Source: an uncultured bacterium (GTDB taxonomy: Bacteria > Bacillota > Clostridia > Lachnospirales > Lachnospiraceae). From it: 48,076 bases of DNA. Every line of letters begins with the position of its first letter. The stretch's first letter is position 1. The position numbers and the translations under genes were made by a program. A model generated the notes under the pieces. That model saw nothing but the letters and a program-made list of their open reading frames with translations, was not told the DNA's origin and did no database searches. Location: the NCBI GenBank assembly GCA_947177425.1, contig CAMWUN010000025.1, forward strand, positions 1 through 48,076, written 5' to 3'. This document shows positions 1 to 48,076 of the stretch, one piece after another.

Positions 1-52
1 TCACTTTCTTACGACCAGCGCAGTAAATGCGCAGGTCTGTGTGAACAGTAAC
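1..52. repeat. Left copy of 52-bp terminal inverted repeat (REP-like hairpin)
   Basis: Bases 1-52 are identical to the reverse complement of 48024-48075. The element holds a near-perfect 10-bp stem (GACCAGCGCA / TGCGCAGGTC, one mismatch) around the 5-base loop GTAAA, followed by a tail ending GAACAGTAAC. It lies downstream of the DUF6056-like gene. Two diverged relatives occur inside the window, at 17876-17918 and 30290-30314. I infer a repetitive extragenic palindrome family at which the assembly broke, not a mobile element end. Confidence 0.75.
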
Positions 53-97
53 GGCACGATATCCTTGGAAAGCATTAGCCAGCGGCTGGACGCGTGC
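53..97. other. Imperfect hairpin next to the left repeat
   Basis: GGCACG (53-58) pairs with CGTGCC (92-97), and an inner AGCC/GGCT pair lies between them. It sits 3' of the DUF6056-like gene, before the terminal repeat. No U-run follows on the minus strand, so it is not a canonical terminator. It may be an mRNA 3'-end stabilising structure. Confidence 0.3.
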
Positions 98-117
98 CCC
101 GGAGGGAAGCTGAACGT

Positions 118-1452
118 CTACTCCCCATAAATTTTATCCAGACCATAGAAACGTGCCATCCAGGCATTCATCCAGTCGTCCGGGGATTCTTTTACATATC
201 CGGTACCGTTATAAGGGTCATATTTACTGTCCGAAGGGTATACCATTGGAATGACTGCAAAGCTGCTGCCTTCCTCCACTGCCTGTTCAATCCGTCGGAC
301 ACCTTCCGCTACCTGTCTGTAAGTGCCTGCAATTTTCTGGAATTCTGTCAGAAAAGACCACGCAAAGAACAGAATCAGCAGGACATTTAACACAGCCCTT
401 CCCGTCCATGAAAAGTCCAGAACTTCCCCGTACACACAGGCCGCCGTGATAATAAGAAATACTGTTCCGATAAACCAGGCCCTCTCCGGCTGCATGGCGG
501 AAAAGACCAGCACACATACAGAAGCGCAGCCTGCCAGAAAGTATATTAGGGGAAGCCGCCTAAATTCTTCCTCCGCCTGTTTTCCAAAGGCCGCAGAAAA
601 CAGGAACATGACACACAAAACCAGCAAAAGGACTGCCCACTGGTTTTTAGAAATCTGCACCACATATTTCCATCGTTCCATCAGTCCATAAATATCTGTT
701 TTAGAAGAAATCCGGTAATTTCCCGGGGATGAAATAAGAAGAACTGCTCCCGCAATCCCCCCTGCAATCCCCCCATATGCCCATTTGGGCACCGGAATCT
801 TCTTATATAAATACAATGCAACATACATTCCGCATAAAAAGACCAGGGCTCCCCCGCTGTTTTCATTTGTGCACCCTGCCAGCACTCCAAATAAGCCCAT
901 AAGCGCTGTACTTCTCCATCCATCCGTCCCTGTTTTCTGTTTTGTAAGATGCATACGGTAAGGCAGGGAAAAAGCCAGGATCAGCACTCCGCACCATAGA
1001 TAGCTGGCTGCCCCCGATGCCCACAATATTGTCATTCCAAACTGGGGCAGGAAAAACCAGAGACAGATATATACAAAAAGCAGCAGGGAAACACTTTTTT
1101 TCCTGCCATGGGAGGCATGTGCATAAATCAGTGTCCCCAGAAAAATAAACATAAATGAATTCAAAATTTTAAATCCCGTTTTCCCAAATATCAGCGCCAG
1201 CTGCAGCATCCCGTGGGCAACAACCCTGCCGTTCCACATTTTCCAGTGGTTCACCATGGATCCAAAGACCTCCTGCGCTTTCATGGGATGGGAAGTCTCA
1301 AGGGGCGTGCCTATGGTGTCAAAAAAGAAACGGTACTTAAAATCATCGGCCGTATAATCCGTATGGAAATTTAAAACCAGAATAAGCGCAAATGCAATCC
1401 CTGTAATAATGAGATTCCCCGCCATAACCTTTTTATTTCTATTCCTTATCAT
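118..1452 (-). CDS. DUF6056-like multi-pass membrane protein
   Basis: The product of about 444 residues is mostly hydrophobic, with some ten or more predicted membrane segments. An acidic motif DDFKYRFFFDT follows the first segment, and the NGRVVAHGMLQL block typical of DUF6056 (glucosyltransferase-like GT-C membrane proteins) comes next. The acidic loop after helix 1 resembles the catalytic loop of GT-C enzymes, so a role in transferring a lipid-linked sugar is possible but unproven. It overlaps the end of the upstream PTPS-related gene by 14 bases and is probably translationally coupled to it. A GTG at 1467 preceded closely by GGGAGG is an alternative start; spacing is poor for both. No downstream gene is visible before the window end. 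The family call is moderately secure and the function is not. Confidence 0.6.
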   Translation of the reverse strand: MIRNRNKKVMAGNLIITGIAFALILVLNFHTDYTADDFKYRFFFDTIGTPLETSHPMKAQEVFGSMVNHWKMWNGRVVAHGMLQLALIFGKTGFKILNSFMFIFLGTLIYAHASHGRKKSVSLLLFVYICLWFFLPQFGMTILWASGAASYLWCGVLILAFSLPYRMHLTKQKTGTDGWRSTALMGLFGVLAGCTNENSGGALVFLCGMYVALYLYKKIPVPKWAYGGIAGGIAGAVLLISSPGNYRISSKTDIYGLMERWKYVVQISKNQWAVLLLVLCVMFLFSAAFGKQAEEEFRRLPLIYFLAGCASVCVLVFSAMQPERAWFIGTVFLIITAACVYGEVLDFSWTGRAVLNVLLILFFAWSFLTEFQKIAGTYRQVAEGVRRIEQAVEEGSSFAVIPMVYPSDSKYDPYNGTGYVKESPDDWMNAWMARFYGLDKIYGE

Positions 1453-3730
1453 AACCTTCCGCCACACTGCCTCCCATAACTTTCCCTCTTCCGGCAGATT
1501 TCATGATACCCGCCCCAATCAGCCACAGGACTGTAAGAATTGAAATAGTTTCTGCCGTTCTCCATCCGGCCGGCTCCCTGAACGCAATCGTCACTGTCCC
1601 CTCATATCCTGCCGGAAGGGATACCCTGATCCGGTTATTTTCCCCTCTTGTGACTTCAAAACTTTTGTCCTTATCGTATGCCGCATACCCCGGATAATAA
1701 AATAAAGGGGCTTCCAGATATCCTTCCCTCTCTCCGGTGCGACAGTTTATTTCTATGTGATTATATTCCTTGTTCTCCCCAAGCACATCCGCATAATATC
1801 CTGTGGTTTCCTGCACAATAGCCGTAAGCCCCACATCAGACCCCGGATACAGATATTCGTTTCCCATCAGATTCATTGTGTCCAGGGAAACGCTGTCATA
1901 ATGCAGCTCATAATATCCATTATAAAGCGTGCGGTAAATATATCCCGCACCCTGGTCCGCTGCAGCCAGCACAATTACTGCAGCCAAAACAGCCGCCGCT
2001 GTTCTGTTCCCTTCCCTTTTCATACTTGCAAAAACTATCACCGCCAGTGAAGACAAAAGAATACAGGCTATGCCCAGATACCGGTAAGGCAGCCCCGGCT
2101 TCGCCAGAAAAGAAGCCAGTCCGGGCAGATAAATCCCCATTTTACGGTAAGGAAACAGATTGGAAGCCATCCAGACCGAAATAAAACCCAGCAGCAAAAG
2201 AACAGCCGCCGCCCCTTTTTCCTTTATCCTGTCCTTCCATAACAAAAGCAGTGCCGCCCCTGCGCACAACACAAGCCCGTTTCCCAGGGGAATGGAAAAT
2301 TTATTGCCAAGGCTGGCCAGCTCCGACCAGCTATACCCATAATAACCGGATGGCTCCTGAGCCAGAAGTTCCGCAATACTTACCCCCAGCATCTGATAAT
2401 CCAACGCCATTTCACGGAATTCCGTACATATTAAATCTTCCCTGAAATACCGCAAAAAAGGAACAATAAACCACAAATTGACGAGCACTGTCACGGCTCC
2501 TGTTTTCAGTACATAAAGGCACATCCTGCAGACAGCCGCCGCTCCTTTGGCAAATATCTTTTTTGCCATAAACACGCAAAAGAGCAGGATGAAAATTCCC
2601 ACCATCTGGCAGGTCAGAACGTGAGTCTGCACAAGGCCGGAAAAACCTATCACCGGAACTGCCAGCTTTCCGCCATAATCCTTCTCTTCCGTCTCCCCAT
2701 GAAAAACATACCATAGCCACAGAACCACCAGCGGCAGAAACATCATTGCCGTATATTCTCCGAAAGCTCCCCTTACATAAATACAGCAAAGCCTGTAGGG
2801 AGCCATTACGTACAAAAAGCTTCCCAGTAAAGCGACATGCCTGTCCCTGCCAATCCGGTAAAAACACAGCCACGCTGTAAGAGCTGTTGCCAGATTTACC
2901 GCAATCACAAAGGTCTTATAGGAAGTCTGGACTGTAAAGCCAATCATTCTCATAATGGCAGGCAAAAACAACAGGGTATCCCCATACATGACCGAAACCG
3001 CATAGCCCCACCCATTGCACCAGTTAGGCTGAATCCGTACCGGGAAAACTCCCGAAAAAAGCCCGTCCTTAAGCCCTTCTATTCTCAGCAGATGAAAAAC
3101 CAGATCGTGCCCTGGCAGCATATACCGTACCAGCAGCCCCAGTGAAGCAAACAGCGTAATGCCTCCTATGGCAACAATCTCAAGGCAATATTTGCGCAGG
3201 CGCTTCCTGAAATACCAGACTGCCGCCACACTGCCTGGCAGTGCCAGTTTTAACAACAGGCATATGATTCTGTATCGTTTGGAATTGTCTGCTGTTTTTA
3301 TCTGTATTTCTTTTATGTATAATTCCCCTGTCTCTGCTGATGCCTGCACATACAAGTTCCTGGAAGGGGCATTCACCCATACCTGAAAGGATTGAAAATC
3401 CCCATATTCCGCAAGCTTTGCAGAATCCGCCCACAGACTCCCCGGGCTTTTTTCGCTCTCAATCACTTCTGCCCGTCCCTGCCCGGAACTGCTATAAGAA
3501 ACCGAAATATCATAAATCCCGCTTGTCAGGCAGAGTTCTTCCGTCCTGAACAGGAAAGCCCCGCCGTTCTCCTGCGCCGTCTCCCCATATTCCGCCCCGC
3601 CAGTCAGTTCCCCGGCATTAAAGTCCATATAAACCGGCTCTTCATTTCTAATGCGTATACTAAAAAAAATAAACAGTAAAACTTCTATTGTCCAAAAAAG
3701 CAGATAATAATTGCCGGTTCCCCTTTTCAT
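1439..3730 (-). CDS. Large PTPS-related / YfhO-like polytopic membrane protein
   Basis: The product has about 763 residues. It has one N-terminal membrane helix, a soluble beta-rich extracytoplasmic region (roughly residues 30-130), then a long polytopic domain. The stretch GHDLVFHLLRIEGLKDG, followed by an FPVR..P.W motif, is characteristic of the family annotated as 6-pyruvoyl-tetrahydropterin synthase-related membrane protein (PF10131); despite the name, it is a GT-C-like membrane fold and not a pterin enzyme. I chose the ATG at 3730, which has AAAGGGG five to six bases upstream. ATGs at 3757 and 3772 (the latter in an ATGA overlap with the CDF gene stop) are possible. It is followed directly by the DUF6056-like gene, so both may act on one cell-surface glycan or lipid. 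The acceptor is unknown. Confidence 0.6.
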   Translation of the reverse strand: MKRGTGNYYLLFWTIEVLLFIFFSIRIRNEEPVYMDFNAGELTGGAEYGETAQENGGAFLFRTEELCLTSGIYDISVSYSSSGQGRAEVIESEKSPGSLWADSAKLAEYGDFQSFQVWVNAPSRNLYVQASAETGELYIKEIQIKTADNSKRYRIICLLLKLALPGSVAAVWYFRKRLRKYCLEIVAIGGITLFASLGLLVRYMLPGHDLVFHLLRIEGLKDGLFSGVFPVRIQPNWCNGWGYAVSVMYGDTLLFLPAIMRMIGFTVQTSYKTFVIAVNLATALTAWLCFYRIGRDRHVALLGSFLYVMAPYRLCCIYVRGAFGEYTAMMFLPLVVLWLWYVFHGETEEKDYGGKLAVPVIGFSGLVQTHVLTCQMVGIFILLFCVFMAKKIFAKGAAAVCRMCLYVLKTGAVTVLVNLWFIVPFLRYFREDLICTEFREMALDYQMLGVSIAELLAQEPSGYYGYSWSELASLGNKFSIPLGNGLVLCAGAALLLLWKDRIKEKGAAAVLLLLGFISVWMASNLFPYRKMGIYLPGLASFLAKPGLPYRYLGIACILLSSLAVIVFASMKREGNRTAAAVLAAVIVLAAADQGAGYIYRTLYNGYYELHYDSVSLDTMNLMGNEYLYPGSDVGLTAIVQETTGYYADVLGENKEYNHIEINCRTGEREGYLEAPLFYYPGYAAYDKDKSFEVTRGENNRIRVSLPAGYEGTVTIAFREPAGWRTAETISILTVLWLIGAGIMKSAGRGKVMGGSVAEGYDKE

Positions 3731-3768
3731 CCCAGCCCCTTTATTCTGAATCCACATATAACTTTCCC

Positions 3769-4944
3769 TCATCCGCAGTATGCCTTATCCACATCAATCA
3801 CGGCAAAATAGTTTCCTTCCATGGCTTTTATCTTTTCCTGTATATATGCAACCACTTCACTGTCAGACATTGGATAATCAAAGGGAACCACCACATCAAA
3901 AATTACATTGGTGTGGGTGGGACCGTGCACAATGCGGAAATCATGAAAACGGACTTCTCCCTCCATACCTGTGATAATTCCCGCTATCCTTTCCTTTATC
4001 CGGTTGGTCAGTTCATCCTCCACACATACAGGATCCATATGAATCACTGCACTGCAGTTAAGTTCGCCGGACAATCTGTGCTCAATCAGGTCAATCATGT
4101 CATGCAGTTCCAGAATATTTCCTGTGGAGGGCACCTCCACATGGACAGAAAGCATAACCCGCCCCGGCCCGTAATTATGCACTACCAGGTCATGGATTCC
4201 AAGCACTCCCTGTCCCTTATACTCCATGATGATATTCTCAATCCTTTTTACAAACTCCGGCTCCGGCGGCTGTCCCAGCAGAGGGCTGATGGTATCCCGC
4301 ATGGCGCCTATTCCCGTCCACAGCACGAAAAGCGCCACCAGTATACCGCACCAGCCGTCTATTTGTATGCCGGTAAAGAAAGCAAGCAGCGTGGTAATCA
4401 GGACTGCCAGTGTGGAAATACTGTCGCTGATGCTGTCCCTGGCTGTCGCCATCATGGCCGCGCTGTCTATCCGTCTGCTAATCATACGGTTATACAAAAA
4501 CATATAAAGTTTTACACAAATGGAAACTACCAGAATAAACAAGACAAGAGGGCCTGCCTCCACCGGTTCCGGATGAAGGATTTTCCCAACCGACGACCTA
4601 AACAGTTCAGTTCCCATAAATAATATGATAACCGATACCAGAAGCCCCGATATATACTCTATCCTTCCATGCCCGAAAGGATGATGGCTGTCCGGCTTCT
4701 GCCCCGCCATCTTGAACCCCGCCAGGGTAATAATAGAAGAACCTGCATCTGAAAGATTATTAAATGCATCGGCTGTTATGGCTATCGACCCGGAAAACTG
4801 CCCTGCAATAAATTTGAGCAGGAACAGGCAGGCATTTAAAACAATCCCCACTGCCCCGCAAAGCATCCCATAAGCTTGACGCACCTTCACATCCGACGTA
4901 TTCTCATAGTCCTTAATGAATAACTTTGACAGAATTGAAATCAT
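3769..4944 (-). CDS. Cation diffusion facilitator (CDF) family metal transporter
   Basis: The product of 391 residues is full length for a CDF antiporter that exports Zn2+, Mn2+ or Fe2+ from the cytoplasm. The N-terminal half has about six membrane helices and the family metal-site motifs: ADAFNNLSDAGSS in the second helix and HHPFGHGRIEYI in the following loop. The C-terminal third is the soluble ferredoxin-like cation-efflux domain with several His and Asp residues. A second helix pair contains TARDSISDS, giving the second half of the DxxxD site. The start is supported by GAGG seven bases upstream. A promoter candidate lies at 4978-5006. The ion specificity cannot be read reliably. It shares a 4-base ATGA with one possible start of the next gene. 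Confidence 0.9.
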   Translation of the reverse strand: MISILSKLFIKDYENTSDVKVRQAYGMLCGAVGIVLNACLFLLKFIAGQFSGSIAITADAFNNLSDAGSSIITLAGFKMAGQKPDSHHPFGHGRIEYISGLLVSVIILFMGTELFRSSVGKILHPEPVEAGPLVLFILVVSICVKLYMFLYNRMISRRIDSAAMMATARDSISDSISTLAVLITTLLAFFTGIQIDGWCGILVALFVLWTGIGAMRDTISPLLGQPPEPEFVKRIENIIMEYKGQGVLGIHDLVVHNYGPGRVMLSVHVEVPSTGNILELHDMIDLIEHRLSGELNCSAVIHMDPVCVEDELTNRIKERIAGIITGMEGEVRFHDFRIVHGPTHTNVIFDVVVPFDYPMSDSEVVAYIQEKIKAMEGNYFAVIDVDKAYCG

Positions 4945-4977
4945 CTTTTACCTCACCACTTTGTAAGCATTAAAGAC

Positions 4978-5006
4978 ATTCTATTCTATTTATATAAAAA
5001 ATACAA
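4978..5006 (-). promoter_or_regulatory. Candidate promoter of the CDF gene
   Basis: On the minus strand TTGTAT (5001-5006) is separated by 17 bases from TAGAAT (4978-4983), in an AT-rich stretch 34 bases before the CDF start. It fits a vegetative sigma-A promoter. Confidence 0.5.
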
Positions 5007-5075
5007 TTAAAACTTTCCCTGATCTTTTGGCAGCACCAAAATTCGTCTATGCCAGTCAGCAACCTCGCGGCAGTC

Positions 5076-5107
5076 GCCAAATGTTCATGCAAGCATGCCC
5101 ACTTGGC
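5076..5107. other. Stable nested hairpin between beta-mannosidase and CDF genes
   Basis: On the minus strand GCCAAGTG pairs with CATTTGGC (one G-U), then CATGC pairs with GCATG inside, separated by a GG/AA internal loop. It follows the end of the beta-mannosidase gene but is not followed by a U-run. The 250-base gap 4945-5194 otherwise holds only the CDF promoter and a doubtful 43-codon frame (5187-5056, minus) without a ribosome site. The hairpin looks like an extragenic palindrome or mRNA 3' structure. Confidence 0.45.
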
Positions 5108-5194
5108 TCGTTGCCCGCGGGAATCAAATCTGCTATTTCTTCATCGACTATTAAAATATTCCCGTACATATTGCCATTCACTTTCATACCGCTT

Positions 5195-7732
5195 TTATAA
5201 AGATGCAATGTCATAAACGCAGCGGCAGGTAATTGTCTGTGCATCTCCTGCCAGTATTTCTACCGTATATTCCCCGGCCTCCATATCAAAGAAGTTATCG
5301 GACAGCCAAAGTTCCCCGCCGCTTCCGGTAATCTCCACATTTTTTGCATAACTTTTTGCATAGACTTTGATGCAGTTTCCTGCCCTTTCCCAGGTAAGGT
5401 GAGGATTTTCAAAGCAGTAATGCTTGGGCGGCGTAAAAAGGCAGGTGTTTTGCGATACCGTCTCTCCGTCCACCAAAAAACTGTATTCCAGATGCATCCT
5501 TTGCTCATCGAAAGCGGCAAAATCCATTTTGTCCAGCCACACCCCGGAAAGAGGCGGCACGGTTACTTCCCTGCTGTCCTCTATGAGCACGCTGCTGTCA
5601 GGATTCCTTAATGCCCAGCGGACTATGCCTGTAACTTCCTCCATGGTTTCATTAGCCACATGCAGCCTTGCACTCTTTTCAATGGGCTCAGGCTGGGCAA
5701 TGCAGTAAGGCCGTCCGTCCAGCTCCCCTTTCTCTTCACAGGAAATCATAACCGGGGCAAACATTTTCTTTTCCGCATAGTGAAGGGCCTTCCATCTTCC
5801 ATAGTAATCAATGCCTGACCAGGAAGCCGATGGCCAGATATCATTCAACTGCCACACAACGGTTCCCATACATCTTCCCCTAAAGCGTCTGAAATGCTCC
5901 ACCCCATAACGGATAGCATCCGCCGCTAAAAGCTGGGATGCATAAAGGAGATGGTCAAAATCCCTGGGATAAAGGTATGTGGCCGACAGGTAATTTAATA
6001 TCTTTCCATTAGCGGCGCAGTTGCGCTGATGCATTTCCATAATTCTTGAAAAAATATTCCGGTCCCGGGGCTCTGTAAAGCTTTCCACTGTTTTAAGGCA
6101 GGGAAACGACTGAAATCCAAATTCAGACAAATATCTGAAATAAAATTTCCTGTATTCCGTAAAAGGCTTATTTCCATGCCACACATCCCAATAATGGGTA
6201 TCCCCCCGGTTTTCATCCCATGGATTGTCGTAGTTTCCCCCGGAAGAAGGAGAAGAAGGCCAGTAAAAGGATGCCGGATCCTCTTCCTTTAAAATCTTGG
6301 GGATAATATACTCAAAAAGCTTGATATAGTCATATTTCTGCTTTGCAGAAGGCTTCCAGGCCCCGTCAAGGGTCTGGGTTTCCATTTCATTATTGCCGCA
6401 CCACAGCCCCAGACAGGCATGATGCCTGATTCTTCTCACATTATCTATTGTTTCCTGAATCACATTGGCTTCAAAGGCTTCATCCAGTTCATAGGAGGCA
6501 CATGCATACATGAAATCCTGCCATACAATCAGTCCAAGTTCATCGCAGATATCAAAAAAGCAGTCATCAGGATAGTACCCGCCGCCCCAGACCCGGATAC
6601 TGTTATGATTGGCCCAGGCCGCGCTTTTCAGCAGATTCTCCGTGCGCTTCCTGTCCACTCTTCCCAAAAGATTATCCTGCGGAATATAATCCGCCCCCAT
6701 GGCGAAAATCTTAACGCCGTTCACCTCATGGGCAAAGCAGTTTCCCCACTGGTCTTTCTGCGTATTTACCGTCATCCTGCGAAGCCCTATCCTCCGCTCC
6801 CACACATCCAGAAGGTTTCCGTCCGGCGTATCCCCGTCCAGAAGTTCCACTCTCACCTGATAAAGGGCCTGCGCCCCATAACCTCTGGGCCACCAGAGCA
6901 GGGGGTTGTCTATGACCAGTCTGTAGTCCTGCCCTTCTCCAGATACCCCATCTTTGTCCCCTGTCTGAAACTGCCTTCCCTCAGGGTCTGTTACAGTAAT
7001 CTTTATCCGGCCTGCCTCAAAGCCCTCCTTAGACATCCCCTCCCGGACAGGGCCGGGATTTTCCCCGAACTGTTCCAATACTATGTCAAAATCAAGCGTA
7101 ACCCTTCCCTCTTCATGGATTTGTCTTATGTAAACCGAATCAAAACGGCTTTTTCTGATGCCAAGCAGTGTCACATCCCTGAAAATCCCTGCATCAGGCA
7201 GTCTCGGCCCCCAGTCCCACCCAAACATGCAGTGGGCCTTTCTGATATGGGGAAATCCCTCCATGGATTCCGCCGCACCGCCTGTATAGACCTTTTCATT
7301 TTCTTCCTTAATATATTGCGTGGGAGAATGGAGCACTACCTTAAGGCTGTTCTCCCCTTCATGGGTGCTGCCGCACTCTAAAAGGTCAAACTCCCAAATC
7401 CTGTGCATATTATAAGCGCAGCCAATCGGCTCCCCGTTCACGTAAATATCCGCCAGTGTATCAATTCCCTCAAAACGAAGCATCAGGCCGTCCATGGCAA
7501 GCATCTGCTTTGTCACAGTAAAGACTGTGGTATAGCAGAAATCATTGTCCATGAGAGGAAGGACTTTCAGTTCATTATCCCTATAATAAGGATCCGGAAT
7601 CAGATCATGGTCAAGGAGTGCGCCGTAAACCGAACCAGGCACCTGCACCCCGATTCCTCCTGCCGGGAGAAGGTCTGCATCCTTCCCTTCTATCTGCATA
7701 TTCCACTTTCCATTCAAATTAATTTTTAACAT
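5195..7732 (-). CDS. GH2 family beta-mannosidase
   Basis: The product of 845 residues matches the usual length of cytoplasmic GH2 beta-mannosidases, which remove terminal beta-D-mannose from manno-oligosaccharides or N-glycan cores. The order is a jelly-roll sugar-binding domain (about 1-190), an immunoglobulin-like domain, the TIM barrel (about 320-620) and C-terminal beta domains. The acid/base Glu449 lies in WCGNNE and the nucleophile Glu537 in SEFGFQS, both textbook family motifs. RVWGGGYYPDD is another mannosidase signature. No signal peptide is present, so the substrate must be imported. The ATG is preceded by GAGAGG at nine bases. The gene stands alone. The importer at 9981-13159 is the nearest candidate supplier, but that link is only positional. 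Confidence 0.92.
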   Translation of the reverse strand: MLKINLNGKWNMQIEGKDADLLPAGGIGVQVPGSVYGALLDHDLIPDPYYRDNELKVLPLMDNDFCYTTVFTVTKQMLAMDGLMLRFEGIDTLADIYVNGEPIGCAYNMHRIWEFDLLECGSTHEGENSLKVVLHSPTQYIKEENEKVYTGGAAESMEGFPHIRKAHCMFGWDWGPRLPDAGIFRDVTLLGIRKSRFDSVYIRQIHEEGRVTLDFDIVLEQFGENPGPVREGMSKEGFEAGRIKITVTDPEGRQFQTGDKDGVSGEGQDYRLVIDNPLLWWPRGYGAQALYQVRVELLDGDTPDGNLLDVWERRIGLRRMTVNTQKDQWGNCFAHEVNGVKIFAMGADYIPQDNLLGRVDRKRTENLLKSAAWANHNSIRVWGGGYYPDDCFFDICDELGLIVWQDFMYACASYELDEAFEANVIQETIDNVRRIRHHACLGLWCGNNEMETQTLDGAWKPSAKQKYDYIKLFEYIIPKILKEEDPASFYWPSSPSSGGNYDNPWDENRGDTHYWDVWHGNKPFTEYRKFYFRYLSEFGFQSFPCLKTVESFTEPRDRNIFSRIMEMHQRNCAANGKILNYLSATYLYPRDFDHLLYASQLLAADAIRYGVEHFRRFRGRCMGTVVWQLNDIWPSASWSGIDYYGRWKALHYAEKKMFAPVMISCEEKGELDGRPYCIAQPEPIEKSARLHVANETMEEVTGIVRWALRNPDSSVLIEDSREVTVPPLSGVWLDKMDFAAFDEQRMHLEYSFLVDGETVSQNTCLFTPPKHYCFENPHLTWERAGNCIKVYAKSYAKNVEITGSGGELWLSDNFFDMEAGEYTVEILAGDAQTITCRCVYDIASL

Positions 7733-7794
7733 AATCTAAAACCTCTCTACAGATAATTATTTATTGAATTTTTATAAATTACCTCTACAGTCTG

Positions 7795-7803
7795 TGCTAT
7801 AAT
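7795..7803 (+). promoter_or_regulatory. Extended -10 promoter of the small membrane protein gene
   Basis: TGCTATAAT is a perfect TG-N extended -10 hexamer, 36 bases before the start codon at 7840. There is no convincing -35, as expected for extended -10 promoters. The same TGTGCTATAATTA sequence occurs in the carA promoter on the other strand. Confidence 0.6.
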
Positions 7804-7839
7804 TAATCTTATACTATACATTTATATAAGGAGCGCCCT

Positions 7840-8097
7840 ATGAAGAAAAAGCCGAAACAAATTGCTGCCATTATCTGTATTATACTGCTGATACTTCTCT
7901 ACATAGCTACTCTTGTGGTTTCCCTGCTGGACTTTCCCGGTTCTGACAGGCTCTTTGCTGCCTGCCTGATGGCAACTGTAGGGCTTCCTATCCTTTTATG
8001 GATTTATATCTGGCTTTACGGCAAATATACCAGCAGACCCACCATGACAGATTCCCCCTTTCCCAGTCAGGAAAAACCTTCTGATAAAGAAAAATAA
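7840..8097 (+). CDS. Small two-helix membrane protein of unknown function
   Basis: The product of 85 residues begins with a positively charged MKKKPKQ, then has two hydrophobic segments (about residues 8-29 and 37-62) joined by a short loop with LDFPGSDR. It ends in a polar Ser/Pro/Lys-rich cytoplasmic tail. An AAGGAG site lies seven to eight bases before the ATG, and an extended -10 promoter lies upstream, so the gene is convincingly expressed even though it is short. It is transcribed away from the beta-mannosidase gene and converges on the HAD phosphatase gene, with one base between the stops. I do not recognise a named family. Confidence 0.75.
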   Translation: MKKKPKQIAAIICIILLILLYIATLVVSLLDFPGSDRLFAACLMATVGLPILLWIYIWLYGKYTSRPTMTDSPFPSQEKPSDKEK

Positions 8098-8098
8098 T

Positions 8099-8710
8099 TT
8101 ATGTCTCTAGTATGGCGAGGATTGTTTCCAGTTCCTTCTTTGCCTGTTCAAGGGAATGGAATACAATGCCTTTCATGCCCTCTGCAACTGCCGCTTCCAC
8201 ATTTTTTTCCGTATCGTCAATAAATACGCACTCCTCCGGTTTAAGGCCGTATTTACTGCAGAGAAGCTGGTAAATTTCCGGAGCAGGCTTAATCATTTTT
8301 ACCTGATAGGAAAGAATCCCCCCGTCCGTCTCTTCCAGAAAATCAAGGGCGTCTATGCACTGTTCATGGGCTCTGCGTGCAAAGTTGGAAATTATATATA
8401 TGCCGCATCCCCTTTCTTTCAGTTCCCGAATCCAGGGAATGGCATAGTCATAACGCAAAATCATGCCCCGTATATCCGAAAATACTTCCCGTATTTCTTT
8501 TTCTATGGAAGGATCGTTGGCGATAAACCCTTCCAGAAGCTGCTCATCGGTCATTTTCCCCCTGTCCATTTCATTCCAGAAAGCACTTTTTACCGTGGCG
8601 TCCGCCAGCTTTTCAAAAATCTCCTCTGAAAAGCCAAAGCTTTTATAAAATTCCTGCCAGCAAAATCCTGCCAGCACATTCCCTATATCAAAGACAACGT
8701 TTTTAACCAT
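8099..8710 (-). CDS. HAD-superfamily phosphatase (subfamily IA, YihX-like)
   Basis: The product of 203 residues has the four HAD motifs in order: the nucleophile Asp8 in VVFDIGNVL, the Ser of YIISNF (motif II), the Lys of KPAPEIY (motif III), and the acidic VFIDDTEKNV (motif IV). The DxGN form of motif I and the size resemble the YihX glucose-1-phosphate phosphatase group, but the substrate is uncertain; a sugar phosphate is an inference from family and neighbourhood. I chose the ATG at 8710, with AAAGGA six bases upstream, over the in-frame ATG at 8740 that lacks a site. It lies 45 bases downstream of the LysR gene, so the two may be co-transcribed. Confidence 0.85.
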   Translation of the reverse strand: MVKNVVFDIGNVLAGFCWQEFYKSFGFSEEIFEKLADATVKSAFWNEMDRGKMTDEQLLEGFIANDPSIEKEIREVFSDIRGMILRYDYAIPWIRELKERGCGIYIISNFARRAHEQCIDALDFLEETDGGILSYQVKMIKPAPEIYQLLCSKYGLKPEECVFIDDTEKNVEAAVAEGMKGIVFHSLEQAKKELETILAILET

Positions 8711-8755
8711 CCTAAATCCTTTCCGCCGGTAACATTCCATCCGGCTGCCATTGTT

Positions 8756-9661
8756 TTATTTCCCTTTCTTCTCCATGCCGGGGCTGACCATTGCAAGAAA
8801 TTCCTCCGCAGCCCTTGAAGTATAACCGCCCGCTTCCGTCACAATACAGATATTTCTTTTGGGGATAATCTTATTGAACCGGAGTTCAAACAGCCTGCCG
8901 TCTTCTAAATATTCCTCCGCAAAATCCCGCACCACACTGCCCACCCCCAAACTCCGCAGGGCAAACTGCACAATCATGTCGCTGGTGGCAAGCTCAAACT
9001 CTGGCTGAAGCTTTACCCCGTTCTGCCCGAGAAATTCATCCATATACTGTTTGGTGCTTGTCCTGCCTTCAAGAGATATAATAGGAAGCTTTTCCAGTTC
9101 CTGCAAATCCAGCATATGATTTTTGTACTGCATAAACTTCCGTCCCGCTACAAACACATCCTCGATTTCCTTTACCGGAATCATCTGGAATTCTCCCGCC
9201 TTTGCCAAAGGCGTACTAACCGCCCCAAAGTCTATTTTCCCCTGCCGCAAAAGGCTTAACGTCTCCGGCGTGGGCGCGTTCGTCACCGTCACCCTGATTT
9301 TCGGAAACCGTTCATGGTACTCCTCCAAAAAGGGAAGCAGATAGTACTTAAGCGTCATATCGCTTGCCCCGATTTTCAGTTCCCCGTACTCAAGGGAAAT
9401 CATGGAAGAAAGTTTTTTCTCCCCCAGCGCAATCTGCTCATAACCATTCTTCACATATTCATACAGAACCTGCCCTTCAGGCGTCAGCCTGATTCCCCTT
9501 GAAGAACGCACAAAAAGCTTTGCCCCCAAAGCCCTCTCAAGCTGCTTCATTGCCTGGCTCACCGCAGGCTGGGAAATAGAAAGTTCCGCCGCTGCCAGCG
9601 TCAGGCTGCCGCTCTTAGCCGCATAATAAAATACTTTGTAATACTCCAGATTTTCCGTCAT
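8756..9661 (-). CDS. LysR-family transcriptional regulator
   Basis: The product of 301 residues is the standard LysR length. The N-terminal winged helix-turn-helix (about residues 5-64) carries the signature AAAELSISQPAVSQAMKQLE, and RLTPEGQVLYEYV follows at the domain edge. Residues 90-295 form the periplasmic-binding-protein-like co-inducer domain. The ligand cannot be predicted. LysR proteins often control a divergent neighbour, but here the gene upstream (9981-10829) runs in the same direction, so the target may be itself, the HAD gene or something distant. GGGGGC precedes the ATG by about five bases. Confidence 0.9.
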   Translation of the reverse strand: MTENLEYYKVFYYAAKSGSLTLAAAELSISQPAVSQAMKQLERALGAKLFVRSSRGIRLTPEGQVLYEYVKNGYEQIALGEKKLSSMISLEYGELKIGASDMTLKYYLLPFLEEYHERFPKIRVTVTNAPTPETLSLLRQGKIDFGAVSTPLAKAGEFQMIPVKEIEDVFVAGRKFMQYKNHMLDLQELEKLPIISLEGRTSTKQYMDEFLGQNGVKLQPEFELATSDMIVQFALRSLGVGSVVRDFAEEYLEDGRLFELRFNKIIPKRNICIVTEAGGYTSRAAEEFLAMVSPGMEKKGK

Positions 9662-9724
9662 CCTACGCCCCCTGCCGCTCCATCCGCTGGACTGTTCAAA
9701 GGCATCCTATAGATACACCATAAC

Positions 9725-9754
9725 ATTGTAGTATAAACCTACTGTAAATTGCAA
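9725..9754 (-). promoter_or_regulatory. Promoter of the LysR gene
   Basis: TTGCAA (9749-9754) and TACAAT (9725-9730), 18 bases apart on the minus strand, lie about 65 bases before the LysR start. The match to sigma-A consensus is good. Confidence 0.55.
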
Positions 9755-9833
9755 CCCTCAATAAAAAATCGTCGCCCGGCTGCGCATTCTACCTAAGCGG
9801 TTTACGATGTCGGAATTTCCTATTATATAAAAT

Positions 9834-9863
9834 AACCGCCAGACTTTTATCAGTCTGACGGTT
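9834..9863 (-). terminator. Likely terminator of importer operon 1
   Basis: An 11-bp stem with one mismatch (AACCGTCAGAC / GTCTGGCGGTT on the minus strand) is followed by ATTTTATAT, a modest U-rich tail. It lies about 120 bases after the last permease stop. Confidence 0.55.
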
Positions 9864-9898
9864 CTGAATTTCTTTTTCTGTCTCCAGGGTGTTGCTAT

Positions 9899-9927
9899 GT
9901 GGCGGAATCCGGTATGTTTTCCGCCAC
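9899..9927. other. Perfect 9-bp hairpin downstream of importer operon 1
   Basis: GTGGCGGAA and TTCCGCCAC are exact inverse complements around an 11-base loop. No U-run follows on either strand, so it looks more like an mRNA 3' stabiliser or processing site in front of the terminator at 9834-9863. Confidence 0.45.
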
Positions 9928-9980
9928 TGCAACGGGAGTACAGGTATTGTCTAATTGGATTTATCCAAATTAAACCACAT

Positions 9981-10829
9981 TCAGCCTTTTACGGCGCCTG
10001 CCACAACACCTTCGATGATGTACTTCTGACAGGTCAGATAGAAAATGATAATAGGAATAATGGAAAGCACCAGCATAGCCATCAGCGCGCCCATATCCTT
10101 ATTTCCGTTAGATCCTACCAGCATCTGTACCACCACAGGGATTGTCTTATACTTGGTGCTGATACCGATTACAAGGTAAGGAAGCAGGAAATCGTTCCAA
10201 ATCCACATGGCATTTAAAATTGCCACTGTGATAGCTGTGGGTTTTAGAATCGGGAAAACTACCTTAAAGTAGTTCTGCAAAGGGGTACACCCGTCAATCA
10301 TGGATGCCTCCTCAATGTCAATAGGTACCGACTTAATAAAGCCTGCAAACATAAATACGGAAAGACCAGCGCCGAATCCCAGATAAAGGACGCACATACC
10401 TATGGGATTTTTCAGATGGAATGTATCTGCCAGGGAAGACATTGTAAACATTACCATCTGGAAAGGCACGATCATTGAAAATACAAACATGTAGTAAAGA
10501 GCCTGTGTCACTTTCGTCTTTACTCTGGTGATATAGTATGCTGTCATGGAAGTAAAAAGTATAATGAGCAGCACAGACACAATCGTAATAAAGAATGACC
10601 AGCCGATTGCAGACAAAAGCCCTGTCTTAACCAGACCATTCACATAGTTGCTCAGGCCGGAAAAGGTTTCGCCTGTAGGCAGGGAAAAGGGATCTTTACT
10701 GATAAAAAATTTACCCTTAAAGGAGTTATTTAATATAAAGAACAAAGGATATAATACAACTACCGCAACCACAAACAGAATCACAAACAAAATGGAATTG
10801 GTGGTTCTTGTTTTCTTATTCTGTATCAT
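9981..10829 (-). CDS. Carbohydrate ABC transporter permease (MalG type)
   Basis: The product of 282 residues has six predicted membrane helices and the inner-membrane permease EAA loop (EEASMIDGCTPLQNYFKVVF), where the ATPase docks. Length and the C-terminal EGVVAGAVKG match MalG/UgpE-type sugar permeases. It pairs with the MalF-type permease just upstream; the two genes share the A of TAATG, with GGAGGTGGAGCAG upstream. The operon has no ATPase gene, as is normal in Firmicutes that use a shared MsmX-type ATPase. The substrate is a mono- or oligosaccharide, not determinable from the permease. Confidence 0.93.
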   Translation of the reverse strand: MIQNKKTRTTNSILFVILFVVAVVVLYPLFFILNNSFKGKFFISKDPFSLPTGETFSGLSNYVNGLVKTGLLSAIGWSFFITIVSVLLIILFTSMTAYYITRVKTKVTQALYYMFVFSMIVPFQMVMFTMSSLADTFHLKNPIGMCVLYLGFGAGLSVFMFAGFIKSVPIDIEEASMIDGCTPLQNYFKVVFPILKPTAITVAILNAMWIWNDFLLPYLVIGISTKYKTIPVVVQMLVGSNGNKDMGALMAMLVLSIIPIIIFYLTCQKYIIEGVVAGAVKG

Positions 10830-11674
10830 TACTGCTCCACCTCCTTACTTCTTGTAAAGGCAAGCTGGGATATGCCGATAACAGCTACGATAATGAAAAA
10901 CATTACCGCCTTTGCCTGGCCTACTCCTTCGTATCCTGTCTTGCCATAGAATGTATCATAAATATTCAGTGCGAGCATCTGTGTCTTATCCCTGGGTGCA
11001 CCGTTTGTCAAAGCCTTATTCTGGTCGAACAGTTTAAAGCAGTTGGACAATGTCAGGAACATACAGATAGAAACAGATGACATTACCATGGGCAGTTTCA
11101 CCTTGATCAGCGTCTGCCATGCAGTGGCGCCGTCTATCTTGGCTGCTTCTATTAAATCAGTAGGAACATTCTGAAGACCTGCAATATAGATAATCATCAT
11201 GTACCCAATCATTTGCCAGTTCATCAGCACGACCAGTCCGATAAAACCGTATTTGGCATTGGAGACAATCGTCGTTTCAAATTGATATAAAATTGCATTG
11301 ATCATCTGCTGCCATGTGTAACCAAGAACAATACCGCCAATTAAGTTAGGCATAAAGAAGATCGTCCTGAAAATATTGGTGCCCTTGATTTTCCTTGTAA
11401 GTAAAAGCGCCAGTGTAAAGGCCAGCAGATTGATTGTGATAATACATACGATGGTAAATCCTACCGTGAAAAGCAGCGCCCTTGTGAAACCCTGGCTGCT
11501 GCTGAATGCCAGTATGTAATTTTTTAAGCCTACCCACTTTGCATTGCTGACTGTCGTAAACTCACAGAAAGATAAGTATACGCCCTGTGCAAAGGGTATA
11601 ATAAATGCAAACGCAAATGCGATAATTGTTGGAACGGTAAATACTACAAAATATTTTTTTAGTGTTTTCTCCAT
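10829..11674 (-). CDS. Carbohydrate ABC transporter permease (MalF type)
   Basis: The product of 281 residues has six helices and the EAA motif EAAKIDGATAWQTLIKVKLP. I set the start at the ATG at 11674, which has GGGAG eight to nine bases upstream; a longer in-frame start at 11719 would run into the intercistronic hairpin. It is the second gene of the importer operon, 69 bases after the binding-protein gene, with a terminator-like hairpin between. It forms the membrane channel with the MalG-type partner. Confidence 0.92.
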   Translation of the reverse strand: MEKTLKKYFVVFTVPTIIAFAFAFIIPFAQGVYLSFCEFTTVSNAKWVGLKNYILAFSSSQGFTRALLFTVGFTIVCIITINLLAFTLALLLTRKIKGTNIFRTIFFMPNLIGGIVLGYTWQQMINAILYQFETTIVSNAKYGFIGLVVLMNWQMIGYMMIIYIAGLQNVPTDLIEAAKIDGATAWQTLIKVKLPMVMSSVSICMFLTLSNCFKLFDQNKALTNGAPRDKTQMLALNIYDTFYGKTGYEGVGQAKAVMFFIIVAVIGISQLAFTRSKEVEQ

Positions 11675-11692
11675 ACCTGCAACTCCCTTTTT

Positions 11693-11723
11693 AAAAACCT
11701 CCTGCAGCCTTAGCTGCAAGAGG
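11693..11723 (-). terminator. Intercistronic terminator/attenuator after binding protein 1
   Basis: On the minus strand an 11-bp stem (CCTCTTGCAGC / GCTGCAGGAGG, one G-U) with a 4-base loop is followed directly by TTTTT. It sits between the binding-protein and permease genes and should partially terminate transcription, giving more binding protein than permease. Confidence 0.7.
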
Positions 11724-11743
11724 CCCTCATCATCATTTACTAC

Positions 11744-13159
11744 TTATTTAGTTGCTGCTTTTTCTTCAGCCCATCTTGTCACTACTGTGTTTGCAACTTC
11801 ATCCCATGTCATATTGCCGTTGCAGTATTCAAGAAGCGCTGCACCGAAATCGTCCTTGAAATCCTGGCTGGGGAATGTTGTGAAGTTCCAGCTTACGCTT
11901 GTCTTTCCATTCTCCATGTATCTGAACATTTCTTTTGCCAGAGGATCCTGAGGCTTCTCATTGTCGCCGAATGTTGAGAAAGGAGCGGCATTTCCTAATG
12001 AGTTAACCATGTAATCCTTGCCTTCTGCGGAGGAAACCATCCAGTTTACAAAATCAAGTGTAGCTTTCTGGTTTGCTTCAGATGTCTGGCTGTTTACACA
12101 CCAGAAGTTCTCTGTACCTGTACATAAGCCCTGGCTTGCTTCGCCTGCAATGCCTGTGTAGATAGGCATAAACTTAACGTTTGCTTCTTCTACAGTGTTT
12201 CCGTCAACGCCTGCAATCTGGCCCCATCCCCAGTTACCATTCTGAACCATTGCACACTGTCCAAGTGCAAATTCACCCATGGAGTCTGTTACGGACTTGC
12301 TTCCTAATAATGTAGGAGCGCATGTGGAGTTGTTGATGTATAAGTCGAAGATGTTCTTGAAATTCTCGCTGTATGTAAAATCAATTTCATCCAGGTCGCT
12401 GACACCTTTATCCTTGTATTCATAGAATACAGGAATATTTGCAAGGTGTGTCTGCCATCTCCAGTCCTCGCCGGGAAGAAGGGATGTGCATGCAAATACG
12501 CCTTCAATTCCTAAATCATCCTTCTTAGCCTGCATATCTTCAACAACTGCTTTAAATTTATCAAAGCTGTCAATCTCGTCTACGCTTGCAACCACAGCGC
12601 CGTCCATTGCAAAGTATGCCTGCATAATTGCATCATTGTAAATAACACCGTAAGACTCAACTGTGTAAGGAATTCCGTAAACGCCGTCGCCGTCGGTAAT
12701 TGCAAGGCTCTTATCAGATAAGTTGTTGTATAAATCAGAATCTTTCAGATCCATGCAGTAATCTTTCCATGAATTGTAACCGACCGGTCCGTTAATCTGG
12801 AATAATGTAGGCGCGTCAGATCCTGCAATTTCAGATTTAAGGACTTCCTCATAAGTACCGCTTGCTGCTGTAACAACCTTCACAGGCACGCCTGTTACTT
12901 CTGTGTAAGCTGCTGCAATCTGTTGCCACTGCTCATCTACTTCGGGCTTGAAGTTCAGATAGTATACAGAGCCGCCTTCTGCGCTGCCTTCCGTCTGTGC
13001 AGGCGCTTCTGCCTCTGCCGGAGCTTCCTCCTGTGCAGGCGCTTCTGCCTCTTCTGCCTTGGCAGGTGTTTCTGCTTTGTCACTGCTTCCGCCGCAGCCA
13101 ATCAGCATGCTGGAAATCATTGTGACACAAAGTAATGCGCTAATTACTTTCTTTTTCAT
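11744..13159 (-). CDS. Extracellular sugar-binding lipoprotein of ABC importer 1
   Basis: The product of 471 residues starts with a lipoprotein signal peptide, MKKKVISALLCVTMISSM, ending in the lipobox LIGC; the lipidated Cys is about residue 22. A flexible Ala/Glu/Pro-rich linker follows (about 27-60). The rest is a family-1 extracellular solute-binding fold that captures a carbohydrate and delivers it to the two permeases downstream. The ATG at 13159 is chosen because of AAGGAGG upstream and the signal peptide; the longer frame to 13291 would translate the hexamer repeat and is rejected. The gene has its own promoter with an inverted repeat and a repetitive leader. The sugar is unknown; the nearby beta-mannosidase makes mannosides a guess only. 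Confidence 0.92.
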   Translation of the reverse strand: MKKKVISALLCVTMISSMLIGCGGSSDKAETPAKAEEAEAPAQEEAPAEAEAPAQTEGSAEGGSVYYLNFKPEVDEQWQQIAAAYTEVTGVPVKVVTAASGTYEEVLKSEIAGSDAPTLFQINGPVGYNSWKDYCMDLKDSDLYNNLSDKSLAITDGDGVYGIPYTVESYGVIYNDAIMQAYFAMDGAVVASVDEIDSFDKFKAVVEDMQAKKDDLGIEGVFACTSLLPGEDWRWQTHLANIPVFYEYKDKGVSDLDEIDFTYSENFKNIFDLYINNSTCAPTLLGSKSVTDSMGEFALGQCAMVQNGNWGWGQIAGVDGNTVEEANVKFMPIYTGIAGEASQGLCTGTENFWCVNSQTSEANQKATLDFVNWMVSSAEGKDYMVNSLGNAAPFSTFGDNEKPQDPLAKEMFRYMENGKTSVSWNFTTFPSQDFKDDFGAALLEYCNGNMTWDEVANTVVTRWAEEKAATK

Positions 13160-13220
13160 AATAATACCTTTCCTCCTTAATAGAAAATAAATTTGGGTTT
13201 TGGAAACATTCCGGTATTTC

Positions 13221-13268
13221 CGGTATCGGTTTCGGTAACGATATCGGTACCGTTGTCGGTAACGTTTC
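13221..13268. repeat. Array of degenerate CG-phased hexamers in the leader of binding protein 1
   Basis: Eight consecutive in-register hexamers read on the plus strand CGGTAT, CGGTTT, CGGTAA, CGATAT, CGGTAC, CGTTGT, CGGTAA, CGTTTC. A further CGGTAT lies three bases out of register at 13212-13217. The array contains overlapping palindromes (CGATATCG, CGGTACCG, AACGTT). It lies between the predicted transcription start (about 13275) and the ribosome site, so it is in the mRNA leader. It could be a cluster of LacI-type operator half-sites or a structured leader. Confidence 0.75.
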
Positions 13269-13281
13269 CGAGCACATATTA

Positions 13282-13310
13282 AAGATATCACCTATCACAA
13301 ATAAATGCAA
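13282..13310 (-). promoter_or_regulatory. Promoter of importer operon 1
   Basis: TTGCAT (13305-13310) and TATCTT (13282-13287) are 17 bases apart on the minus strand. They fall inside an inverted repeat whose arms ATCACCTA (13287-13294) and TAGGTGAT (13311-13318) flank the spacer and the -35, an arrangement expected of an operator. Confidence 0.55.
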
Positions 13311-13318
13311 TAGGTGAT
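13287..13318. promoter_or_regulatory. Inverted repeat overlapping the importer 1 promoter (candidate operator)
   Basis: Perfect 8-bp arms ATCACCTA and TAGGTGAT are separated by 16 bases, with centres 24 bp apart (a little over two helical turns). The left arm touches the -10 and the right arm abuts the -35, so a dimeric repressor bound here would block polymerase. The regulator is not identifiable. Confidence 0.5.
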
Positions 13319-13332
13319 TTTGTTTTTTTAGT

Positions 13333-13363
13333 AATTTCGGCATTTTCGCAAATTTCCGAAATT
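13333..13363. other. Hairpin between carB and importer operon 1
   Basis: AATTTCGG (13333-13340) and CCGAAATT (13356-13363) form an 8-bp stem. A T-run (ATTATTTTTTG) follows on the plus strand, and only A-rich sequence follows on the minus strand. It therefore looks like a terminator for plus-strand (antisense) transcripts, although it lies just after the carB stop. Confidence 0.35.
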
Positions 13364-13400
13364 ATTTTTTGTCTATTCTGCACAAGGCTTTCTGTTGGAT

Positions 13401-16400
13401 TTAAAGGGATGCCACGTCAATCAGTGTAAACTGGTCATTTGCATTTTCCAGGCTGGTAACAAGGGCTCTTGCCGTGTCCATGGCCGTGATACAGTTCACT
13501 CCTGTCTCAATAGAAGTCCTTCTGATTAAAAATCCATCCCTGGATTTGTCCCTCCCCTGGGTAGGGGTATCTATCACAAGGTCAATCCTGTGTCCCAGTA
13601 TCAAATCCATCACTGTAGGCGACTCCTGGGAAATCTTGTTGACCTTGCGCGCCCTGACCCCGGCCTCATTTAAGGCGGCGGCCGTGCTTCTGGTAGCATA
13701 AATCTTATAGCCAAGCTTTTCAAACCTGCGCCCGATTTCCACTGCCTCCCCCTTATCCGCATCTTTTACGGTAATAATCATCTGTTTATGTTTAGGCAGA
13801 TCCACTCCTGCCCCAAGAAACGCTTTGTATAAGGCTTCGTTGAAGGTTCTTGCAATTCCCAGACATTCCCCGGTAGATTTCATTTCAGGCCCCAGGCTTA
13901 TCTCTGCCCCTCTGATTTTTTCAAAGGAAAATACAGGCATTTTAACTGCAAAGTAATCCGCCTCCTTCTGGAGCCCCGGCTCATACCCCAGTTCTTTAAT
14001 GGTTTTACCCATGATCACTCCGGCGGCCAGATCCACAATGGGTATACCTGTCACTTTGCTGATATAGGGCACCGTACGGGACGAACGGGGATTTACCTCT
14101 ATTACATAGACATCCTCGCCAATAGCGATAAACTGGATATTGATAAGCCCCTTTACATGGAGGGCCTTCGCAAGCCTTCTGGTGTACTCGGCAATCTTTT
14201 CCTTGACACTGCCGGAAATGGTAGGCGCCGGGTAAACCGAAATGCTGTCGCCGGAATGGACGCCGGTCCGCTCAATATGCTCCATAATGCCGGGTATCAG
14301 AATATCTGTGCCATCGCAGACCGCATCCACCTCGATTTCTTTTCCCTGCAGATATTTATCCACCAGAATAGGATGATCCTGGGCAATCCGGTTAATAATA
14401 TCCATAAATTCCTCAATTTCTTCATCGGAAATGGCAATCTGCATCCCCTGTCCCCCTAAAACATAGGAGGGACGCACCAGCACCGGATACCCCAGCCTGC
14501 CAGCCACTTCTTTTGCCTCTTCTGCGGTATAGACAGTGCCCCCTGCCGCCCGGGGGATCCGGGTCTGTTCCAGAATTTTGTCAAAAAGCTCCCGATCTTC
14601 CGCTGCGTCCACATCTTCCGCCCTGGTTCCCAAAATAGGAACACCCATCTTTATAAGGCTCTGGGTCAGTTTAATGGCAGTCTGTCCGCCGAACTGCACC
14701 ACTGCCCCGTCAGGCTTTTCTATATTGACAATACTCTCCACATCTTCCGGCGTGAGCGGTTCAAAATAAAGTTTGTCTGCAATATCAAAATCCGTGCTTA
14801 CCGTCTCCGGGTTGTTGTTGATTATAACCGTTTCGTATCCTGCTTTGGCAAAGGCCCAGGTTGCATGGACGGAGCAGTAATCGAACTCAATGCCCTGCCC
14901 GATACGGATAGGGCCGGAGCCAAGCACCAGTACCTTTTTAGGCGGATTGGTTTTGACCGCTTCGTTTTCACTGCCGTACACGGAATAATAATAGGGTGTA
15001 CTGGCCTCAAACTCTGCGGCGCATGTGTCTACCATTTTGTAAGCAGCCACAATGCCATTGTCATAACGCATCTGCTTAATCTCTTCTTCCTTCATACCTG
15101 CCAGTCTTGCAATAACACTGTCCGGGAATTCAATGCGCTTTGCTTCCTTTAATAACTCTATGGTGAGAGGCCCTTTTTCCAGCGCCTGCTCCATCTCCAC
15201 CAAAATGGCAATTTTGTCAATGAACCAGTAATCAATCATGGTAAGTTCATGAATGGCTGCATAATCAACCCCTTTGCGAAGGGCCTGGGCAATCACATAA
15301 ATCCGCTGATCGTCTACGACTTTCAGCCTTTCCATCAGCTCTTCCGTTGACAGAGCGCTGAAATCATAGTCCAGCAGGCACTCTACATGCTGCTCAAGGG
15401 AACGTATTGCCTTCATAAGCGCTCCTTCAAAGTTATCGCAGATGCTCATCACTTCCCCGGTGGCTTTCATCTGGGTAGTCAATGTCCTTTTTGCCGTAAT
15501 AAATTTGTCAAAAGGCAGTCTTGGCAGCTTCACCACGCAATAGTCCAGAACCGGTTCAAAGCTTGCATAGGTCTTACCTGTAATGGCATTTTTAATCTCG
15601 TCCAGGGTATATCCTAAGGCTATCTTGGCTGCTACCTTGGCAATAGGGTATCCGGTAGCCTTGCTTGCCAGCGCGGAAGAACGGCTGACACGGGGATTTA
15701 CCTCAATGACACAATACTCAAAGCTTGTAGGATGAAGGGCAAACTGCACATTACATCCCCCTGTAATCTGAAGTTCGTTGATAATATTTAAAGCCGAGGA
15801 CCGGAGCATCTGGTATTCCTTATCCCCAAGCGTCTGGGAAGGGGCTACCACGATACTGTCCCCTGTGTGAACGCCCACCGGGTCAATATTTTCCATGTTG
15901 CAGACGGTGATGCAGTTGCCCGCCCCGTCCCGCATAACCTCATACTCAATTTCCTTCCATCCGGCAATACAGCGTTCTACAAGAACCTGTCCTACACGGG
16001 AAAGGCGCAGGCCGTTTTCAAGGATGCCCTCCAGTTCTTCCTGATTGTGGGCAATCCCGCCGCCGGAGCCGCCTAAGGTATAGGCAGGGCGCAGAACCAC
16101 CGGATAGCCTATGGCGCTGGTAAAGGCCACGCCCTCTTCCACTGTCTCCACAACCTTTGAGGCGGCGCACGGCTCACCTATTTTTTCCATGGTGTCCTTA
16201 AACTCCTGCCTGTCCTCGGCTTTCTTTATGGTAGCCGCTGTGGTTCCAAGGAGTTTCACCTGATGTGATGCAAGAAAACCGGACTCTTCCAGTTCCATGC
16301 CCAGGTTCAGGCCGGCCTGTCCTCCCAGGGTAGGCAGGATACTGTCAGGCTTTTCTTTTTCTATAATCTGTTCCAGAACCCTTGCAGTCAAAGGTTCTAT

Positions 16401-16595
16401 ATAGACTTTATCCGCAATATTCTTGTCTGTCATAATGGTGGCCGGATTGGAGTTTACTAAAATTACCTCCACCCCTTCCTCCTTAAGGGAACGGCATGCC
16501 TGGGTTCCCGCATAATCAAATTCCGCCGCCTGCCCAATGACAATCGGGCCGGACCCTATCACCATGACTCTTTTAACTTCTGGATTCTTAGGCAT
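13401..16595 (-). CDS. carB: Carbamoyl-phosphate synthase large subunit
   Basis: The product of 1064 residues is full length. It makes carbamoyl phosphate from bicarbonate, ammonia and two ATP, for pyrimidine and arginine synthesis. Two homologous ATP-grasp halves are visible: the first begins VMVIGSGPIVIGQAAEFDYAG, the second (about residue 555) VLVLGSGPIRIGQGIEFDYC. Each is followed by the SNPATIMTD / NNPETVSTD nucleotide-binding segments and the EVNPRVSRSSALASKATGYP / EVNPRSSRTVPYISKVTGIP metal-binding motifs. The C-terminal MGS-like allosteric domain (about 930-1064) has the TQGRDKSRDGFLIRR region. The gene overlaps carA by 8 bases and is co-transcribed with it. Confidence 0.98.
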   Translation of the reverse strand: MPKNPEVKRVMVIGSGPIVIGQAAEFDYAGTQACRSLKEEGVEVILVNSNPATIMTDKNIADKVYIEPLTARVLEQIIEKEKPDSILPTLGGQAGLNLGMELEESGFLASHQVKLLGTTAATIKKAEDRQEFKDTMEKIGEPCAASKVVETVEEGVAFTSAIGYPVVLRPAYTLGGSGGGIAHNQEELEGILENGLRLSRVGQVLVERCIAGWKEIEYEVMRDGAGNCITVCNMENIDPVGVHTGDSIVVAPSQTLGDKEYQMLRSSALNIINELQITGGCNVQFALHPTSFEYCVIEVNPRVSRSSALASKATGYPIAKVAAKIALGYTLDEIKNAITGKTYASFEPVLDYCVVKLPRLPFDKFITAKRTLTTQMKATGEVMSICDNFEGALMKAIRSLEQHVECLLDYDFSALSTEELMERLKVVDDQRIYVIAQALRKGVDYAAIHELTMIDYWFIDKIAILVEMEQALEKGPLTIELLKEAKRIEFPDSVIARLAGMKEEEIKQMRYDNGIVAAYKMVDTCAAEFEASTPYYYSVYGSENEAVKTNPPKKVLVLGSGPIRIGQGIEFDYCSVHATWAFAKAGYETVIINNNPETVSTDFDIADKLYFEPLTPEDVESIVNIEKPDGAVVQFGGQTAIKLTQSLIKMGVPILGTRAEDVDAAEDRELFDKILEQTRIPRAAGGTVYTAEEAKEVAGRLGYPVLVRPSYVLGGQGMQIAISDEEIEEFMDIINRIAQDHPILVDKYLQGKEIEVDAVCDGTDILIPGIMEHIERTGVHSGDSISVYPAPTISGSVKEKIAEYTRRLAKALHVKGLINIQFIAIGEDVYVIEVNPRSSRTVPYISKVTGIPIVDLAAGVIMGKTIKELGYEPGLQKEADYFAVKMPVFSFEKIRGAEISLGPEMKSTGECLGIARTFNEALYKAFLGAGVDLPKHKQMIITVKDADKGEAVEIGRRFEKLGYKIYATRSTAAALNEAGVRARKVNKISQESPTVMDLILGHRIDLVIDTPTQGRDKSRDGFLIRRTSIETGVNCITAMDTARALVTSLENANDQFTLIDVASL

Positions 16596-17679
16596 TTTTC
16601 CCCACCTCCATCATTTCCAAAAATCTGTCAAATAAGTATCCTGTATCCTTGGGGCCGGGACAGGCTTCCGGGTGGAACTGCACCGTAAATATATTTTTGC
16701 CTGTGTAGGAAAGCCCCTCATTGGTTCCGTCGTTTACATTGACAAATGCCGGCACCGCAACCTTTTCATCCATTTTATCCGTATCAACCACATAGCCGTG
16801 ATTCTGGGATGATATGTACACCCGCCCGGTCTGTAAGTCTTTCACCGGATGATTGCCGCCTCTGTGCCCGTATTTCATTCTGAAAGTATCCGCCCCCATG
16901 GCAAGGGCCATGAGCTGATGCCCCAGACAGATGGCAAAAACCGCAATATCCGAATCGTACAGCTTTCTAATTTCTTTTATAATAGACGTACATTCCTTTG
17001 GATCCCCAGGGCCGTTGCTTAACATGATTCCGTCCGGCTTGCCTGCAAGAATTTCTTCCGCTTTGGTAAAGGCAGGGTACACAGTCACGTCACATCCCCT
17101 CTCCGCCAGGGATAAGGCAATATTAGCCTTGGCGCCAAGGTCAAGAAGGGCTACTTTTTTTCCGGCACTGCCGCTTTTACATTCTATTTTATATTTATGG
17201 GAACAGGTTACTTTTTCCACTACTTTTCCGGTGGTATATTCTTTTAACTTGGGGAGAATTGATGTAAGATTATAATTGACATCGGTGGTGATCATACCAT
17301 TCATGGTACCTTTTTCACGAAGAATTTTGGTAAGGGCACGGGTGTCGATGCCTGCAATGCCCGGAATATCATACTTTTCTAAAAATTCCTGAATCGTAAT
17401 ATCCTTTCGGAAATTACTTGCCATACGTGACAGTTCCCTCACAATAAAACCATCCGGCCACGCTCTTTTTGATTCCATATCTTCCAGACATACGCCATAA
17501 TTGCCGATTAAAGGATACGTCATACATACTGCCTGCCCTGCATAAGAGGGATCCGTCAGTACTTCCGGATATCCGGTCATGGAAGTATTGAACACAATCT
17601 CGCTGATAATTTCCCTTGGAGCGCCTATATGCGTCCCAGCAAAAACAGTGCCGTCTTCCAGAATTAGAAATGCTCTCAT
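16588..17679 (-). CDS. carA: Carbamoyl-phosphate synthase small (glutaminase) subunit
   Basis: The product of 363 residues hydrolyses glutamine and passes ammonia to CarB. The N-terminal CPSase small-chain domain (1-150) is followed by a class I glutamine amidotransferase domain. The catalytic triad is visible: Cys251 in FAICLGHQLMALA, and His336 and Glu338 in VQFHPEAC. The ATG is preceded by a GGGAG site. The promoter at 17724-17752 is strong. The carAB pair stands alone between two sugar importer operons with no other pyrimidine or arginine genes. I saw no clear PyrR-type leader in the short 5' region, so the specific control is unknown. Confidence 0.98.
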   Translation of the reverse strand: MRAFLILEDGTVFAGTHIGAPREIISEIVFNTSMTGYPEVLTDPSYAGQAVCMTYPLIGNYGVCLEDMESKRAWPDGFIVRELSRMASNFRKDITIQEFLEKYDIPGIAGIDTRALTKILREKGTMNGMITTDVNYNLTSILPKLKEYTTGKVVEKVTCSHKYKIECKSGSAGKKVALLDLGAKANIALSLAERGCDVTVYPAFTKAEEILAGKPDGIMLSNGPGDPKECTSIIKEIRKLYDSDIAVFAICLGHQLMALAMGADTFRMKYGHRGGNHPVKDLQTGRVYISSQNHGYVVDTDKMDEKVAVPAFVNVNDGTNEGLSYTGKNIFTVQFHPEACPGPKDTGYLFDRFLEMMEVGKNA

Positions 17680-17723
17680 ATTATCCCAGCTCCCTTTCTT
17701 TACATTTTTTGCACAATCGCCTA

Positions 17724-17752
17724 ATTATAGCACAAGAGCTTTTCATCTTCAA
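17724..17752 (-). promoter_or_regulatory. carAB promoter
   Basis: TTGAAG (17747-17752), a 17-base spacer and TATAAT (17724-17729) with an extended TGTGC lie on the minus strand, about 45 bases before carA. This is the best-matched promoter in the left half of the window. Confidence 0.75.
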
Positions 17753-17875
17753 TGTGGAATTTTCATAAAATTACGGAAGTAACATGCGCTACGTATCTTG
17801 TCACGGCCGGGTATTCCAATGCGTTTCTTTTCTTATGTCTGCCATAATACAGCAGGACACAGTGGAACCAGAGAA

Positions 17876-17918
17876 GTTACTATTTACGGCTCAGGAATGC
17901 GCATGAACTGCGCATTCC
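17876..17918. repeat. REP-like palindrome, internal copy
   Basis: A perfect 10-bp stem GGAATGCGCA / TGCGCATTCC around the loop TGAAC (17894-17918) is preceded by GTTACTATTTAC. The same plan, a 10-bp stem ending GCGCA, a 5-base loop and a GTTACT-TT-AC tail, occurs in the two window-end repeats, so this is a diverged member of the same family. It lies after the end of importer operon 2 and may serve as its mRNA 3' end. Confidence 0.6.
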
Positions 17919-17997
17919 GTGAGACAGAGACAAATTTCTCTCCAGTTTCGGTGTGCCCTGCGCCACTGGCCAAGGTATAAAATTCTATGCCAAACTG

Positions 17998-18825
17998 TCA
18001 TCCTTTTACGCCGCCTGCTGCGATTCCTTCTATGAACCACCGCTGGCAGAGCATGAATATAATCAGGATGGGAATCAGGGAACAGACGGAGGCTGCCATA
18101 ATCAGGGCGTAGTCTGCGCCGTATTGGGAGATAAACATTCTGATACCCAACTGGATAGTCTTTAATTCCGTGCTGTTAATGTAAATCATAGGCCCCATAA
18201 AGTCATTCCATATATTTACAAAGGTAAAGATAATCAAAGTGGCAATTCCCGGCTTTACCAGAGGCAGGGCAATGCGGGCAAAAATCCCGTATTCGTTTAA
18301 CCCGTCAATCCTGGCCGCCTCCAGAAGTTCCCCTGGGATTCCCAGCATAAACTGTCTCATAAGGAACACGCCGAACGCGGAAAACGCCTGCATCAGTATC
18401 AGCCCTAAGTGGGAGTTGGTAAGATGCATTTTTCCCATCAGTGCAAACTGGGGAACCATGTACACCTGCCAGGGTACGGCAATGGTGGTCACATAAATGA
18501 CGAACAGAATATCCCGCCCCTTAAATTTTACCTTTGCGAACCCGTAAGCTGCAAAGCAGCTTGTAAGAACCTGAACCACTGTTGTAATAAATGTCAGCTT
18601 GGTTGTATTTACAAAAAAAGTAAGCAGGGGGATTTTTTTCCATATTTCCTGATAGTTTTCCCTATGCCAGACTTTTGGCAGCAGCTTCATGGGAATACTG
18701 AATACCTCATTGCTGGTCTTAAAGGAAGCCAGAAGCATCCACACAAAAGGGATTACCATGCCAACAGCAAGAATCGTCAGCACTCCATAAACAATCGCCC
18801 TGCTTTTTAATGTTTTCGTATTCAT
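17998..18825 (-). CDS. Carbohydrate ABC transporter permease 2 (MalG type)
   Basis: The product of 275 residues has six helices and the EAA loop EAARIDGLNEYGIFARIALP. The C-terminal EGIAAGGVKG is typical of MalG-type sugar permeases. It is the last gene of the second importer operon, 13 bases after its MalF-type partner. The nearest relatives by motif are YtcP/LplC-like permeases linked to YesMN systems, which is consistent with the two-component genes upstream. The substrate is inferred from the GH88 context to be an unsaturated uronic-acid oligosaccharide. Confidence 0.92.
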   Translation of the reverse strand: MNTKTLKSRAIVYGVLTILAVGMVIPFVWMLLASFKTSNEVFSIPMKLLPKVWHRENYQEIWKKIPLLTFFVNTTKLTFITTVVQVLTSCFAAYGFAKVKFKGRDILFVIYVTTIAVPWQVYMVPQFALMGKMHLTNSHLGLILMQAFSAFGVFLMRQFMLGIPGELLEAARIDGLNEYGIFARIALPLVKPGIATLIIFTFVNIWNDFMGPMIYINSTELKTIQLGIRMFISQYGADYALIMAASVCSLIPILIIFMLCQRWFIEGIAAGGVKG

Positions 18826-18838
18826 ATGGCCTCCTTAT

Positions 18839-19732
18839 CTACACAAAATCTGTAAACTTCTTTTCGCCCCAAAGCTGGATCAGGGTGATGACAAGCACCA
18901 TGGCAAACAGCACCAGAGCGCTGGCGCTGGCATAGCCAAACTTAAAGTCCACAAAGGCTGCATTGTAAATATGGTTTACCAGCACATTGGTGGCTCTTCC
19001 CGGCCCGCCCCCTGTCATCACGTAAATCAGGTCAAATACTTTAAAACACTGGATCGTCAGCATAATTACCACAAAAAATGTAGTAGGGGTCAGCATGGGA
19101 ATAGTGATATACCTTAACTTTTTCAGTCCTGTAGCTCCGTCAATCTCAGCCGCTTCATACAGGTCGTGGGAAATCCCCTGCAGTGCCGCCAGATATACGA
19201 CCATATAATATCCCATATATTTCCAGACGCTTACAATTATGACAACCCACATTGCCCAGTCTGTGGAAGCGCACCATTTGGGCGGATTTGCTACCCCAAG
19301 GGCCCTTAAAATCTCATTGATAGGGCCGAATTCCGGCTGGAAGAGCATATTCCATACTGCTCCTACCGCCACAAGTGACGCCACATAAGGGAAAAAGAAA
19401 GCAGTTCTGTATGCCACGATTCCCTTAATCTTGGAGTTCAGCATCACTGCTATCAAAAGAGACGCCACCAGCGTCAGGGGAACTGTAAAAACAGCATACC
19501 AGATTGTATTTTTAAAGGAAATGATAAAGGTGCTGTCACTTGCCAGCTTCACAAAATTCTGAAATCCCACAAACTGCATGGGCGCATCCGAACCGTCCCA
19601 TTTCATGACGCTAAGCACAAAGGAAAAACAAACCGGCACAAAAATAAATATAAAATAACCGATAAAATTAGGTATGACAAAAGAATAACCCACAAGATTG
19701 GTCTTTAGTTCCCTTTTTTGTCTGCTGGTCAT
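18839..19732 (-). CDS. Carbohydrate ABC transporter permease 2 (MalF type)
   Basis: The product of 297 residues has six predicted helices and the motif EAAEIDGATGLKKLRYITIP. I chose the ATG at 19732, since AAAGGAGAG lies seven bases upstream. The GTG at 19759 lies upstream of that ribosome site and would be initiated without one. The conserved VMTGGGPGRATNVLVNHIY region supports the sugar permease class. It follows the binding-protein gene after a stable intercistronic hairpin. Confidence 0.92.
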   Translation of the reverse strand: MTSRQKRELKTNLVGYSFVIPNFIGYFIFIFVPVCFSFVLSVMKWDGSDAPMQFVGFQNFVKLASDSTFIISFKNTIWYAVFTVPLTLVASLLIAVMLNSKIKGIVAYRTAFFFPYVASLVAVGAVWNMLFQPEFGPINEILRALGVANPPKWCASTDWAMWVVIIVSVWKYMGYYMVVYLAALQGISHDLYEAAEIDGATGLKKLRYITIPMLTPTTFFVVIMLTIQCFKVFDLIYVMTGGGPGRATNVLVNHIYNAAFVDFKFGYASASALVLFAMVLVITLIQLWGEKKFTDFV

Positions 19733-19764
19733 TGGCAAACTCTCCTTTCTTTTTGACACAGAAA

Positions 19765-19801
19765 GGACGCCCGTCCATCCTCTGCGGACAACCGGACGTC
19801 C
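19765..19801 (-). terminator. Intercistronic hairpin after binding protein 2
   Basis: On the minus strand GGACGTCC pairs with GGGCGTCC (one G-U), with an inner GTCC/GGAC stem separated by a bulge, followed by TTTCTGTGTC. The U-run is short, so it should act as a partial terminator or mRNA processing barrier, holding permease expression below that of the binding protein. Confidence 0.6.
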
Positions 19802-19824
19802 CCTTCCAAGATTTCTTTTTTACT

Positions 19825-21189
19825 TTATTCGGCCCTTGCTTCTGCCGCCCTCTCATTCATATTGGCAATTCCTGTGTCAATGTCTTCCTCGCCAATCATA
19901 ATTAAATCATGTTCTTCCTCAATTACTTTACGTACCGGCGCCATCTTTGCATCCAGCGGACGGTCAAATGCAAAACTTGTTATCTCTAAAGCAGTCTTTC
20001 CGTCTTCCGGGAAATTCTCCATGGAGGAAAGCTTCTCTACAACAGAATCTGTGGAAACTGCAGGGAATACACTGTTGTCAGCCAGGATTCCTGCTCCCTC
20101 TTCGCTGGTAACAAATTTAACAAACTCCCATGCCTGTTCGGGTACGTCTGTCTTTGCATTGATTGCAATAGGGGTAACAGCGCCTACTGTTGCGCCTGCA
20201 GGAACGCCTTCCGGATGGGGAATCTTTGTCACGCCCCAGTTGAAATCAAACTTACCGTCTTTCTTATCCTGAATCAGTGTGGCAACAAACCAGCTTCCCA
20301 TAGGCAGCATAGCGCACTGCTGCTGTTCAAATACGCTGGTATAATGGATACTTCCTGTCTTTAAGTTTGCATAACTCTGGACAGTTCCTTCATCCTGCAT
20401 CCGCAGAGCCTGCTCATAATAGGGCTTTAAGAAGCTGTAGTCCTCATTCATCAGGGTATTTTGGCCGTCCTGTACTGCCCAGTTGGATATCAGGGCCATC
20501 CATGTATGATTGTGGGAACCGTATACCTTCTCGCTGCCTTCGCCGCTTGTCATCTTCTTTGCCAATTCCTCATACTCGTCCCATGTCATGTCATCGGAAG
20601 GATATTCCACCCCTGCTGCATCGAATAAATCCTTATTATAAAAGAGCATATACCAGTCCTGACGGAAAGGAAGGGTATACTGTTTACCATCCATCTGGAG
20701 CTGCTCTGCCGCCCCATTGTAAAGGCTTAAGTCAATGCCGTCTCTTGCTATGTAATCTGTCAGTTCAAGAAGCTGGTTCTTATCCTTCATCGTCACCTGT
20801 GTTTCTGCATTTTTTACCATAATCACATCAGGGTCAGAGTCACCGCCTGCAAGCATAACCGTCAGCTTGTTGTCATACTCGTCCGCCTGGGTGTCAATCA
20901 GTTCCACTTCCACCTCAGGGTGCTTCTCCATAAACGCATCCGCCATAGACTGGAACTGGGGAGAACTTGCATTGTCCCACACAGATACGGTCATTTTGAT
21001 TTTCTCTCCCGAAGCATCTGCTGTTTCTGCCGCCTCTTCCTCCTTTACGCCGTCATCCGCCGCTTCCTGGGTTTTTGTTTCTTCTGCCGCCGGCTCTGTT
21101 GTTGCATTGCCGCTTCCAGAACCACATGCCGCAAGGCTTGCTGTCATGGCAGCCGCCATCAATAACGCTGTAATTTTTCTAAATCTCAT
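19825..21189 (-). CDS. Extracellular sugar-binding lipoprotein of ABC importer 2
   Basis: The product of 454 residues has a lipoprotein signal peptide (MRFRKITALLMAAAMTA) and the lipobox SLAAC with Cys about residue 22. An acidic linker (about 27-60) and a family-1 solute-binding fold follow. The motif DVIMVKNAETQVTMKDKNQL and the WDEYEELAKKMT region are typical of sugar-binding proteins. AAGGAGG precedes the ATG by nine bases. Its own promoter and the terminator at 21335-21358 separate it from the yesMN genes. Substrate inferred from context: an unsaturated uronate-bearing oligosaccharide destined for the GH88 enzyme. Confidence 0.93.
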   Translation of the reverse strand: MRFRKITALLMAAAMTASLAACGSGSGNATTEPAAEETKTQEAADDGVKEEEAAETADASGEKIKMTVSVWDNASSPQFQSMADAFMEKHPEVEVELIDTQADEYDNKLTVMLAGGDSDPDVIMVKNAETQVTMKDKNQLLELTDYIARDGIDLSLYNGAAEQLQMDGKQYTLPFRQDWYMLFYNKDLFDAAGVEYPSDDMTWDEYEELAKKMTSGEGSEKVYGSHNHTWMALISNWAVQDGQNTLMNEDYSFLKPYYEQALRMQDEGTVQSYANLKTGSIHYTSVFEQQQCAMLPMGSWFVATLIQDKKDGKFDFNWGVTKIPHPEGVPAGATVGAVTPIAINAKTDVPEQAWEFVKFVTSEEGAGILADNSVFPAVSTDSVVEKLSSMENFPEDGKTALEITSFAFDRPLDAKMAPVRKVIEEEHDLIMIGEEDIDTGIANMNERAAEARAE

Positions 21190-21230
21190 AATGTGTCCTC
21201 CTTGGAATTGTCTTCCTGATTTCTGACATA

Positions 21231-21239
21231 ATTATATCA
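21231..21239 (-). promoter_or_regulatory. Extended -10 promoter of importer operon 2
   Basis: On the minus strand TGATATAAT is a TG-extended perfect -10, about 42 bases before the binding-protein start. TTGTTT sits 16 bases upstream as a weak -35. The weak -35 suits activation by the adjacent YesN-type regulator. Confidence 0.55.
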
Positions 21240-21334
21240 AACCGGCGTGTGGAAACAAATGCATCCATTGACGGATTTTTATAATTTCCCAATGCACAGA
21301 CAGATTCTTTTTTATAAAATTTCATGATTTTTAT

Positions 21335-21358
21335 AAAAAAACAGGATTCCCTGTTTTT
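21335..21358 (-). terminator. Terminator of the DUF2264-GH88-yesMN operon
   Basis: ACAGG / CCTGT with A/T extension around a 4-base loop is followed by at least seven T on the minus strand. The stem begins at the stop codon of the response-regulator gene. It is nearly symmetrical, so could terminate on both strands. Confidence 0.8.
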
Positions 21359-22968
21359 CAGAATGTCTGCTGTGCGGTTTCGTATTCCTTTGGCGTAAGT
21401 CCTGTTATTTTCTTAAACACAGTGCTGAAATAATACTGTGTATCGAACCCCAGCATATCGGAAATTTCGTACATCATATACTTATGCGTCCGTATCAGTT
21501 CCTTGGCCTTTTCAATCTTGACCTCAGTCACATAGTCGGAAAATTTCTGCCCTGTCTGTTTACGGAAAACGCTGCTAAGATGCCCGGCGCTTATATTCAG
21601 TTCCTGGGCCACCTGCCCTAAAGATATTTTCTCCTGATAGTGTTCCGCCACATATTTCCGCGCCATTTCCACATTCCTGTCAAGCTTTACCTCCCCACGC
21701 AGATCCAGCGCTTTCATTACCTCATCCCGGAAACCTTCCAGCCATCTCAGGATACTCTTTAAATTCTCCATCCTATTCAGATGTCCGACAATATCAACGG
21801 CATAGGGAAACGCCTGATCTTTTCTCCCTTCCATAAGAAACACGAAAAAATAGTACAGGTTGCTGCATGCGTTCACCGCCTGGGGTCTGGAGGGCCTGCA
21901 TTCTTCAAAGAGGGAAATTACCTGATCCATAATCTCACCGAACCGCCTGCTGTCATTCTGCCCCACAGCCGCTGCCATATCTCTTTTCAGAAAATTAATG
22001 TTGAAATTGCTGCTGTGCCTGTCATCCTTTTCACACCGCTCTGAATAGAATACTGTCTCTTCGGAATTTTCATAGTAGGTCTGGTTCATGGCGCTCATCG
22101 CCTGATACAGTAAATCCTGGGCCTCTGCGCCGGGCTGGCTCACGGCAATGGATACCGGAACCTCAAAATAATCCTTCACCACCAGACGGAATTTCCGGCT
22201 CATCACCTGTATCTGCTCCTCAAAATCCTTCTGCCCTTCCAGGGACAAAACCAGTATAAACCCGTTCTGATCCCGCCTTAAGAGACAACTGTGCTCAAAA
22301 AATCCCTTCACCATGCCGCTGATGATATTTTCCGCAAAGTCCATTACTTTTTTCTGGTCTTCCCTTGTAAATGCCTGGGAAAACCCCTCAAAGCCATAGT
22401 TAAAATTGATAAGCATCAGCGCCATCTTTCTATAGCGCTCCCCTATGACATTCTCCACTGCCTCCTGTCCCTGGACCTGGGCGTCATAGATCAGAACCCG
22501 CCGGAAATAATTCTGGATTTTCTCTTCCAGTGTATCCTCCAGAACATCCCCCTGCCCTTCTTGTGCAATCCCCTTCTTCCGGTTGTAATCGCACCTTTCC
22601 ATGGCTTTTTTCAGGGCGGCTACAAGGGATTCCTCCTCCAGTTCCAGCTTTACAAGATAGTCCACGGCTCCAAGACGCAAGGCTTCCTTTACCAGCGCAA
22701 ATTCTTCCAGATTGGTCAGCAGGATAAAAGACGCACAACTTCCTGCCTCCCTCACTTCCTTCATAAATGCAATTCCGTCCATGGCCGGCATCTTGATATC
22801 CGTAATTACAATATCCGGCTTCAACTGCCAGAACATCTCCAGCGCCTGACGGCCGTTGGCCGCCCTTCCCACGATTCTGCAGTGGTATTCTTCCCATGAA
22901 AGCAGGGAGGAAATCCCAGCCAGAATCAGGGGCTCATCGTCCACAATCATAATTCTGTACATCTTCAT
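21358..22968 (-). CDS. YesN-like response regulator with AraC-type DNA-binding domain
   Basis: The product of 536 residues has an N-terminal receiver domain (1-120) with acidic Asp10-Asp11 and phospho-acceptor Asp57 in IVITDIKMPAMDG. A long middle region (about 130-420) of the YesN type follows, and then a C-terminal AraC double helix-turn-helix (about 430-530) with EISDMLGFDTQYYFSTVFKK. It is the partner of the overlapping YesM-like kinase; the shared ATGA indicates translational coupling. Family members switch on the adjacent sugar importer genes when the cognate oligosaccharide is sensed. The importer promoter at 21231-21239 is therefore the likely target. Confidence 0.92.
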   Translation of the reverse strand: MKMYRIMIVDDEPLILAGISSLLSWEEYHCRIVGRAANGRQALEMFWQLKPDIVITDIKMPAMDGIAFMKEVREAGSCASFILLTNLEEFALVKEALRLGAVDYLVKLELEEESLVAALKKAMERCDYNRKKGIAQEGQGDVLEDTLEEKIQNYFRRVLIYDAQVQGQEAVENVIGERYRKMALMLINFNYGFEGFSQAFTREDQKKVMDFAENIISGMVKGFFEHSCLLRRDQNGFILVLSLEGQKDFEEQIQVMSRKFRLVVKDYFEVPVSIAVSQPGAEAQDLLYQAMSAMNQTYYENSEETVFYSERCEKDDRHSSNFNINFLKRDMAAAVGQNDSRRFGEIMDQVISLFEECRPSRPQAVNACSNLYYFFVFLMEGRKDQAFPYAVDIVGHLNRMENLKSILRWLEGFRDEVMKALDLRGEVKLDRNVEMARKYVAEHYQEKISLGQVAQELNISAGHLSSVFRKQTGQKFSDYVTEVKIEKAKELIRTHKYMMYEISDMLGFDTQYYFSTVFKKITGLTPKEYETAQQTF

Positions 22969-24758
22969 CCTCCCTCATTATATTCCAAAGGTATCTTTAC
23001 AGTCATTTTCGTAAAGCCCCGCTGCCATACCTGCTCCTCCACAAGGCTTCCCTGGCGGCTCTCCACCAAAAGCCCGTACTCATCCCCGTAAATCAGTTTC
23101 AGCCTTCGGTTTACATTAGGAATCCCAATGCTGCTCATTCTGTCCCCTTTAAGCTTTTCCGTATGCTCCAGAAGCGTGGGAAGTATCTCCGGGGCAATAC
23201 CGATTCCGTCATCCTCCACCGACACATACAGACACCGGCCTTCCTCCCTGATATTTACTTTTATGGTTCCGCTTTTCCCGGAAGGCTCAATTCCACTGAA
23301 AATCGCATTTTCCACCAGCGGCTGTAAGGTCAGCTTCACAATTCTCGCCTCATACAGCTCTTCCCGCTGTGCCTCTACCTGGAAATCAAACATTTCTGCA
23401 TACTTTAACTTCTCAATCGTCACATAATCATTGACTAAATCCAGTTCCTCCTTAAGGGTGATGCGCTGGTCCACTCCCTTTGCCATATTCTTCATAAGTT
23501 TTGACAGGGCAGTCACCGCCTTGACAATACCGCTGTTTTTCTGAATCAGGGCAATCCATTTTATGGAGTCCAGGGTATTATACAGGAAATGAGGGTTGAT
23601 CTGGGCCTGAAGCATCTGGATTTCCAGCCTGCTTTTTTCCTTCTCATCCTCCAGCCGCCGCTCCATGAGCCGCTCGATTTCCCCGCCCATAGCGTTTATG
23701 GCCTTTCCAATGGTACCAATTTCATCCGGGCTTTCCAGTGCTGGATCCGGCGAAAAACTTCCCTCCCCCATACTCGCCACATGTTCCACCAGACGGGCAA
23801 TGGGCTTTCGGACCTCGTTTCCAAACAGATATGAAAGGATAATCCCCAGACCTGCACATGCCAGAAAAATCAGTGTCACCGTCTGAAGAAGAAGCATGCT
23901 GTCACTTTTTAAAGACTTCATGTCCATTATTTCTGCCACCAGAATACCGCTCCGTTTATCCTGGCTGTAAGATACAAAGCATTTCCGCTGGCCGATCACC
24001 CGCTCAAACTGTCCCTCATCTGTCCCGTTCTCCAACAGTTCTTTGATAAGCTGTTCATACTCATCTCTCTGTTCCCCAATTTCTACAGAGGCAATCCACT
24101 TCCCCTCATGGGTAGACACAATCACGCCGTTCCCGTTACTGTCTCTTGTCAGCTTATCCTGATAAAGCTTTGGAGACAAAAAAAGCGCCGTCCAGTCCTG
24201 GGTTCTGTATCCCCCGTTCTTCATTACCACCGGTAAAAGCTGTTCCTCCTCACTGTAAAAGGGGGAATCCACCAAATCCAGTTTATATGCATACCTGTCC
24301 TTGCCCAGTTCCCGCTCAAACCATGGAGCCTGGCGGATTATACGTGCACCGTCCACGCTGCTGTAGGCATTTCCTGCTGAAATATAGATATCCGATTCCC
24401 CGAATATGCACAATTTGCTAATATAGCTGTCGTATCCTGTAATCGCGCAGAAATTATTCACAAGCTGGCTGTACTCCAGCCCTTTCTTCTTTTCCGCCGA
24501 AGTTTCCATATTCCCCAGCGCTTTCAGTTCCACCATATCCCGCTCCCCACAGTTGAGCACCAGATTTACCATTTTCTCATATACTTCCTTGTAGTAACTG
24601 GAAATGCTCCTTACATGGTAGTCCACGGAATTTTCCGCTATCAGAACCACCTTCTGGTAAGCCGTCACATAACTGGATATGCTGAAAATAACCCCGAGCA
24701 GACAAATCATGCAGATATTATATGTCAATATTTTAAACTGGATGGTTTTATTTCTCAA
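22965..24758 (-). CDS. YesM-like sensor histidine kinase
   Basis: The product of 597 residues has a first membrane helix (about 11-33), an extracytoplasmic sensor region (about 34-285) and a second helix (about 287-312). HAMP (about 313-366), the His_kinase domain with His390 in QAQINPHFLYNTLDSIKW, and an ATPase domain with LQPLVENAIFSGIE follow. It senses an external sugar and phosphorylates the YesN-like partner. The start is TTG, chosen because GGGGAGG precedes it by six bases and the first helix follows directly. It lies 52 bases after the GH88 gene in the same direction. Confidence 0.92.
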   Translation of the reverse strand: MRNKTIQFKILTYNICMICLLGVIFSISSYVTAYQKVVLIAENSVDYHVRSISSYYKEVYEKMVNLVLNCGERDMVELKALGNMETSAEKKKGLEYSQLVNNFCAITGYDSYISKLCIFGESDIYISAGNAYSSVDGARIIRQAPWFERELGKDRYAYKLDLVDSPFYSEEEQLLPVVMKNGGYRTQDWTALFLSPKLYQDKLTRDSNGNGVIVSTHEGKWIASVEIGEQRDEYEQLIKELLENGTDEGQFERVIGQRKCFVSYSQDKRSGILVAEIMDMKSLKSDSMLLLQTVTLIFLACAGLGIILSYLFGNEVRKPIARLVEHVASMGEGSFSPDPALESPDEIGTIGKAINAMGGEIERLMERRLEDEKEKSRLEIQMLQAQINPHFLYNTLDSIKWIALIQKNSGIVKAVTALSKLMKNMAKGVDQRITLKEELDLVNDYVTIEKLKYAEMFDFQVEAQREELYEARIVKLTLQPLVENAIFSGIEPSGKSGTIKVNIREEGRCLYVSVEDDGIGIAPEILPTLLEHTEKLKGDRMSSIGIPNVNRRLKLIYGDEYGLLVESRQGSLVEEQVWQRGFTKMTVKIPLEYNEGG

Positions 24759-24810
24759 TGGTTTCCTCCCCGCTTTTGTGTTTTACCATAACCATTCGGC
24801 CTTATGTAAT

Positions 24811-26034
24811 CTACCAGTACAGTTCCCAATCCTTTACAAGTCTGGTCAAGGCTTCCATATAATAATAATCCCCCCAGGTATTGCACTCATCCACACCCCG
24901 GTTCTGGCAGGGATTATGAGGCGATGCATGGGCATATGTGCCATGAAGCAAAAGTCCGTCCGATTCTTCCGGGCTTTTCACCCCGCACTCTCTTGCCGCC
25001 GCCAGAAGAAGCCTTTTGGCCATGGCCGTATATTTATCCGCTTCCTCTTTTTCCAGATATTTTGCCATCTCCAGCATACCGCACACACCGATGACTGCCG
25101 CCGAAGAGTCCCGTGACTGTCCGCTTCCGTCCTGAAAGTCAAAATCCCAATAGGGAATCAGGCTGGCAGGAAGATGTTCCAGAAAGAAATCCGTTACCTT
25201 ACGGAAAATGTCAATATATTCCTTATCTCTCACATACCGGTAGGCCATTGCACTTCCATAAATTCCCCATGCCTGTCCCCTTGACCATGCAGATCCGTCC
25301 CTGTTCCCCTGATGGGTCACACCTTTTACGGGACTGCCGTCTTTTGGGTCAAAAAAGTAGGTGTGATAAGTGGAACGATCCGGCCGGATAAGATGCTTCA
25401 TTGCCGTGCGTATATGGGTCCGCGCTTTATCCTGATAGCTTTCATCCCCTGTAACCGAGGATGCCCAGAATAACAGGGGCATATTTAAAAGACAGTCAAT
25501 TATCAGACGGTAATTGTCTTCTGCCCCCAGTTCTCCCCATGCCTGGAAAAAACCACCTTTTTCCTGAAAACGCCCCATCAGGTTGTCTGCCGCCAGTATA
25601 GCAGCCTTTTTTGCTTTCTCGTTTCCTGTAAGCTTATACGCAGCCACGCAGGAGGGCGAATACAAAAATCCCATATCATGGTGGTTTACATCCACCTTTT
25701 TTTCTATCCGCTCAAGGAAACTGTCCACCTGAACTTCTCCTGCCGCCCTGAATAATTCTGCTTTTTTATCCTGCTTTTCTTTGGCATATTCATAGGCCAG
25801 CCATATCTGCCCTGTCCAGAATCCCGTGGTCCATTCCCTGTTGTCACTTACAGGATATCTTCCGTCCACAGTATTGGAATCCGGAAAATCTCTGGTAAAC
25901 CTTTCCAGACCTTTTTCTACCAGATTCACCGCCAGCTTTAAAAAATCTTCCGTCTCCTCGCTGGATATCTCTGGATATTCCAAGATCCTTCTTTCCCAAT
26001 CCTGCTTTCCACAATTGTTTTCTTCAGACATCAT
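24811..26034 (-). CDS. GH88 family unsaturated glucuronyl hydrolase
   Basis: The product of 407 residues matches GH88/UGL enzymes, which hydrate the 4,5 double bond of unsaturated uronic-acid residues left by polysaccharide lyases and so release a keto-sugar. The two catalytic Asp are visible 60 residues apart: Asp120 in NHHDMGFLYSPS and Asp180 in RLIIDCLLNM. They correspond to the Asp88/Asp149 pair of the Bacillus enzyme. The conserved HQGNRDGSAWSRGQAWGIYG block follows. There is no signal peptide, so it acts on imported fragments. It shares an ATGA with the DUF2264 gene upstream. Substrate candidates are glycosaminoglycan, gellan, xanthan or rhamnogalacturonan fragments. Confidence 0.9.
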   Translation of the reverse strand: MMSEENNCGKQDWERRILEYPEISSEETEDFLKLAVNLVEKGLERFTRDFPDSNTVDGRYPVSDNREWTTGFWTGQIWLAYEYAKEKQDKKAELFRAAGEVQVDSFLERIEKKVDVNHHDMGFLYSPSCVAAYKLTGNEKAKKAAILAADNLMGRFQEKGGFFQAWGELGAEDNYRLIIDCLLNMPLLFWASSVTGDESYQDKARTHIRTAMKHLIRPDRSTYHTYFFDPKDGSPVKGVTHQGNRDGSAWSRGQAWGIYGSAMAYRYVRDKEYIDIFRKVTDFFLEHLPASLIPYWDFDFQDGSGQSRDSSAAVIGVCGMLEMAKYLEKEEADKYTAMAKRLLLAAARECGVKSPEESDGLLLHGTYAHASPHNPCQNRGVDECNTWGDYYYMEALTRLVKDWELYW

Positions 26035-28055
26035 ACCATAAGTCTCCCTTCTATTTTTTCAAAATCTACCGTTACGATGCGGCCGTCTTTCATATGTAGC
26101 TCCACCGGTCCGTAAGCCCCGTATCCGTCTTTATCAGCATAGCAAATCTTTTCCACCGGAAACAGTTCCTCCTCCTTCCAGGGCTGGTCATCCGCCTTGC
26201 TGACAACTGCCGTCACCATCACATAAGGGGCATACTCATAGTCCCTGCTTCTTTCCAGCTTCCCATAGGCCAGATAGCTTGTCTGGCCCAGAGGGCTGAC
26301 CCCTTCCCGGCGCTTTACTTCCAGCTTTTCCCATCCGCTATAGCTTACCAGCGCCATCTGACTGCCGGGTTTCTTCAAGACGACCGCGCGCGCATTCTTT
26401 ATGTTAATTTCCTCCACACTGACTTCCCCTTCATTCCCGTCACTGGCAAACCCGTAGGCTCCCATAGTGAGTTCAAAATTTCCCCGGGGAATCTGAAGCT
26501 TGTCCACCCGTATCATGCCATGGGGCACAGCGAAGTCCGCAAGGGCAATGGACGCCGCTCCCTGAAAACAGTATTTAAAATCAAAGTATTCTTTCCGGTA
26601 CATGACGCCGCCCTTCACCCCTGCATACAGCATAAGATTGGGTATCAAAGGCTTTTGCTCCTCTTTATAAAAGAGGCTGTACTGCATTGCCTCGGCTCCC
26701 CCATAATCAAAAGCTTCCCAGGGAAAATGGCTGTTAAATCCCAGACGCACATAGCAGGGAATATATCCGTCTTCCGGCTCAAACAGGCATTTGGCCGTAC
26801 GGAACTCACAGGCGCCGTTCCCTCCAAGACGCACAGCGACGATTCCCGGCCCGTCCATGACCTGCTCAAGATAGGTATCCCTTCCGGTCTTTTCCCAATC
26901 CCCCCTGTTTTCCACCGCCGTCCAGAAAGGATGGTCTGCCGGAAGCGTCAGCGCCGTCATGGGATTGGCAATCCAGTAAGGGCTTTCCGCACAGCTATAT
27001 CCCTGAACCATGGGCGGAAACTGTCCGTAAAATCCCAGACTTGGCACACCGTTTACAAACACCTCCTCTCTGCCGATAAACTGCAGCAGAGCGGCTGAAT
27101 TGACCCATCTTGCATATCCCGCATCCGTTTTGGTATTCTGCAGCAAAAAGACCGATGCATAGGGAGATGCCGCCGCATTGCGGTAGATGCCGCTTCTGCC
27201 CCAGAGTGTCACATGCCCGTCCCGGTCAAACATGGAGGAAAAAACGCCAGTCATTTTATTGGCATACTGCTCAATCTTTGCCGCAATCCAGGGCTCCTTC
27301 TCATAACCGTACCATACATTCCACACAGGCCCATACACATGAAATGCCCAGGGCGTATAGTAGTCAAATCTGTGCCCGTCCCGGTACCATCCGTCTCCGG
27401 CGTAATAGGCCAGGATATTTTCCCCATGATCCCGCATCAGCCCTTCGTCAATTGTCCGGCCTTCCTTATACAAAAAACCCAGAATCAGCATGTTAAAAAG
27501 CCGCCAGTTATGGGCTTCCGTCTTCCCCCTGCCGAACCCTTCCAGATAGTCCAGAATCCTGTCTTTTTCTTCCTGTGCATACGTATCCCAGATTTCTTCC
27601 CTGCACTGGTCTAAACCGATTACCAGAGAAGCGCACTCGCAGGTATGCTGAAAAGTCTTTTCCCCATCCCGGGCCATTTGGGTAAGTTCCTCCCATCCCA
27701 GGAGATAGTTCTTATGTCCCTTCGTGACTGCCCCAAGAATCATCCTTTTATAATATTTTGCAAGGGGAATCCCCTTGATGACACACGCCGGCCTGTTCCT
27801 TAAAAGAGGCGCCGCAATCAGAAAACTTCTCGCCAGTCCCTCAAATTTCTCCGCATATGTCTTTGTAGGAGAGCTGTTTTCTTGTGGATAGCTGACATGA
27901 AACTCTGCCCGCCGGCTAAGGGGCAGTTCATCTTTGGAGGAAAGATTTGAAAAAATCCCTTCCAGCAGAAACTCACAGGCATCCAGCCAGTGTTCCCTGC
28001 CCATCCCCGTATAAGGACTTAAACAATAATCAGGGTTTTGTACTGTAAACCTCAT
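26031..28055 (-). CDS. DUF2264 domain protein (putative uronate-polysaccharide enzyme)
   Basis: The product of 674 residues matches DUF2264 (PF10022), with an alpha/alpha-toroid-like N-terminal half and a beta-rich C-terminal half. Recognisable blocks are GREHWLDACEFLLEGIFS near the start, ETEAHNW-type sequence (KTEAHNWRLFN) in the middle, and YGPVWNVWYGYE. Relatives sit beside GH88/GH105 enzymes in pectin and ulvan loci, and some have been placed among glycoside hydrolases; the exact reaction here is an inference. The ATG at 28055 has AAAGGAG seven bases upstream, so the longer frame to 28133 is discarded. It has no signal peptide and is the first gene of the operon with GH88 and yesMN. Confidence 0.8.
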   Translation of the reverse strand: MRFTVQNPDYCLSPYTGMGREHWLDACEFLLEGIFSNLSSKDELPLSRRAEFHVSYPQENSSPTKTYAEKFEGLARSFLIAAPLLRNRPACVIKGIPLAKYYKRMILGAVTKGHKNYLLGWEELTQMARDGEKTFQHTCECASLVIGLDQCREEIWDTYAQEEKDRILDYLEGFGRGKTEAHNWRLFNMLILGFLYKEGRTIDEGLMRDHGENILAYYAGDGWYRDGHRFDYYTPWAFHVYGPVWNVWYGYEKEPWIAAKIEQYANKMTGVFSSMFDRDGHVTLWGRSGIYRNAAASPYASVFLLQNTKTDAGYARWVNSAALLQFIGREEVFVNGVPSLGFYGQFPPMVQGYSCAESPYWIANPMTALTLPADHPFWTAVENRGDWEKTGRDTYLEQVMDGPGIVAVRLGGNGACEFRTAKCLFEPEDGYIPCYVRLGFNSHFPWEAFDYGGAEAMQYSLFYKEEQKPLIPNLMLYAGVKGGVMYRKEYFDFKYCFQGAASIALADFAVPHGMIRVDKLQIPRGNFELTMGAYGFASDGNEGEVSVEEINIKNARAVVLKKPGSQMALVSYSGWEKLEVKRREGVSPLGQTSYLAYGKLERSRDYEYAPYVMVTAVVSKADDQPWKEEELFPVEKICYADKDGYGAYGPVELHMKDGRIVTVDFEKIEGRLMV

Positions 28056-28075
28056 ATCTTCTCCTTTACACACAA

Positions 28076-28104
28076 TTGTCTTTTCTTTCTTTTTCTCATA
28101 TAAT
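28076..28104 (+). promoter_or_regulatory. Promoter of the AraC gene
   Basis: TTGTCT (28076-28081) and a perfect TATAAT (28099-28104) are 17 bases apart, about 94 bases before the chosen AraC start. They overlap the leader of the divergent DUF2264 gene. A minus-strand TTGCAC at 28128-28133 with TAAAGA downstream is a weaker candidate for that operon. Confidence 0.5.
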
Positions 28105-28197
28105 ATCTTTATCATATAATAGAATTTGTGCAACTTCCTTGCCGAATCTTGTTATTTTATTGCGCAATCTGACTTTTTGCAGAAACGGAGATATCTT

Positions 28198-29055
28198 ATG
28201 AGCAGACCACAGACCCCCCAATATGACCAGGTCAATTTTCCTGAAACCATCCGCAGTTACTATATGCTGTCGTCCCAGCCTTTCAACAGTTCCTACCACA
28301 TGCATGATTCCTATGAACTTCTTTTGTTTTTAAATGGACATGGGGATTATTACATAGAACACCACCGTTATCATATGAAACGGGGAAATCTGCTACTTAT
28401 CAACAGTAATGAGATTCACCGGGCAGAAATCTCCGGGAACACGCCCTATGAACGGGTGGCGACTCATTTTTCTCCTGACTGGCTCCGCAATTTTTCCACC
28501 CCGGATTCAGACCTGCTCTCCTGTTTCGAAAAACGCCCTGTGGGCGAGCGAAATCTTCTTTCTTTGGATAATGCCGCCCTGGAACAGTATCTTGCGCTGG
28601 CTGACCGGATGCAGACTGCACTGTCCGCAGACCATTTCGGTCATGATGTTCTGGCGGCTGCCTATCTTGTACAGATTCTGGTACTGGTAAATATCTGCTT
28701 CCATTCCCTGAAAGAACAGCCCGCAGCCTTCCTGCCGCCCCTCTCCAGCCAGATTATGGGGTATATCAACAAACACCTCATGGAATCCATTACGGTCTGC
28801 CAACTGGCAGATTATGTCCATTTAGATCCATCCTATCTCAGCAGGAAATTCAGAGAACAGGCAGGATGCTCTCTCCAGAAATATATTATCCTCAAGCGAA
28901 TAGCCTTTGCAAAAGATCTGCTGCGCCAGGGAAAAAGCGTCACCGAAGCCTGTCAGGGCAGCGGCTTCAATGATTACGCCAATTTTATCCGCACATTCAA
29001 AAAACACGCAGGGATACCGCCTGGACAATATGGACGGAGAAATCAGACACAGTAA
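28198..29055 (+). CDS. AraC-family transcriptional regulator
   Basis: The product of 285 residues has an N-terminal cupin-like sugar-sensing domain (about 15-110, with HMHDSYELLLFLNGHGDYYI and LLINSNEIHRA). The C-terminal AraC DNA-binding domain (about 185-285) has two helix-turn-helix units: TVCQLADYVHLDPSYLSRKF and the second with VTEACQGSGFNDYANFIRTF. The ATG at 28198 has GGAG seven bases upstream. The longer frame from 28126 runs through the divergent promoter and is rejected. It is divergent from the DUF2264-GH88 operon with 142 bases between starts, the classical arrangement for its regulator, so the locus has two dedicated controls, this and YesMN. Confidence 0.92.
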   Translation: MSRPQTPQYDQVNFPETIRSYYMLSSQPFNSSYHMHDSYELLLFLNGHGDYYIEHHRYHMKRGNLLLINSNEIHRAEISGNTPYERVATHFSPDWLRNFSTPDSDLLSCFEKRPVGERNLLSLDNAALEQYLALADRMQTALSADHFGHDVLAAAYLVQILVLVNICFHSLKEQPAAFLPPLSSQIMGYINKHLMESITVCQLADYVHLDPSYLSRKFREQAGCSLQKYIILKRIAFAKDLLRQGKSVTEACQGSGFNDYANFIRTFKKHAGIPPGQYGRRNQTQ

Positions 29056-29110
29056 CCCTTTGGAGGGGCTTACTGGATCAAACCCTGCCGCAATTTCCAT
29101 TATATAAAAA

Positions 29111-29142
29111 AGCACACCTGGAATCTGTAATTCTGGTGTGCT
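29111..29142. terminator. Bidirectional terminator between AraC and MCP-like genes
   Basis: A perfect 8-bp stem AGCACACC / GGTGTGCT has a 16-base loop. TTCTTTTA follows on the plus strand, and TTTTTTATATA follows on the minus strand, so it serves both convergent genes. Confidence 0.85.
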
Positions 29143-29223
29143 TTCTTTTATGCAGTAAGCCGACCTGGAAACGTGGCTTAAGTTGATTCTTTCGTTTAAC
29201 CGGAAAATTTACTTGTGAAATGT

Positions 29224-30180
29224 CTATTTTCTGACAAGATTGTCAATTTTGTTTAAGCTGTCCATCATTTCTTTAAGTTCCCCGGTCTTTTTGCCGCTTT
29301 CCCCGTTCAGTTCCTCTATGGCATAGCCGATGCCGTCCATAGAACCGTTGATATTGTCAAGACTGTTTACCGTGCTCTTCATCTCGCCCCCTGCCCTTAA
29401 TATTACATTTGTAATGCTGCTGCTCACTTCTTTTACCTGGCTGGTGCAGTCCTTCACTCCTTCAAAAGATTTCTTTAAATCATCCACCTGTTCCACATTC
29501 TTCTGAATACGCCCAGACGTCTGGCCAATTTCATTCTGAAGATTTTCAAGGGTTTTTTGCAGCATTTTGATAGTAGCCTCAATTCCCGAGACCAGACTGG
29601 CGGTGGAAGACGATAACTCCCTGATCTGCTCCGCAACCACAGAAAATCCTCTTCCCGCTTCTCCTGCCCTTGCCGCCTCTATGGATGCATTTAAAGCAAG
29701 CAGGTTTGTCCTGGAAGAAATCCCCGTAATACCTGCAGTCTGTTCCGTGATATTCTTAAAATTTGATTCCAACTGGTCAAAGGCTGCAGTCATTGCTGAT
29801 AACTGGTTTTTAGAGTCCTCAATATCGGCTGTAAGCAGCCTGACACATGTATCAGCCTCTCTGATTTTGCCATCAGAGGTATCCATGACCTTACGGATAT
29901 CCGCCGTATAGCCTTCCAGTTCCTCACATGCCGCACTCACATCCTCCACCTTTTCCTGCATATGTACAAGCTGTTTTTTCGTGTCTGATGTGCTGTTCAC
30001 AATAGATGCCAGACAATTGGCAAGTTCTTTTTCCCCTTCAGCATACTTTTCCACACTTTTTTTCAGACTGCCGATTTCCCGGCGCATATCCTCTTTCTCT
30101 TTCTGCTTCTTTGTCTCGGATTCATTATCCAAATTAATTACTGCCATTGTTTCTGTTTTTTTTGCCCCAAATATTCCCAT
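29224..30180 (-). CDS. Soluble methyl-accepting chemotaxis-type signalling protein
   Basis: The product of 318 residues has a charged N-terminal coiled-coil region (about 15-140) and then an MCP signalling domain. The highly conserved hairpin tip is clear: [36 protein letters not shown]. There is no membrane helix, no signal peptide and no recognisable ligand-binding domain, so it would be cytoplasmic. AGGAGG lies five bases before the second of two adjacent ATGs. The gene is bounded by a bidirectional terminator and the end of the exopolysaccharide operon. It may feed a CheA-type pathway, or act as a structural coiled coil. The link to the operon is positional only. Confidence 0.85.
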
Positions 30181-30289
30181 CATTTCCTCCTGTCCCGACA
30201 TGATTGTATATATCATGTATACATTTTATCACAAACAAAGTTTCCCTGCAATCCGCTATATCTTTTTTTATGGCAGGAAGTATGTCTTC

Positions 30290-30314
30290 GTTTACTGTTC
30301 ACGCAGACCTGCGC
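30290..30314. repeat. Half copy of the REP-like element fused to a GT8 gene end
   Basis: Bases 30292-30314 match 22 of 23 positions of the corresponding part of the window-end repeat (TTACTGTTCAC-CAGACCTGCGC). The second half of the hairpin is missing. On the minus strand it supplies the last five codons and the TGA stop of the GT8 gene. Confidence 0.65.
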
Positions 30315-31201
30315 CTTTTCCCTTTCCAGTCGTGGTTTCTGTAAAACAGGTAAAGACCGTACACAAATCTTACAGGGCAAAGCAGTATCCGGCCCAGAAT
30401 CCCCGCTCTTCTTCCAGGGCTCACATGCCATTCCGCTTTTCCCCAGAACAGGTACAGCCCTCCCATGTATCCTTTATTCCAGGGTTTGCTTTTCCCCATA
30501 TAATGGACGATTTTCCCCATTTTCCTGGCCTTCTGCGGCATAGGCATCTGCAGATACTCTTTCAGATATAGAATATTGGGGTTTAAATTGTAAGCGTCCG
30601 GCATCTGTCTGATATACCCTTCCCACATAATATTTATTATATCCTGGTCTGGGAAAATCATTTCTTTGCCTCTTTCCTCCAGAAGTCTCCGTACTTCTTC
30701 CACTGATTTCTTCTCCCGCATCTTCTTTAAATCCATGAGGATTACGCCGGAATTGACATAAACGGCATCTTCCCCAAGGCCCAGCCTTTTTCTATGGTCG
30801 ATTTGGGCGTAGGGCCTGTCGCGCACTGCCGCCATCGCGTCTTTCCCCAGATTCATATGAAAGAAGCTGCCCAGGGAATCGTTGACAATAATATCCGGAT
30901 CAAGGTACAGTACCCTGTCCTCCCCGGGCAGAAGCCAGGGCGTCAGGATACGGTAATACATTTCTTTAGAAAAATACCCCATAACGGGAGCTTTTTCAAA
31001 AACATCATTTTCCACCTGCACCTCCGAAAATTCCTGGCGATACCCTGTGCAGAACCTGCGCAGTTCCCCCACCTGACCGGATGATAAACCGGAATGTATC
31101 AGAAATACTTCCACAGGCTCCTTCTGGGTGGAAAAGAGACTGTGGAGCATCACTTTTAAAGGATATATATACGTTTCGTTTACGGTGACAACTACTTTCA
31201 T
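30299..31201 (-). CDS. Glycosyltransferase family 8 (last gene of exopolysaccharide operon)
   Basis: The product of 300 residues belongs to GT8, retaining enzymes that use UDP-glucose or UDP-galactose. Visible motifs are the N-terminal VVVTVNETYIYPLKVMLHS, the metal-binding DxD in YLDPDIIV, VNSGVILMDLKKM, PDQDIINIMW and the C-terminal HYMGKSKPW. It is a clear paralog of the GT8 at 45850-46752, at the other end of the operon. I use the ATG at 31201, five bases after the pullulanase stop; an upstream GTG with AGGA is an alternative. Its last codons and stop codon fall in the REP-like half repeat, which may have replaced the original 3' end. It probably adds side-chain sugars to the polymer or a lipid carrier. 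Confidence 0.87.
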   Translation of the reverse strand: MKVVVTVNETYIYPLKVMLHSLFSTQKEPVEVFLIHSGLSSGQVGELRRFCTGYRQEFSEVQVENDVFEKAPVMGYFSKEMYYRILTPWLLPGEDRVLYLDPDIIVNDSLGSFFHMNLGKDAMAAVRDRPYAQIDHRKRLGLGEDAVYVNSGVILMDLKKMREKKSVEEVRRLLEERGKEMIFPDQDIINIMWEGYIRQMPDAYNLNPNILYLKEYLQMPMPQKARKMGKIVHYMGKSKPWNKGYMGGLYLFWGKAEWHVSPGRRAGILGRILLCPVRFVYGLYLFYRNHDWKGKRRRSA

Positions 31202-31206
31202 GCCAT

Positions 31207-33858
31207 TCACGCTTTTTTCCTGCCTTTCCTGATTCCATACCACCCAGCGCCTGCAGATGCCAGCAGCACTGCCGCCAGAATCAAAAGCCGCTTTACATTT
31301 ACCACTTTCCTCACTGCGGCAAGGGCGGAAGCCTTTCCCACCGCCAGGGGACTGCCCGCCTGTACCCTTTCAATGCACGCTGTTCCTGCCATCTTTTCAT
31401 TGACACAGATTTCCCATTCGCCGGAAAGGGGAACATATTCGACCATTTCCTCCGTAGGGTTGAACAGAAGGCAGATTTGGTTGTCGAAGAAAAGACTTTC
31501 CGGCTCTTTTACATAGTATCCCATAACATTCCCGGGAAGCCCTTCAATAAATACCAGATTGTCATTTAGCTTTTCCGCAGTCTCATAACGCAGTCCTTTA
31601 TGGGCCTTGCGAAACGCAATAAGCCCCTGGTAATAGGCAAGCACATCAGCATTTTTACTCCTGTTCTCCCAGTCTATGGCATTGACATAATCCCCCGCTT
31701 CGAAAGAATTGCCATACTTCCGTTCCGGGTCTTTTTCTGACGTTTTTGTCCGCAGAAACTCTTCCCCGCTGTGCAGGAAGGGAGTCCCCTGGCACAGAAG
31801 CACACAGGCCGCCCCAAAGCAATCTCTCTGCTTCCACATCTCCACATCTTCATCAGGGCAGCTTAATCCGATTAAATCCCAAAGAGTATACCCGTCATGG
31901 CAGGATGCATAATTGATACACTGGAGAGGATTTTCCGTCCAGCTTCCCGCATCTTTGGTATTGGGATTCTTCACTGCCCCTGCAAAACCGAATTCCATCC
32001 CGATAAGGGTATCCCGCTTCTCTACAATGCCGCAGATATAGTTCTGCACCGCCCTTCGGAACACATTGTTGAAGGTGGCAATCCGGGGCGTAAACCGGGC
32101 ATTTAAGGATTCCAGCCGTTCCCCTTCATAAATTGTCTCCCCGGCGTCCCAGCCTTCCCCGTAAAGCACGGCCTTAGGATTTATCCGGTATACTTCCTTT
32201 TCCACCTGCTTCATCGTCTCCAGATCCATAAGTCCCATCAGGTCAAAGCGGAAGCCGTCCACATGATATTCCTCCATCCAGTATTTCAAAGCGTCCAGTA
32301 TGTACTTTCTGACCATGTCCCTTTCCGTAGCCAGTTCATTTCCGCAGGCAGAGCCGTTGGAATAGCTTCCGTCCTTTGTAATCCGGTGATAATAACCGGG
32401 CACAATCAGTTCAAAGTTAGAGTTCTCACCCTGATAGGTGTGGTTAAAAACCACATCCAGCACCACGCCGATTCCCTTTTTATGGAAACTCTGCACCATA
32501 CGCCTGCATTCTTCCACCCGCACCAGCCCGTCATAAGGGTCTGTTGCATAGGAACCTTCGGGCACGAAATAATTCATGGGATTATATCCCCAATTATACC
32601 CGTCCTTTGGGGCGCTCTCGTCCACACCGCCGAAATCCTGGACAGGCAGAAGGTGCACATGGGTGATCCCCAGCTCCGACAGATAGGAAAGCCCGGTGCT
32701 CTCCCCAAAAGAGTTTACGGTCCCTTCCTCCGTAAGCCCTAAAAACTTCCCTTTTTCCGTCACGCCGGAAGCTTCCCCGGAGGTGTAATCCCTCACGCTC
32801 ATCTCATACAGAATCACATCTTCCCTGGGAATATCCTTGATAAAAGAATCCTCCCCAAATCCTTCGGGGATTCCGTCCCCTTTTGCAAGAATCATGCCTC
32901 TTTCCCCATTCAGCCCCGTACTTTTGGCATAAGGATCTACTGCCTCCCTCTCGCTTCCCTGGACATTCACCAGATAAGTGTAATACATGTGCCTGTAATC
33001 CCCCTCCAGAGTAAGCGACCACACTCCCTTTATCCCTCTCTCCATGGGAAATCTGTTAACCGCCTCCCCTCCGTTTCCTTCCCTGTATAAAAGCAGCGTC
33101 ACTTCCTCCGCCGCCGGGGACCATACCCGGAAAGTACATTCCTTCTCATTGCATTCCGCGCCTAAATCGCTGCCGTCATAGACAAAATTATCCCTAAAAT
33201 AATCTGTATCATAAATTTCCCCCAGCCGGATACATGTCTTCGCATCCCCAATGGTCAGATAAAAGGTATTGGGCAGTTCCACAGGCTCTCTTAAAGTCAT
33301 GGCCCCCGACGCAATCACCCCGTCCCTTCTAATTTTCGTTATGGCCAGGGCATATTCCCTGCCTTCTTTATCTTCCATACGAATGGAAACATCCTCCGGG
33401 CAATAAGCCCGGAACGTAACCTCCTTTTGGGACACAAGAGCGGCATCCATAATCCGCACGCCCATCTCTTTCTTTTCATAATAAATAGTCTTATCCCCCT
33501 GCCACAGCCACAGGGTAAGCCTGCCGTCCTTCACCCTTCCCAAATCCAGAAACCGGTCCGTGTCAACATCCTTTTCCTCCCAGTTCCCCTTTCTGACCAG
33601 AATCCCCACTTCCTCCTGCCCATCCAGTTTCAGGACACATTCCGCCGCCACATCGCTGCCCCTTTCCTCAAAAGGAACCGACTGTCCCGCATTCTGCCCG
33701 GTCCAAATCCAAAGATTCCAGTCCTCATAATCCTCATTATAACGGACATAATGCACCTCAACCGTCACACTCTCCTTCTCCTGCCCCAAAGCCTCCCCAT
33801 AAAGTCCCATCCAGCACAAAACCAGCGCACCTATAAAAACACAAACCCGTTTCCACAT
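31207..33858 (-). CDS. Type I pullulanase (GH13_14), membrane anchored
   Basis: The product of 883 residues cleaves alpha-1,6 branches in alpha-glucans such as pullulan or limit dextrin. It has an N-terminal signal segment (1-25), a CBM41-like starch-binding domain (about 31-120), a CBM48-like domain (about 235-320) and a GH13 barrel. The pullulanase signature YNWGYNP is at 421-427, the nucleophile Asp539 in GFRFDLMGL, and the acid/base Glu568 in LYGEGWDAG. A C-terminal membrane helix with a basic tail anchors it outside the cell; no LPXTG sorting motif is seen. It sits among glycosyltransferase genes in the exopolysaccharide operon, an unexpected place. It may trim or edit an alpha-glucan part of the polymer, or be a starch-foraging enzyme co-expressed with it. 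Confidence 0.92.
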   Translation of the reverse strand: MWKRVCVFIGALVLCWMGLYGEALGQEKESVTVEVHYVRYNEDYEDWNLWIWTGQNAGQSVPFEERGSDVAAECVLKLDGQEEVGILVRKGNWEEKDVDTDRFLDLGRVKDGRLTLWLWQGDKTIYYEKKEMGVRIMDAALVSQKEVTFRAYCPEDVSIRMEDKEGREYALAITKIRRDGVIASGAMTLREPVELPNTFYLTIGDAKTCIRLGEIYDTDYFRDNFVYDGSDLGAECNEKECTFRVWSPAAEEVTLLLYREGNGGEAVNRFPMERGIKGVWSLTLEGDYRHMYYTYLVNVQGSEREAVDPYAKSTGLNGERGMILAKGDGIPEGFGEDSFIKDIPREDVILYEMSVRDYTSGEASGVTEKGKFLGLTEEGTVNSFGESTGLSYLSELGITHVHLLPVQDFGGVDESAPKDGYNWGYNPMNYFVPEGSYATDPYDGLVRVEECRRMVQSFHKKGIGVVLDVVFNHTYQGENSNFELIVPGYYHRITKDGSYSNGSACGNELATERDMVRKYILDALKYWMEEYHVDGFRFDLMGLMDLETMKQVEKEVYRINPKAVLYGEGWDAGETIYEGERLESLNARFTPRIATFNNVFRRAVQNYICGIVEKRDTLIGMEFGFAGAVKNPNTKDAGSWTENPLQCINYASCHDGYTLWDLIGLSCPDEDVEMWKQRDCFGAACVLLCQGTPFLHSGEEFLRTKTSEKDPERKYGNSFEAGDYVNAIDWENRSKNADVLAYYQGLIAFRKAHKGLRYETAEKLNDNLVFIEGLPGNVMGYYVKEPESLFFDNQICLLFNPTEEMVEYVPLSGEWEICVNEKMAGTACIERVQAGSPLAVGKASALAAVRKVVNVKRLLILAAVLLASAGAGWYGIRKGRKKA

Positions 33859-33883
33859 TTCCTTTCATGGCCCTCCCAAAAAC

Positions 33884-35089
33884 TCAGATTTCTCTTTTCA
33901 GCCGTTCCAGTTCTTCCTTCTGCCTCTCCATTACATCCACCTTGGGCTGTTCTTCCCTCCAGGCTCTTTCTATTCCCTCTGCAATGGCCTGGGGATTCAG
34001 CTTTGTAATCACACCTGTCCCGTAAAAGGCAAGCTGTTCCCGGTTGCTCCCACAGTCGGAAGCTACTACTTTCCTGCCCAGAATCACCGCCTCTGTGATA
34101 GAGGTGCAGAAACCCTCAAAACGTGTCTCCTGCAGATAAATATCGCAGGCCGCCATGTATGGGTAGGGATTTTCCTTTGCCCCCAACAGGAAAAAACTGT
34201 CCGCCACACCCTGCTTTCTGATTTCCCGCTCCAGCTCTCTCTGCAGGGAGCCGTCCCCCAGCACATACCAGCGGGCCTTTACGCCCTTTTGTTTCAGCAG
34301 GGCCATGGTCCGTATGGCCACGTCGAAAGCCTTTACATACTCCAGTCTTGCCGCTGTCAGGAGACAGATTGTCCCCGGCTCTTTTTTCATGTCTTTCGGG
34401 GTACCGTCTTCCCGCAGATTCCCTTCCTTTGCCTTGTCCTTCACCCATAACGCGTCTGCAAAATTATAGAAAGTTTCTATTTTATCCTTACAGGCCGGGA
34501 AAATCTCCTTAAGTCCTGCCCCGATAAAATCAGACACACAGTAAATTTTGTCCGCCTTTTCATAATAGGGCCTGTCCCACCTGGCACAATAACCGCTTGC
34601 CTCATAATCATTGTGGAGGAAGACTACTTTCTTCCGGGCTTTCACGTGATCCATCACGTAATAAGTGGCCGCCCCCTGCAGATATCCCACTGCCAGATCG
34701 AACTCCTCCCCTGTCACCGGCGCCGTATCCGACGCAGGCTTCCAGCACAGCTTTTTGACATCAACCTTCTTTTCCTTTATCTGCCAGAGCAAAAGCTTCA
34801 GCATGGGAACAAGTTCACAAAAGAAAATCTTCTTTTCCCACAGTCCCTTAAGAAGGTCTTTCATAATCCCTTTTCTCGCCCTGCTGTCAAAGACGGTGGA
34901 ACTTTCCGGGGCCTGATTTAAAATCCGCACATGGGAAGGCACCTCCCTGAACAGCTCCCCCCTGCCCAGCACGGAAAAAAGTGATAGTTCATAAGCATCA
35001 TCCTTCCATGCATTCAGCAGATGAATCAGACACCGCTCGGCTCCTGCCCGGCCCATGGTATTTATCACAAACAATACCTTCTTTTTCAT
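33884..35089 (-). CDS. Glycosyltransferase family 4 (GT-B)
   Basis: The product of 401 residues begins KVLFVINTMGRAGAERCLI, the GT4 donor-site start. It ends with an E-x7-E motif (EGFCTSITEAVILGRKVVASDCGS) that binds the nucleotide sugar. The ATG at 35089 is preceded by GAGGAAACT; the longer frame to 35209 has no site and overlaps the upstream gene. It uses an activated sugar to extend a glycan on the cytoplasmic face. Neighbours are the multi-pass membrane protein before it and the pullulanase after it (25-base gap). An imperfect hairpin at 35108-35142 lies in the gap upstream. Sugar specificity is not predictable. Confidence 0.87.
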   Translation of the reverse strand: MKKKVLFVINTMGRAGAERCLIHLLNAWKDDAYELSLFSVLGRGELFREVPSHVRILNQAPESSTVFDSRARKGIMKDLLKGLWEKKIFFCELVPMLKLLLWQIKEKKVDVKKLCWKPASDTAPVTGEEFDLAVGYLQGAATYYVMDHVKARKKVVFLHNDYEASGYCARWDRPYYEKADKIYCVSDFIGAGLKEIFPACKDKIETFYNFADALWVKDKAKEGNLREDGTPKDMKKEPGTICLLTAARLEYVKAFDVAIRTMALLKQKGVKARWYVLGDGSLQRELEREIRKQGVADSFFLLGAKENPYPYMAACDIYLQETRFEGFCTSITEAVILGRKVVASDCGSNREQLAFYGTGVITKLNPQAIAEGIERAWREEQPKVDVMERQKEELERLKREI

Positions 35090-35150
35090 AGTTTCCTCAT
35101 TTCTGTGCTGCATTTTATCCATGTGAAAGTTTATGGATGCAGTACAGACA

Positions 35151-37403
35151 TTATCCTTCTTTGTCCTGTTTACTGTAAATCCCCTGTTTTTCTTCCAGCA
35201 TCCTGTCATATTCCTCGTCGGAAATCACATTGTATCCATAATCCACCGCCAGATTATTCCAGGCATATTCATTTTGTTTAAGCCGGTAAACCACACAGTC
35301 CTCCGATTCCATATAGACACTCATCTGTTCCGGGAACAATCTGGAATATGCCTCAATCCATGCCTCCAGCTTGGCCTCCAAAGCCCTTCTGTTTTCATAG
35401 ATATTATAATATTTCATGGAACCGTTTCTGGATATGCCCAGCATCTCCTTCGTCACCACAGTTTCCGCTTCCTCCCGTCTTATGGGCATATCATGATACT
35501 GCTGTCCCATGACTCTGGTGACATTATAGGGAATGGGCTTTTTTTCCAGGATAAAAAACACATTCTTTGTGGGGATTTCCAGATATCTGGTCTCATCGTA
35601 GCGTTCCATATTTGAAATGAATTCCCACAGTTCATAGTGGAATCCCAGCCCCCTTACCTGAGACAGTTCCTCTACCGGGGAGACTACCGTCCATGTATTT
35701 TTCTCATATTCCCCTGCTATTTTTACACAGGCTTTTGCCGCCGTGGAGGTTTCCAGATAGAAGTACGTCTGGAAAGGGATATTACCCAGCCCGTAGGTAA
35801 CATAAAAGCATAGCGCCGCTGCCGCAATCCCCAGACATTCTGCGATTCTTTTTCCCCACTTTCCAAAGTATGCCGCCAGACATTCCGCCGGAAGGGCAAA
35901 AAGCACAGGGCCAAAATAGCCTACAAACATACTGACCCTCTCCTCCTTCATCAACTGGGGAATCCCTAGTATCCAGTAGCCTATCAGCACCGTACAGAAA
36001 AGCAGTGTCAGCCATACCGCAAAGAACTGCTTATTCTTCCAGTCCTTCCAGCTTCTGCGCCTAAGCACAAAACAGGCTGCGGCAAAGCACATGCCAGCCC
36101 AGAATACATATCCCCAGAAAGCATACATCTTTTCCACCATCATGTCCAAAAACATGCGGGGCATACTTTTCTTTTCCATCTCTGCCCGGGCCTGGGCAGC
36201 AATATCCTCTTCTTCCTCCCCGCGTACCTCCTCAAGCTGTAGTTCTTCTTCCTTGTCCTGGCTGTTTTGTATGACGCCTAAAGCCCATGACATGGAGCCC
36301 TGCCAGTATTTTCCTTCCAGCTTCCCGGCCAGAAAAGGGAGCATACTGATGCAGGCTGTCAGAAGCAGACACCGCAGCAGAGGCAGTATCAGTTTTTCCC
36401 TCCATATCTTCCCAAGATAAACAAGGCCCAGACTGCCGCAGAGGGCAACTGCAAAAATTGCTGTAAAGAAATGGGTGGACATAATCAGGGATGCGGCAAG
36501 CGCAAAATACACACCGTCCTCTTTCTTCTTATCCTCAAGGAACCTCCCCAGATATAAAAGACAGATGAACAAAAAAGGCATGGCACATTCCTGGGGCAGG
36601 GTAAAAGCCATCCGGTAGGCAAAATGATTGCCTGCGAAATCCGTCACCCCGTATATCACAAGATAAATCAACACCGCCGCTTTTGTACTCCCGATACGGC
36701 GCAGGAAATAGACGGCGGAAGCCGCTGTAAGTATACAGTTGACAGCCCCGAAATACCGGAAAATATAGTTCATATGAAGCCCTGTGAGAAGATGCAGGGC
36801 AGAGAGCATATTGTGCATGCCGAAGGGATAAATACCGTCATAGAAAATATCCCCCATCTCCATATAGTTAATCCATTCATGATGGACATACATATCGGAA
36901 GTCATATAAGCATAGCTGCCCAGAAAAGGCATGAGCCTTCTTTCCATCAGTATCAGAAAAGCGGCAAGGCACAGCACAAAATACACGGCTTTTCCAAAGG
37001 TAATCTCCCGTAACGATTCCTTTACCCCGTCCTTCAAGTTTTGCCAGCGCTTTCTCATCCAGTTCTTTACAAAGATTTCCGTCCGGTACTGGCCGCCCCC
37101 CAGGAGAGCCAGCACCCGGAAACCCCGCATGATTTTTTCCCTGTACTTTACCTTCTTAACCAGCCCGTATACAATCAGTGTGAGAATAAGCCCTGCTGCC
37201 AGTGTAAATCTGTTATATATATGAAGAAGGCCCAGACCGTACACCAGACTGATGCACACGGTATAACTTACCATGACTGCCTTCCATAAACTGTCCGCTG
37301 TCTGCCCCTTTCCAATGGGCAGTCGTAAAATCTTAACCGGCGCCAGCACCAGCAGCACAACATAAAAAACAAGAAAATATATGATACTGCCTATGTCCTG
37401 CAT
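35151..37403 (-). CDS. Large multi-pass membrane protein, GT-C-like, of the exopolysaccharide operon
   Basis: The product of 750 residues has roughly 12-14 predicted membrane helices. An acidic segment SDMYVHHEWINYM lies after an early helix, followed by YPFGMHNMLSALHLL, a layout like the catalytic loop of GT-C enzymes. A long, strongly acidic cytoplasmic-type loop (about residues 395-430, rich in Glu) and a soluble C-terminal region of about 190 residues are further features. I do not recognise a named family. AAAGGAGGAGGAG precedes the ATG and the gene follows the pelE-like gene by 13 bases. It could add a lipid-linked sugar outside the membrane or help polymer assembly. Confidence 0.7.
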   Translation of the reverse strand: MQDIGSIIYFLVFYVVLLVLAPVKILRLPIGKGQTADSLWKAVMVSYTVCISLVYGLGLLHIYNRFTLAAGLILTLIVYGLVKKVKYREKIMRGFRVLALLGGGQYRTEIFVKNWMRKRWQNLKDGVKESLREITFGKAVYFVLCLAAFLILMERRLMPFLGSYAYMTSDMYVHHEWINYMEMGDIFYDGIYPFGMHNMLSALHLLTGLHMNYIFRYFGAVNCILTAASAVYFLRRIGSTKAAVLIYLVIYGVTDFAGNHFAYRMAFTLPQECAMPFLFICLLYLGRFLEDKKKEDGVYFALAASLIMSTHFFTAIFAVALCGSLGLVYLGKIWREKLILPLLRCLLLTACISMLPFLAGKLEGKYWQGSMSWALGVIQNSQDKEEELQLEEVRGEEEEDIAAQARAEMEKKSMPRMFLDMMVEKMYAFWGYVFWAGMCFAAACFVLRRRSWKDWKNKQFFAVWLTLLFCTVLIGYWILGIPQLMKEERVSMFVGYFGPVLFALPAECLAAYFGKWGKRIAECLGIAAAALCFYVTYGLGNIPFQTYFYLETSTAAKACVKIAGEYEKNTWTVVSPVEELSQVRGLGFHYELWEFISNMERYDETRYLEIPTKNVFFILEKKPIPYNVTRVMGQQYHDMPIRREEAETVVTKEMLGISRNGSMKYYNIYENRRALEAKLEAWIEAYSRLFPEQMSVYMESEDCVVYRLKQNEYAWNNLAVDYGYNVISDEEYDRMLEEKQGIYSKQDKEG

Positions 37404-37416
37404 TGCTCCTCCTCCT

Positions 37417-38325
37417 TTATTTTTTCAGCCAGAACCGTATAATATCAAGACCTTTTCTGGAAAGGGCTATCCCTGAGTCTGCCAGTTCTTTCAGGCATTT
37501 GTAAAAGTCTTCTTCTTTCCCAAGATAATATTTGATGTACAGAATATTCATATATGGCTGTTCGTCGTCGGGCCACTTCTCCAACGACATTTCCGCCCAC
37601 TTTTCCGCCTCCGCGCTTTTTCCTTCTTTGCACAGCGCCTTTACCATCATTGCCGCATGCTCGCTGGTAACTGCCCTGGGATGATACCCCATCAGGTTTT
37701 CCACCAGTCCCGTGTAAATGTAAAGATAAGTCAGCTCCTCCACACCGAACAGCGCGCCGCTGCCTAAAATACGCATTACCACATCGATATACTCTTCATT
37801 GATCTCCCGGTTTGACCTGTCCTTGTCATAGGCAGCCTGAAGCTGGTTCACCTCCGCAGTGAATTTGCCGAATATATCCGTCAGTGCAGAAGCCGCATAG
37901 TGGGCCGTCTCCGGGTCCTCGTTTTCCACTGCCTTGCGGATCAAGCTGAGTCTGTCGCTTACGTCCGTCTTAAGCAGGTTAATCATGGCTTCCCTTCTGT
38001 CTCTGGTGGTGGAAACCGTAAGCACCTCCTCCAAAGGGAGCATTTTCATTTCCGTCTCTTTATCCACCGCCTGCTCAAACTGCTTTTTGGTCTTATCCAT
38101 ACTTAAGTTCATATAATCCACTTCTTTTTCCGAAATAAACAAATCCTGAAGATAACTGAAAAAATAGCAGCAAAGAGCCGTGACGGGGCAACAGACTATG
38201 ACAAATCCCCTGATAAACACGTAATTTCTTTTTGTCTTCCGGTACATAATAATCATATAGGCCAGGGCAGTCAGAAAATTAACTGCCAGTACAAGATAAA
38301 TCGCCACATTCCCGTTATAGTTCAT
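37417..38325 (-). CDS. pelE: PelE-like TPR membrane protein
   Basis: The product of 302 residues has two N-terminal membrane helices (about 5-27 and 38-60). An extramembrane helical domain with tetratricopeptide-like repeats follows, clearest in the last 90 residues (AMMVKALCKEGKSAEAEKWAEMSLEKWPDD). This is the architecture of PelE, which in Pel systems binds PelD in the membrane complex. The gene follows the PelD-like gene and overlaps it by 11 bases, as pelE does in known loci. The ATG at 38325 has AAGGTGG nine bases upstream; a frame from 38409 inside the PelD-like gene is less likely. Sequence-level proof of homology needs a profile search, so the name rests on architecture and position. 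Confidence 0.6.
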   Translation of the reverse strand: MNYNGNVAIYLVLAVNFLTALAYMIIMYRKTKRNYVFIRGFVIVCCPVTALCCYFFSYLQDLFISEKEVDYMNLSMDKTKKQFEQAVDKETEMKMLPLEEVLTVSTTRDRREAMINLLKTDVSDRLSLIRKAVENEDPETAHYAASALTDIFGKFTAEVNQLQAAYDKDRSNREINEEYIDVVMRILGSGALFGVEELTYLYIYTGLVENLMGYHPRAVTSEHAAMMVKALCKEGKSAEAEKWAEMSLEKWPDDEQPYMNILYIKYYLGKEEDFYKCLKELADSGIALSRKGLDIIRFWLKK

Positions 38326-40474
38326 CCAGCATAACCACCTTATTCGTAAATCCTTCCCTTGCAAGTTTCCGTACCACAAATTCCGCATCATCATAATTAG
38401 TATGGGCAAGTATGTAAATGAAGGAATCTCCTTCCTTCATATAGCCGATTCTGTCGCTGTCCCTAAGCAGCGCGCCAAATTCCCCGTTGAGCTGGACAAG
38501 GCTCCGCCCCTGTGCCTGTACCTGAATCAGGGTGTACTCTGCCTCTTCCCTTGTTTTTCCCTCCAGATGCTCTAATACTCTGCGTTCAAAAGCTTCTGGC
38601 AGCATAATATTGGTTTCCTCGTAATATTCCTGGTTACGTCCCACCTTTTCATACTGGTAGCCCTTTTCCAGACTGGAGGTAATCAGCTTAACAAGTACCA
38701 GGAACAGGTTTTTCTTGTACAAATTCAGTTCTTCAAATTCAATGTTCCAGAGCATAACAATATATACCAGCTTATTACCCGAAAAAATCGGGGCTGCCAT
38801 ACGGGGCAGTTCCCCTCCAATACTGTGGTTCATGAACACATCCCCTGCTAAAAGGGCCGTTTCCATCTCCTGGTATTCCCTAAGCAGGATAGTCTTCTGG
38901 CTCCCGGTTTCCCTGGTAGTGGCGCCCACAAAGTGGAAGTAGTCATCGGTTCCCGAATAGTAAATGGAAACATCCTTCACCCCCATAATCCTGCTGACCA
39001 CCCGCAGGGCCGCCGTCATAATCTTGTCCACTTCCAGTACATCCAGTTCCGAAACCACATTATAAATCTTGCCAATACTGTCACCATAATTGATCAGCCT
39101 GTCCTCAAAGGTGCGCTTAATCTCCACATTGGTCTTATTAATGTCAATGATTCTTATGTACTCTTCCTCCAGCTCACGGAGCTGTTCTATCCGCTCTTTC
39201 AGCCTGAGACGGTTATTTAAGAAGGAATAGGCTATTCCAATTGCAACTACAAAATAGAACAAAAACTGCATAACGAAGTCATACTGGGATAAAATCTGGC
39301 TTAACATGCCGCCCTCATTAAGTCTCAGCCAGAGATTGCCTCCGGCTGACAGAAGCACAGCCAGAATACTTTCCCCCACGCCGCGGGTAACGGCAATCAG
39401 TATAATATACAAAAGCAGGAAATCCACGCCCGAAAAAGCCTGTACTTCTTCCCTGATAAAATACTGTGCGGCAAAGGCTGCGGCAAACAGCACTACATTT
39501 TCCACGATATGCAGAATCTTTGTAAGTCCCTGCCGTACCTGGTTCTTAACCGCCTGCTGCCTTTCCAGCTTCTGCTGCTGCTGTCTTTTCTTCCTGACTT
39601 CATCAATTTTCCTGTAATTCTTGCTTAAAAAAACTTCAACCCGCTCTAGCCCGGTCTTAATATCAATCTTGGGATAGTATCCGAAATCCCTGATAAAGTC
39701 TATACCGGGATCTTCATCTGTATCTGAAATCCGCAGTTTCCCTGCCGGACTGGCCTTGCCGTCGGGATACATATGCCTGATGCATGCCCGGAAGCTGTCG
39801 CCGTCCATCTTCTCCCTTCCCTTTACCGCATAACAGCCATAGGCCCTGTCCTTTATTTCCTCCCTGCCTACCCGGTAAATGGCTTCCGCCAGATCCGATA
39901 CATAAAGGGGCGCCGTCTGGACGGAAGGAAGCAGAAAGTCGTTTCCTCCTTTTGCCAGAAAACACTGTTCTGACAATAAATCCAAAGTATCTTCCACGCA
40001 TCTGGAACTGCCGTACACATAAGGAAGGCGGAGGGCCGCCACGAAAAACCCCGGCTCCGCATAAGTCTCGCATATCCGCTCGCCGTTCCGCACCAGCCTG
40101 CCCCTGCTCCCCTTCTCCTTCGCCGCATCCATACAGGACAGATAGCAGACTCTCGGCACCTGATACGCTTTCGCCCAGCTTAACACATTAACCAGAGCGC
40201 TGTTAAAGGCTGACGCACAGTCCTCATCCCCCCACTGGTAGTTCTCGTCCCAGGCTCCCGTAAATATCACGTAATCCGGCATGATTCCCTGTATGACATA
40301 CTTCACATCCGCCGAGGATGCCTGAAAGGAAAAAGAAATATGTTTCGGCAGACCGCTTCTTTTATCTGCTGTTTTTTTCCCTGTTAAAACATATACATCG
40401 CATTTTTCCCTATGAAGCCTGGCTATCAGATTTCCAGTCACCAGCCCATAACTTCCCACAATCAGTACTTTCAA
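38315..40474 (-). CDS. pelD: PelD-like c-di-GMP receptor fused to a degenerate SDR domain
   Basis: The product of 719 residues begins with an SDR/epimerase-like Rossmann domain (1-285; KVLIVGSYGLVTG) in which the YxxxK pair is replaced by Val128 and Glu132. A basic coiled linker (about 290-318) and about four membrane helices (320-420) come next, then a coiled coil (422-450), a GAF-like domain (about 465-605) and a degenerate GGDEF domain (about 640-719). The GGDEF signature is EGDSF (681-685), so it should not synthesise c-di-GMP. The inhibitory-site motif RxxD is present as Arg671-Asp672-Ser673-Asp674. This is the PelD layout, which binds c-di-GMP to switch on Pel polymerisation. The start is TTG with AAAGGA seven bases upstream. 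Confidence 0.75.
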   Translation of the reverse strand: MKVLIVGSYGLVTGNLIARLHREKCDVYVLTGKKTADKRSGLPKHISFSFQASSADVKYVIQGIMPDYVIFTGAWDENYQWGDEDCASAFNSALVNVLSWAKAYQVPRVCYLSCMDAAKEKGSRGRLVRNGERICETYAEPGFFVAALRLPYVYGSSRCVEDTLDLLSEQCFLAKGGNDFLLPSVQTAPLYVSDLAEAIYRVGREEIKDRAYGCYAVKGREKMDGDSFRACIRHMYPDGKASPAGKLRISDTDEDPGIDFIRDFGYYPKIDIKTGLERVEVFLSKNYRKIDEVRKKRQQQQKLERQQAVKNQVRQGLTKILHIVENVVLFAAAFAAQYFIREEVQAFSGVDFLLLYIILIAVTRGVGESILAVLLSAGGNLWLRLNEGGMLSQILSQYDFVMQFLFYFVVAIGIAYSFLNNRLRLKERIEQLRELEEEYIRIIDINKTNVEIKRTFEDRLINYGDSIGKIYNVVSELDVLEVDKIMTAALRVVSRIMGVKDVSIYYSGTDDYFHFVGATTRETGSQKTILLREYQEMETALLAGDVFMNHSIGGELPRMAAPIFSGNKLVYIVMLWNIEFEELNLYKKNLFLVLVKLITSSLEKGYQYEKVGRNQEYYEETNIMLPEAFERRVLEHLEGKTREEAEYTLIQVQAQGRSLVQLNGEFGALLRDSDRIGYMKEGDSFIYILAHTNYDDAEFVVRKLAREGFTNKVVMLDEL

Positions 40475-40494
40475 AGTTTTTTCCTTTCTTTTAC

Positions 40495-41964
40495 TTATTT
40501 AAAAGAATAAACCACGACTTTTTTCTGTTCTTCTTTTTTCTCCTTTGCCACACGTCTCTTCACCTGGATGCCTGCCACATTCCCACGACAGAAAATGTGT
40601 TCGTCCAGATGCATCAGTTTATACCGGATGCGGAAAAAAATAAAGCTGAAGCTTATAAAAGCGCCAAAGACAACCCCACAGCCGGCAAAAACCGGGGCAA
40701 GTCTGACAGAGACAAGGCTTCCGGCCCCAGTCCCTGCCATAAAGAGAAAGCCGCCAAATGCCGCGCCCCCTGCATCGTCCAGATAATACTGAAAAATCAT
40801 CATACTCTGTACCAGATACAGAATCATGTATCCTACTGACATGACCGGATACATCATAAGGATTCTTCCGGTAATGCCCAGATTTGCGGCAAATGCAAGA
40901 ATCCCGACGAATACACAAATGTTGATAATCATCTGCACCTGTATGATGTACAAAAGTTCCCTGCGCAGCACTTCTGTCATCCGTTCCCTGGCCTGCAGAA
41001 TATCCTTGCCCGAAGCCCCGATAATGGATTCGCAGTATGCCTTATAGGCCGTGTGGAATTTCGTCTCGGCATTGATGACAAAAATAACCAGCACCGAAAT
41101 ATTGCTCAGCATTGCCAGATACGTCACCACATCATAAACCGGGGCGGACCGGAACACCCTGGCCACCACCACCTGATAGGGGGAAAGAAACCAGAACACA
41201 AAATTATGGCTGTACAGCCCCAGCGTATAGAACATGTTGGCGGTAAATAAAAGACGGAATTTCTTAAAATATTTCAGCACATTCCTGCTGCTGTTGTCAT
41301 GATTCCTGAAATTCCGCCTCAGCCTCGACAAAAGCAGCATGGCAATCAGGTTAAAACTCACTGCAAGGCCGTCCAGTATCCCGCTTGTCACAGGAAAATC
41401 CAGCCAGTATACCACCGCCCATGCAAACAGAATCCCTATTGCCAGCCCAAACAAAAAGCTGTAAGTAATCCTCCGGTATTCCTTAAGCAGGGTAATGAAA
41501 GTCATACAGTAAAAGGTAAACACCAGCCCCGAATAAAACAGGTAGGTAACGAAAACATAATCCAGCGGAAGATTCCCGGTAAAATACATGGCCAGTCCAA
41601 AAGGGACGCCTGTCAGCACCGTCAGGCCAGCCAGTATCATATTTCCCATATCCATGGCCGGGAGAATACTGTCATAGTCCTCCATATAAATCCTGTCCGC
41701 CGTGTACCTGGACAAAACAATATTTATGGGAGAAGATATAATCAGTGCAAAAATAAATACATAAAGAATCGTAGACGAGAGCACTTCTCTTTCGTACAGG
41801 GAAATCTCTATATAAGGCAGCAGAAAGTACATGAGATTCAGGGCGGCAATCACCATGATGGTAGGCCCTATGGTCACAATGGTCGCGTAAAGCCCTGCAA
41901 ATACCGAACTGATGATTCCTTCTTTATTGAATAACTTCTTTAACTCGAACCCGATGCCAGCCAT
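40495..41964 (-). CDS. pelG: PelG, Pel polysaccharide membrane transporter
   Basis: The product of 489 residues starts with the PelG hallmark MAGIGFELKKLF and has about 12 predicted membrane helices, the MOP/Wzx-like flippase fold. PelG carries the growing polymer across the cytoplasmic membrane with PelD and PelE and receives it from the synthase PelF. The ATG has GGAGG about ten bases upstream and overlaps pelF by 25 bases, so the pair is coupled. The length agrees with known PelG proteins of about 450-500 residues. The C-terminal tail is basic (KRRVAKEKKEEQKK). It is the strongest single marker of the Pel system in this window. Confidence 0.88.
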   Translation of the reverse strand: MAGIGFELKKLFNKEGIISSVFAGLYATIVTIGPTIMVIAALNLMYFLLPYIEISLYEREVLSSTILYVFIFALIISSPINIVLSRYTADRIYMEDYDSILPAMDMGNMILAGLTVLTGVPFGLAMYFTGNLPLDYVFVTYLFYSGLVFTFYCMTFITLLKEYRRITYSFLFGLAIGILFAWAVVYWLDFPVTSGILDGLAVSFNLIAMLLLSRLRRNFRNHDNSSRNVLKYFKKFRLLFTANMFYTLGLYSHNFVFWFLSPYQVVVARVFRSAPVYDVVTYLAMLSNISVLVIFVINAETKFHTAYKAYCESIIGASGKDILQARERMTEVLRRELLYIIQVQMIINICVFVGILAFAANLGITGRILMMYPVMSVGYMILYLVQSMMIFQYYLDDAGGAAFGGFLFMAGTGAGSLVSVRLAPVFAGCGVVFGAFISFSFIFFRIRYKLMHLDEHIFCRGNVAGIQVKRRVAKEKKEEQKKVVVYSFK

Positions 41965-43376
41965 TCCTGCAGATCCTCCCCCACCCAGTAATTATACATT
42001 TTCCTATATTTGCGCACGACCTCTTCGTTCTGGTAAAATTCTGCCACCCGTGCTTTCCCTGCCTGCCCCATCTGTTCACGCATCTTTTCATTTCTGGCAA
42101 GAATTACCATTGCTTCCGCCGCCTTGTCCACATTCATGGTGGGAATAACCAGGCCGCTGCGCCCATAGTAGTCATTCTCCGACCCGTAAAGCAGTTCCTT
42201 ACAGCCTCCCACATCCGTTGCAATGCAGGGCTTGCCCGCCGCCATGGCCTCCAGCAGGCATAAAGGCTGTCCCTCTGAAATGCTGGTCAGTATGACCATG
42301 TCCATCTTTCCCAGATATTCCTTCACCTGAATCCTTCCGGTGAAAATCACATCGGGTATCTGGAAGTTTGCAACCAAATCCAGACATTCCTGATAATATT
42401 TTTCATTTTCCTCGGTAGGCCCCATAAGATAAAGACGAAGAGAGGGCACCTGCTGTTTCGCCAGACGGTAGGCGTTAATCATGGTCTTTACGTCCTTGAT
42501 GGGCACAATGCGCAATACCGCCCCGATATTCATCATGCTATCGCTTCTGTCCGAGGGCAGGTTTTCCATATCCTTTGCAAACACACCGTTGGATATAACT
42601 CTGGTCTTCTCCGGCGGACAGCCAATTTCCATCTGTATCTCCCTTGCGGTCTGGAACAGGGAAATTACCTGGTCAGCCGCGTCATAGATACACTGTGACA
42701 GGGTATAAAAGTATCTTATCCAGAGATTTTTATAGACACCCTGGGTCCAGTCCGCCTTGATGATTTCCTCTTCCCTTTCTCTGGTATAGATTCCATGCTC
42801 TGTAAGAATCAACGGTTTATCATACATATATTTAGCTTTACAGGCGGTAATCCCTGCATAACCTGTGGAAATGGCATGATAGCAGTCCGCTTCTTCCACA
42901 GACGTCATCAATACCCGGAACAGCGGAAGGTAAAGGGAGCGGAGACTCCACAGGAAATCCGTAAATACGCAGTTTGGATACCGTTCTATATAAAGCTGTC
43001 TGGTTAAATCCAGAAAATCCAGGCTCATCAGCAAATCGTTGGCGGAATACTCTGTACTGTCAAAAAATGAAAACAACTGTTTCCACCTGACATTTTCCCC
43101 AAACAGCAGAGAGCGCAGGCTTTCCTTTTCATCTTCCGAAATCTTCACCTTCTTTTTCTTATAAACATACTCATTCTCCGTCAGATAAGTTTCCCTGATT
43201 TCACATATATTAGAAGGAAGTTCATACTTGAATTTGCCGCCGTCTTCCCTTGCAGGCACCAGTGTGTATATGACAAAGTTCTTTTCAGGAAGAGCCTTGA
43301 TCAGCATCTGCATCCATCCTGAGACGCCTCCCGCCACATACGGGTAACTCCCCTCCGCAAACATTGCGATTTTCAT
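41940..43376 (-). CDS. pelF: PelF, GT4 family glycosyltransferase of the Pel system
   Basis: The product of 478 residues starts KIAMFAEGSYPYVAGGVSGW, the hallmark N-terminus of PelF. A GT-B fold follows, with the donor-binding E-x7-E motif in SISEGQPLCLLEAMAAGKP. PelF is the cytoplasmic polymerase that in characterised systems uses a UDP-N-acetylhexosamine. The ATG directly abuts the stop of the DUF2194-like gene, with GGAGGTG seven bases upstream, so translation is coupled. The gene order here is DUF2194-like, pelF, pelG, pelD, pelE. Actual polymer identity cannot be read from the sequence. Confidence 0.88.
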   Translation of the reverse strand: MKIAMFAEGSYPYVAGGVSGWMQMLIKALPEKNFVIYTLVPAREDGGKFKYELPSNICEIRETYLTENEYVYKKKKVKISEDEKESLRSLLFGENVRWKQLFSFFDSTEYSANDLLMSLDFLDLTRQLYIERYPNCVFTDFLWSLRSLYLPLFRVLMTSVEEADCYHAISTGYAGITACKAKYMYDKPLILTEHGIYTREREEEIIKADWTQGVYKNLWIRYFYTLSQCIYDAADQVISLFQTAREIQMEIGCPPEKTRVISNGVFAKDMENLPSDRSDSMMNIGAVLRIVPIKDVKTMINAYRLAKQQVPSLRLYLMGPTEENEKYYQECLDLVANFQIPDVIFTGRIQVKEYLGKMDMVILTSISEGQPLCLLEAMAAGKPCIATDVGGCKELLYGSENDYYGRSGLVIPTMNVDKAAEAMVILARNEKMREQMGQAGKARVAEFYQNEEVVRKYRKMYNYWVGEDLQEWLASGSS

Positions 43377-44894
43377 TTACATCCACCTCCGATTGTCCGG
43401 CTCTTCTTCCTGCCGCCCGGATATTTCCACTGTTACCTCTCTGCTTCTGATTTCCAGCAGATAAGCGTCCTCCCCTATCCGATGCACCTTATAATCCGGC
43501 CCTTCGTGAAGTTCTTTGTCTGTCCTCACCATACAGTACCACACATCCACAAAGCCTTCCGCATTTATATGAATCTGTTCCTGGCCCAGAGTGAACGCAG
43601 GCTGTATTTTCTCATACCGTTTAAACCGCTCCTGTGCTTCCTGCCAGTTTACCGCATCCAGAAACTGGTTGTTTCTATATATATCATGGATATTTTTGGA
43701 CAGTTCGCGGGAATAGGCCGCCCATTCATACTCCGGATCCTCCCCCTTACTTCCCATGATTTCCCGCATGTCATAGCAGGAAGTGGCAAGCCCCATCCCG
43801 GACGCAAAGCTTTCCATCCGCCACCGCTTTTCATCTCCCGGCATATGGCCTTCACACACTATGGGCAGAATACTGCCCTCATTATTTTCCAGGATAATTC
43901 CCCGGCTGCGCTTCATCTGGGTTTCTATGTCATAAAAATCGTCATTCTTGTCTTCCACATAACTCCTGCCGGAAATGATGACGCCCTCCATATAGCCAAT
44001 CTTGTCCATGGCAGGCCAGATAATATCCCTCACGAACATGACCGGATCCCTGCTGTAAAGTTTCTGTATCAATTCCCGGTCAGAATTTTCATAATCCGGA
44101 TAATAATCCAGAAGCACTGCGCCTGCGTTTACCACCGGATGCAGGAACACTTCCTCCATATCCGCCAGCGCGCCTGCAAAGATGCCGGTTCCTCCATCCT
44201 GGGAAAAGAAAGGGCCGTTACAGCAGTAAATCCTGCCGCTGCCATATTGCTTTTTCCATAACAGAGGGATGAGCAGCCTCTGTTCCTTATCCCTTTTACT
44301 CTTTTCCTGAATCATTTTTGTGCAGGCAGCATCAAGGGCAATATCCCTTACCTCCATGGGAAGACTGTCGTAATAAACCATTCCCTGGACCATCAGACCT
44401 TCAAAAATCATCATGCCGTCTATCTGAGCTACTCCCCTGCTCTCTAATACGCCCAGTTCCTTTTCATACGCTGCATCCTCCCCTGCCAGGCAGGTATAAA
44501 ACAGATATTTCCCTTCTTCCTGCGCAAGACGCAGAAGCTCCTGCCCCTGGTCTGCCTGCCCCGGCTCTTTTGCCGTTATGATAAACACTCTGGCTGCATC
44601 CAACTGCTCCCGGCTTATTCCGCTGATATCCGCCTTCGCAATATAAGCCTTTTTCATCTCATCAAGCATCTGCATAACCTGAATGGATATCCCGCTTTCT
44701 ATTTCATTCCCATACAAAACCACATATTCAGCAGCCTGCACTTCCTGTCTTTCCGTTATTGCCGCCCGTTCAATCTCCGGAAGGCTGTTGTCTGTCCCAT
44801 AATCCAGCGCCAAGTTCCCTGAAAAAATAAGATAGAACACAAAAATACCAAAAAAACCAGCCGTAACCGCTATATAATCTGATATTTTTAACAT
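43377..44894 (-). CDS. Membrane-anchored extracytoplasmic protein, DUF2194-like (PelA position)
   Basis: The product of 505 residues has a single N-terminal membrane helix (about 7-26) and then a large extracytoplasmic region. Most resembles the DUF2194 proteins found beside pelF and pelG in Firmicutes, but I recognise the family only loosely. The region 70-250 looks like a flavodoxin- or amidotransferase-like alpha/beta domain. Residues around VEDKNDDFYDIETQ and CEGHMPGDEKRW give Asp/His clusters that could bind metal, but I do not see a clear CE4 deacetylase triad. The ATG at 44894 has GGGAGAGAG upstream; the frame to 44948 is rejected. It occupies the position of PelA and may do its polymer-modifying job. 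Confidence 0.6.
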   Translation of the reverse strand: MLKISDYIAVTAGFFGIFVFYLIFSGNLALDYGTDNSLPEIERAAITERQEVQAAEYVVLYGNEIESGISIQVMQMLDEMKKAYIAKADISGISREQLDAARVFIITAKEPGQADQGQELLRLAQEEGKYLFYTCLAGEDAAYEKELGVLESRGVAQIDGMMIFEGLMVQGMVYYDSLPMEVRDIALDAACTKMIQEKSKRDKEQRLLIPLLWKKQYGSGRIYCCNGPFFSQDGGTGIFAGALADMEEVFLHPVVNAGAVLLDYYPDYENSDRELIQKLYSRDPVMFVRDIIWPAMDKIGYMEGVIISGRSYVEDKNDDFYDIETQMKRSRGIILENNEGSILPIVCEGHMPGDEKRWRMESFASGMGLATSCYDMREIMGSKGEDPEYEWAAYSRELSKNIHDIYRNNQFLDAVNWQEAQERFKRYEKIQPAFTLGQEQIHINAEGFVDVWYCMVRTDKELHEGPDYKVHRIGEDAYLLEIRSREVTVEISGRQEEEPDNRRWM

Positions 44895-44951
44895 TTTCTC
44901 TCTCCCGTCACTAAAACGTGTCTGAAAAAACATTCCCCCAACCTGCACGCT

Positions 44952-45857
44952 CTAGTTGGGATATATGTATCTCTTTTCATCTTCCTGCTTCCGCATCTTA
45001 CTTATCTGGTCCGACAGGATGCCGAAGCAGATAAGCTGGAAACCAAAAATAATCAGAATGGACGCTAAAATCGGTACCCCGTTTGACCACTGTAATGCCC
45101 GGATCACGCCATAGGCTGCCCCGAAAGCACACATGGCAAGGCCGCCCTTCCCAAAGACCCGCATGGGCTGGAAAAGAATAATAATCTGGAAAATCAGGGC
45201 AATCGTGCGGCAGCCGTCTCTCACCTGTCTGACGGAGCTTTTGCCCTCTCTCTTCCGCACGGTAATGTCCACTTCCCCTCCCCTGTATTCCTGCTCCAGC
45301 ATCAGCAGGGTAGTGACGGTGGAAGCGCCGAAGGTGTCCGGCAAAAGGGACAGATGCGACATAATAATTTCTCTTTTGAACCCTCTCATACCGGAATTGA
45401 AATCCCTCAGTTCTTCCTTGGTTATGAAATTCAATATTCCTTTTAAAACTTTTTTACCAAAACTTCTGCTCTTATCCACATAGGAATTGCCATCCCTGAT
45501 TCCAATACAGTAATCCAGTTCTTCCTCCTGCATTTTGTTGATAATCTTCAGCACATCTTCGGGCCTGTGCTGGCCGTCCGCGTCATACCAGATAATGATA
45601 TTTCCAGAGGATTCCCGTATCCCCGTTTTAACAGCCGAGCCATACCCTTTGTTTTTACGGTGGTTAATCAGACGGACTTGTGAAAAGCCGCTTACAATCT
45701 GGGCTGTCTGGTCTGTGCTTCCATCATTGATCACTACGATTTCCACATCTTCCATATCCCATTTTCCGATATGTTCCTGCAGTTCTGCCAGCACTGCCCC
45801 GATTGCCGCTTCCTCGTTGTATGCAGGTATGATTATGGATACACTGTTTTCACTCAT
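44952..45857 (-). CDS. Glycosyltransferase family 2 (GtrB/DPM1-like) with two C-terminal helices
   Basis: The product of 301 residues has the GT-A fold with SIIIPAYNEEAAIG at the start, VINDGSTDQT, and the metal-binding DxD in WYDADGQHRPED. About 230 residues of catalytic domain are followed by two membrane helices (about 235-285). This is the layout of polyprenyl-phosphate glycosyltransferases (GtrB, dolichyl-phosphate-mannose synthase), which load a sugar onto a lipid carrier. Such a product could feed the GT-C-like membrane protein at 35151-37403. GGGAGG lies eight bases before the ATG. It overlaps the GT8 gene by 8 bases and precedes the DUF2194-like gene by 57 bases. Confidence 0.9.
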   Translation of the reverse strand: MSENSVSIIIPAYNEEAAIGAVLAELQEHIGKWDMEDVEIVVINDGSTDQTAQIVSGFSQVRLINHRKNKGYGSAVKTGIRESSGNIIIWYDADGQHRPEDVLKIINKMQEEELDYCIGIRDGNSYVDKSRSFGKKVLKGILNFITKEELRDFNSGMRGFKREIIMSHLSLLPDTFGASTVTTLLMLEQEYRGGEVDITVRKREGKSSVRQVRDGCRTIALIFQIIILFQPMRVFGKGGLAMCAFGAAYGVIRALQWSNGVPILASILIIFGFQLICFGILSDQISKMRKQEDEKRYIYPN

Positions 45858-46752
45858 CGTCTCTTCCTCCCAATTTTCGCTTTACGACCGCCAGCAAATG
45901 CTTCCCGATTGTAATATAACGCCTGTTCCACTGTCTTGCTTTTTCCGGATCTGTCTCCGGAAATATCTTCAAATATCTGTGATACTCCACTGCAAATTTA
46001 CCGCAGTATTGAGGGTGCCAGGGTTTCACTGCCCCCATGTAATGCACCACTTTCGGATAATTCTTCTCCAGCAGGAATCCTCCTAAAATATAGAACAGCA
46101 TCCCCATCTCGCTTCCGTATCCGGTATTATAGTTGTATTTTCGCTCCAGCAGTTTGATTCTTCCCCTGAAGATAAGATTAATAATGTCCTGGTCAGGATA
46201 TTCCAGCCGCTCTCTCCATTCCTCCACTGCATGGCTGATATACCCGGCCTGGAAATTTTCCCGCATCTTGTCCAAATCCATCAGCAGAACGCCTGAATTA
46301 ATGTATTGTTCTTCCTCCTTAAACCCGATTGCCACTTTATGTGCCGAAAGCATCCTGTTTATAGCATAGTCCGGAATTCCCGCCAGTATGTTCCCTTCCA
46401 GGTCTGTCTCATACATGGATATGAGGGATCCTCTTATCATAATATCCGGGTCTAAATACAGAATTCTTTTTTCCGAAGGAAACATCACCCCTGCAAAAAG
46501 CCTGTAGTACATCTCCTTCGTGAAATACCGGAACACAGGCACCTCTGCAAGCTGTCCTTCGTCCATCCGCACCGGAAGGAACCTGCTGTTGTTCTTCTCG
46601 ACCAGCTCTTTCAGTTCCGCCAGTTCCCCGTCCCTTACATTGCTGTACAGCAGATAAATCCTGTTCTCATTCCTGTGATAAACAAAAAACGAAGTCAGCA
46701 TCACCTTCAAGGGCCGTATGTAGTTACTGTCCACTGTCACCAGAATATTCAT
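45850..46752 (-). CDS. Glycosyltransferase family 8 (proximal paralog)
   Basis: The product of 300 residues is a GT8 enzyme with ILVTVDSNYIRPLKVMLTSF, the DxD motif in YLDPDIMI, the NSGVLLMDLDKM block, and HYMGAVKPW near the end. It is paralogous to the GT8 at 30299-31201: FTKEMYYRLFAG and FSKEMYYRILTP are equivalent segments. The ATG lies inside the end of the GT4 gene upstream (29-base overlap) and has GGGAGAGG upstream. It probably transfers glucose or galactose from the UDP donor. The full, intact C-terminus (GGRDDE) contrasts with the repeat-derived end of its paralog. Confidence 0.9.
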   Translation of the reverse strand: MNILVTVDSNYIRPLKVMLTSFFVYHRNENRIYLLYSNVRDGELAELKELVEKNNSRFLPVRMDEGQLAEVPVFRYFTKEMYYRLFAGVMFPSEKRILYLDPDIMIRGSLISMYETDLEGNILAGIPDYAINRMLSAHKVAIGFKEEEQYINSGVLLMDLDKMRENFQAGYISHAVEEWRERLEYPDQDIINLIFRGRIKLLERKYNYNTGYGSEMGMLFYILGGFLLEKNYPKVVHYMGAVKPWHPQYCGKFAVEYHRYLKIFPETDPEKARQWNRRYITIGKHLLAVVKRKLGGRDDE

Positions 46753-47845
46753 CTGTCCTCTCCCGCCGCATTGTCATCATGCTCCCCAGCACGCCTTCCC
46801 AATCATCAAGTATCTGTTCCCTGTCAAACCGCTTTGTGGATTCCTTTGCGTTCCTTCCCATCCTTCTGCGCAGTTCTTCGTCCTTCATAAGCAGTTCCAG
46901 TTTCTGTGCAAACATTTCCACATTCCCCGGTTCCACCAGATAACCGTTCTCCCCGTCTATGACGATTTCCCCCGGCCCTGCCTTGCAGGAATAACTTACC
47001 GCCGGGAGGGAAAAATCCATTGCCTCCAGCAGGACCATTCCAAACCCCTCATCCCGGGATGAAAGTACGAAAATTTCGGAAATATTATAATAATGCCCTA
47101 TATCGGAAACGTTACCAATGAAATGAAAATTTTTAAGCCCTGCGGCTTTTTTTTGTTCTTCCAGTATGTATCTGTCTTCCCCTTCGCCTGCCACCAGAAC
47201 TTTCCACTCAGGATATTTGTCCTCCAGCATCTTCCAGCTTTTCATCAGCAGGTCAAACCCCTTCACTCCTGTCAGCCTTCCTGCGGCAAAGATAACCGGC
47301 TCTTTTGCCTCCTCCGGCTCTCCGTCCCCGTATGGATTGGGATTATAAATTCTCGTTATCCGGCATTTCAGATTTAAATTCTGCTGGTAATATCCCTTGT
47401 CCTCCTCCGACAATACAATCAACTGGTCTGAAAACCTGCTTACCAGCCTTCTTGCAACGGCCCTTAAGGAATGATTCCTTTTGAAATGATAATGGTAATT
47501 AAAATGCTCCCATGATATCCAGTGTACCTTTGGATTCAGTCTCTTTAGAAAAAAGGAGTAGAACACCAGTATAATATCTACATCTACCAGAAAATCCGGT
47601 TTTTTCTTCCCAAGGAATGCGTTCAACTGCTTCAGCTTCCTGATAATGCCCGCCTTCGGCGCTTCCTCTTCCGCCCAGAAAACTTTCACTTCCTCATCCA
47701 GTGAAAAAAACGTTTTCCCTGTTCCCCATAAACTCATAATGGAAACCCGGTATCCCCGCTCTGACAACCCATTTGCTATGACGGAAAGCACTCTCTCCGT
47801 CCCTCCGGAGTGGCTCATGTTTCCAATAAAGAAAACGATTTCCAT
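46724..47845 (-). CDS. Glycosyltransferase family 4, first gene of exopolysaccharide operon
   Basis: The product of 373 residues begins EIVFFIGNMSHSGGTERVLS, the GT4 N-terminal glycine-rich loop. It holds the E-x7-E motif in SSRDEGFGMVLLEAMDFSLP. The ATG at 47845 has AGGAG five bases upstream. The in-frame ATG at 47902 lies between the -10 and -35 region of the predicted promoter, so it is rejected. It is transcribed from the promoter at 47884-47913 with a leader of about 30-40 bases. As first gene it may add the first or second sugar of a repeat unit. Confidence 0.88.
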   Translation of the reverse strand: MEIVFFIGNMSHSGGTERVLSVIANGLSERGYRVSIMSLWGTGKTFFSLDEEVKVFWAEEEAPKAGIIRKLKQLNAFLGKKKPDFLVDVDIILVFYSFFLKRLNPKVHWISWEHFNYHYHFKRNHSLRAVARRLVSRFSDQLIVLSEEDKGYYQQNLNLKCRITRIYNPNPYGDGEPEEAKEPVIFAAGRLTGVKGFDLLMKSWKMLEDKYPEWKVLVAGEGEDRYILEEQKKAAGLKNFHFIGNVSDIGHYYNISEIFVLSSRDEGFGMVLLEAMDFSLPAVSYSCKAGPGEIVIDGENGYLVEPGNVEMFAQKLELLMKDEELRRRMGRNAKESTKRFDREQILDDWEGVLGSMMTMRRERTDEYSGDSGQ

Positions 47846-47883
47846 ATTTCTCCTATCCATAACGCTACTTTTCTTATACTCTA

Positions 47884-47913
47884 ATAATACATAAATATGC
47901 ATGTTGCTGTCAA
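47884..47913 (-). promoter_or_regulatory. Promoter of the 12-gene exopolysaccharide operon
   Basis: On the minus strand a perfect TTGACA (47908-47913) is separated by 18 bases from TATTAT (47884-47889). It lies 39-68 bases before the GT4 start. The upstream 110 bases are very AT-rich, which could act as an UP element or bind a regulator. No obvious c-di-GMP riboswitch core was seen in this short leader. I found no strong internal terminator down to 30299, though internal promoters cannot be excluded. Confidence 0.7.
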
Positions 47914-48023
47914 CTCGGCGTAATTGCTAATATTCGACTTATTTTTTTGTATATTTTGTCTAAATATTCCCTCTTTATAATATTTTTCATTATTGTTATT
48001 ATATATGATATGTGATTTTAAGT

Positions 48024-48075
48024 GTTACTGTTCACACAGACCTGCGCATTTACTGCGCTGGTCGTAAGAAAGTGA
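48024..48075. repeat. Right copy of 52-bp terminal inverted repeat
   Basis: It is the exact reverse complement of bases 1-52. The hairpin GACCTGCGCA (48039-48048), loop TTTAC, TGCGCTGGTC (48054-48063) is preceded by GTTACTGTTCAC. It sits upstream of the exopolysaccharide operon promoter, about 110 bases from the -35. Confidence 0.75.
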
Positions 48076-48076
48076 T

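Follow-up and report, generated by a model that had tools for sequence, protein, structure and literature searches.

A degenerate SDR domain on the PelD-type c-di-GMP receptor of a Lachnospiraceae Pel-like cluster

PelD with an N-terminal SDR domain was described by Whitfield et al. 2020 (PMC7112168); according to these authors the domain may be functional in Brevibacillus, and streptococci, clostridia and actinobacteria carry altered versions of it. The altered-SDR PelD of that account resembles the protein analysed here in most respects: SDR domain, membrane helices, GAF and degenerate GGDEF are joined in one protein, cofactor and catalytic residues are changed, the gene lies in a pel operon, and clostridia are named among the bacteria concerned. 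A PelD naturally devoid of the SDR domain is reported in a strain of S. thermophilus, which still forms a pel-dependent biofilm (PMC7112168). In a 2025 paper (PMC12345266), which cites classes coming from Whitfield and Howell 2021, the degenerate SDR carried by Gram-positive PelDs is called a domain of unknown function. The proposal made in the initial annotation of the present locus, that a dead nucleotide-sugar SDR is joined to a PelD-type c-di-GMP receptor, was right and had already been published in 2020 (PMC7112168). In the parts of the main texts of PMC7112168 and PMC12345266 considered here, there is no mention of Lachnospiraceae, of the cleft residues, or of a PelA without deacetylase motifs.

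Several other described systems share part of this organization. The Brevibacillus PelD, predicted to have a functional epimerase domain (PMC7112168), has the same architecture; the homologue L138 is of that type by sequence and keeps both YxxxK and GxxGxxG intact, whereas the two motifs are lost in the PelD of the window, as we call the whole 48,076-nt stretch of DNA analysed here. The PelD of P. aeruginosa (4DN0, 4DMZ) has in common with it a GAF domain and a degenerate GGDEF domain with RxxD, together with a fold match, but it has no SDR domain and its third c-di-GMP contact is an Arg (R402), which corresponds to Lys703 in the window. The extended SDR epimerases (GalE, WbmG; 4ZRM, 2PZM) share the fold of the N-terminal part, and R149, D194, Glu132 and Ser113 of the window protein are as in L138, whereas the Tyr, the Lys, the third Gly and the beta-2 Asp have been lost. 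The use of an extended-SDR fold as a regulatory subunit is also known from MAT2B, a subunit of methionine adenosyltransferase (PDB match 2ydx), which differs in keeping YxxxK and binding NADP (PMC3793261).

A PelD-type receptor in a Pel-like cluster

The window belongs to a Lachnospiraceae genome and carries a cluster with the gene order pelA-F-G-D-E, all of the genes and features given below being on the minus strand. Here pelD is a single ORF of 719 aa that spans the whole of the initially annotated 38315..40474; it begins with TTG, and a ribosome-binding-like AGAAAGGA lies 7 bases upstream of this start. Upstream of pelD are pelG (40495..41964; PF16933, 4.6e-114), the glycosyltransferase gene pelF (41940..43376; NF038011, 1e-106) and a pelA-like gene lacking the deacetylase HxxxH and late His (43377..44948; DUF2194, 2.4e-19). 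Downstream are a pelE-like gene (37417..38409), a gene for a polytopic-looking protein of 750 aa (35151..37403), and glycosyltransferases. Neither the pelE-like product nor the 750-aa protein matches a family above cut-off; the former is recognised by its position after pelD and by matches in related pel loci, and the latter has relatives in many of these loci. The true start of pelE is probably further in, since the start of its ORF overlaps pelD. On gene order and similarity, pelE, pelF and pelG are predicted to share an operon with pelD, pelE being assigned by position and by similarity between loci. The EX7E motif of PelF (E368, E376) is conserved, both residues being present in at least 97% of the 74 aligned rows, and the machine therefore still appears capable of polymerisation. 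The genome itself gives 11 GGDEF matches, indicating that c-di-GMP enzymes exist, and a single GalE above the curated cut-off, encoded on another contig.

The protein encoded by pelD starts with a degenerate extended-SDR domain (residues ~1-265; 39680..40474), followed by transmembrane helices, a coiled coil, a GAF-like domain and a degenerate GGDEF-like domain. With boundaries assigned in this analysis, the membrane-helix region covers residues ~318-430 (39185..39523), where helices appear in the model and MASE1/DUF4118 match weakly, below cut-off; the GAF-like domain, found from the models and a fold match, covers residues ~481-610 (38645..39034), and the GGDEF-like domain residues ~611-719 (38318..38644; fold match 4DN0, 4DMZ).

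The identification of the C-terminal part as a c-di-GMP receptor is backed by fold and by the I-site. When the C-terminal 406 residues were modelled (mean pLDDT 80.1), P. aeruginosa PelD occupied ranks 1 to 7 among the PDB matches (E 3e-6 to 3e-5), with its c-di-GMP complex 4DN0 in first place; the TM-scores of 0.25-0.28, normalised by query length, and the rmsd of 14-17 A indicate that the match concerns the domains and not their arrangement. With a C-terminal sequence profile, no PelD was recovered from the PDB at E-values up to 1. The GGDEF signature is gone, being replaced by EGDSF at residues 681-685, and the RxxD of residues 671-674 (38453..38464) is retained, both points as initially annotated; R671 and D674 are invariant in the 89 rows of the PelD alignment. 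The third contact is a caveat to this assignment. In B. cereus PelD it is R395, and mutants lose both binding and biofilm (PMC7112168). The position is Arg in 84 of the 89 rows and Lys in five, among them the window, where Arg702 is adjacent to Lys703; in the window protein and its close kin the Arg thus sits one residue earlier. Judged from the alignment, Lys703 would speak mildly against a fully functional receptor. Taken as a whole, the protein is very probably a PelD-type receptor bearing a catalytically dead SDR domain.

Lost catalysis and conserved replacements in the SDR domain

The extended-SDR fold attributed to the N-terminus was recovered by three approaches. Residues 3-205 match Pfam Epimerase (E 8.7e-9, 35.6 bits for a cut-off of 20.9), a 14-row profile of the PelD family aligns over residues ~1-300 with extended SDRs, 3M2P and 4ZRM among them, and the AlphaFold2 model built from 42 rows (mean pLDDT 80.6, pTM 0.51) has nucleotide-sugar SDRs as its best PDB fold matches, namely WbmG, WbmF, Mth375 and UDP-glucose 4-epimerases. 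Conservation was evaluated on 111 PelDs, reduced to 92 at 90% identity and to 89 after three SDR-less proteins were set aside; L022, lacking the C-terminal part, and L147, with a PelD divided between two frames, were excluded from the rows.

The residues first named at the catalytic positions, Val128 for the Tyr and Glu132 for the Lys, proved to be four residues off register. Alignments to 4ZRM and to L138 place Arg124 at the Tyr position and Val128 at the Lys position of the former YxxxK (40091..40105). Glu132 (40079..40081) lies 4 residues past the Lys position and is not its equivalent; it gives no sign of inactivity, because a Glu is found there in 88 of the 89 rows, the intact L138 included. 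The inactivity itself is well supported in the corrected register. YxxxK is kept in L138 only among the 89 non-redundant SDR-bearing PelDs, none of the 88 others having both Tyr and Lys and L143 having the Tyr alone, and 14 further PelDs from a wider family search (L181-L194) have neither residue at the catalytic positions. The Tyr position is occupied by Lys in 43 rows and by Arg in 27 (K/R in 70/89), the Lys position by L, V or I in 78/89. A displaced catalytic Y...K was sought in residues 105-150: such a string occurs in 8 of the 88 rows, six times past Cys135 and twice upstream of the catalytic site, and never at the site.

The glycine-rich loop reported at the start of the domain (residues 7-13; 40436..40456) is incomplete: G7 and G10 are kept but the third Gly is replaced by Thr13, and this Gly is kept in 3 and lost in 86 of the 89 rows. 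The Asp after beta-2 is kept in 2/89, with a Thr at that position in 77/89. NAD(H) sensing, which had been suggested for the domain, is therefore not supported, the cofactor hallmarks being replaced in nearly all rows. Other residues of the domain are retained across the 89 rows, E132 in 88, C135 in 82, R149 in 86, D194 in 88 and Ser113 in 85. L140, among the most divergent kin, has a domain that is barely recognisable and gives no Pfam epimerase match up to E 1.

Mean pairwise identity over the 89 rows is 0.342 in the SDR domain and 0.358 in the GGDEF-like domain; it reaches 0.468 in GAF, 0.488 in the coil and 0.511 in the membrane region, and falls to 0.185 in the linker. The SDR domain is conserved about as much as the GGDEF-like domain, more than chance would give, which suggests that it is kept and not decaying. 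In SDRs, the loops ending beta-1 to beta-6 shape the cofactor cleft. The loops forming this cleft exceed the remainder of the domain in conservation in the 72 core Lachnospiraceae rows (JSD 0.617 vs 0.513, p 0.0002, 5000 permutations) and also when the 88 degenerate rows are taken together (0.519 vs 0.432, p 0.0012), with a small excess in the 16 outlying rows that include the window clade (0.479 vs 0.447, p 0.07); all these p-values are rough, given the dependence between positions and the relatedness of the rows. New residues are conserved in the cleft, Gly73 in 80, Asp76 in 81 and Trp81 in 72 of the 89 rows; they form part of a beta-4 loop pattern GAxDxNxxW, a conserved substitute for the loop of the enzymes, which reads GAWDENYQW in the window (residues 73-81; 40232..40258). 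In 76 of 88 rows, at least one of the four positions that follow residue 31 is basic.

Descent of the fusion and degeneration of PelA

The four nearest named loci are in Lachnospiraceae genomes, and the whole protein is matched in 22 of 144 relatives, indicating a patchy distribution. The phylum was sampled evenly with 398 genomes, of which 13 have PelG above cut-off and 11 a strong match to the C-terminal part of PelD (E <1e-30); eight of these strong matches have the SDR domain, including that of G362, in which pelD is divided between two frames, and three are without it. The occurrence of the pseudo-SDR as a common free-standing module was considered and rejected: among 397 genomes of the family 21 have a match, only one of which is limited to a short frame (315 aa), the others lying in frames of 619-736 aa. 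PelG was searched in the genome of this free-standing homologue and was not found.

A tree of the C-terminal part of PelD, built on 40 chosen rows and rooted with the three SDR-less PelDs, gathers the SDR-bearing PelDs on one side (100/100). L138 is placed inside the degenerate-SDR rows (90/90, not starred), and four f62 rows without YxxxK lie outside. Taken at face value, this topology would tentatively mean one fusion followed by at least two losses of catalysis, a reading kept tentative because seven end branches are very long. In L143 and L147, a GalE-like gene with an intact YxxxK lies directly upstream of the degenerate-SDR pelD; these genes, two cases only, fit a loss of catalysis where the epimerase comes separately. 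The supply of epimerase in trans is based on these two neighbouring-gene cases and on one genome.

PelA appears as a second degenerate enzyme of the cluster. In the deacetylase PelA_DA of B. cereus, D262 and H488 act as base and acid, and two more His belong to a motif (PMC13254593). The PelA of L144, a related Bacillus-like locus, has DDFP at 261, HGYNH at 350 and HxPD at H488, which are taken to be the B. cereus motifs because the positions agree. PelAs were compared in the window and 90 loci, giving 78 proteins once loci without a PelA ORF >440 aa were dropped; this set and the larger one described below were not redundancy-filtered. All deacetylase motifs (Asp pair, HxxxH and late His) are kept in 9 of the 78. 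The other 69, window included, have neither HxxxH nor late His; the frameshifted locus L147 is the only one with an intact Asp pair, and 19 retain one or both of these Asp residues. The window PelA, unlike that of a canonical Pel cluster, has one Asp of the pair and lacks HxxxH and the late His. It is 523 aa long, for a median of 609 aa in motif-less PelAs outside the window clade.

With 19 further PelAs (97 in total) and L147 excluded, 96 loci could be compared for PelA motifs and for GAxD in PelD. A motif-less PelA accompanies GAxD in 67 of them, PelA motifs occur without GAxD in 26 (three of which are without SDR domain), a motif-less PelA without GAxD is found in 3 (two of which have GVYD or GCYD), and PelA motifs together with GAxD in none, proportions that say nothing of pel loci at large since the loci were chosen by similarity to the window PelD. 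The motif-less PelA rows shared with the tree are all in one 27-row clade (100/99) and the others outside, which indicates one event and not a repeated co-occurrence. A PelA without deacetylase motifs was not found in the main texts of the open, published papers searched on pel clusters. The PelD-SDR fusion is thus already known, and the doubly degenerate cluster, affecting both the SDR domain of PelD and PelA, is unreported in the literature searched.

Possible roles of the retained domain

The reading we favour, to which we give about an even chance, is that the SDR domain, the remnant of a fused epimerase, now serves the PelDEFG complex as a non-catalytic platform for docking or regulation. 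A GalE-type epimerase would once have been fused to PelD and would have produced UDP-sugar beside PelF; its catalysis may have been lost where the epimerase was supplied from elsewhere, the domain then being retained as a cytoplasmic platform. In the present-day protein, c-di-GMP would bind the RxxD site of PelD, and the GAF domain, coil and membrane helices would relay the change to PelE, PelF and PelG, this binding switching the complex by analogy with P. aeruginosa and B. cereus. We infer the docking role itself. The naturally SDR-less PelD of S. thermophilus and the one free-standing SDR homologue, in a genome without PelG match, speak against docking, and the greater conservation of the cleft loops in the core clade is not predicted by a plain scaffold. 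This last feature leads to the main rival reading, in which the cofactor cleft was rebuilt for another ligand (a nucleotide, a nucleotide sugar or an NADP-like compound) that PelD integrates with c-di-GMP; it corresponds to the sensor initially proposed, minus NAD(H), and we regard it as possible, though with less confidence than the platform. Besides the excess conservation of the loops in the 72 core rows, the substitutes themselves are conserved (beta-2 Thr, K/R at the Tyr position, Gly73, Asp76, Trp81), and the basic residue after position 31 loosely recalls the G-x-R-R loop of MAT2B (PMC3793261). The excess is, however, small in the 16 outlying rows to which the window clade belongs, the third Gly is gone from nearly all rows, and strand-end loops may be conserved for packing.

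It appears improbable that the domain is an inert relic that folds but has no present function. Its catalytic and cofactor residues are lost, a strain of S. thermophilus forms biofilm with a PelD naturally lacking it (PMC7112168), and in L140 it has changed beyond the reach of the Pfam epimerase model; it is nevertheless about as conserved as the GGDEF-like domain, present in eight of the 11 strong PelD matches of the phylum sample, and still keeps E132, C135, R149 and D194 in almost every row. A domain that remains an enzyme through other residues is more improbable still, to the point of being hardly credible: the retention of Ser113 would fit such an activity, but 88 of 89 rows have no YxxxK at the site, the Y...K strings of eight rows lie elsewhere, and the beta-2 Asp and third Gly are lost.

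A broader and rather unlikely scenario would extend the rebuilt cleft to the whole cluster. One Lachnospiraceae lineage would have rebuilt the Pel machine, with the epimerase domain of PelD and the deacetylase of PelA both dead but kept, and with extra glycosyltransferases and a large membrane protein joining it; the PelD cleft would bind a new ligand and, under the joint control of this ligand and c-di-GMP, a polymer not deacetylated by PelA would be exported.

The role of the degenerate SDR domain becomes testable through the intact L138, the conserved replacements and the clade that pairs the rebuilding of the cleft with the loss of PelA motifs. For gut Lachnospiraceae, a pel annotation does not necessarily imply that the Pel polymer is deacetylated and cationic.

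PelA deacetylase motifs and the PelD cleft

The pelA-like gene of the window (43377-44948, minus strand) encodes a protein devoid of the deacetylase HxxxH motif and late His, a feature also recorded among loci L028-L107, L177 and L180 of related genomes. Motif comparison of the window and related pel loci revealed that both elements are gone from PelA in 69 of 78 loci. Across these related loci, the loss falls in the same clade as the rebuilt PelD cleft, in which conserved replacement residues occupy the former SDR cofactor cleft. Sixteen loci (L178, L179 and L181-L194) constitute a second pel lineage within Lachnospiraceae; their PelA motifs are intact in 15, i.e. in all those where PelA was found, and their PelD SDR domain displays a different, mostly shortened, beta-4 loop.

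Other arrangements of the SDR domain

A free-standing homologue of the PelD SDR domain (304 aa; L154:12222-13136, minus strand) is encoded in genome G062 next to sortase, LCP, Wzz, CpsB and CpsD-like genes; PelG was looked for in this genome and none was found. In locus L147 (genome G362), pelD is broken across two frames and an intact GalE-like gene lies upstream.

Gene neighbourhood of the window pel cluster

Besides additional glycosyltransferases (GT2, GT4 and GT8), the flanks of the pel genes (29224-35209 and 44952-47902, minus strand) encode a type I pullulanase and a protein resembling chemoreceptors. An apparently polytopic 750-aa protein (35151-37403, minus strand) matched no Pfam family above cut-off. 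Its relatives occur within or next to many related pel loci, and it may be a membrane glycosyltransferase.
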